A program made the position numbers and the translations under genes. This document shows positions 1 through 64,000 of a DNA stretch of 64,000 nucleotides, piece by piece; the first letter of the stretch is position 1; each line of letters starts with the position of its first letter. The notes under the pieces are model-generated. The model made no database searches and had not been told where the DNA came from. It worked only from the letters and a program-made list of their open reading frames with translations. Origin of the DNA: Plumapathes pennacea (taxonomy: Eukaryota > Cnidaria > Anthozoa > Antipatharia > Myriopathidae); NCBI GenBank assembly GCA_964036295.1, contig OZ038463.1:13910069-13974068 (forward strand), written 5' to 3'.

Positions 1-82
1 AGCGTTTTGAGTGTTGAAAGGCAGTGATGATTGCGCTCACATTTTAGAAACCCAACTCAGCCGGTCAGGCGTTTAATACTCT

Positions 83-440
83 TTTATTTATACACGACTT
101 CACATTTTCGAGTGCAAATAAAGACCAAAACGAGTACAAAGATGCGATCGTATTGCACTCGTCAGGAACCAGATTATCTGGTTTATTAGCTTATGTTATC
201 AAGTTTTGCAAGCAAAGCTTACGAACGCGTCATTTGTTGTTCCATTTAACATTTGCCCTGCTTCGTTTGTCGTATAATAAACAATTTATAACACGGAAAG
301 TCGTGCAATACGGCTGTATTTTCACTCGTCAGTCTTTTTTTTCTCTCTCTCGCCTGAAGCAGGCTCGAAAAATAAAACCGACTCGTCAAAATACTCCGCC
401 GTATTGCACTCCTTCCTGTGTAATAACCTCTTTGTATTTT
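83..440. mobile_element. Dispersed repeat R3, copy 1 (foldback-containing, non-autonomous)
   Basis: This stretch is closely matched by sequence at 25351-25558 plus 26688-26838, so it is a dispersed repeat. Its right half (about 300-437) is an inverted repeat whose arms carry the motif GTGCAATACGG and its reverse complement around a centre CGCCTGAAGCAGGC. No protein-coding capacity is seen. The right end stops about 13 bases before the splice acceptor of the exon at 454. The first 82 bases of the window hold nothing I recognise. Confidence 0.7.
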
Positions 441-453
441 GTGTTACGAATAG

Positions 454-3400
454 CTAATGCAGATGGAGCTAATGCTGGGACCCAAGCAGAAAACATGGAA
501 AATGATGAGCAGAACGAAGACAACTCTGCAGGTATGACACTGTAATTATACATGGGAAAGTTTGTCTTTCCAATCGAGTTTTACCGACTCCCGCCTCAAC
601 CCCCCACCCCCCCACCCCCCACCCACCCCCACTCCTCTCCCTGCTCGTGCATTTGTCGCTAACCCTCAGTCTCCTCTCTTTCAAAATGGCGGTCGAACGA
701 CTGTTCAGCCCCTTGCACAATATAAGTCAACATACAGTAGATGGGCTCCAGTTAAGGAATTGGAGGCCGTTCTCTCTTAATTGCGAAAACAAAGTGTTAG
801 AGGATATGCATAACATAGCATAAAAACGATGGACGACTGGTTAATGGTTTTCAAATGTCAATAATAACACGAAATGACAACTGGAAATGAACAACAAAGC
901 GGATGAGAAATTCAAGCTAGCTTATGCATTGATATATACCTGGTTCTATTAAGTTCTATAATTTTAAGTTCTATAATGTTTAAGTCTTAATGTAATTTAT
1001 ACTCCATTCTGGTTCAGCGTTTATTTTTTCAAGTGATTTACACTGTTTCTTTGTAAAACAGGGTTAAAAATATTGACTTCCCTTCTGTGCTAAAGTTGTC
1101 CGTAGGAGTCAACCAAAACAATAGTGAACAAATTTTCCTCACTATAAATTGCATCATTTTTCTCAGCCACTGAAGAAGCAGCTGGAAATGCAACAGGCAA
1201 CGACCTGAATACAGCTTTTGGTAAGTTACATACTTTTCCCTACACACATGCTGATACATGTATATTGCTGCACACGCATCAAATTGGAATGTCCCAATAA
1301 AATTATTTACAAAAATACTGATTGTAATAGTTCGCCTTACTGACATTCTCTGTTTTCATATATGGTAATTGCTCGTGGCGAAGCCGACGAGCTTAGGATT
1401 GGAAAGCGTGTCTTTATCATCGTCATATTTTTATTTTTATTATTTTTATTTTTTTTCTGGGTTACGAATCAGCACACGGTGATTGGTTCATATTTTCACG
1501 TGATTTATGATGACGTTTTGTCATCACATGACTTGCCGGGCGAGCAGTTTCGCCATTTTGAAGGAGATATGTGGGCGATAGAATTGTGCTTTGAGAATAG
1601 CCGTAAACAAATATTTGATGGTACCGCTGTCGCCGATAAATATTTAGTCCCGACGAAACTTTCTGTGGCGACACGAAATACTTTTGGGAAGATAACAGGG
1701 CGAAAGCAGAAACCAAAGCTACGGTGAGCTTTAGCCGTAAAACAATGACGCTTTATGCTTTACTCTGTACATGACATCTGTTGCCTCATAAAATTCTTCT
1801 GCGTATCGTACATTGCCTGTTGAAGTGTTTCTTTCATTCGATCATGTAGCCTTTGTTTCGCAATGGTCAGTGAATACCAGAAATGAAAAATACACCTAAA
1901 TAATTCTGAGGATTGAGTTTGCAGTCACAAATGGACTGAACACACTGTGAACAAAAGCGCAATAATATTGTAAACATCTCTCGTGTGACATTCCTCGCTG
2001 TCAATTTTATATTTGTTACAGAGCACGAATACTTGAAAGCCTGATAGAAAAAACGTATTGAGTTAATAAAAGAAAACACATAAGTAGTGAAGCGAAAAAG
2101 TAAACTGAATCCCATTCAAATTCAACGCCATTTGGCTCTGTGGAATGCGCACGGATAAACTGGATTTTAGGAAAAGATTTTGGCTCGCGTTCACCGCACA
2201 AGCTTTGAGAATAGCCGTAAACAAATGTTTGATGGTACTTCTGGGGTATTGCAAATATCTCTGTCGCCGATAAGTATTTAGTCCCGACGAAACTTTCTGT
2301 GGCGACACGAAATACTTTTGGGAAGATAACAGGGCGAAAACAGAAACCAAAGCTACGGTGAGCTTTAGCCGTAAAACAATGACGCTTTATGCTTTACTCT
2401 GTACATGACATCTGTTGCCTCATAAAATTCTTCTGCGTATCGTACATTGCCTGTTGAAGTGTTTCTTTCATTCGATCATGTAGTCTTTGTTTCGCAATGT
2501 TCATTAAATACCAGAAATGAAAAATACACCTAAATAATTCTGAGGATTGAGTTTGCAGTCACAAATTGACTGAACACACTGTGAACAAAAGCGCAATAAT
2601 ATTGTAAACATCTCTCGTGTAACATTCCTCGCTTTCAATTTTATATTTGTTACAGGGCACGAATACTCGAAAGCCTGATAGAAGAAACGTATTGAGTTAA
2701 CAAAAGAAAACACATAAGTAGTGAAGCGAAGGCTGGATTAATCGTGGCCTCTGATTAGAAATATGAGTCAAGGTCAAACTGTCATAATCGATTGTGCATA
2801 AAAAGATATGTCACGCATTCTCAAGATGCAGGGTCGCTCAACCTTTAAGAAGCAAGTGTACGAGTGTTGTAATAATAATTTTTAGTTTAATCAAGGTGTC
2901 AAAAGAGCAAGGTGTCAAAAGCCAAGTTCTCTATACTGTGTGATATTTTTATGGTGAGAAATTGGAAGTCTCTCTTGGGAGTTCCGCTCTTGTCCCCTAC
3001 TTTCCATTTTATATTCTGGTCTCGACCCAACTCACGCCGCGAGCTCACTGGCAAGGCCAGTCTAGTTAAATATAAAGAGGAGAACCATTATCAAGAACTG
3101 GACACTGCCATCAACCGTCTTCAGGCAATGGCCAGTGAAGATACCATGGACATTGACAACGAAGAAGAAGGTGCTGACAGGAATTCCATACAAGTACAAA
3201 CATGCAATAATTATTGTACCAATTAGTCCATTTTCTTGCATTTTGGGTGATATTGGTAGGCATACATACTCTGAAATGTTTCTCTTACTTAATTAAGGGT
3301 GCATTCATTGATGACTATTCCCGAATGGACCTGAGTCACCCTCCTTTCTCATTCGCTCTATTAGTGCTGACCAAGCTATAGGAACAAGGATTGTTTGGGT

Positions 3401-6400
3401 AGACATATAAAACACAGAGGAGTTGATTGCATTCAATGACCTTTGAAAACTGGTTACCGTATCCACTTTAATTCAACTGTTCAAGACCTCTCAATTAATG
3501 CAAATATATTTATTCATCTAATTTTAAGGCACTATCAGAGATCCTGAAGTTGAAATCACTGCCGTCGTCCGGCAGACGGATCCAGAATTGGCTCCAGGTA
3601 AAAATAACTTAGTCACAAATATATAAACTGCTTGCGGTCATAAGTGATTGATAGCTGTGCTTGAGGAATGCCGTGGTACTTCAAAGTCCAAACATAATGC
3701 TGTCTTGATTATTTTACCCAGGCACATTCGATATACACTGTACTCATTTTATGAATAAACACAAAGTATATTCATGATCTCTGTGGAAGATTCTTCAACA
3801 AGTATTGCAAACAAAACAAACTGGCAGTTCATACTATTTCCTGAATCATGTCCACAAATGGTACACAACTGGCATGCATATGTCAAAATATTAATGACTG
3901 TTTAACTTTCAGGTCACTTTGGTGCTGCATTTCTGGGGGAAGGAATTATTGGTACAGTGTAATATAATGTTATCCTATCATTATTCTCTCATTGGGATTA
4001 TTAGTAGTGTTTGTATTTTAGAGGTTTACAGGATAAAATGTTACATTCCTCACTGCATAATTATGTGGCACATTACTCTCACTGAATGTTGGAGGTCGAT
4101 CATTGTTGTTCATGATATTGCGTTCACTATTTTGAAATCTTTGCAGCTGGAGAGGTAACAGAGGACATGACCCCTCATGGCCTTGGAGGTTAGAAAAATG
4201 TAGTTTTTGTGTATAGAAAGAGGTTTTTGTAAGTTTTTGTTGCTGTATATTGCATACACAGACCAATATTGCTTCACCTGCAGTAAAATTAATTTTCACA
4301 ATCCCTTTAGCCCAGTGAATAGGGATTATTCGTATGTTACTTACAATATCAATACACTGTAACACTTTTCTCACAAAACAAACATTCTTCTGGTAGGAGA
4401 TTGTACGGGCAGGACGGATGAAGTAATTTGGTGCGAGGAACTCCTATCTGATGCCTGCAATGGTGACTATAGCCAGTTGCCCTTATTCTTGAATCATTCA
4501 TTCGATGAGGTAAGCATTCTAAAAAAGTTCACATTTAAAAAACATGAACAATGATGAACTCTCTCTAACATGGACACCTTTGGAACCAAAATTGCTGTCT
4601 GTCAGAGAGATGCCTAGAGAGACACCCAAATATTAAAACCAGTGTTTCATTCCAGTGTATAATGTAGTTACTTTTAGGGTGTCTCGAAAACAAAGACCTA
4701 AGACCTAAGACCTAAGACCTCGAAAACGAAGACCTCGAAAACGAAGACCTCGAAAACAAAGACCTAAGACCTAAGACCTAAGACCTAAGACCTAAGACCT
4801 CGAAAACGAAGACCTCGAAAACGAAGACCTCGAAAACGAAGACCTCGAAAACAAAGACCTCGAAAACAAAGACCTCGAAAACGAAGACCCCCGAAAATAT
4901 GCTCAGCGAAACGCTTGATTCGCCTCGGAATTGCTTTTATCGGAAGCTGTTGTGTGACAACAAAATGGGAGGGGGGGAGGGGGGGCCGGGTATTTCCCGC
5001 CACAATGTGCGTCCGCGGCAGCTTTTCCCGCCCAAAATCGCGGGCAGCAGTTTGTTTACCAAACGTTCAATTAGCTGAAGTATGCCGGATTGCGATCAAT
5101 CACTGCGATCGCTCAGAAAAGTGTTCAGAGACCGCTGGATTGCTACGATCACTGTGATTGCTGAAAAACTGTTCCGAGATCGTAGTGATTATTGGAAACA
5201 GCATGCCGCGAATGGAAAAGCTGAAATGTTTTAAAAATGGCGACTGGTGACACGCACGGTCAGTTTTGTAAAACTTGGTGCTGTAGTTTAATTGCAAATT
5301 CTATGCTGAAGTTAGAAGAAAGGATGAACAAGTCTTGCAATTGAGTGGTATTAAAACAGTTCCTGCTTTGCTGGACAGAGTTTTCTTGTCCGTTCTTGAA
5401 CAACCGTATTTATGCGCCACGATTCGCGACATCTCTTTCAAAGCTCCATTAAATTCCCAAAACAAATCCTGAACTCACTTTGCAGGATGGTTTACTCACA
5501 AGGCTACACAGTTTGTTTTGAACAACTTGGTCGATTGCCGGGGCTGATCAGAGGGAGCTAGAACCGATCGCAAGTAGCATCGAACCTTGCTTCACTAAGC
5601 GTGCGTATCGAGTGATTGTGCGGCTAAATTCAACAAAACACATCTTTATAATCCAAAAACGCAAGAGGTACAAAGTGCCGAGGGTTACCAATAAGTTTGT
5701 TCAGAAGAATGACCTTTCTCGAAGTAAGAACCGATTGAACAGCTTCGATATTTCAACAACTTCGAGGCAAAACGGTCAGCTACTCTCATCCAGTATGCCG
5801 TTTTCAGCTTGTCTGCCATACTGTTGTCTTTTAGACGTGGCTTGCATCGTTACATTGGAAAAACGCAAGAAGTACATATGGACAGCTACTGATTTTGTGT
5901 CAATATTTTCGGTATCCTTGTATTATAAGAGAATCCGGTTGAACAGCTTGCTATTTAGTCTCTAGTTCAAAGGTATGATTGTTTAGTTTACACTGAAAGC
6001 CAAATAAATTGCAGCCCCTAATGCGCATGCATGTCCGCTATTTCTGGCCATGATAAGCAAGACGCAGTGTGTTGTCTGCGTTACATTAATGGAAAATAAT
6101 TCTATTATCTGTATTTGAAGATATTGTACATTTTGAAGAACAAATAGAGGTCCGTAATTATCCGTAATCGCTGAGCATATTTTCGAGCTCGAAAACTAAG
6201 ACCCTTTGGAATCATTGCCAAACGTCTAAAAATACTGCATTGTTTGAAGTGTCACACCGTCTAAAAATACCGCATTGTTTGAAGTGTCACACAACCAGCT
6301 TCCGGTAAAAACAATTCCGAGGCGAATCGAGTGTTTCGCTGAGCATAATTTTTCGAGGTCTTTGTTTTCGAGGTCTTCGTTTTCGAGGTCTTAGGTCTTA

Positions 6401-9400
6401 GGTCTTAGGTCTTTGTTTTCGAGACACCCTCGCCAAACGTCTAAAAATACCGCATTGTTTGAAGTGTCACACAACCAGCTTCCGGTAAAAACAATTCCGA
6501 GGCGAATCGAGCGTTTCGCTGAGCATATTTTTGGGGGTCTTCGTTTTCGAGGTCTTCGTTTTCGAGGTCTTAGGTCTTAGGTCTTAGGTCTTTGTTTTCG
6601 AGACACCCTGGTAAGTTAGGTGTCTGCTTAGAGAGAGTTGACTGTTTTTCCAATTACTGCTACATGTACCTTACAGTTAGAAGAAACACATTATAACATG
6701 GTGATCACAGCCATAACTTACATAACATTATGGTGTCACTTCACATTAGTTCAATGCATTGTCCAGATCTAGAATTTAGGCAATGCACAATTAAATAATT
6801 CAATATGATTACCACGAAAGCTTGTGAATGATGTGAATGATGCTATGTGCACTTTCTTAGTTATGTTGGCAAGCGAGGGAGGATGGGGCTGCTATGGTAC
6901 TGGTGGTCATAGGATCAGCTACCAATATCGAACAGAGGCACCACATCTTAAGGTACAGTACAGAACTGCACCTGTCATTGAACAGTCACATACATTATTA
7001 ATGACATGAAACTTTTATAGTGTAGTATAGATCTGATTTGTCTACATATATAAAGTGAAATACACATACATGTAAATGCTGTATATCATTGTCTTAATTA
7101 ACCATCAAACTAGTGGTTGTGTCTGTTATTTGGTAGTGGTACTACCACAAAAACAAACAAATTCTCTTTTTATTCTGCAGGATATTAAGAGGAATATTAT
7201 GTAAAATACAATTGACCACATGCAAGTGGTATTTCTGGCTCTCCTGGGGAAGTTCAAGAAATGGCCAGCAAGGTAAAGTTCTAAAGTATGAATGTATCAT
7301 ATTGAATGAATGCAAGAGTATTGTGAGGTTATGTGTGCACTTGTATACTGTGTATGATCTCTCACTATAAACTTTTAATTTTGACAGTGATTGAACGTTA
7401 TGGAGGGAACAGCCAAGAGGGGCAAGTGCTCCTACTGGCACCATCTTTTGGTGGACAACCAGTATTTATAGACAGGATATCAGGTAAAGGATAAAGTGCT
7501 ACTTGCCCTAAATTTTCATCCATTGCTACATGTCACACTGCTAAGTGTGACACCATCACATACTGTTAAAGATTCTGTACTGTAGCTGTCTTGGATTTAA
7601 TCCTGAGTATGTGCCTTTCATTGACCAGGCCAACAAGATGAATCAGCAGTTGGGAGAGTGGTCGGAAGAACGAATTCCATGATGGCAAAAAAAGTGTGAC
7701 CAGGGAAAGGTAAAGTTAAGCAATTTATAATGATAATGATAGTAACAATTAAATAAACATTGCCTTTTCTTTTCTTTGAAGACCATTTTTAGCACCTTAA
7801 GTACAGCTTACTGTGTGAAACATAAAGGTGCAAACTACATTGGTACTGTAGAGTCAATATAGAGCTTGAAGATAATTCCTAATGTTTGATTCATTAAATC
7901 TGATGTATCACAGTCTGAGAGAGATGCAATAAAGCAAAACGTTTCCAACTGTAAAGTGCATTTTTACAGGGAAGATCTGAACAATTGGAGGGATGAGAGA
8001 GCACGCCAGGAGAAAGAGCTGCACGAGGAAATAGAAAGAAGAAAGCTGTTAGAAAACAAGGAGAGAGAGAGAAAGAGGCATGAGGAGGATGAAGAAAAAG
8101 ATGGTCAAGGCAGTTATGATGGTGAAAGAGAACATGCCAAATCAAAGGTAGAACATAATGTACATACATACATGAAAGGCATGAGGGCACTTCATCTGTT
8201 TCTCTCTGCTTGGAATCCCTCATCAAACACTTGCACACATGTATTAGAAATATAGCTAACTGCATTGCATATCTGGCTTTATCCACTCATGCCAATAGTA
8301 AGAAACTGTTTCAATTTAATTTTTCCACAGATTAGGGAGGCTAGGAAGAATAGAATACAGACATGTGAAGAGGGTTTGGTCATACGGGTAAGGACGACAG
8401 GGGGAATGAAGAAGAGGAGGTTTCCTAGAGGATCGTGTTTTCAGGTTTGTGCTATACATGTTTACACTATAAGTCTTATAGTTTTGTGCATGTGCATAAA
8501 AATATACTTATGACAAGGGAACTTAACAGTGTATGCATTTGTTAATGCACAGGAGGTTTATGATTGGGCAGGTGCCAGTGAAGATTTACCCTTATACTTC
8601 ACACTAAACAGAGGGCCAAATGAGGTCATCAAACATGGTGACCTCATTACAACAGAGGAAACAGTGAATGTTATGGAAAGGGTAAGTTATTTAAAGTTAA
8701 GTAATAACTCAATGTGTCATATAACATTCAGCAATCCAATCATAGTTGGATATACACAACAAAAGTGTAATAACGTTTTATGTGGAGATCATGATTACAT
8801 TATGTATAACTCAGCAAGGATAACAAACCTATGCAGTCAGCTAGCACGACCATTAGTTATATAGATCGTTTCGCAAAATACAAATTTAATTCGCCATTAA
8901 AATTCGAAGCACAAGTATATACTCTTTATATGTCTCTTAATGATTGCCGAAGCCATCAGCATTTGTTTATCTGTCGGCTGCACACTCTTTCATTTATACT
9001 AGGTAGTCATTCTGCTCATTTCGTTCTATTTCGTTTCATTTCGTTTCGTTTCGCAAAATACAGTAAGCCATTCACAGGCATTCATTAACGCAGGCATGTT
9101 TTTTTTAGGATGAAAACGAAGCACGTGCTCTTCTGCATACTCCAGTGAGTACAAACATAGATGTATAGTTGTAGGTAACTACATTGTAGCCATGGATACA
9201 CTGAACACTGAGATACATTGTAGATATTGTAGTGTCAATCATCTGACTTGAGACCCAACTGGAATCTGTCTTTGCATGTAGGCTGTGTATTCACCTTACC
9301 TTTTCTTATATTTTGCAGGTTTCACTGATGGGGAATTTTCCTTTGGCAAGGAGCCAAAGCCCAGCAGCCTCAGCCTCAGCCTCAGACGATGTGTCTAATG

Positions 9401-9462
9401 ATGGTAACAGTCCTTTAAGTGTACATTTTACATACAATACTACTACTACTTACTACTACTAT

Positions 9463-9494
<32 letters not shown>

Positions 9495-9970
9495 ACTACT
9501 ACTACTATTACTACTACTACTACTATTACTACTACTTACTACTACTATTACTACTACTATTACTACTACTACTACTAATATTTATATTAACAATAACGGT
9601 GATGATTTTCACATTTCTATATTTTAGTAGTTTACTAAAAATAACATATATTTAAAAATCATCAATGTATTAGTAAAACTGTGTTTGAATGCTTATTTGA
9701 TTGATGTTCATTTGAATCATATTTCAAGGAGAGAAGGACAAGAAGGAAGAGGAGGACGAGAAGGAAGAGAAGGACAAGAAGGAAGAGGAGGACGAGAAGG
9801 AAGAGAAAGACAAGAAGGAAGAGGAGGACGAGAAGGAAGAGAAGGACAAGAAGGAAGAGGAGGACGAGACGAAAGCCGGGAGTGACAACAGCCGCGGCAA
9901 TAAAAGGAGAAGAAAAGACAACAGAACACCATCAGCGAGGAGAAAAAATAAAGACAAAAAGGAAAAATGA
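454..9970 (+). CDS. UAS-UBX domain protein, FAF1/FAF2-like (multi-exon gene, 5' end not identified)
   Basis: Exons inferred from GT-AG borders and phase: 454-531, 1167-1220, 3066-3170, 3529-3597, 3913-3951, 4147-4188, 4397-4509, 6861-6952, 7181-7272, 7388-7483, 7629-7709, 7970-8147, 8331-8444, 8553-8681, 9109-9144, 9319-9403, 9729-9970, with a TGA stop at 9968. The first six exons all end in phase 1. The product has an acidic N-terminal region, then a UAS-like domain (exons 4397-7483: WQAREDG, CKWYFWLSWGS, VLLLAPSFGGQPVFIDRISG). A charged coiled coil (WRDERARQEKELHEEIERRK) follows, then a UBX-like domain (IRVRTTGGMKKRRFPRG, EVYDWAGASEDLPLYFTL). Known FAF1/FAF2 proteins use UAS to sense fatty acids and UBX to bind p97/VCP in ubiquitin-dependent degradation; that role is inferred by architecture only. 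The tail repeats KDKKEEEDEKEE four times, then has basic clusters (NKRRRK, ARRKNKDKK) that could be a nuclear signal. No start exon was found. The donors at 3171 and 4189 are weak. One exon is out of phase (see 7629-7709). Confidence 0.62.
532..1166 (+). other. Intron of the UAS-UBX gene with C-rich tract
   Basis: This is intronic sequence. The only notable feature is a C-rich, purine-poor tract at about 598-641 (runs of five to seven C separated by A), which could form unusual structure. No coding or repeat homology was recognised in the rest. Confidence 0.4.
1362..3065. mobile_element. Dispersed repeat R1, copy A (internally duplicated, in intron)
   Basis: The segment reappears, diverged and in inverse orientation, across about 11765-14040. 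Internally about 500 bases starting at 1588 are repeated from 2202 (both begin GCTTTGAGAATAGCCG and include a shared CATCTGTTGCCTC block), a direct duplication with ~614-bp period. The right end is the imperfect hairpin GGCAAGGCCAGTCTAG at 3050-3065, matched by CTAGACTGGCGTTGCC at 11887-11902. No transposase remains, so it looks like a non-autonomous element. It abuts the exon starting at 3066. Confidence 0.6.
3066..3170 (+). other. Exon of the UAS-UBX gene abutting a transposable-element end
   Basis: The exon encodes ENHYQELDTAINRLQAM and an acidic segment. Two AG acceptors keep the phase-1 entry: the one at 3064-3065, which is the last dinucleotide of repeat R1, and one at 3076-3077. Neither has a good pyrimidine tract, since the repeat replaced whatever lay upstream. 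The donor at 3171 (GTGCTG) is non-consensus beyond GT, so the exon borders are less certain than the others. Confidence 0.4.
4676..6609. mobile_element. TIR element with arrayed GACCTAA and GACCTCGAAAACGAA repeats
   Basis: The left end reads AGGGTGTCTCGAAAACAAAG and the right end is its reverse complement, CTTTGTTTTCGAGACACCCT. The terminal region is built from tandem 7-mers (GACCTAA) and 15-mers (GACCTCGAAAACGAA) at 4700-4890, with the complement at 6355-6425 and 6537-6605. Inside the arms a shared block (ATGCTCAGCGAAACG...) is present once on the left (from about 4898) and twice on the right, complemented (about 6280-6345 and 6468-6535). The middle (about 5200-6170) has no recognisable coding sequence. 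It sits in the intron between exons 4397-4509 and 6861-6952. Confidence 0.65.
7629..7709 (+). pseudogene. Out-of-phase exon of the UAS-UBX gene (one-base shift at an A7 run)
   Basis: The preceding exon ends in phase 1 and the next one (7970) begins at the third base of a codon, so this exon needs to leave two bases over. Its 81 bases leave one. Read from the 5' side it gives DESAVGRVVGRTNSMMAKK and then a stop; read back from the 3' side it gives KKSVTRER, running straight into the coiled coil. The two readings meet at a run of seven A at 7687-7693. Either a homopolymer base is missing from the assembly, or the gene is broken here, or a different splice site is used. Confidence 0.55.
9440..9576. 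repeat. (TAC)n microsatellite
   Basis: Imperfect trinucleotide repeat of TAC/ACT about 137 bases long in the last intron of the UAS-UBX gene. Long reading frames across it are composition artefacts. Confidence 0.9.
9729..9885 (+). repeat. 36-bp coding minisatellite in the terminal exon
   Basis: The block encodes a 12-residue Lys/Glu/Asp repeat (KDKKEEEDEKEE) about four times, with near-identical DNA units. The copies are too alike to be old, so the repeat number is probably polymorphic. All copies stay in the frame of the UAS-UBX gene. Confidence 0.7.
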
Positions 9971-10199
9971 AGGCTCAAATGTACCGCAGGTTTTACTTTT
10001 CAGTTTATGTATTGATTTATTTACCTATTACAAAAGAGCCTGTGTACTACTCGTGAACATAGGTGCCACAGATGCTCAGAAAGAAGAGAGAGGAAGGCTT
10101 TCGTATACTTAGCCACTTCATTTTTGTATACATTTAATTTCTTCTTATTGCATGTACAATTGATTTGCTACCCATACGAGAATTATAATGCCAAGTTAT

Positions 10200-10425
10200 T
10201 TATGTTCGTTTCAGACTCGGTACTTTTTTGTCAAGTTACGTTGACAAACATCCGGGATATTTTTCCCACCGTCTCTCCCTGCGTCTTCTAGTGAACGTCT
10301 GTTTTCTGCAACAGAAACAAACAACCAACCAAACAACAACAACAAAACTCAAAACTCGAATCACAAACTGCTCGATCTCATACACCTCAATAATCGTGAT
10401 TTAGTGCCAATTTCAGTATCAAACA
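10200..10425 (+). pseudogene. hAT transposase C-terminal fragment, degenerate
   Basis: At about 10265-10312 one frame reads PSLPASSSERLFSAT, which matches the well-known C-terminal dimerisation signature of hAT transposases (proline, serine-rich, SERLFS). The sequence upstream (YVDKHPGYF) and downstream (HKLLDLIHLNN) resembles the neighbouring parts of that domain but in shifted frames. No other part of a transposase was found. It is a short relic, and the family assignment rests on this one motif. Confidence 0.4.
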
Positions 10426-10689
10426 TTTTCAGACTACATTTCACCCACTGCCATTATAAACCCTTATTTTATTCTGCTTTATTCAGAGCTGTTGATTGTT
10501 GAAAAATAAAAACAGTTGGTGGTTTAAATGGACTTTGTTGTTTCTTCTTCTCGTTTGACAAACCATGCATAAAAACGATAGTCAAACACCAAATGGGGCG
10601 CATTAGTACGATGGGTATGATCATTTTCCAACATTTTCTCCACCCCTCCCCCCAAATTTGGATTTGTTATATAACTTGAAACGAGGTCT

Positions 10690-10936
10690 TAAAGCGGTTC
10701 TGTAAGAATTGATAGAGTGGCTTTGTAAGAATCCTTAGAACGGCTCTGTGAGAATCCTTAGAACGGCTCTGTAAGAATCATTAGAACGGCTCTGTAAGAA
10801 TCCTTAGAGTGGCTCTGTAAGAATCCTTAGAACGGCTCTGTAAGAATCCTTAGAGTGGCTCTGTAAGAATCCTTAGAACGGCTCTGTAAGAATCCTTAGA
10901 GCGGCTCTGTAAGAATCCTTAGAACGGCTATGTAAA
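10690..10936. repeat. 23-bp minisatellite
   Basis: About ten to eleven tandem copies of a 23-base unit containing CGGCTCTGTAAGAATCCTTA, with GAACGG and GAGTGG variants. No coding meaning was seen. Confidence 0.9.
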
Positions 10937-11764
10937 ACAGTACACTTACATAGAGGGTCTTTTTCTTATGTTATTCTTTGTTTTTATATAAGGCTCCGTG
11001 CCCAGAAAGCGATAATGATCCAATTACTTCGTATAAAAAAGCCATCTCAGACGTTACGCATCCTACATGTACAAGTCTGATCACTAATATGTTCAAGACT
11101 GCTATGCATTAAGCTTTAACGCAAAATTCTGGGTCGATACGAAATTAATCTCTATCGGAAGCTACAGACGTTTGAATACCGTGACAACAAAGGCGTGCAT
11201 CACGCTTGTGGAGCGAACATTACGGCTCGGACAGTCGGATATCAACCTTGAGCCTTTGAAGACTTCGAGGTATTCAGTGACAAATATTCTCGATGTAATC
11301 GCCTGCCGGTCTTTCCTGCTTTTGTTAAAGCGACGTAAGTGAAAGCTAAGTAGCTGATGATTCGGGATTCCCCGTTCTATGATACTATGCTCGTGACATT
11401 TCATTGACAGATCTTGTATCTTAATCTCGCGTGATATTTGCCTCAAACTATTAGCAATTCAGTATCCTCAGACAATAAACAAAGAACCTTTACGGCTTCG
11501 TTCAGCTTGTTCCTTCAAGTTCTCAAGGTTCTGGATGTCAAATTCTTCGTACATTTCTGTACATTTGTGCATAGTTATGCAGTTCATTGATAAGTTCATT
11601 GCATTTGCTTTCGTGGCTTTCAATATGGCTTTTGAGGCTGAACGGACCGACCCAAGCCAAAACCGCTCAATGAAATTTAGTGTGGGTCTACCGCAGCCGG
11701 CGTATGCGTTTGTAAGTAAGATGAGCGGTCCATAAAATAATCCACAGAGCCAACTAAGGCAAGC
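10937..11764. other. Non-coding stretch, nothing recognised
   Basis: No domain, repeat match or RNA gene was recognised between the 23-bp minisatellite and the inverted R1 copy. Short open frames on both strands show no family motif. Confidence 0.4.
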
Positions 11765-14040
11765 AACTTGCTGTCTTCAAAATGGCGAAACTGCTCGCCC
11801 GCCAAGTCACTTGATCACAACGTCATCACAAATCACATGATAATATGAACCAATCACCGCATGCAGATTTGTAACCCAGAAAAAACTAGACTGGCGTTGC
11901 CAGTGAGCTCGCGGCGTTAGTTGGGTCAAGAGCAGAATAAACTAAAATGGAAAGCAAGGACAACAGCGGAACTTCCGGGAGACTTCCAGTTTCTCACCAG
12001 AAATATATCACACAGTATAGAGAACTTGGCTTTTGACGCCTTGCTTAAATGAAACCTGATTAAACTATAAATTTATCATTACAACACTCATACACTTGGT
12101 TCTTAAAAGTTGAGCGACTCTGCATTTTTAGCTTAGAAGCGAAACGGTTAGCCACGGAGTAAATCTGAGTAATGCGTGACTTGTCTTTTTATGAATCGAT
12201 TTTGACAGTTTGACTTTGAACACTTAATTCTAATCAGAGGCCACGATTAATCCAGCCTTCGCTTCAATACTAGTCTGTCTTGTTTTTTAACTGAATGCGT
12301 TTCACTTCTATCAGGGTGAGGCTTTCGAGTATTCGTGCTTGGTAACAAATATAAAATTGAAAGCGAGGAATGTAACACGAGCCCAACATGAGACTTCTTT
12401 ACAATATTATTGCGGTTTTGTTCACAGCGTGTTCAGTCCATTTGTGACTGCAAACTCAATGCTCAGGACTATTTCGGTGTATTTTTCATTTCTGGTATAC
12501 AATGACCGTTGCGAAACAAAGGCTACAGATCGAATGAAAGAAACATTTCAACAGGCAATGTACGATAAGCAGAAGCATTTATGTCATGTACAGTGTAAAG
12601 CATAGATTAGTTTTGTTTTACGGCAAAAGCTCATTTCAGCTTTGGTTTTCGGCCTGTTATCTTCCCAGAAGTATTTGTGTCGCCACAGAAAGTTTCGTCG
12701 GGACTAAATAATTAGCGGCGACAGAGTTATTTGCAATCCCGTAGCGGTATCCATCAAATAATCGAATCCCATCAATTTCCGCGGTGAACTTAGCAACGCA
12801 ACCAAAATTATTCCCTAAAATCCAGTTTATCCGTACATCTTCCACAGAGCTAAACGGTGTTGAGTTTGGATGGGATGCTGTTACAGTTTGACATTTAGCA
12901 GTTCAATTACAACAACCGTTTAGATGATCGTATCGTATTCGCAACATAATCCTATCGTGATATTTAGAATAATCAGCATGCCATGAACAGACTACGATAA
13001 GCAGAAGCATTTATGTCATGTACAGTGTAAAGCATAGATCGCTTTTGTTTTACGGCAAAAGCTCACTGTAAGCTTTGGTTTTCGTTTTCGGCCTGTTTTC
13101 TTCTCTGCATTTTGAGAATGCGTGACATCTCTTCTTATGCACAATCGACTTTGACTCTTATTTCTAATCAGAGGCCACGATTAATCCAGCCTTCGCTTCA
13201 ATACTTATGTGTTTTCTTTTGTTAACTGAATACGTTTCTTCTATCAGGCTTTCGAGTATTCGTGCTTTGTAACAATTATAAAATTGAAAGCGAGGAATGT
13301 AACAAGAGACATGTTTAAAATATTATTGCGGTTTTGTTCACAGTGTGTTCAGTCCATTTGCGACTGCAAACTTAATACTGATCAGGACTATTTCGGTGTA
13401 TTTTTCATTTCTGGTATACAATGACCATTGCGAAACAAAGGCTACATGATCGAATGAAAGAAACGTTTCAACAGGCCATGTACGATAAGCAGAAGAATTG
13501 TATGAGGCAACAGATGTCAGGCACAGAGTAAAGCATAAATCGCCATTGTTTTGCGGCTAAAGCTCATCGTAGCTTTGGTTTCCGTTTTCGGCCTGTTTTC
13601 TTCCCAGAAGTATTTCGTGTCGCCACAGAAAGTTTCGTCGGGACTAAATATTTAGCGGCGACAGAGATATTTGCAATCCCCCAGCGGTATCTGATCAAAC
13701 ATTTGTTTACGGCAATTCTCAAAGCTTCCGCGGTCAACAAAAGAACGCAAGCCAAAATCGTTCCCTAACATCCAGTTTATCAGTGCGTGTTCCACAAACC
13801 CAAACGGTGGAGTTTGGATTAAATGCAGTTAACTTTTACACACAAGTACCGAGCAATTCACTGGCCACACTCGAGTTGTTTAACGAAGTGCATATCACGT
13901 GATAATCTGAACCAATCATCGTGCGCAGATTCGTAACCCAGAAAAAAACTAACATGACGATAAAGACACGCCGTGTGATTTTAAGCTCGACGGGCCACGC
14001 CCGCGAGCAAAAAAAAAGAAGAAAATCGCTCCATTTTAAA
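11765..14040. mobile_element. Dispersed repeat R1, inverted and rearranged copy B
   Basis: This region matches the reverse complement of 1362-3065 in several blocks: 11765-11885 corresponds to 1449-1565, 11887-12260 to 2735-3065, 12320-12720 and 13230-13660 to the internal duplicated segment, and 13880-13975 to the left end again. Block order and duplication show at least two nested or tandem copies. No open frame is shared between copies. Confidence 0.55.
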
Positions 14041-14066
14041 GCTTGTGTCGTCACAAGCAATTATTT

Positions 14067-15298
14067 GCTTGATTCAGCCTCTACAGCATTATATGATCCG
14101 CGCCGGCGCACTAGAGCCTAATTGTACACCGCGGGCTCACTTTCGGTCCCAGAATCCTTATCGTCTACAGTGTTTTAAAAACTATATTGGACTCGTTTGG
14201 CCATCCCGTAAAACATCGTCCAACATTGTTTTATCCAACATGTTGGAGTCGTTTGGTCCGCCTTTAGCCCTTCCTCAGTAGTCGATTAGTCTGTCACCAA
14301 TACCTTTTCTTTATTGTAACGAGAAAATCACTGTGTTAGGATTTTGTCTGGTTTGCAATTTTACTTTATTGTCTCCACATTGTGCAATTACTTATGTGTC
14401 TAAATGTCTAAAGTTTGCTTTTTGGGCAAGTCATGAATGTGCAACAAAAAGATACATGGATTTGCTGGGGGGAGGCAGACTTTATATGACGTCACCGAAT
14501 CTCTATGCCATTACAATATACAGTACAGTGGAACCTCCCTGAGGGACCATGGTCGCTTACTGGAATTTCTCAACATAGGAGGCCTAAGTGAGATCCTGCT
14601 TTGAGCCACAATCATTGCCAAATAATGCAGGTTTTGTGGGTGAATAACACCTTGAGGCTTGAAGAGACCCTCTCACCGTAGATGCTTTGCGTGCCCAGTG
14701 ACTGACGGCGGCAATATTCGTATCATACGAAAATGGCGGATTCTCATGTTTTTCTACGTTTTATCGTGAAATAAATCAGCACAAACTCAGAAAATGTTTT
14801 GAATACGACAAGCAGCGACAATCAGATCAATCAGTCATAACGTGAGCGCCTCAGGAAAGTCGAGTTGCTGATGTAAATGTAAACATGGGCGCGCAAAGCA
14901 TCTACGGTGAGAGTGTCTCTTTAAGAAATCAACCTTGTGTCCTGTTGCACTGTACATTACATGTGTTAGTGTTTTGACCGGTCCGGTTTCTGCAAGGAAG
15001 TTAGTCTCTTTGGGAGCATAGGGTGGTCGCTTACCGGAGATCAAAAACAATAGAAAACGGTGAGCTCCAAAGGTGGTCTTGGTCGCTTACGAGAGATTTC
15101 ACTAAGAGTAATTTGACTGAGAAACCAGTCGGTACTTTGGTACTTCCCGTAGGCGACCACTTAAAGCCAAACGAAGGTTAGTCGCTTGCAGGAGGTTCTA
15201 CTGTACGTCAAAATATTGTTCGTCCAAGAAGTGCAACAGGTGTGGTACTATGACGTCACAAGTGTGGTACTATGACTTCCATGACGTCACAGTACAAA
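14067..15298. mobile_element. Dispersed repeat R2, copy 1
   Basis: The sequence is matched in the same orientation by 33036-33954, sharing blocks around GCCGGCGCACTAGAGC, CAACATTGTTTTATCCA, GGAGGTTCTACTGTA and GTGGTACTATGACGTCA. Copy 1 has about 270 extra bases (14590-14860). A ~55-base piece of it (about 15031-15078) recurs in every satellite unit on the right of the window, and its last part recurs at 63957-64000. No coding potential was recognised. Confidence 0.65.
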
Positions 15299-16097
15299 AA
15301 TGAAATTCTTTTGACCTGATTGGTTCTCCTGTGTAATTTTAAGAAGGAAAGCTACAAATTGAATATGGTAAAAACATGCATATGTATACAGTTTCTTAAG
15401 CCAATCACCGTTTATAAGGTACGAGACCAGGAATAAAAGCCCATAGGTTTTTGCGTGCCTCATACCTTGGTAAAACGTGTCGGCCATGAATAGCACTGTA
15501 TACAATTGCCAGCAGTTTTCGTTTTAAACGACGTGAAAGTGAGGCGTTTGGATTACAGTATTGGAGGAGCAGTGCTTATGCTCTGAAAAACGACATAATT
15601 GTGTGGGTTCAGGCCAATGTTTTACGCAGATGGGGGAGGGGGTGTGGGGGAAGGGCACCGTTTTGCATATCTGTGTTCAAATCAAAATTACAACAAAGTA
15701 GGTGCCAAGATGATTCCTGCATCGTTGTTTTAAGTAAAGTAATTTGATTTGAACACGGAGGCTGTAGAAGTAGTCGACTTTGAATTTGCCAAAACACGTG
15801 AAACTAAGTTTGTCACGGCAAGAGCACTATTAGTTTGATCCAGTGAACCAACGTGCTATTAGGATGAAATCCGTTCGTCGAATCAATCTTAATGCGGAAA
15901 AACACCTCAAGAAATGGACTCGAAAGGAAATTGTTTGTCATTTGGTTATTCTTTCGCTGAAACTACTGCGAGACGATCAACACTTACGATCACAGCTCAT
16001 TATCGAAACTCGTTTACACACGGATCGCTGTTTAACTGTAAGATATGAGTGCAGACGCAAAAGATCATGGGCTTTTTACCTTAGTTAAGCACAAGCC
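15299..16097. other. Non-coding stretch, nothing recognised
   Basis: No convincing gene, repeat or RNA signal. A short plus-strand open frame at 15843-16088 has no recognisable domain. Confidence 0.35.
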
Positions 16098-16198
16098 AAC
16101 AGGATCCGTATCCGCTTTGTAAAATGTATCTACTTATTGAGACAATAAACATTATTGAAATACAAAAAAAAAAAAAAAAAAAAAAACAGGATCCGTAT
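16098..16198 (+). mobile_element. Short poly-A retro-insertion with target-site duplication
   Basis: The sequence AACAGGATCCGTAT occurs at 16098-16111 and again at 16185-16198. Between them lie about 52 bases ending in AATAAACATTATTGAAATAC and a run of 23 A (16164-16186). The AATAAA sits about 20 bases before the A run. This is the signature of a 5'-truncated mRNA or SINE end inserted by LINE machinery. I do not recognise the source transcript. Confidence 0.8.
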
Positions 16199-16216
16199 TG
16201 CTGGTCAGCGGCTTGT

Positions 16217-16870
16217 GACTACAGTCTAAACTTGCGCACAGCCGTACAACTCAGCGCGCATGGCGATGTAGCCGTAAAACGTTTGGGCGACGATTCTGAC
16301 GTATCGTGCTCTTGGATGTGGGTACAGCACGTGTGCAACGACTGTGTTCCGATCACTGTTGGCAAGAAAAACCTGAAACAGATATTTTACAGCTTAAAAT
16401 ATTGCAAGTACTCAAGCGACACCGTGGAACTACGTTCTGGACATCACTTCCGTTAACCAATGTTTGTCATCAAAGTAAATCGTTCTAACTCTAGGTAAAA
16501 TTTCACCTCCTGTATAAGCCCCGTTTTTGTCTTTTTTTATGTGCCGGGTACTGTTGCTTGACTACAGTCTAAACTTGCGCACAGCCGTACAACTCAGCGC
16601 GTACAGAGAGGTGGTTGTAAAACGTTTGGGCGACGATTCTGACGTATCGTGCTCTTGGATGTGGGTACAGCACGTGTGTAACGACTGTGTTCCGATCACT
16701 GTTGGCAGGAAATACCTGAAACAGATATTTTACAGCTGAAAATATTTCGACATCGTGGAACTACGTTCTGGACGTCACTTCCGTTGGTCAGCGTTTGTCG
16801 TCATTAGGGAAGTAAATCGTTCTAACTCGAGTTAAAATTTCACCTCCTGTGTAAGCCCCGTTTTTTATGT
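16217..16870. repeat. Two direct copies of a ~343-bp unit
   Basis: The block beginning GACTACAGTCTAAACTTGCG at 16217 repeats at 16560. The copies stay alike through CGTATCGTGCTCTTGGATG and CACCTCCTGT to about 16535 and 16870. The second copy runs directly into the 22-bp minisatellite. No coding assignment. Confidence 0.75.
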
Positions 16871-16875
16871 GTGTA

Positions 16876-17315
16876 CTGTCGCATTTTGTAATACCTGTCG
16901 CACTTTGTAATAATACCTGTCGTACTTTGTAATAATACTTGTCGTACTTTGTAATAATACTTATCGTACTTTGTAATAATACTTGTCGTACTTTGTAATA
17001 ATACTTGTCGCACTTTGTAATAATACTTGTCGTACTTTGTAATAATACTTGTCGTACTTTGTAATAATACTTGTCGCACTTTGTAATAATACTTGTCGTA
17101 CTTTGTAATAATACTTGTCGCACTTTGTAATAATACTTGTCGTACTTTGTAATAATACTTGTCGTACTTTGTAATAATACTTGTCGCACTTTGTAATAAT
17201 ACTTGTCGTACTTTGTAATAATACTTGTCGCACTTTGTAATAATACTTGTCGTACTTTGTAATAATACTTGTCGTACTTTGTAATAATACTTGTCGCACT
17301 TTGTAATAACGCTTG
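16876..17315. repeat. 22-bp minisatellite, about 20 copies
   Basis: Tandem copies of a 22-base unit with core TCGYACTTTGTAATAATACT, alternating C and T at one position. Three units equal 22 codons, so the minus strand is open through the array in more than one frame. The resulting 100-250-residue frames are products of the repeat, not genes. Confidence 0.95.
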
Positions 17316-17684
17316 TCGCAATAACCGCCAATGTCTGGTCACTGGCACAAACAAGGTTCTGTTCGTAGAGGTTCGTCTTATTTGCCTTTAGCAGCAGAAA
17401 AAGTAATATATGGAAACTGATCTGGGTAAAAATCTGATCAGTATCTAAATAGTAAAGCGCCGAAGGTGCGTCCAGGAGCATGTCCCCCGTAAAAATGAGA
17501 TTTTGCTGTCCAAAACGCCATTTCCTACCATTTCTGGGAGCTTGAAACGAAATTTCAAAAAAAATCTGACCGGTTTCCGTAAACCGGTGTGAACCGGTGG
17601 CTGCGGCCACAGTACTGTCTGAAAGTCACTTTTGTGAGGAAGCCTTCCCGGTTGAAAATGTTTTTATTACATTATTACACTCAC
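17316..17684. other. Presumed intron or 3' flank of the PAN-discoidin gene
   Basis: This lies between the minisatellite and the second exon of the minus-strand gene. I looked here for the missing last third of the discoidin domain and did not recognise it. Confidence 0.35.
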
Positions 17685-19410
17685 CTTGTCCTCGTCGTGT
17701 TCTTTAAAAGTTTTCCAGTTGGAATCGTTGTTGCTGAACTTGATCTTGTAAGATGTTAGCCACTGGTCCTTATTATAGCGCCCTTGTGTGGCTACTTTTG
17801 TCACGATCTTTGTCTCTCCCAAGTCGACCTGCAGCCATTCTCCTGCGACACTTGGCCTAGCAGCCCAACATCCTTGTCTGGCCGGGTTATTTAAGCGTCC
17901 ATGGAACGCCTCGTGGCCAAAGCTATATTCGGATGAAGCGGTTAAGGCTGCATCCAATAACAGTCCGTTCTCCATCCCAAAAGCTGTGCTACACGCTGTG
18001 ACGAGAAAAGAAGAATATGTCATACTTTGTGATGATTCGAGGGCAATGAGATCAGTGTTGCAGTGCCATTTTGCTATTGCCTTGTGATATCGTTGAAGTC
18101 CTTATCTGTGATGATCTAGAGGAACAGTCATACTTGATAATCCATTTCATTGGTCTAAACAAATTCTCTTCTTAACTAAGACCTAAAATCCTAAGCATTG
18201 ATTAGTAACATGTTTTCTTCTGTAACAACGAGTAGTCAGCGCTAACTAAGAAAAAAACTGTACCAATGAACAAGAACCACTGCTTCTGTTAATTATTTCA
18301 ATCTGAATGTTTGACTGTGTCCTGTTTTAATAATTGTTTCCGTTTAGTCACTAATCAATACTTGAAACTGTGATACTACTAGTCAAATAACTGAATAACA
18401 AGCCGGCTGAAGTAGCTGTTGCGCTACAATCAAATTACACTAACTTTCGCTTCTTACCTGAGCTTCTCTTAATTATTTCAATCTGAATGTTTGACTGTGT
18501 CCTGTGCGAGAAGTGGACCCCGCGAGAACAGTCGAGTGGCGCAAGGGAATATTTCAGGTTTTTGCTCGTATTTCTCGAGATCTTCACAGAAGTGGTAAGT
18601 ACTGTTAAGTAAGTCATCCTGTTTTAATAATTGTTTCCGCTTAGTCACTAATCAATACTTTAAACTGCTAGAGTAACGGCCATACTTGATAATCCATTTC
18701 ATTGGTCTAAACAAACTCTCTCCTTAAGGGGGCAGTCCTGTAAAACTAAGACCGAAAGTCCTAAACATTGAACAAGAACTATTGCTTCTGTTGATATTCT
18801 AATCTGAATGTTTGACTGTGTCCTGTGCGAGAAGTGGACCCCGCGAGAACAGCCGAGTGGCGCAAGGGAATATTTCAGGTTTTTGCTCGTATTTCTCGAG
18901 ATCTTTACAGAAGTGGTAAGTGCTGTAAGCTTAGTCATCCTGTTATGATAAAACGAAGTAACAAGCCTGAAGTTCATATGCCGTTGCGCTATAATCAAAT
19001 TCCACTAACTTGCGGTTACCTGAGCAGATGGGCCGTCCTTTAGTCACGTGACACACCTTCATCTTGTTGCACAACACGTCACTGCACGCCACGTAGTCAC
19101 GTGTCGGGTTATCTTCGTAAATCACGTGATTAACCAACTTGAGGTGAAGAGGATGAGAGAGCCTCGTTCGTGCGTTGAGTTCACAACGCTTTTGGTTGAG
19201 ATGGTAGTTGATGCTGTAGCAGTGCAAGTTTTTGACGCACTGATCCATGCAGTCGTCAGCGTCGTAGCATTGCTCAGATGAAATCACGTGACCGACAAGT
19301 TGACGATTGAAAAAGCGATTGGTTCTGCTTCTGCACTGGGACGAGGCGGAATATAATACGTTATCGGCGACTAACAGGAATACGATAATGATGCCAGCTG
19401 AGTCCTTCAT
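17685..19410 (-). CDS. Secreted PAN/apple plus F5/8 type C (discoidin) protein, 3' part missing
   Basis: Two minus-strand exons join in phase 1: 19410-19020 and 17995-17685. Exon one starts with Met and a signal peptide (MKDSAGIIIVFLLVADNVLYS). A cysteine-rich PAN/apple domain follows (CYDADDCMDQCVKNLHCYSI, then RCELNARTRL), and then further cysteines (CSDVLCNKMKVCHVTKG). Its donor is CAG|GTAACC. Exon two opens with the classic discoidin start (FGMENGLLLDAALTASSEYS) and continues through CWAARPSVAGEWLQVDLGE and VATQGRYNKDQWLTSYKIKF. It ends at AAG|GTGAGT after about 104 residues, while a discoidin domain is about 150. The last third must be in an exon I could not find. Proteins of this layout are typically secreted, binding glycans or phospholipids at the cell surface or matrix; the ligand here is unknown. 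An extra exon within the 1-kb intron cannot be excluded. Confidence 0.75.
17996..19019 (-). repeat. Intron of the PAN-discoidin gene with duplicated cassettes
   Basis: A block of about 150 bases (18466-18620) containing GTGCGAGAAGTGGACCCCGC recurs at 18781-18945. A flanking block containing CATACTTGATAATCCATTTC recurs at 18128 and 18689. A block with the exon-one donor context (CCTGAGCTTCTC) at 18430-18470 resembles 18985-19025, so part of the exon end seems to have been copied into the intron. On the plus strand each cassette ends in AAGTGGTAAGT, a good donor-like sequence. Confidence 0.6.
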
Positions 19411-20072
19411 ATTGCTGTGACCTGTGACAAAAGTCCGATGAGAAGGTCTAAATTTACATGCTATCTACCATTTACACATTGTGTAAGGGCCTGTTTACAA
19501 AGAGATAGGGTTACCTTAGCGCTAGGGTTACTCTGGTATCAAGTTTATCCTAGCGCTTTAAACAAGGACCCTCGCTATAAAAGGGATAGCTCCTCCCCCT
19601 TTCCCGTGACGTCAGCACAATTTTGAAAAATAAAATGGCGGATATGAGTGAGCAGCAAACCAAATATACATATTTCGGTAAAACTCTCCCTTTATCAAGA
19701 GAATATTTAAGATAATATTCAATGGTGGACAATTGTTGTGAATAAAGTAGTCTGTTGCGTTTATTTACTTGCTTTTGGACGATTTTGGCTGTTTTTTGAC
19801 GAACGTTTGAATTTCGCGCTTGTAAACCGTCACTGTCAACCTCGGCCCACCATTACTTTGCCACAGTCTCTCCTCTCCTTGTCTTTTGAGCCTGCAGAGC
19901 AGCTGAACGCGATCTTTCTCATCCTAGCATGCTCTGTGAGGGTTATTATTATACACTGCTCCATTGATGGCGGAAGTTGAACAATTGTCGTTGTTGTCTT
20001 CCACCTTCAATTGAGCGGTTTCTCGCGCGCACGCGATCGCTTAGCTTTCCAATTTTTGCGTAGCTGGTTATC
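19411..20072. other. Upstream region of the PAN-discoidin gene, no gene recognised
   Basis: This holds the presumed minus-strand promoter area. A plus-strand ATG at about 19634 opens a very short frame (MADMSEQQTKYTYFG) followed by a GTAAAA donor-like site; it may be a first exon, but nothing downstream confirms it. Confidence 0.3.
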
Positions 20073-20099
20073 ATGGATCATTCGTGTACCAAAAAGCCA

Positions 20100-20349
20100 A
20101 AATTAACGACCTCCCGAGCTCCTCGACTGCGATTTTACCATCCAATTAGAAGTGGAATCCCGTATGGAGGATCGCCTCAAAGGATTGAAGACGCGTATTC
20201 AACATGCGAAGAATGCGCTTTCGATAACTGGCCGAACGCCACTGGGAAACGTTAGGATGTTGGAACGGCTTTTAGATTCTTTTGAGCAGCAAGAGCGGGG
20301 ACATTTGTCTAGTCGTCGTGTTCCTTCCTTCGGCCAACGGAAGAGTTGA
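20100..20349 (+). CDS. Possible short coding exon, helical product, unrecognised
   Basis: A plus-strand frame open from about 20115 to a stop at 20347 reads ESRMEDRLKGLKTRIQHAKN and then SITGRTPLGNVRMLERLLDS before ending GQRKS. The spacing of charged and hydrophobic residues suggests amphipathic helix or coiled coil. A stop lies just upstream in the same frame, so it would need a spliced 5' exon; an ATG at 20073 is in another frame. I do not recognise a family, and it could be a pseudogene or a chance frame. Confidence 0.25.
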
Positions 20350-21600
20350 TGCGTTCACACTAACCGAGATTTGCCCTCCTTAGCGGCAGGTAACGAGAAA
20401 CACTTTCTTTATTCTGTGTAAATGTTGTGTCTATCGCTGTAATCAAAAACCGTGCAAGGACCTTTGATCCTGCGGATATCTGGTTGAGCCAAAGACCCGT
20501 TGGTCTAGGCGGGAAATTCGCATTGCGCTCGTACTCATATTGTCGATTTCATTTCTTTACGTGTTATCCTAAACCTAAATTAAAATAGTAGTACAATTGA
20601 CATTCCTAATAAATACTCTCGAGCTCAAAGTAATAAAATAAAATTTCAGAAAGTATTGTGTATAATGTGTTTAGTTATACGCTTTAGTTATCTCTCTCTC
20701 TCTCTCTCTCTTCGGCTGTTATCAATGAAATGTAAGAGCGCCTTGGTGGTGATGTTCACGGCTCGAGGTCTGGAGCGAAATGAGTGACAGCTTGGCCTGT
20801 CCAACGGTCCTTTTATAGTCAGGGTCCGTGTTTAAGATTGCCTCTTTTTTTTAATCAACGTGTTTACAAAGTTATTTATAGGCGGATTTAGAAAAAAATA
20901 ATTATACTGAGTTCAATGATGAATTGTTTACTTTTATATCAAGATAACTTTGTAGCGCAAAATCTTGCTGAAACTGACAACCAGAATTAAGCCGAGAAAG
21001 GGCAAAGACGGAATACAAAAGTTTTAAATCTCGAAACGATGTAAACGAAAGTTTACCAGGGTACCCCGGTTACACTAGCTGTTTTAATTTGCTTGTAGAT
21101 CCGGGCCTGCTTTGTCCCGGGTACCCGGATTACGACCTGAAATACATGGGTATAGAGTGTGTAAAAAAATGTACACAATTTGTACTAAACCATGTGTCTA
21201 GATTATATGTAGATTACGTGTAAAATGTATACTAGCAAGAGAGTATGATACTAACCATACTGACATACCGTGTAAAAGGTAGAATATTTTCAGTGCATGT
21301 CCAAGGGAAATTCTCTAGAGTCCTTTAAGAAATGTTTTTGAACTTTTTATTTTTATTTTGTTTTTACTTCTATTTTTGCACTCCGGCTCTGTAAACACGG
21401 CAAGGGTTTTATAATTCTTTTATAAAGTAAACGACAGTAATACTACCGCAAAAACGACCGTTTTACGGATTATCAAAGTCGAGATTCTCAACACACAAAC
21501 TGAAACCAATCACAGATCGAGGTGCTGAGCGGACGAAACAAAGTTTTCAAATCTTCAAACTATGAACTTACGAATGCTGGAGAAATGAATAATCAAAGGT
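20350..21600. other. Non-coding stretch with a short (TC)n run
   Basis: A (TC)n microsatellite lies at about 20691-20711. Otherwise nothing was recognised on either strand. Confidence 0.4.
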
Positions 21601-21695
21601 CATTCCATCAATGAATCTCAAATTGAACTTCCCTCGGCTCGGTTGGCGCTTCCGTTGTATCCAGAGCACGAGAGGACCAGGCAGAGGCGACACAT

Positions 21696-22160
21696 GCCAT
21701 CTCACCGATTTCCATGAAACTTGGCCAGTTGAAAGGGTTCAATGCCAAACTCAAAAACGTCAAGTGGTTCAAATTTTGAAAAAATTCTGGCATTGGAGAT
21801 ATTTAGCTTTAAGTATGGCTAGTTTCAACAGTTCAGGAAATATCACGTGACATGGTCAATCATTAACCACGATTGATTGAAAACCAATTGTTAATATGAC
21901 TTACAAACTTTGTCGTAAACTTGGGAAGGATGCAGCAATAAACAAGCCAAAGGAAAACCAACTCCAATAAATATCCTGCACAGGAGAGCTGTTTACTTTT
22001 TTTCTATATTTTATCAGTATTTTTGCATTTTTTCCTGAAAAAGCAGGGGGGGTGGTTTAACTCCCCCGGATTTTTTTCAAAATTTGAACCACTTGACGTT
22101 TTTGAGTTTAGCATTGAACCCTTTCAACTGGCCAAGTTTCATGGAAATCGGTGAGATGGC
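21696..22160. mobile_element. Inverted-repeat element, arms ~92 bp
   Basis: The left arm (21696-21787, from GCCATCTCACCGATTTCCATG) is the near-perfect complement of the right arm (22069-22160). The ~280-base interior is AT-rich and non-coding. This is typical of a MITE or foldback element; no target duplication was identified. Confidence 0.7.
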
Positions 22161-23091
<931 letters not shown>

Positions 23092-23094
23092 TTA

Positions 23095-24214
23095 TTTATA
23101 AAATAACTATGATACTACGCGCGCTCTGATTGGTTAAAAAACCATTTTACATTTTATGAATAAGTACAAAGACATGGAAATGACGAATCCTGAAATGAAA
23201 AGACTGCGTGTCGTCCCCTACTTCAAAGATTCATGTGTTACAGAAACTGCAGTGGGCTATTAGAGCAAATAGTGAAGCCGTGTGCAAATCATGTGCAATT
23301 AGTGAAGCAGCGTGAAGAAAAGTTGTTCGAATATTGCATGAAATTTAATTCGGAAACCGTGAGACAGAAAGCCAACAATTACACAGTCAAAGAACATTCT
23401 CTAAAGTTTCTAACCTTTATACCTTCGTCTCCTGTGGCTCGTAGCTAGTAACTAGATGGCTTAGATCACCGGAGTTTCACACGAATAATTGTAGGTTTAT
23501 GGTGATGAAGGCACAAACAGTCTTCGTTAACTATGAGTCTTTCTCGGCTGTCGGCTCGGCGGCACAAAAGCTGTTGAGTCAATTCAATGGAGTTGACTGT
23601 CGTCCGGCAGAGTTCAAGTAATGCTCAAGTAAAGCAAACAAATGTACAAACTACCTTCTTCAGCAGAATAGTGTTGTTGTGCAGACATGTTTACGTCGAG
23701 TGACACCGTTGTCCTGAAAGTTGAAACCTGACGGCTCAAAACATTCTCGCCGGTTCTTTTGAATTCTTGACAAACAGTGGTACTAATATCCGACACATTT
23801 CTTGCGAAATTCATCTTCATTTAGCAGCCTGTCAAGTTTTTCAAGTGAACGGGAGTGGTGTTCCGTTTTCATTCATGGACTGACTTGAGCGAAGTGCCGT
23901 GAAACAGACTTTCCGATTGGACAAGCGTGCGTTTTGACGGTTTTCGGGAGAATCTTGAACTTGATCATTTTCAATATAAAGTTCTTTCAGGTAATAAAAG
24001 CTTCGTTATTTTATAAAAGCAATATGACACTCGTTTCCATGTCTATGTACTCTTATATAAACACTTGGGATGTTGGGAGAACACGAGAAAAAGTTCAAAA
24101 TCACTCGCCGAAGCGGCTCGTGATTTTGAACTTTTTCTCGTATTCTCCCAACATCCCGCGTGTTTATATAAGAGTACATAGACATGGAAACTCGTGTTAT
24201 ATTGCTTAAATATA
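23095..24214. mobile_element. Dispersed repeat R4, copy A (~1.1 kb)
   Basis: Nearly identical to 26849-27958 in the same orientation, with only scattered substitutions and small indels. It begins ATAACTATGATACTACGCGC and ends TTATATTGCTTAAATATA. The last 190 bases are a long foldback. Short frames are present on both strands in both copies, but none shows a domain. The flanks differ, which favours two transposition events over a block duplication. Confidence 0.75.
24018..24206. repeat. Foldback hairpin, ~87-bp arms
   Basis: Arms 24018-24104 and 24119-24206 are complementary with few mismatches around a ~14-base centre (CGCCGAAGCGGC). Both contain TGTTGGGAGAA or its complement and ATATAAACAC or its complement. 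Confidence 0.85.
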
Positions 24215-24232
24215 TATATATATATATATATA

Positions 24233-25205
24233 TTTATTATATGACTGTGACGTAGTTTTACCATATAAGGTCGCAACAGAGTGCCGGTACGGGAGCGTAT
24301 TACACACTTCAAGTCCGTATTACACTGTAGAAAACCGGTTTGACCGGCTTAGACGCGCGCGTATCACAAATGAATCAAAGATTTTTCTGAGTGTAAGGTA
24401 AAACAGTGCAACGAAAGTCTATGACTTTTCAGATACAAGACCCTTCCATCGAAAGAAACTGTTACTGCATAATTTGTCAAGGAAGAGAAAGCACAGTTCA
24501 GTTGGTGGAAAGCGAACAATCGCCATGGACAAACGGCAGCTCTGACTCCGTTTTCCGCACGATGCCGTCACTGTAAACACTGCAAAATGATTTTCGCCGT
24601 GTACGAACACTGTTTTGAGTGGTTCCTTTGCTGGAAGGGGTCTTAAACTTTCTACAACCAGGCAGGAAATCGGTGAGTTGTTAATAATTTATAACTTGAC
24701 AACGTGTCGGCGGTAAAAATCCTAGTTGTGTTATGAAAGTTTCAGATTCTTCAACGTACACATTCGCTGGCTCTGTTCTTGTGTTTATTCCTTAGCTACT
24801 CCGAGAAAATAAAAACCCTGTTTTGAGTACAAAGCTGCTTGCTATTGAAGAACAAAAATGGTTAAAAGTTTAAGCGAAGTGATCGATTTCAACCGCTCGA
24901 AGCACGTTTGTTCGCTGAATATTTATTCTGTCGAAGCAAGCATTTTCGTCTCTAGCGCATTTATCTTGGCACATTTAATCTGAATTGAACTTCGATCATT
25001 TGGTGGCATAACTTCTTTAATTTTCTCTGTCAAGATTTTTAAATCGATGACCGGATTGGAAGCTGTAAGTGAATCTTTGTGTAAATGAGTGTGCGCACAT
25101 TTTGCCTGGGATTGAATGAAAACAGTTTTGCTCGAAGTCTCTGTTTTATGTTTGCTGAAATATATTTTATATAAAGGTAAAACTACGTCACAGTCATATA
25201 ATAAA
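24233..25205. mobile_element. TIR element, ~970 bp, 30-bp TIRs
   Basis: The left end 24233-24262 (ATATGACTGTGACGTAGTTT core) is the reverse complement of 25176-25205. The interior has no transposase motif I recognise, so it is non-autonomous. A minus-strand frame (24923-25213) overlaps the right TIR and has no known domain. Confidence 0.6.
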
Positions 25206-25220
25206 TCCCTCATTCGATAG

Positions 25221-25337
25221 TTTAGCGCGTAATACGGGCCGGCATTTCACTCGTTACTCGCATTTTTCCTCGCCCCGCAGCGGGGCTCGGAAAAATACGA
25301 GCAACTCGTAAAATACCGGCCCGTATTACGCGCTAAA
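25221..25337. repeat. Foldback hairpin, 58-bp arms
   Basis: Arms 25221-25278 and 25280-25337 pair almost perfectly, ending in TTTAGCGCGTAATACGGGCC and its complement, with a GCCCCGC/GCGGGGC centre. It sits between a TIR element and repeat R3 copy 2. Confidence 0.85.
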
Positions 25338-25350
25338 CCATGGAATAAGA

Positions 25351-26838
25351 TATATTTATTACACGACTTCACATTTTCGAGTACAAATACGGGCCAAAAC
25401 GAGTGCAAAGATGGGAGCGTATTGCACTCGTCAGGAACCAGATCAACTGGTTTATTAGATTACGTGATCAATTTTCGCAAGCAAAGTTTACGAACGCGTC
25501 ATTTTTTGTTCCATTTTGCGCGCGGCGAGAACGTTTGCCCTGCTTCGTTTATCGTATATTATAACATAGTCACGATACAAGCCGCGCGCTGATTGGTCGA
25601 AAACCGAGGTTTGCCAGAGTATAAACCACACTTACCCGTGGTTTATAAGTTATAAACCACGCTTACGTCATCCTCTGGCAAAAAAGAGAAAATAATGCGA
25701 TAATGGAGTCACCAATGCCCAACTTCGAGATAAAATTTGGCTTTAAGTGAAGGCACCGGCTAGTACGGTTCACCGTGAATCGGTAAAGAACGTGACCTCA
25801 TCAAAAAGCACTTCAACAGTTTGGAGAGGGAAAATCTATGTCGAAGAACGGCAAGTTTCTTGTCAGCGTCGTGGAAAGCGACTCGGTTTAAGCACTGTCC
25901 CTAAGTACAGCATATTTGGGAGTCACAATTACTTCAGTGGTTTGTTTGAATGGAGTTGAATGCTTCAACAAGGAAGGAGAGAGCAAATCATTCAGTTGAA
26001 GAAGATCAGCCGTGAGCAATCACTGAATATGAACGGCGAAGACAGACGAACAGACGTGTTTGTAGTGATGCAAGAGAAAGAATTTCCGACGATGTGCCTG
26101 AAAAAAATGATTGAAGAATTTTCGGACGGAGTTCAAATGATTGTACTACGAGGTAGTGTCAAGAAATCGGTAAGTTTTCATTCACACAATTTTCGAGTCG
26201 GCCGTTGGAGCATTTGTTGATTCCCTTCAAATTTGCATTTTATGCACTAGCCGACTGTATGATTTCATGTACTTGTAGTCCAAAGTTCTACGGGAAATAT
26301 ATAGTTCTTTACTGTGAGATGTTGTCTAATTTTATATAACAGAAAAGCTGAAAAGTTGAAGCGAAACTGTACTGACTTGGCAATTCGGACCGCCGAGCCG
26401 TTTAGGAGAATCTATTTTTTCATCGCTGTCAGCATTCCAACATTTTTGATGAATAAAGACAGTTTTATTGTGAAAGTTTTGAAGTTCTATGTTATAAAAC
26501 AAATAAACCAGCTTTAAGCGTGCTCCGTTCAGAAATAAAGCACTTAGCAAGTGCCGAGAGCACTCAAGAAGTGGGGAAAAACGCTCGCCTTCGACTCGCG
26601 TTTCTCCCTACACTTCTTTCGTGCTCTCGTCACTTGCTGCGTGCTTTATTTCTGAACGAAGCACGCTTGAAGCTGGTTTATTTGTTAAATAAACAATTTA
26701 TTACACAAAAAGTCGTGCAATACGGCTGTATTTTTACTCGTCAGTTTTATTTTTTCTCGCCTGAAGCAGGCTCGAAAAAATAAAACCGACTCGTAAAAAT
26801 ACTTCGCCGTATTGCACTCCTTCCCGTGTAATAACCTC
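25351..26838. mobile_element. Dispersed repeat R3, copy 2, interrupted by an insertion
   Basis: 25351-25558 matches 83-275, and 26688-26838 continues the match from 276-440. Between them lie about 1.13 kb with no counterpart in copy 1, so another element was inserted into this copy. The R3 copy carries ATTGCACTCGTCAGGAACCA as in copy 1. Confidence 0.7.
25559..26687. mobile_element. Element nested inside repeat R3 copy 2
   Basis: The inserted segment begins ACATAGTCACGATACAAGCC, followed by a GCGCGCTGATTGG block similar to the start of repeat R4. It ends with a foldback: 26501-26589 is complementary to 26597-26684 (TTTCTGAACGAAGCACGCTT in the right arm). Short plus-strand frames at 25747-26220 (for example DVFVVMQEKEFPTMCLKKM) have no family I recognise; they could be the remains of an element protein. 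Confidence 0.55.
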
Positions 26839-26848
26839 TTTATATATA

Positions 26849-27958
26849 TTTATAAAATAACTATGATACTACGCGCGCTCTGATTGGTTAAAAAACCATT
26901 TTATAAATAAGTACAAAGACATGGAAATGACGAATCCTGAAATGAAAAGACTGCGTGTCGTCCCGTACTTCAAAGATTCATGTGTTACAGAAACTGCAGT
27001 GGGCTATTAGAGCAAATAGTGAAGCCGTGTGCAAATCATGTGCAATTAGTGAAGCAGCGTGAAGAAAAGTTGTCCGAATATTGCATGAAATTTAATTCGG
27101 AAACCGTGAGACAGAAAGCCAACAATTACACAGTCAAAGAACATTCTCTAAAGTTTCTAACCTTTATACCTTCGTCTCCTGTGGCTCGTAGCTAGTAACT
27201 AGATGGCTTAGATCACCGGAGTTTCACACGAATAATTGTAGGTTTATGGTGATGAAGACACAAACAGTCTTCGCTAATGAGTCTGTCTAGGCTGTCGGCT
27301 CGGTGGCACAAAAGCTGTTGAGTCAATTCAATGGAGTTGACTGTCGTCCGGCAGAGTTCAAGTAATGCTCAAGTAAAGCAAACAAATGTACAAACTACCT
27401 TCTTCAGCAGAATAGTGTTGTTGTGCAGACATGTTTACGTCGAGTGACACCGTTGTCCTGAAAGTTGAAACCTGACGGCTCAAAACATTCTCGCCGGTTC
27501 TTTTGAATTCTTGACAAACAGTGGTACTAATATCCGACACATTTCTTGCGAAATTCATCTTCATTTAGCAGCCTGTCAAGTTTTTCAAGTGAACGGGAGT
27601 GGTGTTCCGTTTTCATTCATGGACTGACTTGAGCGAAGTGCCGTGAAACAGACTTTCCGATTGGACGAGCGTGCGTTTTGACGGTTTTCGGGAGAATCTT
27701 GAACTTGATCATTTTCAATATAAAGTTCTTTCAGGTAATAAAAGCTTCGTTATTTTATAAAAGCAATATGACACTCGTTTCCATGTCTATGTACTCTTAT
27801 ATAAACACTTGGGATGTTGTGAGAACACTCGAAAAAGTTCAAAATCACTCGCCGAAGCGGCTCGTGATTTTGAACTTTTTCTCGTGTTCTCCCAACATCC
27901 CGCGTGTTTATATAAGAGTACATAGACATGGAAACTCGTGTTATATTGCTTAAATATA
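26849..27958. mobile_element. Dispersed repeat R4, copy B
   Basis: This is the second near-identical copy of the 1.1-kb repeat, including the foldback at 27762-27950. It begins immediately after repeat R3 copy 2. Confidence 0.75.
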
Positions 27959-29286
27959 AGAAATATATAACGCGTCACCGTGTAATATAGCCTCATCTAA
28001 ACATGCGGGAAGTTGGGAGAACACGAGAGTAGCGTAAGGAAACCACGAGGCCGCCGAGGAGACTCTCCCTAGCGGATCGCACCTCCGGTGTTCACTCAAA
28101 TCTTCTACTAGAAATACGATAATCCCAGATACCCCCTCGCTCTGCCACTGATGGGACTTTTACTTTGGTACTCCCAACAAGAGTAGTTTTTGTTTTACCG
28201 AAATGTTGACTCAATATTTTATTCGAAGTCAAGTGCTACACGCAAAGAAAGAGAAAAAGAATGGTGTGTGTTATACTTTTGCGTTGAAAAAGGAGTCGAT
28301 TGCGTGACGAAGTACGTATTTCCCACGGTCGGCACGTCAAATTAATTCATACAGTCTGCCAAGCACGTTCTCAAAATTTAATCCCCGAGCGTAAGCGAGG
28401 GTAATAATCACAACGCTAATGCAGTAGTATCGCCTTTCTTGGAGACTCCAAGCGGGTCGCCATCTCGAAATTTAATGTTCGACTATCAGTCTGGCGTACG
28501 ACCTCGTTCCCAGGCTGTTAGGCCAGAACTGTAAACCGCCACTAAACTTCGAAAACGTCAAAAAAGAGTTGTCTTTGTTTCGCGGCTATATAGGCAAGCA
28601 CGTACGTATGCATGCTCAGATCAAACCAGAAATAAAATCACGTGCCTGTGTATGAACATGCATGTGTTTTCAATAGTTTGAGCATAGAAGTCTTTATATG
28701 ACGTATCTTTCAGATGCGTTTGCGTATATTTTAGAATCAAAACCTTCCTAAGGTGTACTCTTTCATTTTTTAGGACTGAGCGAGCAACCGCTCGTGGGGG
28801 AGCTCGTTTACTAAATAAAATTCACTGTGCCGTTGTTGGACAAACGCTATAGGCTATTTTATTCAGCTCAGAACATTGGGATATATTTAGGCATTTGGTT
28901 TGTTGAATGAAAGGAGACGAGTACTTCTTGGGGCCGGACACGAGAAGGACGACGTTTTCGTAGCAGCAGCCACGTTTGGAGTATCTGCTGGGCCGCTGAG
29001 GTAGCGAGAATTGACTCTTTGTGGTTTCGCTTCTTCTCCCGCCTTTCGAACAAATAATTTGGCACAAAACGATAAGCTCTGTGAACCTGGACGAGAAATA
29101 TGTCAACGATGCGAAAGATCAGTCTAACTGGTCGTGGACAACTCCCAAGACTTGTAGAATCCTTCAATAATTTTCATTGCAAGGGCCTCTACAGGGAACA
29201 GCTCATGCTTTAAAATCCCCGCCGGGCAAATAATGAAGTTGCGCCATCGTTCTGTAGTTAATGCATAAACTCAGCCAAAACAAACT
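27959..29286. other. Non-coding stretch, nothing recognised
   Basis: A short block at 28003-28030 (GGGAAGTTGGGAGAACACGAG) resembles the arm of the R4 foldback. Minus-strand frames at 28822-29167 have no recognised domain. No RNA gene was seen. Confidence 0.35.
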
Positions 29287-29705
29287 TTCTCGGCCTGGTT
29301 TTCCTCGCCCACACAAAACTTTTAAGCGGCTCGCCCAAGCTTTTGGAGAGGACACTGTGGCTTTATTTGTTCCGAAATGTTTTCCGAGTTTCTCGGCCTA
29401 ATTTTCCTCTCCTTCACAAAGCTTTCAGGCGGCTCGCCTAAGCTTTTGGGGAAGAAATTGTGGCTTTATTTGTTCCGAAATATTTTCCGAGTTTCTCGGC
29501 TTATTCTTCCTTTCTTACACAAAGCTTTCACGCGGCTCGCCCAAGGTTTTGGAGAGGAAACTGTGGCTTATTTTTTGCAAAATGTTTTCGAATTTCTCGG
29601 CCTGGTTTTCCTCTCCACTCGCCCAAGCTTTTGGAGAGGAGACTGTGGCGTATTTATGCCGAAATGTGAGCGAAGTGTTTCAGAATTTCTCGGCCTGGTT
29701 TTATT
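29287..29705. repeat. ~102-bp minisatellite, about four copies
   Basis: The unit starts TTTCTCGGCCTGGTTTTCCT and contains GGCTCGCCCAAGCTTTTGGA. Starts fall near 29287, 29390, 29492, 29595 and 29688 (the last unit is shortened). Because the period is close to a multiple of three, the plus strand stays open, but the translation is only a repeated hydrophobic phrase. Confidence 0.85.
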
Positions 29706-30190
29706 CACCGCGGAAACACTTGAGAAACAACGGCCGCGGTTAGGTTAGAGCTAAAAGCGGACTATTAGCACGCTTACGGAGTAAAGTAGTCAGTAGGAGG
29801 GACGCTTTTAATAGTCCCAAACATCCACATCTTGCTGAAGTAAACGCGCTCAAATACCGGACCCCTGAGAGTTTTGGCAACTTCAGTGTTCGATACAGTA
29901 GGAGGGCGAAAGAGTGAAGCTCGTCATGGAGTGAAATATCTTATTAACCTCGTATTTACAGTAGACATCTATTTCTCAATTCTGCTACAGCAGAATACAC
30001 TAACCTGACAAATGTCCGTGAAATTTCGTTTGCGCGTGATCTCTTGTTTCTTTTACTACGGCTCGCCCTAATGTTCGGTGTCCGCATTAATTGTACCCAC
30101 CTTATTTAGTCTGAGTGCAGCTGGCAGCTGGCACTAATGCATGCATCGATTATTATAACAACGCAGAGGTTTATGACTTAGGGCCTGGGT
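29706..30190. other. Non-coding stretch, nothing recognised
   Basis: No gene, repeat or RNA signal identified. Confidence 0.35.
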
Positions 30191-30200
30191 TAAACGTCCA

Positions 30201-30436
30201 TCTTAGCATGCGTCGAATACTTCGGGTTGACCGAAATTGTTCAATTGGCAATTGCGGTTTGCATTTAGTTCGACTCGTTCGACCCAGAGTCAACCTTATG
30301 CCGTTCTAATCGATTCCGCCAGTCGATTAGATCGAGTGAGTCGATCAAAACTCAATCAAGTCGATCTTAATTGGGACAAACGTCGGAACTATAATATCAC
30401 GCGTAATTGTTGAATTTAGTTCGACGCATGCTAAGA
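30201..30436. mobile_element. Small inverted-repeat element
   Basis: TCTTAGCATGCGTCGAA at 30201-30217 is complementary to 30420-30436, and the interior has many TCGATT/AATCGA and GTTCGAC motifs. It is probably a MITE of about 240 bases. Confidence 0.5.
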
Positions 30437-30612
30437 TTACTATGATCTAACTACTTTTAGGTCTAACTCCAATTTTTTCCCTTTTTTCTTTTGCACAATA
30501 TGCTATGTATATTCTCACAGAGAACATAGCATTGTTGGTGAGCGACTCGTGTATTTACTTGCACCTAAAGTCATCGAAGGCAGGAATAATTGATGACGGC
30601 TACATGGTGATT

Positions 30613-31065
30613 ACCGTGCAGCATGAAATTTTCACGTGAGTTTAATTTCGCGGATTGCCGATTTTTTGCTTTTCGCGGGAAAAAGCTTTCGTGAATTTGG
30701 ATTTAAGACTTTACTGTTGGGAAAAAATTTTCACGGATCTCAGGCAAGTTTCTGTCCGGTATTTCACATTCGGCACTGGTAAATAGCCACAAGGGGTTTC
30801 AATTTTTTATATATCTTGTTTATTAATCTATAATTTACAAAATGTCACAAATCGTCCACCACATCTCAAAGCTACAGTATACAGTAGGTTGGCCTGGAAA
30901 ACACGTAACATATAGTGCTGGACGAGTTTAATTAATATATGAAGTAAATTTTCGCGGATTTTTTTCTCGTGGGAGTATATTTTCGCGAGATTTGATTTTG
31001 GCAAATCGTCGGAAAATCCGCGAAATTCGCGAAAATAGACATCCGGGAAAATTTCATGCTACACA
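30613..31065. mobile_element. MITE-like element with CATGAAATTTTC ends
   Basis: The left end has GCAGCATGAAATTTTC and the right end has GAAAATTTCATGCTAC. The interior is rich in TTTTCGCG/CGCGAAAA. No coding sequence. Confidence 0.6.
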
Positions 31066-33035
31066 GTAGGCTTCGAACACTCGAGTTTGTCCTGCCTGCC
31101 GCGATTGACATTAAACAACGATGTTCGTAGGGAATACTTCGAACACTACGGCTGTTACAAGTTCTCAAATGTGCTCGGCTCATAGCTCAACATAGCTCGT
31201 GAACAAGTGCCTATTTCTTCCATAGAAGAAGAAGGCAAACATGCATGGCTGTGTTTTCATTGGGTAAAGTTACAGGAAAATTCCTTGATTTCCACGCAAA
31301 GCTGACCCGGTGAAAACACAGCCTATACTTCATACAAATAAAGGTAATTACAAAGCAGAATAATGCACGCAGTGTAATCAAAGCTTAAAAGAAGTGAGCG
31401 AAAACTTCACATTTTCAGGCTAAAAAATGACAGCAAAATTTACTTAATTATTAATCGTTTTTTGACCAATGGCCCCGAAAGAATACAAAGACTAAGACTG
31501 TGCAGTGTAATAATTTCTTTCGCGAGGATTTTCACGACTCGACGGCAGTGGCGTGCTTTGCAGTTCTAGTCAGTGCTCGCTGGCACGGTTTTCTGCGTCG
31601 TCCGATCTGATTCGTTCACATCAGTTCATCCAAACAGATGCTCATTTTTTTTAAATTTGAGATGTAAGGTGAAAGTCTTGTGACTCAAGCGTTAAAAATA
31701 AAGTTACGCTCTCTGTGGAAGTCATTGAAAAGCCGACAGGAAACTGGACGAGAGATATTGTGTTCGCGACCACTTCGCAAAACTAGGCAGATATTATAGG
31801 CCGAATGTTAATTCAAAAATAAATTTTGACCACAGAAACCAATCACAAGAAAGCCATGTCATATGAATAATTCATAGAGGCAAGTTTCGGAGCTCCAGTC
31901 CAAAGACGCGCGAAGGGGAGACTAGAAAGACGATTCGCAGCTGTTCCTGCACCCAAGTATATTCTTGTTGTTTACAGTTCTCAGGTGACGTAACCAACAT
32001 ATCCCAAAATACTCTGCGGCGTGAGCAGCCCACGAAAGATAACATATACTGCATGTACCGAAAAATCCGGGAATAGGTGACAGTTCTTCCAAGGCCTACA
32101 TCTGTTTCTTATTTTCACAATTTTGTGCCATTTTGCGTTTATTTGACCTGCGGCTCTGAAACTGCATGACTAGTTTCCCTTTCATGTGTTGGTTGCATTT
32201 GTTTCTTTGACGAAAACAAGTTTATGCAAATGAGCGGCGCCATATTTGCATTGAGTGGTCATGTGACTTTGTCTGAGGTCTGCATCGTAGCGACTAAATT
32301 TGTCTGTCTCAGTCTTAGATAAAGTGTGAATTGAACAATAAAGCTGAAAGCTGTGAAAATTAGAATTTGACAAAAGTGTTGAAGTTCGTAATGTTTGTTT
32401 GATTTTTTTATTTGTTTTCTTCTTCCTTTTTTGCTGAAATCGCAACTGCGAGCTCAAGGTTTGACTATTTTCAGTATGCACCGTTCTGAAATCGAATATT
32501 TGCTACTTTTCGTAATATTTCAGACTTCATTCGCTGTCTGACTGAAAGCCTTGGAATTGTCGTTTTAGTAGAATTGCGAGGAACCTCGGGAAATATTATG
32601 GGAAATTCCTTATATAGACTCTAATTTTCTATCGGTTATATTTTATTCGGCGGTTGTGTAATATTCCTAAACGTGAATTTTTTTATATGTGCGTGTTCGG
32701 GCAAGAAGGATCATATTTTATTTTGCTTTATATGGATTACATCATGACTCCTGGGAGTGACCAAACATCGCACACAGCCTATCGTGAGAATATCACTGGT
32801 TGTAATTATTATTAAATTACTGATGCAGATCTTAAAATAGATTTTGAACAATTAACGTTTGAACAAGTGTATGTGTGATAAATCGGCTACCATAGCTATT
32901 CTCTCTTGCTGACGTCTTGAATATTAAGGCCCGTCCAAACGAACCCAACGTCGCCGTCCAACATCATCCAACAATGTTGGATGAAGTTTGATATTCTTTT
33001 TGTTCTCGGGCACTGATGAAAAATGCCTGTTAATC
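31066..33035. other. ~2-kb non-coding stretch, nothing recognised
   Basis: No domain, tandem repeat or RNA gene was recognised. Several short open frames on the minus strand lack any family motif. The last ~100 bases (CAACAATGTTGGATG) resemble motifs inside repeat R2. Confidence 0.35.
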
Positions 33036-33954
33036 GCTTGATTCAGCCTCTACAACATTATTTGATTCGCGCCGGCGCACTAGAGCTTAATTGTACACCG
33101 TGGGCTCACTTTCGGTCCCAGAAACCTTATCGTCTATACAGTGTTTTATAAAACATATTGGACTCGTTTGGCCATCCCGTAAAACATCGTCCAACATTGT
33201 TTTATCCAGCATGTTGGACTTGTTTGGTCAGCCTTCAGCCCTTCGTCAGTAGTCAATTAGTCTGTTACCAATACCTTTTCTTTGTTGTAACCGTTGTCTG
33301 GTTTGTAATTTTACCTTATTGAGTCCGCATTGTGCAATTACTTACGTGTCTAAATATCGCTCATTAGGCAAGTCATGAATATGCAATAAAAGATGAATGG
33401 ATTTGCTGGGGGGAAGCAGACTTTATATATTTATATACAGAATATACAGAATATGCAGTGAAACCTCCCGAGGGAACGTGGTCGCTTACTGGAATTTCTT
33501 GAGTTGCTGATGTAAATGTAAACATGGGCGCGCAAAGCATCTACGGTGAGAGTGTCTCTTTAAGAAATCAACCTTGTGTCCTGTTGCACCGTACATTACA
33601 TGTGTTAGTGTTTTGGCCGGTCCGGTTTCTGCAAGGAAGCTAAGTCCTTGCACATGTAATTTCTCCTTGGTAACATAAAGAAGGTCACTTACTGGAGATC
33701 AAAAACAGTAGAAAACGGTGAGCTTCAAAGGTGGTCGAACTTGCTTACGAGAAGTTTCACAATAGTAATTTGACGGAGAAACCAATCGATACTTTGGTAT
33801 CTCCCATAGGCGACCACTTAAAGCCAAATGAAGGTTGGTCGCTTGCAGGAGGTTCTACTGTATGTCAAAATATTGTTCGCCCAAGAAGTGCAACAGGTGT
33901 GGTACTATGACGTCAGAAGTGTGGTACAGCTTCCACGACGTCACAGTACAAACA
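33036..33954. mobile_element. Dispersed repeat R2, copy 2
   Basis: Same-orientation match to 14067-15298, lacking that copy's ~270-base internal segment. It ends in the same GACGTCACAGTACAAA block. Confidence 0.65.
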
Positions 33955-36308
33955 TAGGTCCGCAAAGCGTACGTGAAGCTATTTGCTAGTTGATGATCGT
34001 CTATGATAGTGAAAGGGTTAACACGAACTATCATGCACTCCCAAGAGTGAGGTACCGCATTCATCAGTGAATTGTATTTAGTGGGTCGCGAGCAAACGAG
34101 ATCACAACTGATACAAATGCTGTGTAAATTATTGTTCGGTTTTCAATGTTCACTGTAAGTTGCCTGTTGCTCAGATCAACAGTTCAGTGGACTTATCCTT
34201 TCCGCTGTTACTTCAAAGAAACTCGAGTGTTAGCTGTTTCTGCCCAGCGCTAAATAACCTTTATCAATCACTCCTTCTGCCACAACCGCCGTTATCGTTT
34301 CTTTGCTAGAGGCTTATAATTTCTTGTTTTTCTCGTAGACTAAGGTCAAATGAAGAATCGGAAATTTCACTAAAATCGAACAGTCCAAAAATTTGTCCCA
34401 CTGCGCAACCTCAGAGCAATATAACACACTTTCCGTGTTACATAGCCTCATGCAAACTCGGTTGGGACCAGTCAGAGCGCCCGTTATATATGTTTTATTT
34501 TATTGCTGCCGACGATAGGAGGCAGCGACACTAATTCTGCTTTGTGACTCAACTCATGGATGTCGGTCTGGATGATCAGTCATGTGACAACTGACGTTGC
34601 TGTTTGTGACTCGACTCACGGATGTCGGTCTGGATGATCCGTCATGTGACAACTGATGGCCAATTGAAGGCAGACATAATGCTCAGGGGACCGTAAGAGT
34701 GTTTTTCTCCGACGTCACTCGAAAGTCGAAGCAACGACTTTTTGAGTGTTCCTTCCGCGTTGTAACGAACCGAGTATTGAAGTGAAACATCGCCTGATCT
34801 TCCTGATGATCTCTGCCAAACAACAACACGTTACATTCGTGATGTACCGGCTACAAACGGTATGTCTTTCGTGTCCATGCATGTGCCCCTCAATGTTTAT
34901 CTGTTTCATCATTTGGCTTTACATTTGGTGATCCATGTGAGTAAAAAATAAATAAACTGCACTCTGACTTGAGATAACAATTTTTGTCGTTAACGCTCGT
35001 TTCTTCGCTGTTGACTCGATACCGTGTTGCGTTACTCAAGATTAAATACATCGCAAGGGTCAATCACGGGCATTCACTGCTGGCAATCCATTTCTTGTGC
35101 AAAATTCAAAGCAGTATGGACACCTGTATTTTGTGTGGAACCTCCTCAAAATAACTGGCGACTTATGAACAGAGTTTGGCAAATTTAAATTCTGAAAGAG
35201 CCTTAGACCGATGAAGACGAAAGGAGAGTTGTCATGTTGTTTGAACTTACAATGGCGGAGGTACGAACGCGGATTCTTGTAAGCTTCTGATCTGTCCAAG
35301 ACAGTATGTTTCTTCGTTGTGTTTACCAGAGATGGATTTGTGGAGTTATTCGTCTTGGTAGTGACCGCGAAACGAATCCGTAGGGAAGAAATATTGTTCA
35401 GTTTCTTCGTGAAACTGACTTTGTTTATCACCACGTGGCGATGTATACTTCGCACAATTATTTCCAGTCCGCTTGCTAATTTTGCTTCTATTTTGTCTGC
35501 ATATTTATTAGATTTGCTTTAACGAGATCGATCTGTGAATTTAGAATATCAGTCTGAAGTTTAGAACCATTTCACTTAAGTTTTGTATAGATAAATTCAC
35601 TGTTCGTCTTCGGATGGACAAACGCTGCGAACAAAATATTTTATTCAGTGATTTATAATTTCAGGTTTTATTGCCTTTTGAATTATTTTTTGTCCTTTTT
35701 ATTATATGTTTTGGTCATGTATTCTAGTTTCAAATAAATTTTAATTAGGAATGGTATCTCGCTTCTGTAATTACTGCGCATTTGGTTTATTTCTGCGAGT
35801 CGCGTTGCGTTATCGTTCCCGTACAACTTCCCATAAAGGAATTTGAAGGTAGCTGCGCGCGTCAGTTATTTCTTCAGGAGTGAATGGATTAATAGATTTA
35901 GTTACAGTTGTAAACAAGAAAGAAACTTTCTTGCTTCCGTGTTCTGACTTGTTTTAATCAGCTAGGGTAAGTCTCGGCAGCATTCACCTGACCTTTGGTT
36001 ACTTCTAGTTTTATAAAATTAAATAATGATTCTCAGTTAGGGAAACAGTGTACACATTGAAATTAACAGTTTTTCAAGAAATAATTTCAAATGGTAAAAT
36101 AGCTGAAAAATCAAAACACCGGAGAATTGTTTCCTTGACAGAGTCGTGAAAAACCTGTCAGTGAAAATATTAAAGGCAAATGAAGGCTGCAGCAGACAAG
36201 CGTCAGTTAACAATATCTAAGCATATATCAAGAATAAAACAAAGGATTTTTCGTGATGATGTTTGTCAGCGAAAAAGCAAGTGCCGTTTGGACGGAGAAA
36301 TTGTTTTG
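33955..36308. other. Non-coding stretch with a short tandem duplication
   Basis: A ~55-base block (TTTGTGACTC...GTCATGTGACAACTGA) at 34541 is repeated at 34602. No gene was recognised; minus-strand frame 35060-35455 has no known domain and no clear start or splice context. Confidence 0.35.
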
Positions 36309-36746
36309 TCTGCCAAGTGCAGCAACTGAAAGAATTCATCTCAGACGAATAATGTGTCCAGCATAAACACGAGTCGAACCGAACTTGGAAAGATTATTTT
36401 GAGAAGAATGACTAATGAATTTTTATTGGCCATCTTGAAATTCTGGCTCCGACATTGTTATCGGTTCCATCACCATTCATAATACAAGTCAGAACCGCTG
36501 CAAGCAAGTTGTTGTCTGATTTTTTAGTCACAATCAACACTAAGACGACTAATGCGTCCGGAGCAAAGGGTGCCTCATACTCTCTTAGTCCGGAAACACT
36601 GAAACATTGTATGAATTTCGTTAAAATCACAAGAGCGACCGCGGCCGTAAGCACAAGTGACTCATCAGCGTGGTTTGTCCTATAGTCCGCGTCCACTAAG
36701 CTATAAAAAACGGCTCAACTTAATTGAACCGAATGTCGGATATCAA

Positions 36747-36793
36747 ACCGAATTGTATCCCCAAGCCAAATAGGCTTGGGGATACAATTCGGT
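36747..36793. repeat. 21-bp perfect hairpin unique to unit U1
   Basis: 36747-36767 is the exact complement of 36773-36793 with a 5-base loop. Only the right arm is present in the other a monomers, so the left arm was copied locally, as expected of template switching. Confidence 0.85.
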
Positions 36794-36942
36794 CCCAAAT
36801 GTCAGAGTAATAAAGTTCAGTTTTATACCTGAATTGTTGCCACTGGTTTTCGGCAGCCCATCGAGAGAGAATAAGATTATTCTTAGATTTACAATTAAGT
36901 TCGCCCTAAACGCAGCGCTGGCGAGTGCCAATTTAATGTTAA

Positions 36943-37472
36943 ACACGAGGGCGCACTATAAAAGAGCGCTTCCCAGGGAAGCGCAGAGTCACTTGTCAAT
37001 CAACAGCGACCGAGACAACAGCTCCTAATCAGTAAAAAGCCAAAAATGTCCAATTTTGTTTTTCCTTGTACTTGAATACCACGCAAAACAAGATAATGTT
37101 GCCTCACCAATTTTCTATCACACAAACATTGATTTTGAGTGCAATTTGAGGAAAATCCAAGAATAATCTTCAAAGTAAGAAATTAAATATGCTTGGTGGG
37201 CAGCCATGCGTCGCATTGCACCGCGAAATTCAAAATTTATTTTGGCAGCCAAAAGCAAAATTTCGTTTCAAACCCTTCCGTCCAGGACTCCACATTAAAG
37301 TTGCCTGCATGTGTTTAATTTTAGGTATAATTTTAGTTGCTAAACTGCAGAGAAATTTCATGGGCAGAGCGACTTCTGAACGCTGTGGACGCACGTGCGA
37401 TTCAACAAACATTATGCAAATTTGATGTCGAAAGAGGCGGGGCCAACGACCTTTTATAGTGCGCCTTCGTGT
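36943..37472. mobile_element. TTAA-flanked MITE inside satellite unit U1
   Basis: TTAA at 36939-36942 and 37473-37476 flanks an element whose ends are inverted repeats (ACACGAGGGCGCACTATAAA on the left, complement of ACACGAAGGCGCACTATAAA on the right). Units U2-U5 have the empty site (AATGTTAAAG) with a single TTAA. TTAA duplication is typical of piggyBac or Kolobok families. No transposase is encoded. Confidence 0.85.
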
Positions 37473-38928
37473 TTAAAGCGTTGCAGATCTTTCAATACTA
37501 AGCAAGTCTTCAATATTAAAATTGATAATATCTTCAATATGGTGTTTTCTCGCACTGCTGATTAAGTCTCTCCTTCAAAGTGAAGTCTAACGCAAATTTG
37601 TTTGGCTTGTGTTCGGTGCTGTAGTTAATTACCCGTTGGTTTTAAAGGGGCCCTCTCATCCACAATCTTTTGCTCGCCAAAATGCTCGATCCGCCATTTT
37701 TTGGTCCCCCGTAAGTCAAAAGATGAATAGCAATCCACTTCCACCCGACTCGTTTAAGCAGGATATTTAGTTTACAGTGATGGAGATCTTTCAATACAAA
37801 GCAAGTCTTCAATATTAAAATGATTTTCTTCTCAATATGGTGTTTTCTTACACTTCTCACTGAATCTCTTCTTCAAAGTAAAACCTAATGCAAATTTGTT
37901 TGGCTTCTGGTTATGACCGGTGCTGCAGTTAAGTACACGTTGGTTTTAATTGGGCCGTCTCACCCACTGTCCTTTGCGTGTCGAAGTCCATGATCCATCT
38001 TTTTTCAGGGTTCCCGAAAGTCTTCCAGCACTTCCACCCGTCTCGTTTGAGCAGGATATTAGTATTTTTTTCATATCTAAAAGTGCTACTTGCCTATTTT
38101 TCGTTTGATTTATTACATTGTTTCGTGATGAAAACCAAATTTAGCCGGAATACATTTCTAGATGTATGCAGAAACATTGAATTGGCTGAGAAGGCCCCTT
38201 ATGGATGTCATCCCAAAACCACATCGAACTTTGAACAACGAACGAAGCCAGAATGTGACAGTTTGTCGCATAGAGAACACGTCAACATAGCTATAAAAGG
38301 GGTTGAATTTAGCCTGGGAATACAAATCCTTCCCAAATGTCCGAGTAATAAAAATTCAGTTTTATTGGTTTCTTACCTGAGCAGCTCCTCTGGAGAATAA
38401 GATTATTCTTAGATTTACAGTTAAGATCGCCGTAAATACAGCGTAGGTGAGTGCCAATTTAATATTACAGACCTTTCAATACAAAGCAAGTCTTCAATGT
38501 TAACAATGATATTCTTCTCAATATAGTGTTTTCCCATACTGTTGATTGAGTCTCTTGTTCAAAGTAAAACCTAATGCAAATTTGTTTGATTTCTGGTTGT
38601 GATCGGTGCTGTAACTAAGTACACGTTGATTTCAAGGAAGTCATTCCAAGACCACATCGAACATTGAACAACGAACGAAGCCAGAATGTGAATTGCCAGT
38701 AAACTTTTATATTTTGAATATATTTTGTCAAGCATTAACCAATCAGCGACGAAGTTCAGATTCTGAGGTCATGGAAGTGAGGTTGCTACCTCGGGCGCCC
38801 AGAGGTCCTTTCCGCTCGCTTCGTCGCCGCCGTTCTTGTTGGAAAACTCTTGAAGGAGTACTATCAGGACCTCCTGGTCGCTTACCGGAGATTAAAAACA
38901 GTAGAAAACGGTGAGCCTCAAAGGTGGT

Positions 38929-41431
38929 CTGCCAAGTGCAACTGAAAGAATTCATCTCAGACGAATAATGTGTCCAGCATAAACACGAGTCGAACCGAAC
39001 TTGGAAAGATCATTTTTATTTTTGAGAAGAATGACTAATGAGTTTTTATCGGCCATCTTGAAATTCTGGCGCCGACATTGTTATCGGTCCACCACCTCAT
39101 AATACAAGTCAGAACCGCTGCAAGCAAGTTGTTGTCTGATTTTTCAGCCACAATCAACACTCAGACGACTAATGCGTGTGGGGGCAAAGGGTGCCTCATA
39201 CTCTCTTAGTCCGGCAACACTGAAACATCATATGAATTTCGTTAAAATCACAAGAGCGACCGCGGCCGTAAGCAAAAGTGACTCATCAGCGTGGTTTGTC
39301 CTATAGTCCGCGTACACTAACCTATAAAAAACGGCTTAACTTATAATAGGCTTGGGGATAGAAATCGGTCCCAAATGTCAGAGTAATAAAGTTCAGTTTT
39401 ATACCTAAATTGTTGCCACTGGTTTTCGGCAGCCCATCGAGAGAATAAGATTATTCTTAGATTTACAATTAAGTTCGCCCTAAACGCAGCGCAGGCGAGT
39501 GCCAATTTAATGTTAAAGCGTTGCAGATCTTTCAATACAAAGCAAGTTTTCAATATTAAAATTGATAATCTCTTCAATATGGTGTTTTCTCGCACTGCTG
39601 ATTGAGTCTCTTCTTCAAAGTGAAATCTAACGCAAATTTGTTTGGCATTTGGTTGTGTTCGGTGCTGTAGTTAATTACACGTTGGTTTTAAAGGGGCCCT
39701 CTCACCCACAATCGTTTGCGCGCCAAAATCCTTGATCCGCCATTTTTTGGTCCCCCGAAAGTCGAAAGATGAATAGCAATCCACTTCCACCCGACTCGTT
39801 TGAGCAGGATATTTAGTTTTTCTTTTGTTTTTGTTTGTTTTTTGTTTTTATTACCTAAAAGTGCTACTTGCTTATTTTTCTTTCAATTTATTACGTTGCT
39901 TCGTGTTGGAAACCAAATTTAGCCAGATTTTTAAAATACATTTCTAGATGTAGACCGAAACATTGAGTTGGCTGAGAGGGCCCCTTAGGGAAGGCACCCT
40001 AAAACCACATCGAACTTTGAACAACGAACAGAGCAAGAATGTGACAGTTTGTTGTCGCATAGAGTCCGCGTCCATATAGCTCTAAAAGCGGTTTAACTTA
40101 GCGCTCTTCGGGATACAAATCGGTCCCAAATGTCAAAGTAAAACTACACAGTTTTATCTGTGTCTTACCTGAATTGTTGCCACTTGTTTTCGACAGCCCT
40201 TCTATAGAATAAGATTATTCTTAGATTTATAATTAAGTTCGCCCTAAACACAGTGCAGGCGGGTGCCAATTTAATATTACAGTGATGCAGATCTTTCAAT
40301 ACAAAGCAAGTCTTCAATATTAAAATGATTTTCTTCTCAATATGGTGTTTTCTTACACTTCTCATTGAATCTCTTCTTCAAAGTAAAACCTAATGCAAAT
40401 TTGTTTGGCTTCTGGTTGTGACCGGTGCTGTAGTTAATTACACGTTGGTTTTAATTGGGCCGTCTAACCCAAAGTCCTTTGCGCGTCGAAGTCCATGATC
40501 CATCTTTTTCAGGGTTCCCGAAAGTCTTCCAGCACTTCCACCCGTCTCGTTTGAGCAGGATATTAGTATTTTTTTCTTATCTAAAAGTGCTACTTGCCTA
40601 TTTTTCATTTGATTTATTACATTGTTTCGTGTTGAAAACCAAATTTAGCCAGAATACATTTCTAGATGTATGCAGAAACATTGAATTGGCTGAGAAGGCC
40701 CCTTATGGATGTCATCCCAAAACCACATCGAACTTTGAACAACGAACGAAGCCAGAATGTGACAGTTTGTCGGATAGAGTCCACGTCCACATAGCTATAA
40801 AAGGGGTTGAATTTAGCCTGGGAATACAAATCCTTCCCAAATGTCCGAGTAATAAAAATTCAGTTTTATTGGTTTCTTACCTGAGCAGCTCCTCTGGAGA
40901 ATAAGATTATTCTTAGATTTACAGTTAAGTTTGCCGTAAACACAGCGCAGGTGAGTGCCAATTTAATATTACAGACCTTTCAATACAAAGCAAGTCTTCA
41001 ATGTTAACAATGATATTCTTCTCAATATAGTGTTTTCCCATACTGTTGATTGAGTCTCTTGTTCAAAGTAAAACCTAATGCAAATTTGTTTGATTTCTGG
41101 TTGTGAGCGGTGCTGTAACTAAGTACACGTTGATTTCAAGGAAGTCATTCCAAGACCACATCGAACATTGAACAACGAACGAAGCCAGAATGTGAATTGC
41201 CAGCAAACTTTTATATTTTGAATATATTTTGTCAAACATTGACCAATCAGCGACGAAGTTCAGATTCTGAGGTCATGGAAGTGAGGTTGCTACCTCGGGC
41301 GCCCAGAGGTCCTTTCCGCTCGCTTCGTCGCCGCCGTTCTTGTTGGAAAACTCTTGAAGGAGTACTATCAGGACCTCCTGGTCGCTTACCGGAGATTAAA
41401 AACAGTAGAAAACGGTGAGCCTCAAAGGTGG
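38929..41431. repeat. Satellite unit U2 (~2.5 kb, three monomers)
   Basis: Complete unit with monomers a (TATA-like at 39322), b (CTCTAAAAG at 40080) and c (CTATAAAAGG at 40794). The monomers share GTTTTCGGCAGCC, GAATAAGATTATTC, ATACAAAGCAAGTCTTCAAT and GCAAATTTGTTTG blocks. The unit ends with a GTGAGGTTGCTACCTCGGGC block, which marks the site where the retrotransposon is inserted in U3 and U4. Confidence 0.85.
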
Positions 41432-43790
41432 TCTGCCAAGTGCAACTGAAAGAATTCATCTCAGACGAATAATGTGTCCAGCATAAACACGAGTCGAACC
41501 GAACTTGGAAAGATCATTTTTATTTTTGAGAAGAATGACTAATGAGTTTTTATCGGCCATCTTGAAATTCTGGCGCCGACATTGTTATCGGTCCACCACC
41601 ATTCTAATACAAGTCAGAACCGCTGCAAGCAAGTTGTTGTCTGATTTTTCAGCCACAATCAACACTCAGACGACTAATGCGTCCGAAGCAAAGGGTGCCT
41701 CATACTCTCTAGTCCGGCAACGGTGAAACATCATATGAATTTCTTTAAAATCACAAGAGCGACCGCGGCCGTAAGCACAAGTGACTCATCAGCGTGGTTT
41801 GTCTTAGAGTCCGCGTCCACTAAGCTATAAAATACGGCTCAACTTATAATAGGCTTGGGATACAAATCGGTCCCAAATGTCAGAGTAATAAAGTTCAGTT
41901 TTATACCTGAATTGTTGCCACTGGTTTTCGGCAGCCCATCGAGAGAGAATAAGATTATTCTTAGATTTACAATTAAGTTCGCCCTAAACGCAGCGCAGGC
42001 GAGTGCCAATTTAATGTTAAAGTGTTGCAGATCTTTCAATACAAAGCAAGTCTTCAATATTAAAATTATTGATAATCTCTTCAATGTGGTGTTTTCTCGC
42101 ACTGCTGATTGAGTCTCTCCTTCAAAGTGAAATCTAACGCAAATTTGTTTGGCTTCTGGTTGTGTTCGGTGCTGTAGTTAATTACACGTTGGTTTTAAAG
42201 GGGCCCTCTCACCCACAATCGTTTGCGCGCCAAAATCCTTGATCCGCCATTTTTTGGTCCCCCGAAAGTCGAAAGATGAATAGCAATCCACTTCCACCCG
42301 ACTCGTTTGAGCAGGATATTTAGTATTTTTTTTTGTTTTTTTTTTTTGTTTTTTGTTTTTTGTTTTACCTAAAAGTGCTACTTGCTCATTTTTCTTTCAA
42401 TTTATTACGTTGCTTCGTGTTGGAAACCAAATTTAGCCAGATTTTTAAAATACATTTCTAGATGTAGACCGAAACATTGAGTTGGCTGAGAGGGCCCCTT
42501 AGGGAAGGCACCCTAAAACCACATGGAACTTTGAACAATGAACAGAGCAAGAATGTGACAGTTTGTTGTCGCATAGAGTCCGCGTCCATATAGCTCTAAA
42601 AGCGGTTTAACTTAGCGCTCTTCGGGATACAAATCGGTCCCAAATGTCAAAGTAAAACTACACAGTTTTATCTGTGTCTTACCTGAATTGTTGCCACTGG
42701 TTTTCAGCAGCCCTTCTATAGAATAAGATTATTCTTAGATTTATAATTAAGTTCGCCCTAAACACAGTGCAGGCGGGTGCCAATTTAATATTACAGTGAT
42801 GCAGATCTTTCAGTACATAGGAAGTCTTCAATATTAAAATGATTTTCTTCTCAATATGGTGTTTTCTTATACTTCTCATTGAATCTCTTCTTCAAAGTAA
42901 AACCTAATGCAAATTTGTTTGGCTTCTGGTTGTGACCGGTGCTGTAGTTAATTACACGTTGGTTTTAATTGGGCCGTCTAACCCAAAGTCCTTTGCGCGT
43001 CGAAGTCCATGATCCATCTTTTTCAGGGTTCCCGAAAGTCTTCCAGCACTTCCACCCGTCTCGTTTGAGCAGGATATTAGTATTTTTTTCTTATCTAAAA
43101 GTGCTACTTGCCTATTTTTCATTTGATTTATTACATTGTTTCGTGTTGAAAACCAAATTTAGCCAGAATACATTTCTAGATGTATGCAGAAACATTGAAT
43201 TGGCTGAGAAGGCCCCTTATGGATGTCATCCCAAAACCACATCGAACTTTGAACAACGAACGAAGCCAGAATGTGACAGTTTGTCGGATAGAGTCCACGT
43301 CCACATAGCTATAAAAGGGGTTGAATTTAGCCTGGGAATACAAATCCTTCCCAAATGTCCGAGTAATAAAAATTCAGTTTTATTGGTTTCTTACCTGAGC
43401 AGCTCCTCTGGAGAATAAGATTATTCTTAGATTTACAGTTAAGTTTGCCGTAAACACAGCGCAGGTGAGTGCCAGTTTAATATTACAGACCTTTCAATAC
43501 AAAGCAAGTCTTCAATGTTAACAATGATATTCTTCTCAATATAGTGTTTTCCCATACTGTTGATTGAGTCTCTTGTTCACTAATGCAAATTTGTTTGATT
43601 TCTGGTTGTGATCGGTGCTGTAACTAAGTACACGTTGGTTTCAAGGAAGTCATTCCAAGACCACATCGAACATTGAACAACGAACGAAGCCAGAATGTGA
43701 ATTGCCAGCAAACTTTTATATTTTGAATATATTTTGTCAAACATTAACCAATCAGCGACGAAGTTCAGATTCTGAGCTCATGGAAGTGAG
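41432..43790. repeat. Satellite unit U3, interrupted by BEL element copy 1
   Basis: Same order as U2, with monomers a (41825), b (42594) and c (43310) very close to those of U2. It is cut at 43790 by the retrotransposon directly after GGAAGTGAG. Confidence 0.85.
43305..43440 (+). ncRNA. Candidate TATA-plus-three-hairpin block (representative of 13 in the satellite array)
   Basis: A TATA-like box (CTATAAAAGG) is followed about 25 bases on by hairpin 1 (TGGGAA...TTCCCA), hairpin 2 (AATAAAA, six-base loop, TTTTATT), a TTACCTGA block, and hairpin 3 (GAATAAGATTATTC). Equivalent blocks start near 36701, 39322, 41825, 52158 and 62462 (type a), 40080, 42594, 52916 and 63219 (type b), and 38291, 40794 and about 53625 (type c). 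Stem sequences differ between types but stay paired. It may be a small structured RNA with its own promoter, or an LTR-like promoter/poly-A relic, since hairpin 2 of types a and c contains AATAAA. No expression evidence exists here. Confidence 0.3.
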
Positions 43791-44413
43791 TGGTACAGAT
43801 GCGGAGACGACGAATTACCGGCCTCAAGGATCTCCTAATAATAATCTTTATTGAAAAGATGTGATTCTGAAACAAGAAACAACACTCCAATCGTATTCGG
43901 GCTTGATACAATCTTTGAACGACAACGAAACTAAGAAACCAAGTACTAAGCGAGAAGCGAACCGAACACAATCGTGAAACAAACGAATATAAATCATTGT
44001 TACCTGAAGGGTGAATCCTTGCGCGGTAAAATCCTTAATTTGCTTGAAAAGAATTAAATCCTGAACAATAAAACTCTCACAAAGTAAAACGCTACCTTCT
44101 CGGCAAAAAGTGTAAACATAGATGATGACGAACAACAACGTCAACTCACGTCATCGTGCAAGCCCGCGCGTGGGCAGCGGTGACAACGAAGAAAAACATG
44201 GTGCTAAAACAAATGCAACGAGCGTTTCGAACTATCTAGCAATGATGAGTTTAGTTGATCTGACCGATAGCTATACTGAACTGCAATAGACGGAGGAACC
44301 AAACTGAATTATCATTGACAAAGGTAATTCTCGATTCAATACTCGATCGTTTGGAAACGTCAAAACTTGATCGTTCGGAAACGTCAAAATGCAATGTCAA
44401 ACTGTTCACAACA
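43791..44413 (-). repeat. 3' LTR of BEL copy 1
   Basis: About 623 bases, matching 49946-50697 apart from the hairpin insertion found only in the 5' LTR and one 24-base internal repeat unit (ACGTTTCCGAACGATC context). Confidence 0.85.
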
Positions 44414-44446
44414 AATCCTCCGGGGCCAAAGTTCAACTGCGGGACA

Positions 44447-45961
44447 TCACTTGGCCTCATGGATGACGCAGCACTTCTGTATGGACCGTTTGTACTCGCC
44501 GTTCCTGGTATTCACCTGGACATTTCTGACAACACCATCTGAACCTGGGAAAACTTGCTGCACGCTAGCCAAGTCCCATTTGCGACGGGGTGCATTGTAA
44601 TCCACTAACAACACGATGTCACCAACACTCATCTGTCGTCCTGTGGACTGCCACTTTGCCTTCCTCATCAACGTCGGTACATATTCTCTAATAAATCTTC
44701 TCCAGAAGTGTTGCGCAAGGCTCTGCACAAACTGGAAGCGTCTTCTGGGGTTCCTGGACTCTTCAAAGGGGCCTTGCGGGACCAACGATGACGCGCGACC
44801 AAGAATGAAATGATTTGGAGTGAGCGGTTGCGGGTCGTTTGGATCATTGGAGGGGTAACCCAAAGTTCTTCTATTGACAAGGGTCTTCACCTCAGCAAAC
44901 ACTGTCGCCATCTCGTTCCAGGACAGCACTTGGGTTCCCACTGCGACATGAAGAGCTCGTTTTGTTTGCTTGATTAGGCTCTCGTAGATGCCTCCTTGAT
45001 GAGGGCTGAGGGGGGTGGTGAAGATCCATCGTATCTTATGGAGGACAGCGAAATCTTGAAGTTGCTTTCTGCCTTCCACGACCAACTTCCTGAGCTCCTT
45101 CTCAGCTCCGACAAATGACTTTCCGTTGCCTGAGATGATCGTCGTCGGCCATCCGTTGTACGACGCAAAACGTCTAAGAGCTTGGAGGAAGGCTTCGCTG
45201 GATGGGTTTTCCACTATCTCGAGGTGGATTGCGCGTACAGTTGCACATGTGAACAACGCTCCCCAGGCTTTAGCAGACTTGTTCCTGCCAACCTTTAAGT
45301 TGAATGGGCCAAACAGATCAACTCCTGTGACTGTAAATGGAGGGGAGAACGGCTTGATCCTCTCTGGGGGCAGATCGGCCATCAAAGTCGCGTGAGGTGG
45401 CTGGCGTAGCTTGCGGTAGACTATACAATTCCTGGCAATGTACTTCGCAAGGTTTCGTCCACGCACGATCCAGTACTGTCGGCGACTTTCACTCAGCGTT
45501 CTCTCACGTCCGGCATGGGACAACTTCTGATGGACATCTTCCAGGATCAGTTTGGAGATGTGATGCTCTGCTGGGAGGAGGATGGGGTAAATCTGATCAT
45601 ATGTGAGCTGCGATTTCTTCAGTCGACCTCCAACTCTGATGATGCCATCTCCTACAAACGGATTCAGGTCCTGGTGCTTTTTCTGCCAGTCCCCAAGATC
45701 TCTCTGTGCCTCTACAACCCAGTAGCGCTCAGCAGATGTGATCTCCTCAGGCTGCAACGGTCCACTCTGGTGTTCTGTTGGGTCATCACGGCTTGCTTTC
45801 ATGTTGTTCAGGAAGCGCAGAGTGTAAGCGGTGACTCGCGTCAGCTTGGTCCAACTTGAGTAGGCTTGCGGGTCAATCACCGGCGTCGTACGACTGACAG
45901 CACCAATGGCCTTTGTCTTCTTTCTTTCTGGGTCGTCTTTCACTGGCTCGTTATCTCCCAC
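44447..45961 (-). pseudogene. BEL copy 1 integrase region
   Basis: An open stretch of 504 codons with the N-terminal zinc-binding region, the integrase core and a C-terminal tail (GDIVLLVDYNAP). Integrase normally joins element DNA to the host chromosome using a D-D-E triad. The first Asp (about residue 215, TGVDLFG) and the Glu (about 327, GGIYESL) are present. The second Asp is Gly (about 278, IISGNGKSF). In the zinc-binding part the last Cys of the usual CxxC is Tyr (NCIVYRKL). Both changes are shared with copy 2. It is joined to RNase H by a frame change near 45965. Confidence 0.85.
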
Positions 45962-45968
45962 TGGCCAT

Positions 45969-46842
45969 TCATCTTTGCTTTTCTTCAGGAAGGATGGTCC
46001 GTTTTTCCATCGGCCACCTTTTTATTTCCTCAACGAGGATCCCGCGACTCAGATCGTCAGCTGGGTTGAGATTGGTGGGTACGTACTTCCAGAAACTTGG
46101 GTCCCAGGTTGATTGGATCTCTGTAACGCGTACTCCGACAAAAGCCTTCAGTGTGGCAGATTCGGACCAAAGCCAGTGGAGAACAATCTTGGAATGTGAC
46201 CACAGTGTGACGAAGGACGGTTTGGTCTTGAACTCGTCATGGATCACTTTTGCCAGTCGTGAGGCAACCAGTGCAGCCATGAGCTCAAGCCGAGGAATCG
46301 TAGTCTGACGAAGTGGAGATACTCTTGCCTTGGCTGAGACTAACTGGACTTCTGGGCCATTCGGGGTGGGCCACAGGAGGTAGGCTACTGCTCCATATGC
46401 AGCTGCGCTTGCGTCAGCGAAGACGTGCAGCTCAGATGGGCCGACACTGTCTCAGGCTGTAGGCATCTCGGAATCTGACGCTCTTCAGCTTCTCGACTTC
46501 TCTGAGCAAATTGCTCCAGCGTTCACTCATTTCATCAGGGAGGGGATCATCCCAGTCGTACTGCTTTGCCCGCCAAATATCCTGGAGCGCGATTTTGGTC
46601 TTGATTGTGACTGCAGATGCCAATCCCAGGGGATCATACAGCTTGGAAATGCTTGACAGAACTGTTCTCTTGGTGAGCCTCTCGACCTTGATCTCCTTCA
46701 CAGCAAAGTTTAACTTGTCGTTGTGTGGGTTCCAGCCAACTCCTAAGGTCTTGATACCTTTCTCTCCATCCAAGTTGATGCTGGTTAGTGCGTCTTGTTC
46801 TGACTTCGCTCCAATCCCACTCTGTTCTTGGGACGGGCTCAT
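45969..46842 (-). pseudogene. BEL copy 1 Pao-type connection and RNase H region
   Basis: The segment 46432-46842 has the conserved Pao block (TKRTVLSSISKLYDPLGLAS and WDDPLPDEMSERW). RNase H follows in other frames, with FADAS near 46420 and PRLELMAALVASRLAKVI near 46280, then WKYVPTNLNPADDLSRG. RNase H removes RNA from the DNA hybrid during reverse transcription. A one-base deletion relative to copy 2 near 46473 adds another frame break in this copy. Confidence 0.75.
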
Positions 46843-47770
46843 ATTGGACTTTGCAATGGGCTTTGTGGCTTTGGCTCCGTAACATTGGTTATTGTGACGC
46901 CAGGTTCTCTTGCCAGCTCATCTCGGACCATTTGTGAGGAGCATAGCCATTCCTTGATCTCGAAGCTGCCTGTAGCTAGCACTCTGTCCAGCTGTTTGGT
47001 ACGCTGGATGGCTTCTTTTGGTGTTTGGCAAGAGTGTATCAGGTCATCCATGTACCGGTCTCGCCTAAGTACAACTGCGGCGTCTGGGTTGTCGGCCTCA
47101 TTATCTTTGGCAATCTTGAGCATAACGAAGCTCGCCATATCGGGTGACGGCTTGTCACCAAAGGTAACCCTCTGTAAGGCGTAGACTTTGGGGTCCCTAG
47201 TCTGATCCAGATTTCTCCAGAGGAATCGGTGGACTTAAGTGTCTTCTTCTGGAAGGCAAATCTGCAGGAGCATCTTAGAGATGTCTCCAACGAAACCAAC
47301 GGGCTCTTCTTGAAAACAAAGAAGGACTCCCAGGAGATTTCCAATCAAGCCTGGGCCTTTGTGCAGGAAATAGTTCAAGGAAACACCTTGATACTGGCAT
47401 GCTGGATCAAATATGATTCTTAGGGGCGTGCTCTTCTTCTCTGGTCGATAAATCCCACGATGACTCAGATAATAGACTGGCTTGGTGTCTGCTTCTAACT
47501 CTTGCTTGTTCAGAGGTCGGGCTCAGCCATTCTTCTCGTAGTTCATCAACACGTCTTCGTACATCTTGGCCTTTGTATTGTTCTTCAGGAGGCTCCTTTC
47601 CTGCACAGCAGTCTCCTTTCGGCCAGAGCGTAGTTGTTTGGCAGGAGGCGCTTATCCTTCTTCCAGGGGAGGCCAATCGTGTATCGAGTGCCCTGGCGTT
47701 CACAAGACGCCTCCATCAGCTCATCGCTTTCCTGTCGTCGGGTGACATGGCTGGTTTCGGGCAGGAGCAA
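46839..47770 (-). pseudogene. BEL copy 1 reverse transcriptase region, broken
   Basis: The catalytic box RYMDDLIHS lies near 47050 and a motif-A-like GDISKML near 47290. The upstream linker (YTIGLPWKKDKRLLPNNYAL) is in another frame. Compared with copy 2 there are two extra in-frame stops: a TAA at 47235-47237 where copy 2 has Gln, and a TGA at 47523-47525 where copy 2 has Trp. Confidence 0.8.
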
Positions 47771-47794
47771 TCTGGGGCTTGAATCCCAAGTGTC

Positions 47795-49885
47795 TCAAGA
47801 TCGTAGAATAATCTCCAAGTTCAGCGGCTGTACGAAACTTATGGAACATATGGTGGGTATTCTCCTCTGGTCGTCCGATCCGATGACAAACCATCCCAAC
47901 TTGGTCTTCTTGCCAACGGGTTCAAATGGCTGACCTTGACGGGTCTCGTCTTCTGCGTGCAGGTGACTGTACTGCACTCCCAATATGAGGTCAACTGGAC
48001 CAGCCTTGTGGGGGAATTCCACATCTCTTAATTGGGAAAACGATTTCAGCCACTGGCGGTTTAGGGCAGGTACGCTGAGAATTGTCTTCTCTATCTCGTG
48101 CGCTTCTATCTTGAATTCTTCGCTGCGATCCAAAGCAGATATCCAGAAGCTGACTCTTCTGCTCTTCGGCTGCTCCACTCTCTCTCCACCAACAACTGCC
48201 AGGTTGATTTGTTCTCTTTTGCCTTGCAATCCAAGGGCTTTAGCGAAGTCTCGTCGGATTACTGTGGTTCCTGATCCGCTGTCGATTAGGGTGTTTCCCT
48301 CGCGAACTCTACCATTTTCTGCTCTGAAGCGAACTCTCACCACTGGCATGATACTGTTGCAGTCCAAAACCGATGCGACTCCGCTCGACGTGGGTGGGTC
48401 AGTATGCAGGAGGGGATGGTGAAAGCGATTGCATCCGTTCTTCTCGCATCTCTTCCTCGATCTGCAATCTCTTGTCATGTGGCCTTTGATCAGACACGAG
48501 AAGCATAGCCTGGCGTTCTTTACAGAATCGAAGCATTCGCTCGTTGTGGAGTCGGCCAGTGTGGGGCAATCTGGGACCTTGTGCTCTCCCTCACACAAGT
48601 AGCATTTCTTCCTGCTCACATTCCTTTGTGTAGCGTGAATTCCTCGTCGACTTTTGCGGACGATTCCACTGCCTGAATCGGTCTTGTTATGGCTCCTTAT
48701 TTCTTTCTCCACGTCTCCGAAATCTGGATCAAACTCGGCCTTGACGCGTTTCCGGCCGAAGTCGCTGATGTGCTGCAAGGCTGAAATCTGGCCTTTCTCT
48801 CGAATGTCAGCAACGACGGATTTCCATTTTTGGACCAAGTGATCAGGAAAGCGCATGACAACTTTTCTAAGGTTGTCATTTGCGTTGAGATCTGCGTCGT
48901 ACTTGATTTGCTGGATAGTTGCCAAGCAATTAATGATGTCGAGTGAAAACTCTCGCAAGGCTTGTCGGTTGTTCTTCTGGATTCTCTCTCCCTTCGTTAG
49001 CTTGTTTATCACTGACCTAGCTATCTGACTTGGCTGTCCAAATTGTTCCTTTAGAGTCTTCAGCGCTGTGGGATACATAACGCCTTTCGACCCAAAACCA
49101 GAAATAGCTCTTTCGGCCTCGCCAACCACGTGCATTTTGAGCTGAATCATCCTCATGTCGTCTTTGAGATGCTTCTTGTCATGGATGTGGATCTTGAAAC
49201 GATCAATGAAATCCGAGCCGTATGACAGCGCAGATCCGTCGAATTGTGGAAGCTTTACAGACGGAATGTCTTTGCTGGCTTCAAGCTTGAATAGTGCGTC
49301 AGCTACTGTGAGAACTCCGGCTCCGGGCTCTTGCTCTTGCAAAACTATTTCTTGAAATTCTACGAGATCGTCAATCCAGGCGTCAAAGGACCGTGGTACT
49401 GGCTGTCCGGCTGAGTTTACAACGAATGGAAGTTGTGGAAGAGAAGACGATTGTTGCTGCTGTTGCTCCGGCTGGCTAATTTCTCCCTGGGCGTTGCTGT
49501 TTGAGGCGATGCTACCAGCGCTTGCACTGCTGTCTGATTGAAGTGTCGCTTGAGAAGCAGAACCGTGGACGAGGGTGGCCAGATAATCTTCAACCTCTTC
49601 TTCAATAGCGAAGACAGCATTTGCTAAGTCGCCCTCCCATTTGTCCATCGCAACATTGTGAGTTTCATCCAAGAGGTCATAAAGCTGTCCGTGAAAGTCA
49701 GAGGTGGCATCATAGTCACGTCGCAATTGCCCCAACTCCTTTTTGAAGCGTTTTGAGTTGCCCTCACCTTTGCTAATTGACTGCTTTACTCTGTTAATTG
49801 TTCTTGTAATCTTGCAGCGCAACTGCTTTCTTTTGTTCTTGATTTCTACGGCCTCTGTGTCCGTGTCTGTGTCTGCGTCTGACAT
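47795..49885 (-). pseudogene. BEL copy 1 gag-protease reading frame
   Basis: A 696-codon frame starting MSDADTDTDTEAVEIKNKRK. The N-terminal half is a coiled-coil, Gln/Ser-rich capsid region (SVKLPQFDGSAL; KTLKEQFGQP; KLTKGERIQ). Zinc knuckles follow from about residue 428 (CYLCEGEHKVPDC and CFSCLIKGHMTRDC). A retropepsin-type protease follows with LIDSGSGTTVI (Asp about residue 535) and LILGVQYSHL. The gag part packages element RNA and the protease matures the polyprotein. The frame ends at a stop just after the protease, where the pol frame should continue, because of a one-base shift also seen in copy 2. Confidence 0.88.
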
Positions 49886-49945
49886 CTCCAGTTGTGTGCT
49901 AAATCTTGCCTGCTACGTCGACGCTTTGTTTCCTTCAGAAAATTT

Positions 49946-50697
49946 TGTACAGATGCGGAGACGACGAATTACCGGCCTCAAGGATCTCCTAATAATAATC
50001 TTTATTGAAAAGATGTGATTCTGAAACAAGAAACAACACTCCAATCGTATTCGGACTTGATACAATCTTTGAACGACAACGAAACTAAGAAACCAAGTAC
50101 TAAGCGAGAAGCGAACCAAACACAATCGTGAAACAAACAAATATAAATCATTGTTACCTGAAGGGTGAATCCTTGCGCGGTAAAATCCTTAATTTGCTTG
50201 AAAAGAATTAAATCCTGAACAATAAAACTCTCACAGAGTAAAACGCTACTTTCTCGGCAAAAAGTGTAAACATAGATGATGACGAACAACAACGTTAACT
50301 CACGTCATCGTGCGAGCTCGCGCGTGGGCAGCGGTGACAACGAAGAAAAACATGGCGCTGAAACGAATGCAACGAGCGCTCCGAAATATCTAGCAATGAT
50401 GAGTTTAGTTGATCTGACCGATAGCTATACTGAACTGCAATAGACGAAGGAACCAAACTGATTTATCATTGACAAAGGTAGGTTGGTTGTGATCGTCCGG
50501 GTTAGAGTAGTCTCCAGAAAGACTGTTGTTGGTCACCAACAACAGTCTTTCTGGAGACTACTTTAACCCGGACGATCACAACCAACCTACTGTTCACACT
50601 CCTGGGTTCAAACCATTTGCCACTGACAAAGGTAATTAATTGTTCAATACTCGATCGTTCGGAAACGTCAATATGCAATGTCAAACTGTTCAGAACA
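49946..50697 (-). repeat. 5' LTR of BEL copy 1, with a hairpin insertion
   Basis: About 752 bases; 143 of them (50481-50623) are an insertion absent from the 3' LTR. It has one copy of the 24-base internal repeat where the other three LTRs have two. Confidence 0.85.
50479..50623. mobile_element. Palindromic insertion in the 5' LTR (copy 1)
   Basis: Arms 50479-50533 and 50535-50589 (55 bases each, one mismatch) pair around a single C, followed by a ~34-base tail containing GGGTTCAAACC. The insert is flanked by TGACAAAGGTA at 50470-50480 and 50624-50634. It is absent from both left LTRs. Confidence 0.85.
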
Positions 50698-50702
50698 GTG
50701 AG

Positions 50703-51733
50703 GTTGCTACAATCATGGTCAAAATTGTTGGGACGATTTCAAATTTACCCCCTCCCCCCATTCAATGTTGGGTATTTGAGCATGGTTCGGCTTATAGCTG
50801 CACCACGGGCCAACATTGAATGGAGGGGAGGGGGAGGGACTTGAAAACAAGAAATATGAGACCCCCATAGGTTGTACGGATTTACATTGTGCTCCGGATG
50901 TGCGTAAGAGGAGCGTCCCGACGACTTTTGACCATGATTGTCTGAAAACGGTAAAAAATGTTTAAACGCTTCTGGAACTAAGGGGAAAAGAGCTACAACC
51001 ACCAAACTCGGGCATGTTTAGGAGTGCTCTATAGAGAAGACAACTGTGATTTCAGAATTGGTTGAAGTCCATTCACAAACGTATATAATATTTGACCGTT
51101 AAGTGCCGATTGCATTACTTAAAGCCGTTTTGTCACATTGTGTGCTTAGGAACTGTATTCTGCCTGATATCAGAGCATCATGCAGTGTAACAAGCATGCG
51201 ATACGTGTTTCAGACCTCGGAGATAACAGTTTCATTCTTTTTATTAGCCGGTACCATATTCTCGAGTGAAATTTGATTCTTTGTTTGACCTCGTCTGGGC
51301 CAGTTTGTCATTGCTCCCATCAATACTCCACAGTAAAATGCTGAATACAAAAAATTCAAGACATTTTCAACAAAACTATAAACGCAATATGTTTGACAAA
51401 CGTTAGGTAAATCTTTCAATGCATTTTTTACTAATTTCACGACAGAATTTTTTGTGTTTAGAACATTACTCCCTTGTAGACAAACAAAGAAGTTGAATCT
51501 AATTATCTCTTTTGTTGTTGTTCAGCGGAGTATTGTTGTTTTTCCTTCTATACGAGGGAAACATTAAGCGGATTATGCACCAATATGGGCTTTAGATATA
51601 ACTATTCCCGGTAATACACTTTTCCAGTTTTTAACTGTTTTAAAACGGCCGAATTTGACAACAAACAACGGAGTATTGTCTGGTGTAATGTTGAGCAATC
51701 TCCGTGTGACGTCACATGAACAGTTGTCGCCGC
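50703..51733. repeat. Spacer segment of the 10.3-kb repeat, with a small TIR element
   Basis: This segment replaces about 100 bases of the ordinary satellite unit just after GGTTGCTAC. It starts with an inverted-repeat element (AATCATGGTCAAAA at 50711, complement ending 50939) with a second inner inverted repeat around CAACATTGAATGGAGGGG. The rest is non-coding. It is repeated at 61007-62037. Confidence 0.7.
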
Positions 51734-54090
51734 CGGAGATTAAAAACAATAAAAAACGGTGAGCCTCAAAGGTGGTCTGCCAAGTGCAACTGAAAGAATT
51801 CATCTCAGACAAATAATGTGTCCAGCATAAACACGAGTCGAACCGAACTTGGAAGGATCATTTTGAGAAGAATGCCTAATGAGCTTTTATCGGATATCTT
51901 GAAATTCTGGCGCCGATATTGATATCGATTCCACCATAACACAAATCAGAACCGCTGCAAGTAAGTTGCTGTCTGATTTTTCAGCCACAATCAACACTCA
52001 GACGACTAATGTGTCCGAAGCAAAGGGTGCCTCATACTCTCTTAGTCCTGCAACACTGAAACATTATATGAATTTCGTTAAAATCACAAGAGCGACCGAG
52101 GCCGTAAGCACAAGTGACTCATCAGCGTGGTTTGTCCTATAGTCCGCGTCCACTAAGTTATAAAAAAACGGCTCAACTTATAATAGGCTTGGGGATATAA
52201 ATCGGTCCCAAATGTCAGAGTAATAAAGTTCAGTTTTATACCTAAATTGTTGCCACTGGTTTTCGGCAGCCCCTCAAGAGAGAATAAGATTATTCTTAGA
52301 TTTACAATTACGTTCGCCCTAAACGCAGCGCAGGCGAGTGCCAATTTAATGTTAAAGTGTTGCAGATCTTTCAATACAAAGCAAGTCTTCAATATTAAAG
52401 TTAATAATCTCTTCAATAAGGTGTTTTCTCGCACTGCTGATTGAGTCTCTCCTTCAAAGTGAAATCTAACGCAAATTTGTTTGGCTTCTGGTTGTGTTCG
52501 GTGCTGTAGTTAATTACACGTTGGTTTTAAAGGGGCCCTCTCACCCACAATCTTTTGCGCGCCAAAATCCTTGATCCGCCATTTTTTAGTCCCCCGAAAG
52601 TCGAAAGATGAATAGCAATCCACTTCCACCCGACTCGTTTGAGCAGGATATTTATTTTTTTAAATTATTTATTTATTTTTTTATTTTTACCTAAAAGTGC
52701 TACTTGCTAATTTTTTTTTTCAATTTATTACGTTGTTTCGTGTTGGAAAGCAAATTTAGCCAGATTTTTAAAATACATTTCTAGATGTAAACCGAAACAT
52801 TGAGTTGGCTGAGAGGCCCCTTAGGGAAGTCACCCTAAAACCACATCGAACTTTGAACAACAAACGGAGCAAGAATGTGACAGTTTGTTGTCGCATAGAG
52901 TCCACGTCCATATAGCTCTAAAAAGCGGTTTAACTTAGGCTCTTCGGGATACAAATCGGTCCCAAATGTCAAAGTAAAACTACACAGTTTTATCAGTGTC
53001 TTACCTGAATTGTTGCCACTGGTTTTCAGCAGCCCTTCTATAGAATAAGATTATTCTTAGATTTATAGTTAAGTTCGCCCTAAACCCAGTACAGGCGGGT
53101 GCCAATTAAATATAGTGATGCAGATCTTTCAATACAAAGCAAGTCTTCAATATTAAAATGATTTTCTTCTCAATATGGTGTTTTCTTACACTTCTCATTG
53201 AATCTTTTCTTCAAAGTAAAACCTAATGCAAATTTGTTTGGCTTCTGGTTGTGACCGGTGCTGTAGTTAATTACACGTTGGCCTTAATTGGACCGTCTCA
53301 CCCACTGTCTTTTGCGCGTCGAAGTCCATGATCCATCTTTTTCAGGGTTCCTGAAAGTCTTCCACCACTTCCACCCGACTCGTTTGAGCAGGATATTAGT
53401 ATTTTTTCTTACTTAAAAGTGCTACTTGCCTATTTTTCGTTTGATTTATTACATTGTTTCGTGTTGAAAACCAAATTTAGCCAGATTTTTAAATACATTT
53501 CTTGATGTATGCAGAAACAATGAATTGGCTGAGAAGGCCCCTTAAGGATGTCATCCAAAAACCACATCGAACTTTGAACAACGAACGAAGCCAGAATGTG
53601 ACAGTTTGTCGCATAGAGTCCACGTGGGAACACAAATCGTTCCCAAATGTCCGAGTAATAAAAATTCAGTTTTATTGGTTTTTTACCTGAGCAGCTCCTC
53701 TGGAGAATAAGATTATTCTTAGATTTACAGTTAAGTTCGCCCTAAACACAGCGCAGGTGAGTGCCAATTTAATATTACAGACCTTTCAATACAAAGCAAG
53801 TCTTCAATGTTAACAATGATATTCTTCTCAATATAGTGTTTTCTCATCTGTTGATTGAGTCTCTTGTTCAAAGTAAAACCTAATGCAAATTTGTTTGATT
53901 TCTGGTTGTGATCGGTGCTGTAACTAAGTACACGTTGGTTTCAAGGAAGTCATCCCAAGACCACATCGAACATTGAACAACGAACGAAGCCAGAATGTGA
54001 ATTGCCAGCAAACTTTTATATTTTGAATATATTTTGTCAAACATTAACCAATCAGCGACGAAGTTCAGATTCTGAGCTCATGGAAGTGAG
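51734..54090. repeat. Satellite unit U4, interrupted by BEL element copy 2
   Basis: Monomers a (TATA-like at 52158), b (52916) and c (about 53625). Monomer c has lost its TATA box through a ~33-base deletion, though its first hairpin is kept (GGGAAC...GTTCCC). The unit ends at 54090 with the same GGAAGTGAG before the second retrotransposon. Confidence 0.85.
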
Positions 54091-54697
54091 TGGTACAGAT
54101 GCGGAGACGACGAATTACCGGCCTCAAGGATCTCCTAATAGTAATCTTTTATTGAAAAGATGTGATTCTGAAACAAGAAACAACACTCCAATCGTATTCG
54201 GGCTTGATACAATCTTTGAACGACAACGAAACTAAGAAACCAAGTACTAAGCGAGAAGCGAACCGAACACAATCGTGAAACAAACAAATATAAATCATTG
54301 TTACCTGAAGGGTGAATCCTTGCGTGGTAAAATCCTTAATTTGCTTGAAAAGAATTAAATCCTGAACAATAAAACTCTCACAAAGTAAAACGCTACTTTC
54401 TCGGCAAAAATGTGAACATAGATGATGAAGAACAACAACGTGCGAGTCCGCGCGTGGGCAGCGGTGACAACGAAGAAAAACATGACGCTGAAACGAATGC
54501 AACGAGCGTTCCGAAATATCTAGCAATGATGAGTTTAGTTGATCTGACCGATAGCTATACTGAACTGCAATAGACGAAGGAACCAAACTGAATTATCATT
54601 GACAAAGGTAATTAATTGTTCAATACTCGATCGTTTGGAAACGTCAAAACTTGATCGTTCGGAAAAGTCAAAATTCAATGTCAAACTGTTCACAACA
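54091..54697 (-). repeat. 3' LTR of BEL copy 2
   Basis: About 607 bases, without the hairpin insertion. It has a small deletion relative to copy 1 near 54438 (the CGTCATCGTG stretch is missing). Confidence 0.85.
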
Positions 54698-54730
54698 AAT
54701 CCTCCGGGGCCAAAATTCAACTGCGGGACA

Positions 54731-56242
54731 TCACTTGGCCTCATGGATGACGCAGCACTTCTGTATGGACCGTTTGTACTCGCCGTTCTTGGTCTTCACC
54801 TGGACATTTCTGACAACACCATCTGAACCTGGGATAACTTGTTGCACGCGACCCAAGTCCCATTTGCCACGGGGTGCATTGTAATCCACTAACAACACGA
54901 TGTCGCCAACACTCATCTGTCGTCCTGTGGACTGCCACTTTGCCCTCCTCATCAACGTCGGTACATATTCTCTGATAAATCTTCTCCAGAAGTGTTGCGC
55001 AAGGCTCTGCACAAACTGGAAGCGTCTTCTGGGGTTCCTGGACTCTTCAAAGGGGCCTTGCGGGACCAACGATGACGCGCGACCATGAATGAAATGATTT
55101 GGAGTAAGCGGTTGCGGGTCGTTTGGATCATTGGAGGGGTAACCCAAAGGTCTGCTATTGACAAGGGTCTTCACCTCAGAAAACACTGTCGCCATCTCGT
55201 TCCAGGACAGCACTTGGGTTCCCACTGCGACATGAAGGGCTCGTTTTGTTTGCTTGATTGGGCTCTCGTAGATGCCTCCTTGATGAGGGCTGAGGGGGGT
55301 GGTGAAGATCCATCGTATCTTATGGAGGACAGCGAAATCTTGAAGTTGCTTTCTGCCTTCCACGACCAACTTCCTGAGCTCCTTCTCAGCTCCGACAAAT
55401 GACTTTCCGTTGCCTGAGATGATCGTCGTCGGCCATCCGTGGTACGACGCAAAACGTCTAAGAGCTTGGAGGAAGGCTTCACTGGATGGGTTTTCCACTA
55501 TTTCGAGGTGGATTGCGCGTACAGTTGCACATGTGAACAACGCTCCCCAGGCTTTAGCAGACTTGTTCCTGCCAACCTTTAAGTTGAATGAGCCAAACAG
55601 ATCAACTCCTGTGACTGTGAATGGAGGGGAGAACGGCTTGATCCTCTCTGGGGGCAGATCGGCCATCAAAGTCGCGTGAGGTGGCTGGCGTAGCTTGCGG
55701 TAGACTGTACAATTCCTGGCAATGTACTTCGCAAGGTTTTGTCCACGCACGATCCAGTACTGTCGGCGACTTTCACTCAGCGTTCTCTCACGTCCGGCAT
55801 GGGACAACTTCTGATGGACATCTTCCAGGATCAGTTTGGAGATGTGATGCTCTGCTGGGAGGATGGGGTGAATCTGATCATATGTGAGCTGCGATTTCTT
55901 CAGTCGACCTCCAACTCTGATGATGCCATCTCCTACAAACGGATTCAGGTCCTGGTGCTTTTTCTGCCAGTCCCCAAGATCTCTCTGTGCCTCTACAACC
56001 CAGTAGCGCTCAGCAGATGTGATCTCCTCAGGCTGCAACGGTCCACTCTGGTGTTCTGTTGGGTCATCACGGCTTGCTTTCATGTTGTTCAGGAAGCGCA
56101 GAGTGTAAGCGGTGACTCGCGTCAGCTTGGTCCAACTTGAGTAGGCTTGCGGGTCAATCACCGGCGTCGTACGACTGACAGCACCAATGGCCTTTGTCTT
56201 CTTTCTTTCTGGGTCGTCTTTCACTGGCTCGTTATCTCCCAC
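54731..56242 (-). pseudogene. BEL copy 2 integrase region
   Basis: 503 codons, very close to copy 1 (one codon shorter, HPILPAEHH). It has the same Gly at the second catalytic position (IISGNGKSF) and the same Tyr in place of the last zinc-binding Cys (NCTVYRKL). The first Asp and the Glu are kept. Few residues differ between copies, which fits recent duplication. Confidence 0.85.
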
Positions 56243-56249
56243 TGGCCAT

Positions 56250-57055
56250 TCATCTTTGCTTTTCTTCAGGAAGGATGGTCCGTTTTTCCATCGGCCACCT
56301 TTTTATTTCCTCAACGAGGATCCCGCGACTCAGATCGTCAGCTGGGTTGAGATTGGTGGGTACGTACTTCCAGAAACTTGGGTCCCAGGTTGATTGGATC
56401 TCTGTAACGCGTACTCCGACAAAAGCCTTCAGTGTGGCAGATTCGGACCAAAGCCAGTGGAGAACAATCTTGGAATTTGACCACAGTGTGACGAAGGACG
56501 GTTTGGTCTTGAACTCGTCATGGATCACTTTTGCCAGTCGTGAGGCAACCAGTGCAGCCATGAGCTCAAGCCGAGGAATCGTAGTCTGACGAAGTGGAGC
56601 TACTCTAGCCTTGGCTGAGACTAACTGGACTTCTGGGCCATTCGGGGTGGGCCACAGGAGGTAGGCTACTGCTCCATATGCAGCTCCGCTTGCGTCAGCG
56701 AAGACGTGCAGCTCAGATGGGCCGACACTGTCTCAGGCTGTAGGCATCTCGGGAATCTGACGCTCTTCAGCTTCTCGACTTCTCTGAGCAAATTGCTCCA
56801 GCGTTCACTCATTTCATCAGGGAGGGGATCATCCCAGTCGTACTGCTTTGCCCGCCAAATATCCTGGAGCGCGATTTTGGTCTTGATTGTGACTGCAGAT
56901 GCCAATCCCAGGGGATCATACAGCTTGGAAATGCTTGACAGAACTGTTCTCTTGGTGAGCCTCTCGACCTTGATCTCCTTCACAGCAAAGTTTAACTTGT
57001 CGTTGTGTGGGTTCCAGCCAACTCCTAAGGTCTTGATACCTTTCTCTCCATCCAA
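56250..57055 (-). pseudogene. BEL copy 2 Pao-type connection and RNase H region
   Basis: The Pao connection block and RNase H (FADASGAAYGAVAY near 56705, PRLELMAALVASRLAKVI) are present but lie in two frames, separated by a shift near 56725. A further frame change near 56250 separates RNase H from integrase. Confidence 0.75.
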
Positions 57056-57066
57056 ATTGATGCTGG

Positions 57067-58060
57067 TTAGTGCGTCTTGTTCTGACTTCGCTCCAATCCC
57101 ACTCTGTACTTGGGACGGGCTAATATTGGACTTTGCGATGGGCTTTGTGGCTTTGGCTCCGTAACATTGGTTATTGTGACGCCAGGTTCTCTTGCCAGCT
57201 CATCTCGGACCATTTGTGAGGAGCATAGCCATTCCTTGATCTCGAAGCTGCCTGTAGCTAGCACTCTGTCCAGCTGTTTGGTACGCTGGATGGCTTCTTC
57301 TGGTGTTTGGCAAGAGTGTATCAGGTCATCCATGTACCGGTCTCGCCTCAGTACAACTGCGGCGTCTGGGTTGTCGGCCTCATTATCTTTGGCAATCTTG
57401 AGCATAACGAAGCTCGCCATATCGGGTGACGGCTTGTCACCAAAGGTAACCCTCTGTAAGGCGTAGACTTTGGGGTCCCTAGTCTGATCCAGATTTCTCC
57501 AGAGGAATCGATGGACTTGAGTGTCTTCTTCTGGAAGGCAAATCTGCAGGAGCATCTTAGAGATGTCTCCAACGAAACCAACGGGCTCTTCTTGAAAACA
57601 AAGAAGGACTCCCAGGAGATTTCCAATCAAGCCTGGGCCTTTGTGCTGGAAAGAGTTCAAGGAAACACCTTGATACTGGCATGCTGGATCAAATATGATT
57701 CTTAGGGGCGTGCTCTTCTTCTCTGGTCGATATATCCCATGATGACTCAGATAGTAGACTGGCTTGGTGTCTGCTTCTAACTCTTGCTTGTTCAGAGGTC
57801 GGGCCCAGCCATTCTTCTCGTAGTCCATAAAAAAGGTCTTCGTACATCTTGGCCTTTGTATTGTTCTTCAGGAGGCTCCTTTCCTGCACAGCAGTCTCCT
57901 TTCGGCCAGAGCGTAGTTGTTTGGCAGGAGGCGCTTATCCTTCTTCCAGGGGAGGCCAATCGTGTATCGAGTGCCCTGGCGTTCACAAGACGCCTCCATC
58001 AGCTCCATCGCTTTCCTGTCGTCGGGTGACATGGCTGGTTTCGGGCAGGAGCAATCTGGG
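57067..58060 (-). pseudogene. BEL copy 2 reverse transcriptase region
   Basis: One open frame (57067-57828) spans the polymerase core, with FVGDISKML (motif A Asp) and RYMDDLIHS (catalytic box). Upstream, the linker YTIGLPWKKDKRLLPNNYAL is in a different frame and stops near 57880. An A/T-rich change near 57830 replaces residues seen in copy 1. The enzyme would copy element RNA to DNA if intact; here it cannot be made as one product with gag. Confidence 0.82.
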
Positions 58061-58078
58061 GCTTGAATCCCAAGTGTC

Positions 58079-60166
58079 TCAAGATCGTAGAATAATCTCC
58101 AAGTTCAGCGGCTGTACGAAACTTATGGAACATATGGTGGGTATTCTCCTCTGGTCGTCCGATCCGATGACAAACCATCCCAACTTGGTCTTCTTCCCAA
58201 CGGGTTCAAATGGCTGACCTTGACGGGTCTCGTCTTCTGCGTGCAGGTGACTGTACTGCACTCCCAGTATGAGGTCAACTGGACCAGCCTTGTGGGGGAA
58301 TTCCACATCTCTTAAGTGGGAAAACGATTTCAGCCACTGGCGGTTTAGGGCAGGTACGCTGAGAATTGTCTTCTCTATCTCGTGCGCTTCTATCTTGAAT
58401 TCTTCGCTGCGATCCAAAGCAGATATCCAGAAGCTGACTCTTCTGCTCTTCGGCTGCTCCACTCTCTCTCCACCAACAACTGCCAGGTCAATTCGTTCTC
58501 TTTTGCCTTGCAATCCAAGGGCTTTAGCGTCTCGTCGGATTACTGTGGTTCCTGCTCCGCTGTCAATTAGGGTGTTTCCCTCGCGAACTCTACCATTTTC
58601 TGCTCTGAAGCGAACTCTCACCACTGGCATGATACTGTTGCGGTCCAAAACCGATGCGACTCCGCTCGACGTGGGTGGGTCAGTATGCAGGAGGGGATGG
58701 TGAAAGCGATTGCATCCGTTCTTCTCGCATCTCTTCCTCGATCTGCAATCTCTTGTCATGTGGCCTTTGATCAGACACGAGAAGCATAGCCTGGCGTTCT
58801 TTACAGAATCGAAGCATTCGCTCGTTGTGGAGTCGGCCAGTGTGGGGCAATCTGGGACCCTGTGCTCTTCCTCACACAAGTAGCATTTCTTCCTGCTCAC
58901 ATTCCTTTGTGTAGCGTGAATTCCTCGTCGACTTTTGCGGACAATTCCACTGCCTGAATCGGTCTTGTTATGGCTCCTTATTTCTTTCTCCACGTCTCCG
59001 AAGTCTGGATCAAACTCGGCCTTGACGCGTTTCCGGCAGAAGTCGCTGATGTGCTGCAAGGCTGGAATCTGGCCTTTCTCTCGAAGTTCAGCAACGACGG
59101 ATTTCCATTTTTGGACCAAGTGATCAGGAAAGCGCATGACAACTTTTCTAAAGTTGTCATTTGCGTTGAGATCTGCGTCGTACTTGATTTGCTGGATAGT
59201 TGCCAAGCAATTAATGATGTCGAGTGAAAACTCTCGCAAGGCTTGTCGGTTGTTCTTCTGGATTCTCTCTCCCTTCGTTAGCTTGTTTATCACTGACCTA
59301 GCTATCTGACTTGGCTGTCCAAATTGTTCCTTTAGAGTCTTCAGCGCTGTGGGATACATAACGCCTTTCGACCCAAAACCAGAAATAGCTCTTTCGGCCT
59401 CGCCAACCACGTGCATTTTGAGCTGAATCATCCTCATGTCGTCTTTGAGATGCTTCTTGTCATGGATGTGGATCTTGAAACGATCAATGAAATCCGGGCC
59501 GTATGACAGCGCAGATCCGTCGAATTGTGGAAACTTTACAGACGGAATGTCATTGCTGGCTTCAAGCTTGAATAGTGCGTCAGCTACTGTGAGAACTCCG
59601 GCTCCGGGCTCTTGCTCTTGCAAAACTGTTTCTTGAAATTCTACGAGATCGTCAATCCAGGCGTCAAATGACCGTGGTACTGGCTGTCCGGCTGAGTTTA
59701 CAACGAATGGAAGTTGTGGAAGAGAAGACGATTGTTGCTGCTGTTGCTCCGGCTGGCTAATTTCTCCCTGGGCGTTGCTGTTTGAGGCGATGCTACCAGC
59801 GCTTGCACTGCTGTCTGATTGAAGTGTCGCTTGAGAAGCAGAACCGTGGACGAGGGTGGCCAGATAATCTTCAACCTCTTCTTCAATAGCGAAGACAGCA
59901 TTTGCTAAGTTGCCCTCCCATTTGTCCATCGCAACATGGTGAGTTTCATCCAAGAGGTCATAAAGCTGTCCGTGAAAGTCAGAGGTGGCATCATAGTCAC
60001 GTCGCAATTGCCCCAACTCCTTTTTGAAGCGTTTTGAGTTGCCCTCACCTTTGCTAATTGACTGCTTTACTCTGTTAATTGTTCTTGTAATCTTGCAGCG
60101 CAACTGCTTTCTTTTGTTCTTGATTTCTAGGGCCTCTGTGTCCGTGTCTGTGTCTGCGTCTGACAT
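58079..60166 (-). pseudogene. BEL copy 2 gag-protease reading frame
   Basis: 695 codons, colinear with copy 1. The protease motif is LIDSGAGTTVI, the usual D-S-G-A form, and one Phe codon (DFAKALGL in copy 1) is deleted nearby. The first zinc knuckle is CYLCEEEHRVPDC. It ends at the same stop after ILRS as copy 1. Confidence 0.88.
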
Positions 60167-60225
60167 CTCCAGTTGTGTGCTAAATCTTACCTGCTACGTC
60201 GACGCTTTGTTCCTTCAGAAAATTT

Positions 60226-61001
60226 TGTACAGATGCGGAGACGACGAATTACCGGCCTCAAGGATCTCCTAATAATAATATTTATTGAAAAGATGTGATT
60301 CTGAAACAAGAAACAACACTCCAATCGTATTCGGACTTGATACAATCTTTGAACGACAACGAAACTAAGAAACCAAGTACTAAGCGAGAAGCGAACCGAA
60401 CACAATCGTGAAACAAACGAATATAAATCATTGTTACCTAAAGGGTGAATCCTTGCGCGGTAAAATCCTTAATTTGCTTGAAAAGAATTAAATCCTGAAC
60501 AATAAAACTCTCACAGAGTAAAACGCTACTTTCTCGGCAAAAAGTGTAAACATAGATGATGACGAACAACAACGTTAACTTACGTCATCGTGCGAGCCCG
60601 CGCGTGGGCAGCGGTGACAACGAAGAAAAAAATGGCGCTGAAACGAATGCAACGAGCGTTCCGAAATATCTAGCAATGATGAGTTTAGTTGATCTGACCG
60701 ATAGCTATACTGAACTGCAATAGACGAAGGAACCAAACTGATTTATCATTGACAAAGGTAGGTTGGCTGTGATCGTCCGGGTTAGAGTAGTCTCCAGAAA
60801 GACTGTTGTTGGTCACCAACAACAGTCTTTCTGGAGACTACTTTAACCCGGACGATCACAACCAACCTACTGTTCACACTCCTGGGTTCAAACCATTTGC
60901 CACTGACAAAGGTAATTAATTGTTCAATACTCGATCGTTTGGAAACGTCAAAACTCGATCGTTCGGAAACGTCAATATGCAATGTCAAACTGTTCAGAAC
61001 A
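60226..61001 (-). repeat. 5' LTR of BEL copy 2, with the same hairpin insertion
   Basis: About 776 bases with the 143-base palindromic insert at 60761-60903, flanked by TGACAAAGGTA as in copy 1, and two copies of the 24-base internal repeat. Confidence 0.85.
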
Positions 61002-61006
61002 GTGAG

Positions 61007-62037
61007 GTTGCTACAATCATGGTCAAAATTGTTGGGACGATTTCAAATTTACCCCCTCCCCCCATTCAATGTTGGGTATTTGAGCATGGTTCGGCTTATA
61101 GCTGCACCACGGGCCAACATTGAATGGAGGGGAGGGGGAGGGACTTGAAAACAAGAAATATGAGACCCCCATAGGTTGTACGGATTTACATTGTGCTCCG
61201 GATGTGCGTAAGAGGAGCGTCCCGACGACTTTTGACCATGATTGTCTGAAAACGGTAAAAAATGTTTAAACGCTTCTGGAACTAAGGGGAAAAGAGCTAC
61301 AACCACCAAACTCGGGCATGTTTAGGAGTGCTCTATAGAGAAGACAACTGTGATTTCAGAATTGGTTGAAGTCCATTCACAAACGTATATAATATTTGAC
61401 CGTTAAGTGCCGATTGCATTACTTAAAGCCGTTTTGTCACATTGTGTGCTTAGGAACTGTATTCTGCCTGATATCAGAGCATCATGCAGTGTAACAAGCA
61501 TGCGATACGTGTTTCAGACCTCGAAGATAACAGTTTCATTCTTTTTATTAGCCGGTACCATATTCTCGAGTGAAATTTGATTCTTTGTTTGACCTCGTCT
61601 GGGCCAGTTTGTCATTACTCCCATCAATACTCCACAGTAAAATGCTGAATACAAAAAATTCAAGACATTTTCAACAAAACTATAAACGCAATATGTTTGA
61701 CAAACGTTAGGTAAATCTTTCAATGCATTTTTTACTAATTTCACGACAGAATTTTTTGTGTTTAGAACATTACTCCCTTGTAGACAAACAAAGAAGTTGA
61801 ATCTAATTATCTCTTTTGTTGTTGTTCAGCGGAGTATTGTTGTTTTTCCTTCTATACGAGGGAAACATTAAGCGGATTATGCACCAATATGGGCTTTAGA
61901 TATAACTATTCCCGGTAATACACTTTTCCAGTTTTTAACTGTTTTAAAACGGCCGAATTTGACAACAAACAACGGAGTATTGTCTGGTGTAATGTTGAGC
62001 AATCTCCGTGTGACGTCACATGAACAGTTGTCGCCGC
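61007..62037. repeat. Second copy of the 10.3-kb repeat spacer
   Basis: Nearly identical to 50703-51733, including the TIR element (61015-61243). Confidence 0.8.
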
Positions 62038-63956
62038 CGGAGATTAAAAACAATAAAAAACGGTGAGCCTCAAAGGTGGTCTGCCAAGTGCAACTGAAAG
62101 AATTCATCTCAGACAAATAATGTGTCCAGCATAAACACGAGTCGAACCGAACTTGGAAGGATCATTTTGAGAAGAATGACTAATGAGCTTTTATCGGATA
62201 TCTTGAAATTCTGGCGCCGATATTGTTATCGATTCCACCATAATACAAATCAGAACCGCTGCAAGTAAGTTGCTGTCTGATTTTTCAGCCACAATCAACA
62301 CTCAGACGACTAATGTGTCCGGAGCAAAGGGTGCCTCATACTCTCTTAGTCCTGCAACACTGAAACATTATATGAATTTCGTTAAAATCACAAGAGCGAC
62401 CGAGGCCGTAAGCACAAGTGACTCATCAGCGTGGTTTGTCCTATAGTCCGCGTCCACTAAGTTATAAAAAAAACGGCTCAACTTATAATAGGCTTGGGGA
62501 TATAAATCGGTCCCAAATGTCAGAGTAATAAAGTTCAGTTTTATACCTGAATTGTTGCCACTGGTTTTCGGCAGCCCCTCGAGAGAGAATAAGATTATTC
62601 TTAGATTTACAATTAAGTTCGCCCTAAACGCAGCGCAGGCGAGTGCCAATTTAATGTTAAAGTGTTGCATATCTTTCAATACAAAGCAAGTCTTCAATAT
62701 TAAGATTAATAATCTCTTCAATATGGTGTTTTCTCGCACTGCTGATTGAGTCTCTCCTTCAAAGTGAAATCTAACGCAAATTTGTTTGGCTTCTGGTTGT
62801 GTTCGGTGCTGTAGTTGATTACACGTTGGTTTTAAAGGGGCCCTCTCACCCACAATCTTTTGCGCGCCAAGATCCTTGATCCGCCATTTTTTGGTCCCCC
62901 GAAAGTCGAAAAATGAATAGCAATCCACTTCCACCCGACTCGTTTGAGCAGGATATTTAGTTGTTGTTGTTGTTGTTTTTTTTTGTTTTTTTTACCTAAA
63001 AGTACTACTTGCTTAGGTTTCTTTCAATTCATTACGTTGTTTCGTGTTGGAAACCAAATTTAGCCAGATTTTTAAAATACATTTCTAGATGTAAATCGAA
63101 ACATTGAGTTGGCTGAGAGGGCCCCTTAGGGAAGTCACCCTAAAACCACATCGAACTTTGAACAACAAACGGAGCAAGAATGTGACAGTTTGTTGTCACA
63201 TAGAGTCCGCGTCCATATAGCTCTAAAAAGCGGTTTAACTTAGCGCTCTTCGGGATACAAATCGGTCCCAAATGTCAAAGTAAAACTACACAGTTTTATC
63301 GGTGTCTTACCTGAATTGTTGCCACTGGTTTTCGGCAGCCCTTCTATAGAATAAGATTATTCTTAGATTAATAATTAAGTTCGCCCTAAACACAGCACAG
63401 GCAGGTGCCAATTTAATATTACAGTGATGCAGATCTTTCAATACAAAGCAAGTCTTCAATATTAAAATGATTTTCTTCTCAATATGGTGTTTTCTTACAC
63501 TTCTCATTGAATCTTTTCTTCAAAGTAAAACCTAATGCAAATTTGTTTGGCTTCTGGTTGTGACCGGTGCTGTAGTTAATTACACATTTGTTTTAATTGG
63601 GCCGTCTAACCCACTGTCCTTTGCGCGTCAAAGTCCTTGATCCATCTTTTTCAGGGTTCCCGAAAGTCTTCCGCCACTTCTACCCGACTCGTTGAGCAGG
63701 ATATTAGTATTTTTTTCTTACCTAAAAGTGCTACTTGCCTATTTTTCGTTTGATTTATTACATTGTTTCGTGTTGAAAACCAAATTTAGCCAGATTTTTA
63801 AATACATTTCTTGATGTATGCAGAAACATTGAATTGGCTGAGAAGACCCCGGAGGGATGTCATCCCAAAACCACATCGAACTTTGAAGAACAAAGCCAGA
63901 ATGTGACAGTTTGTCGCATAGAGTCGACTTCCACTAGCTATAAAAGCGGTTGAGTT
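62038..63956. repeat. Satellite unit U5, incomplete
   Basis: Monomers a (TATA-like at 62462) and b (63219), plus the start of c (TATA at 63948). It breaks at about 63957, where sequence from repeat R2 (GTGGTACTATGACGTCAC) begins and runs to the window end. Confidence 0.8.
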
Positions 63957-64000
63957 TAGAAGTGCCACAAGTGTGGTACTATGACGTCACAAATGTAGTG
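63957..64000. mobile_element. Fragment of repeat R2 at the window end
   Basis: Matches the end of both R2 copies (15227-15265 and 33885-33915). Whether it continues beyond the window is unknown. Confidence 0.6.

Follow-up and report, generated by a model that had tools for sequence, protein, structure and literature searches.

The window analysed here is the whole stretch of 64,000 nucleotides, C2:13910069-13974068, which lies within a 290-Mb assembly of 24 contigs; positions are counted from its first letter unless coordinates of the contig C2 are named. Its right part holds a run of 2.5-kb units, two of which carry an element of the BEL/Pao type at their right end. The first unit, U1 (36308-38784), is partial and rearranged, being composed of U2 positions 143-733, about 0.5 kb of other sequence, and positions 729-1035 and 1485-2504. 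It is followed by U2 (38785-41288), a full unit of 2,504 bp, and by U3 (41289-43790), also a full unit, which matches U2 at 97.3%. Element copy 1 (43791-50697; 6,907 bp) stands at the right end of U3, and a spacer of about 1 kb (50706-51732) leads from it into U4 (51733-54090; unit positions 101-2501). The same order is then repeated, with element copy 2 (54091-61001; 6,911 bp), a second spacer (61010-62036) and the last unit, U5 (62037-63959; positions 101-2032), which runs into a flank common to paralogous loci. Both element copies are on the minus strand, have TG...CA ends and are bordered on either side by GTGAG (43786-43790 with 50698-50702, and 54086-54090 with 61002-61006). As a preliminary description of this DNA had noted, they sit at one base of the unit between identical target duplications. 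Neither Rfam nor tRNA scanning of the window yielded a match. Open frames with PAN domains were seen inside the window and just beyond it, and one frame of the F5/8 type C lies beyond it.

The self-alignment that had been suggested as a check was performed with BLAST and revealed a direct repeat of 10.3 kb, in which 53625-63925 corresponds to 43333-53620 with 97.5% identity over 10,334 columns. The periodicity is nested: diverged sub-repeats of about 750 bp lie within the 2.5-kb unit, and the unit lies within the 10.3-kb composite. The 10.3-kb offset reported for all landmarks is +10,300 between the left LTR edges and +10,304 between the right ones, and the latter value is also obtained where the spacers end (51732 and 62036). 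The break in the BLAST alignment at 53625 is not a junction of the duplication. We considered it as such and rejected it, as alignment of U1-U5 with two paralogues showed an in-register deletion of about 33 bp within U4, at approximately 53624.

We searched nine frames, five from copy 1 and four from copy 2, against the Pfam profiles. DUF1759 (2e-10), Peptidase_A17 (to 2e-24), DUF5641 (to 6e-31) and Integrase_H2C2 (1e-6) scored over the cut-off, and three further domains scored under it: Asp_protease_2 (24.0 and 17.8 bits, cut-off 24.3), RVT_1 (20.7 and 22.4 bits, cut-off 29.6) and rve (16.7 and 16.0 bits, cut-off 32.6). In copy 1, whose LTRs are at 43791-44413 and approximately 49944-50697, an open gag-protease frame of 705 aa (47798-49912, minus strand) contains DUF1759 and the Asp_protease_2 segment that falls slightly under the cut-off, while Peptidase_A17, Integrase_H2C2, the weak rve and DUF5641 segments are distributed over several frames of the minus strand at 44450-46917. 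The modules, among them Peptidase_A17 (Pao) and DUF1759/DUF5641, follow the order gag-PR-RT-A17-INT, which is the arrangement of BEL/Pao LTR retrotransposons. The 5-bp duplications, GTGAG at both copies and ATGCT at a relative on contig C3, together with the TG...CA ends, agree with the TG/CA ends and target duplications of 4-6 bp given for LTR retrotransposons in general in a passage of PMC8220671. In all features that were tested it behaves as an ordinary member of BEL/Pao, with nothing unusual seen; it differs in that pol is split over several frames in both window copies. The earlier identification of a dead BEL/Pao element is thus borne out by its domain content and its broken pol.

What had been called the spacer is indeed the same after both element copies, but it proved to be the left part, about 1 kb, of a dispersed transposon. 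Scoring of the best 40 of 551 first-look candidates gave at least 40 matches to its sequence, with identities of 93-100%; two of these lie in the window. Its ends were compared with two relatives by direct reading. The left end is alike in these relatives, and sequence common to both of them continues beyond the right end of the spacer, where 128 of 156 positions are alike without gaps. In the window the spacer is truncated on the right and joined to unit position 101, two bases (CC) fitting either side of the junction; the roughly 95 unit bases that separate GTTGCTAC from position 101, next to the insertion site, are absent there. A palindromic MITE of 145 bp lies between TGACAAAGG repeats in the right LTR, both in copy 1 (50479-50623) and, at the same place, in copy 2 (60759-60903). 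Among the 26 LTR matches listed (40 of 1,263 candidates were scored), only these two right LTRs contain it.

The locus had been described as a satellite higher-order repeat whose array may continue beyond the window. Searches with the junctions of the composite found two composites only in the assembly. The contiguous stretch of 231,931 bases that surrounds the window likewise holds two only, and it has zero N. Neither an extended array nor a higher-order repeat is therefore upheld. The term satellite fails as well: five paralogous places were inspected, and each has one unit only, accompanied at some of them by small partial repeats. Long unit matches outside the window were confined, among the matches scored, to C2 13.86-14.60 Mb; the best 40 of 1,645 candidates were scored, which gives a lower bound. 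At C2 coordinates 13865476, 14084582, 14322266 and 14381230 the left and right flanks of the window enclose one unit, with unit positions 143-452 partly repeated at three of these four places. At the fifth, 14394401, the unit and the right flank are present, and no left flank turned up in the sequence that precedes the unit. The run of about five units in the window (U1, which is partial, U2, U3, U4 and U5) is thus a local expansion within a single member of a cluster of segmental duplications. Satellite higher-order repeats resemble the locus in their nested periodicity; here, however, there are two composites and about five units, with no array, and the paralogous places that were inspected have one unit each. 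We thus rejected the birth of a satellite as a reading of this locus, which appears to be an ordinary local duplication and not a growing satellite array.

Several independent markers indicate that the two element copies share a common descent. The junction of the unit with the left LTR and the junction of the truncated transposon with the unit each have two matches in the assembly at up to 3 mismatches, and the junction of the LTR with the MITE has two at up to 2 mismatches; in all three cases both matches are in the window. In a piece of pol of 2,194 sites, compared with the relative on C3, the two window copies agree with each other against it at 51 sites, while 13 set copy 1 apart and 8 set copy 2 apart; the comparison is unrooted, so that some of the 51 uniting sites are changes of the C3 relative. 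Five single-base indels in pol are common to both copies in comparison with this relative, whose frame stays open over the whole piece. The pol lesions are older than the copying, and because these five indels are common to both copies the element was most likely already broken when it was copied. Since the MITE, the truncated transposon and the five pol lesions are all common to both copies, a single insertion with copying afterwards is well supported. The preliminary proposal of one insertion followed by duplication holds on this evidence.

The divergence within the elements bears on the order of events. The LTRs of copy 1 and copy 2 differ by 25/599 (4.2%) and 19/606 (3.1%), respectively, whereas the two right LTRs differ from each other by 9/754 (1.2%) and the internal regions by 76/5550 (1.37%); in the C3 relative the LTRs differ by 2/623. 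Because divergence between LTRs within a copy exceeds that between copies, the insertion is the older event; with equal rates, its age would be some two to three and a half times that of the copying. Divergence varies along the copied tract. The spacers differ by 2 substitutions in 1,039 aligned bases, fewer than the internal regions (Fisher p 2.6e-4), and a patch at 44.05-44.87 kb differs by about 4% between the copies. In this patch, relatives on C5, C3 and C11 match copy 1 at 95-96% and copy 2 at 94%, the other window copy matches at 94% in both, and neither copy is closer to its partner than to relatives on other contigs; a search for a donor found none closer than the general family. The left LTRs, L1 and L2, differ by 22/606, a larger distance than separates either of them from most of the other LTRs, and many of these differences form clusters found in L1 alone. 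They do not group together in comparison with the relative, which, like the unevenness of the tract, counts against the explanation that we favour.

We next consider how the second copy arose. U3-BEL-TE-U4 was aligned with U4-BEL-TE-U5 in 200-base windows, leaving out the last window of the series (29/171), which takes in the deletion of U4 and the point where homology ends; the units were compared without the T-rich tract at 52640-52725. Divergence was 94/2000 to the left of about 43.45 kb, was low until about 52.48 kb, and amounted to 47/1000 from there to 53.48 kb. Low divergence is thus confined to about 9 kb. Since this tract (about 9.0 kb) is shorter than one 10.3-kb period, the tandem duplication of element, spacer and whole unit that had been proposed is not the best fit, although copying as such stands. 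Both features of a tandem segmental duplication by NAHR, in-register homologous flanks and shared derived changes, were found, and we infer that recombination between units made the second copy.

The composition of U4 is informative as to the kind of recombination. Immediately to the right of the composite, at 51733-52250, U4 differs from U5 by 5/518 and from U3 by 32/515; at 52251-52480 the values are 6/230 and 7/230. The middle of U4 differs by 37/1030 from U5, 38/1027 from U3 and 37/1027 from U2, i.e., by about 3.6%, as against 1.37% in the element (Fisher p 5e-6 and 3e-6 for the two neighbours). To the left of the second composite, at 53626-53775, U4 differs from U3 by 6/150 and from U2 by 5/150, and at 53776-54090 by 2/306 and 6/315, respectively, so that few sites define the left edge of the tract, a further point against the favoured explanation. 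Because the middle of U4 is old with respect to both U3 and U5, and because the best single-crossover mosaic gives 53/2262 (2.34%) where the element has 1.37% (p 0.003, minimised over breakpoints), we prefer a conversion-like copying of a patch of about 9 kb over an unequal crossover with later conversion, and a plain single crossover is disfavoured. In the preferred form, the composite would have been conversion-copied between two pre-existing old units, and a dead element would thereby spread along a tandem run without transposition while the number of units is unchanged; we regard this form as tentative, with somewhat less than an even chance.

The other version of the same explanation is an unequal crossover of U5, to the right of the composite, with U3, to its left, which would add one period of 10.3 kb, followed by gene conversion that blurred the middle of U4. 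A crossover predicts that U4 is recent with U3 or U5 everywhere, and its middle is about equally far from both. On the other hand, the order U3-BEL-TE-U4-BEL-TE-U5 is the product of one in-register crossover, and at several sites in 53.33-53.62 kb U4 has bases of the U2/U3 type where U5 has those of the paralogues. Furthermore, U2 and U3 are close in their middle part (11/1033), as if homogenised. As divergence is uneven inside the copied tract too, the distance of the U4 middle is less telling than its p-value, and crossover with later conversion is a possible course of events, though less likely than not.

An unlikely alternative is that two haplotypes of a single element-bearing locus were laid in tandem by the assembly (false heterotype duplication). 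The 1.4% between the copies could be allelic, the cluster contains an identical pair (1,701/1,701) 199.4 kb apart that is either very recent or suspicious, and a gene falsely duplicated adjacent to itself is reported in a passage of PMC9516828. According to the same paper, false duplications can be told by gaps that separate the two copies, yet the contiguous bases around the locus are free of N. Moreover, a simple join of haplotypes would make U4 allelic-like to U3 or U5 throughout, and its middle is not so to either.

The empty site was said to survive in U1 and U2. Its sequence, GGAAGTGAGGTTGCTAC, is intact at 38773 and 41277, that is, at the left (38773-38789) and right (41277-41293) borders of U2, and at up to 3 mismatches it has 4 matches in the window, a number reached by 0/100 shuffles. 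It is not specific to these units, however, as it lies in a dispersed repeat, a 31-base pattern of which has 177 genome-wide matches at up to 3 mismatches. A preferred target, as in the site-specific elements of rDNA, is therefore conceivable, but two independent insertions at one base, considered unlikely from the outset, are extremely improbable and were rejected, as the junction of the unit with the left LTR is found nowhere outside the window at up to 3 mismatches, the C3 relative has a different target duplication, and the shared secondary changes (the MITE/LTR junction, the transposon/unit junction and the pol lesions) speak decisively against them.

Taken together, we favour one insertion and its copying by in-register recombination, of either kind, with a probability of about 0.75. 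A single BEL/Pao element would have inserted at the end of a unit of about 2.5 kb, in a small locus-specific run within a segmentally duplicated cluster. It would then have lost its pol frame and gained a MITE in one LTR, and a neighbouring dispersed transposon would have been truncated into the next unit. In-register homologous recombination of neighbouring units would subsequently have placed a second composite at the next unit border, the copied composite of about 9.0 kb comprising the unit end, the element, the truncated transposon and the start of the next unit. The element would thus have been multiplied by recombination, without transposition.

A parallel is offered by the human RCCX module. 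According to PMC8362596, successive modules of the tandem either carry the HERV-K(C4) provirus in intron 9 of C4 or lack it at that place, and unequal crossover and gene conversion act between modules. The two systems are alike in having tandem modules with and without an element at one place, a likeness of mechanism and not of family; they differ in that the module in our window has no recognised gene and that two modules are occupied.

If the conversion-like copying is true, conversion of the composite would be a first step to a transposon-bearing satellite, caught at two copies. The locus offers a datable case, with several independent markers, of recombination giving a dead element an additional copy. 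It also warns against inferring two transposition events merely from the presence of two full-length elements that have LTRs and target duplications.

The two BEL/Pao copies (window 43791-50697 and 54091-61001, minus strand) are ~4% divergent in one patch, window 44054-44870, which includes clusters of changes that only copy 1 has, in its left LTR; a donor of this patch was sought and none was found. Both copies carry a palindromic MITE of 145 bp (window 50479-50623 and 60759-60903), which is present at 14 more places, at 96-99%, among the matches listed. Its tail contains GGTTCAAACC, which is similar to a tRNA B box.

The empty-site sequence at the borders of U2, a full ~2.5-kb unit (window 38773-38789 and 41277-41293), belongs to a dispersed short repeat, with 177 genome-wide matches to a 31-base pattern. 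Several of the matches listed form inverted pairs with ~70-170 bp between the members, an arrangement similar to that of MITE ends. Within the unit, a ~300-bp piece (unit positions ~903-1202; U2, window 39687-39986) is dispersed over many contigs at 73-84% identity.

Elsewhere in the window, a 1.1-kb direct repeat (23087-24226 and 26839-27969, 97.6% identity) adjoins a 224-bp TA array (22877-23100).

Inside the segmental-duplication cluster, on contig OZ038463.1, L041 (14521600-14523300) and L032 (14318000-14327999) share a sequence identical at 1,701/1,701 bases, at a spacing of 199.4 kb; either the region was duplicated very recently or the assembly has falsely duplicated it. Minus-strand open frames at window 18946-19464 and at 7370-7888 and 6216-6563 of the stretch L015, both beyond the window, encode PAN domains at two places and, in one frame, an F5/8 type C domain; these frames are likely members of a duplicated cluster of secreted-protein genes.
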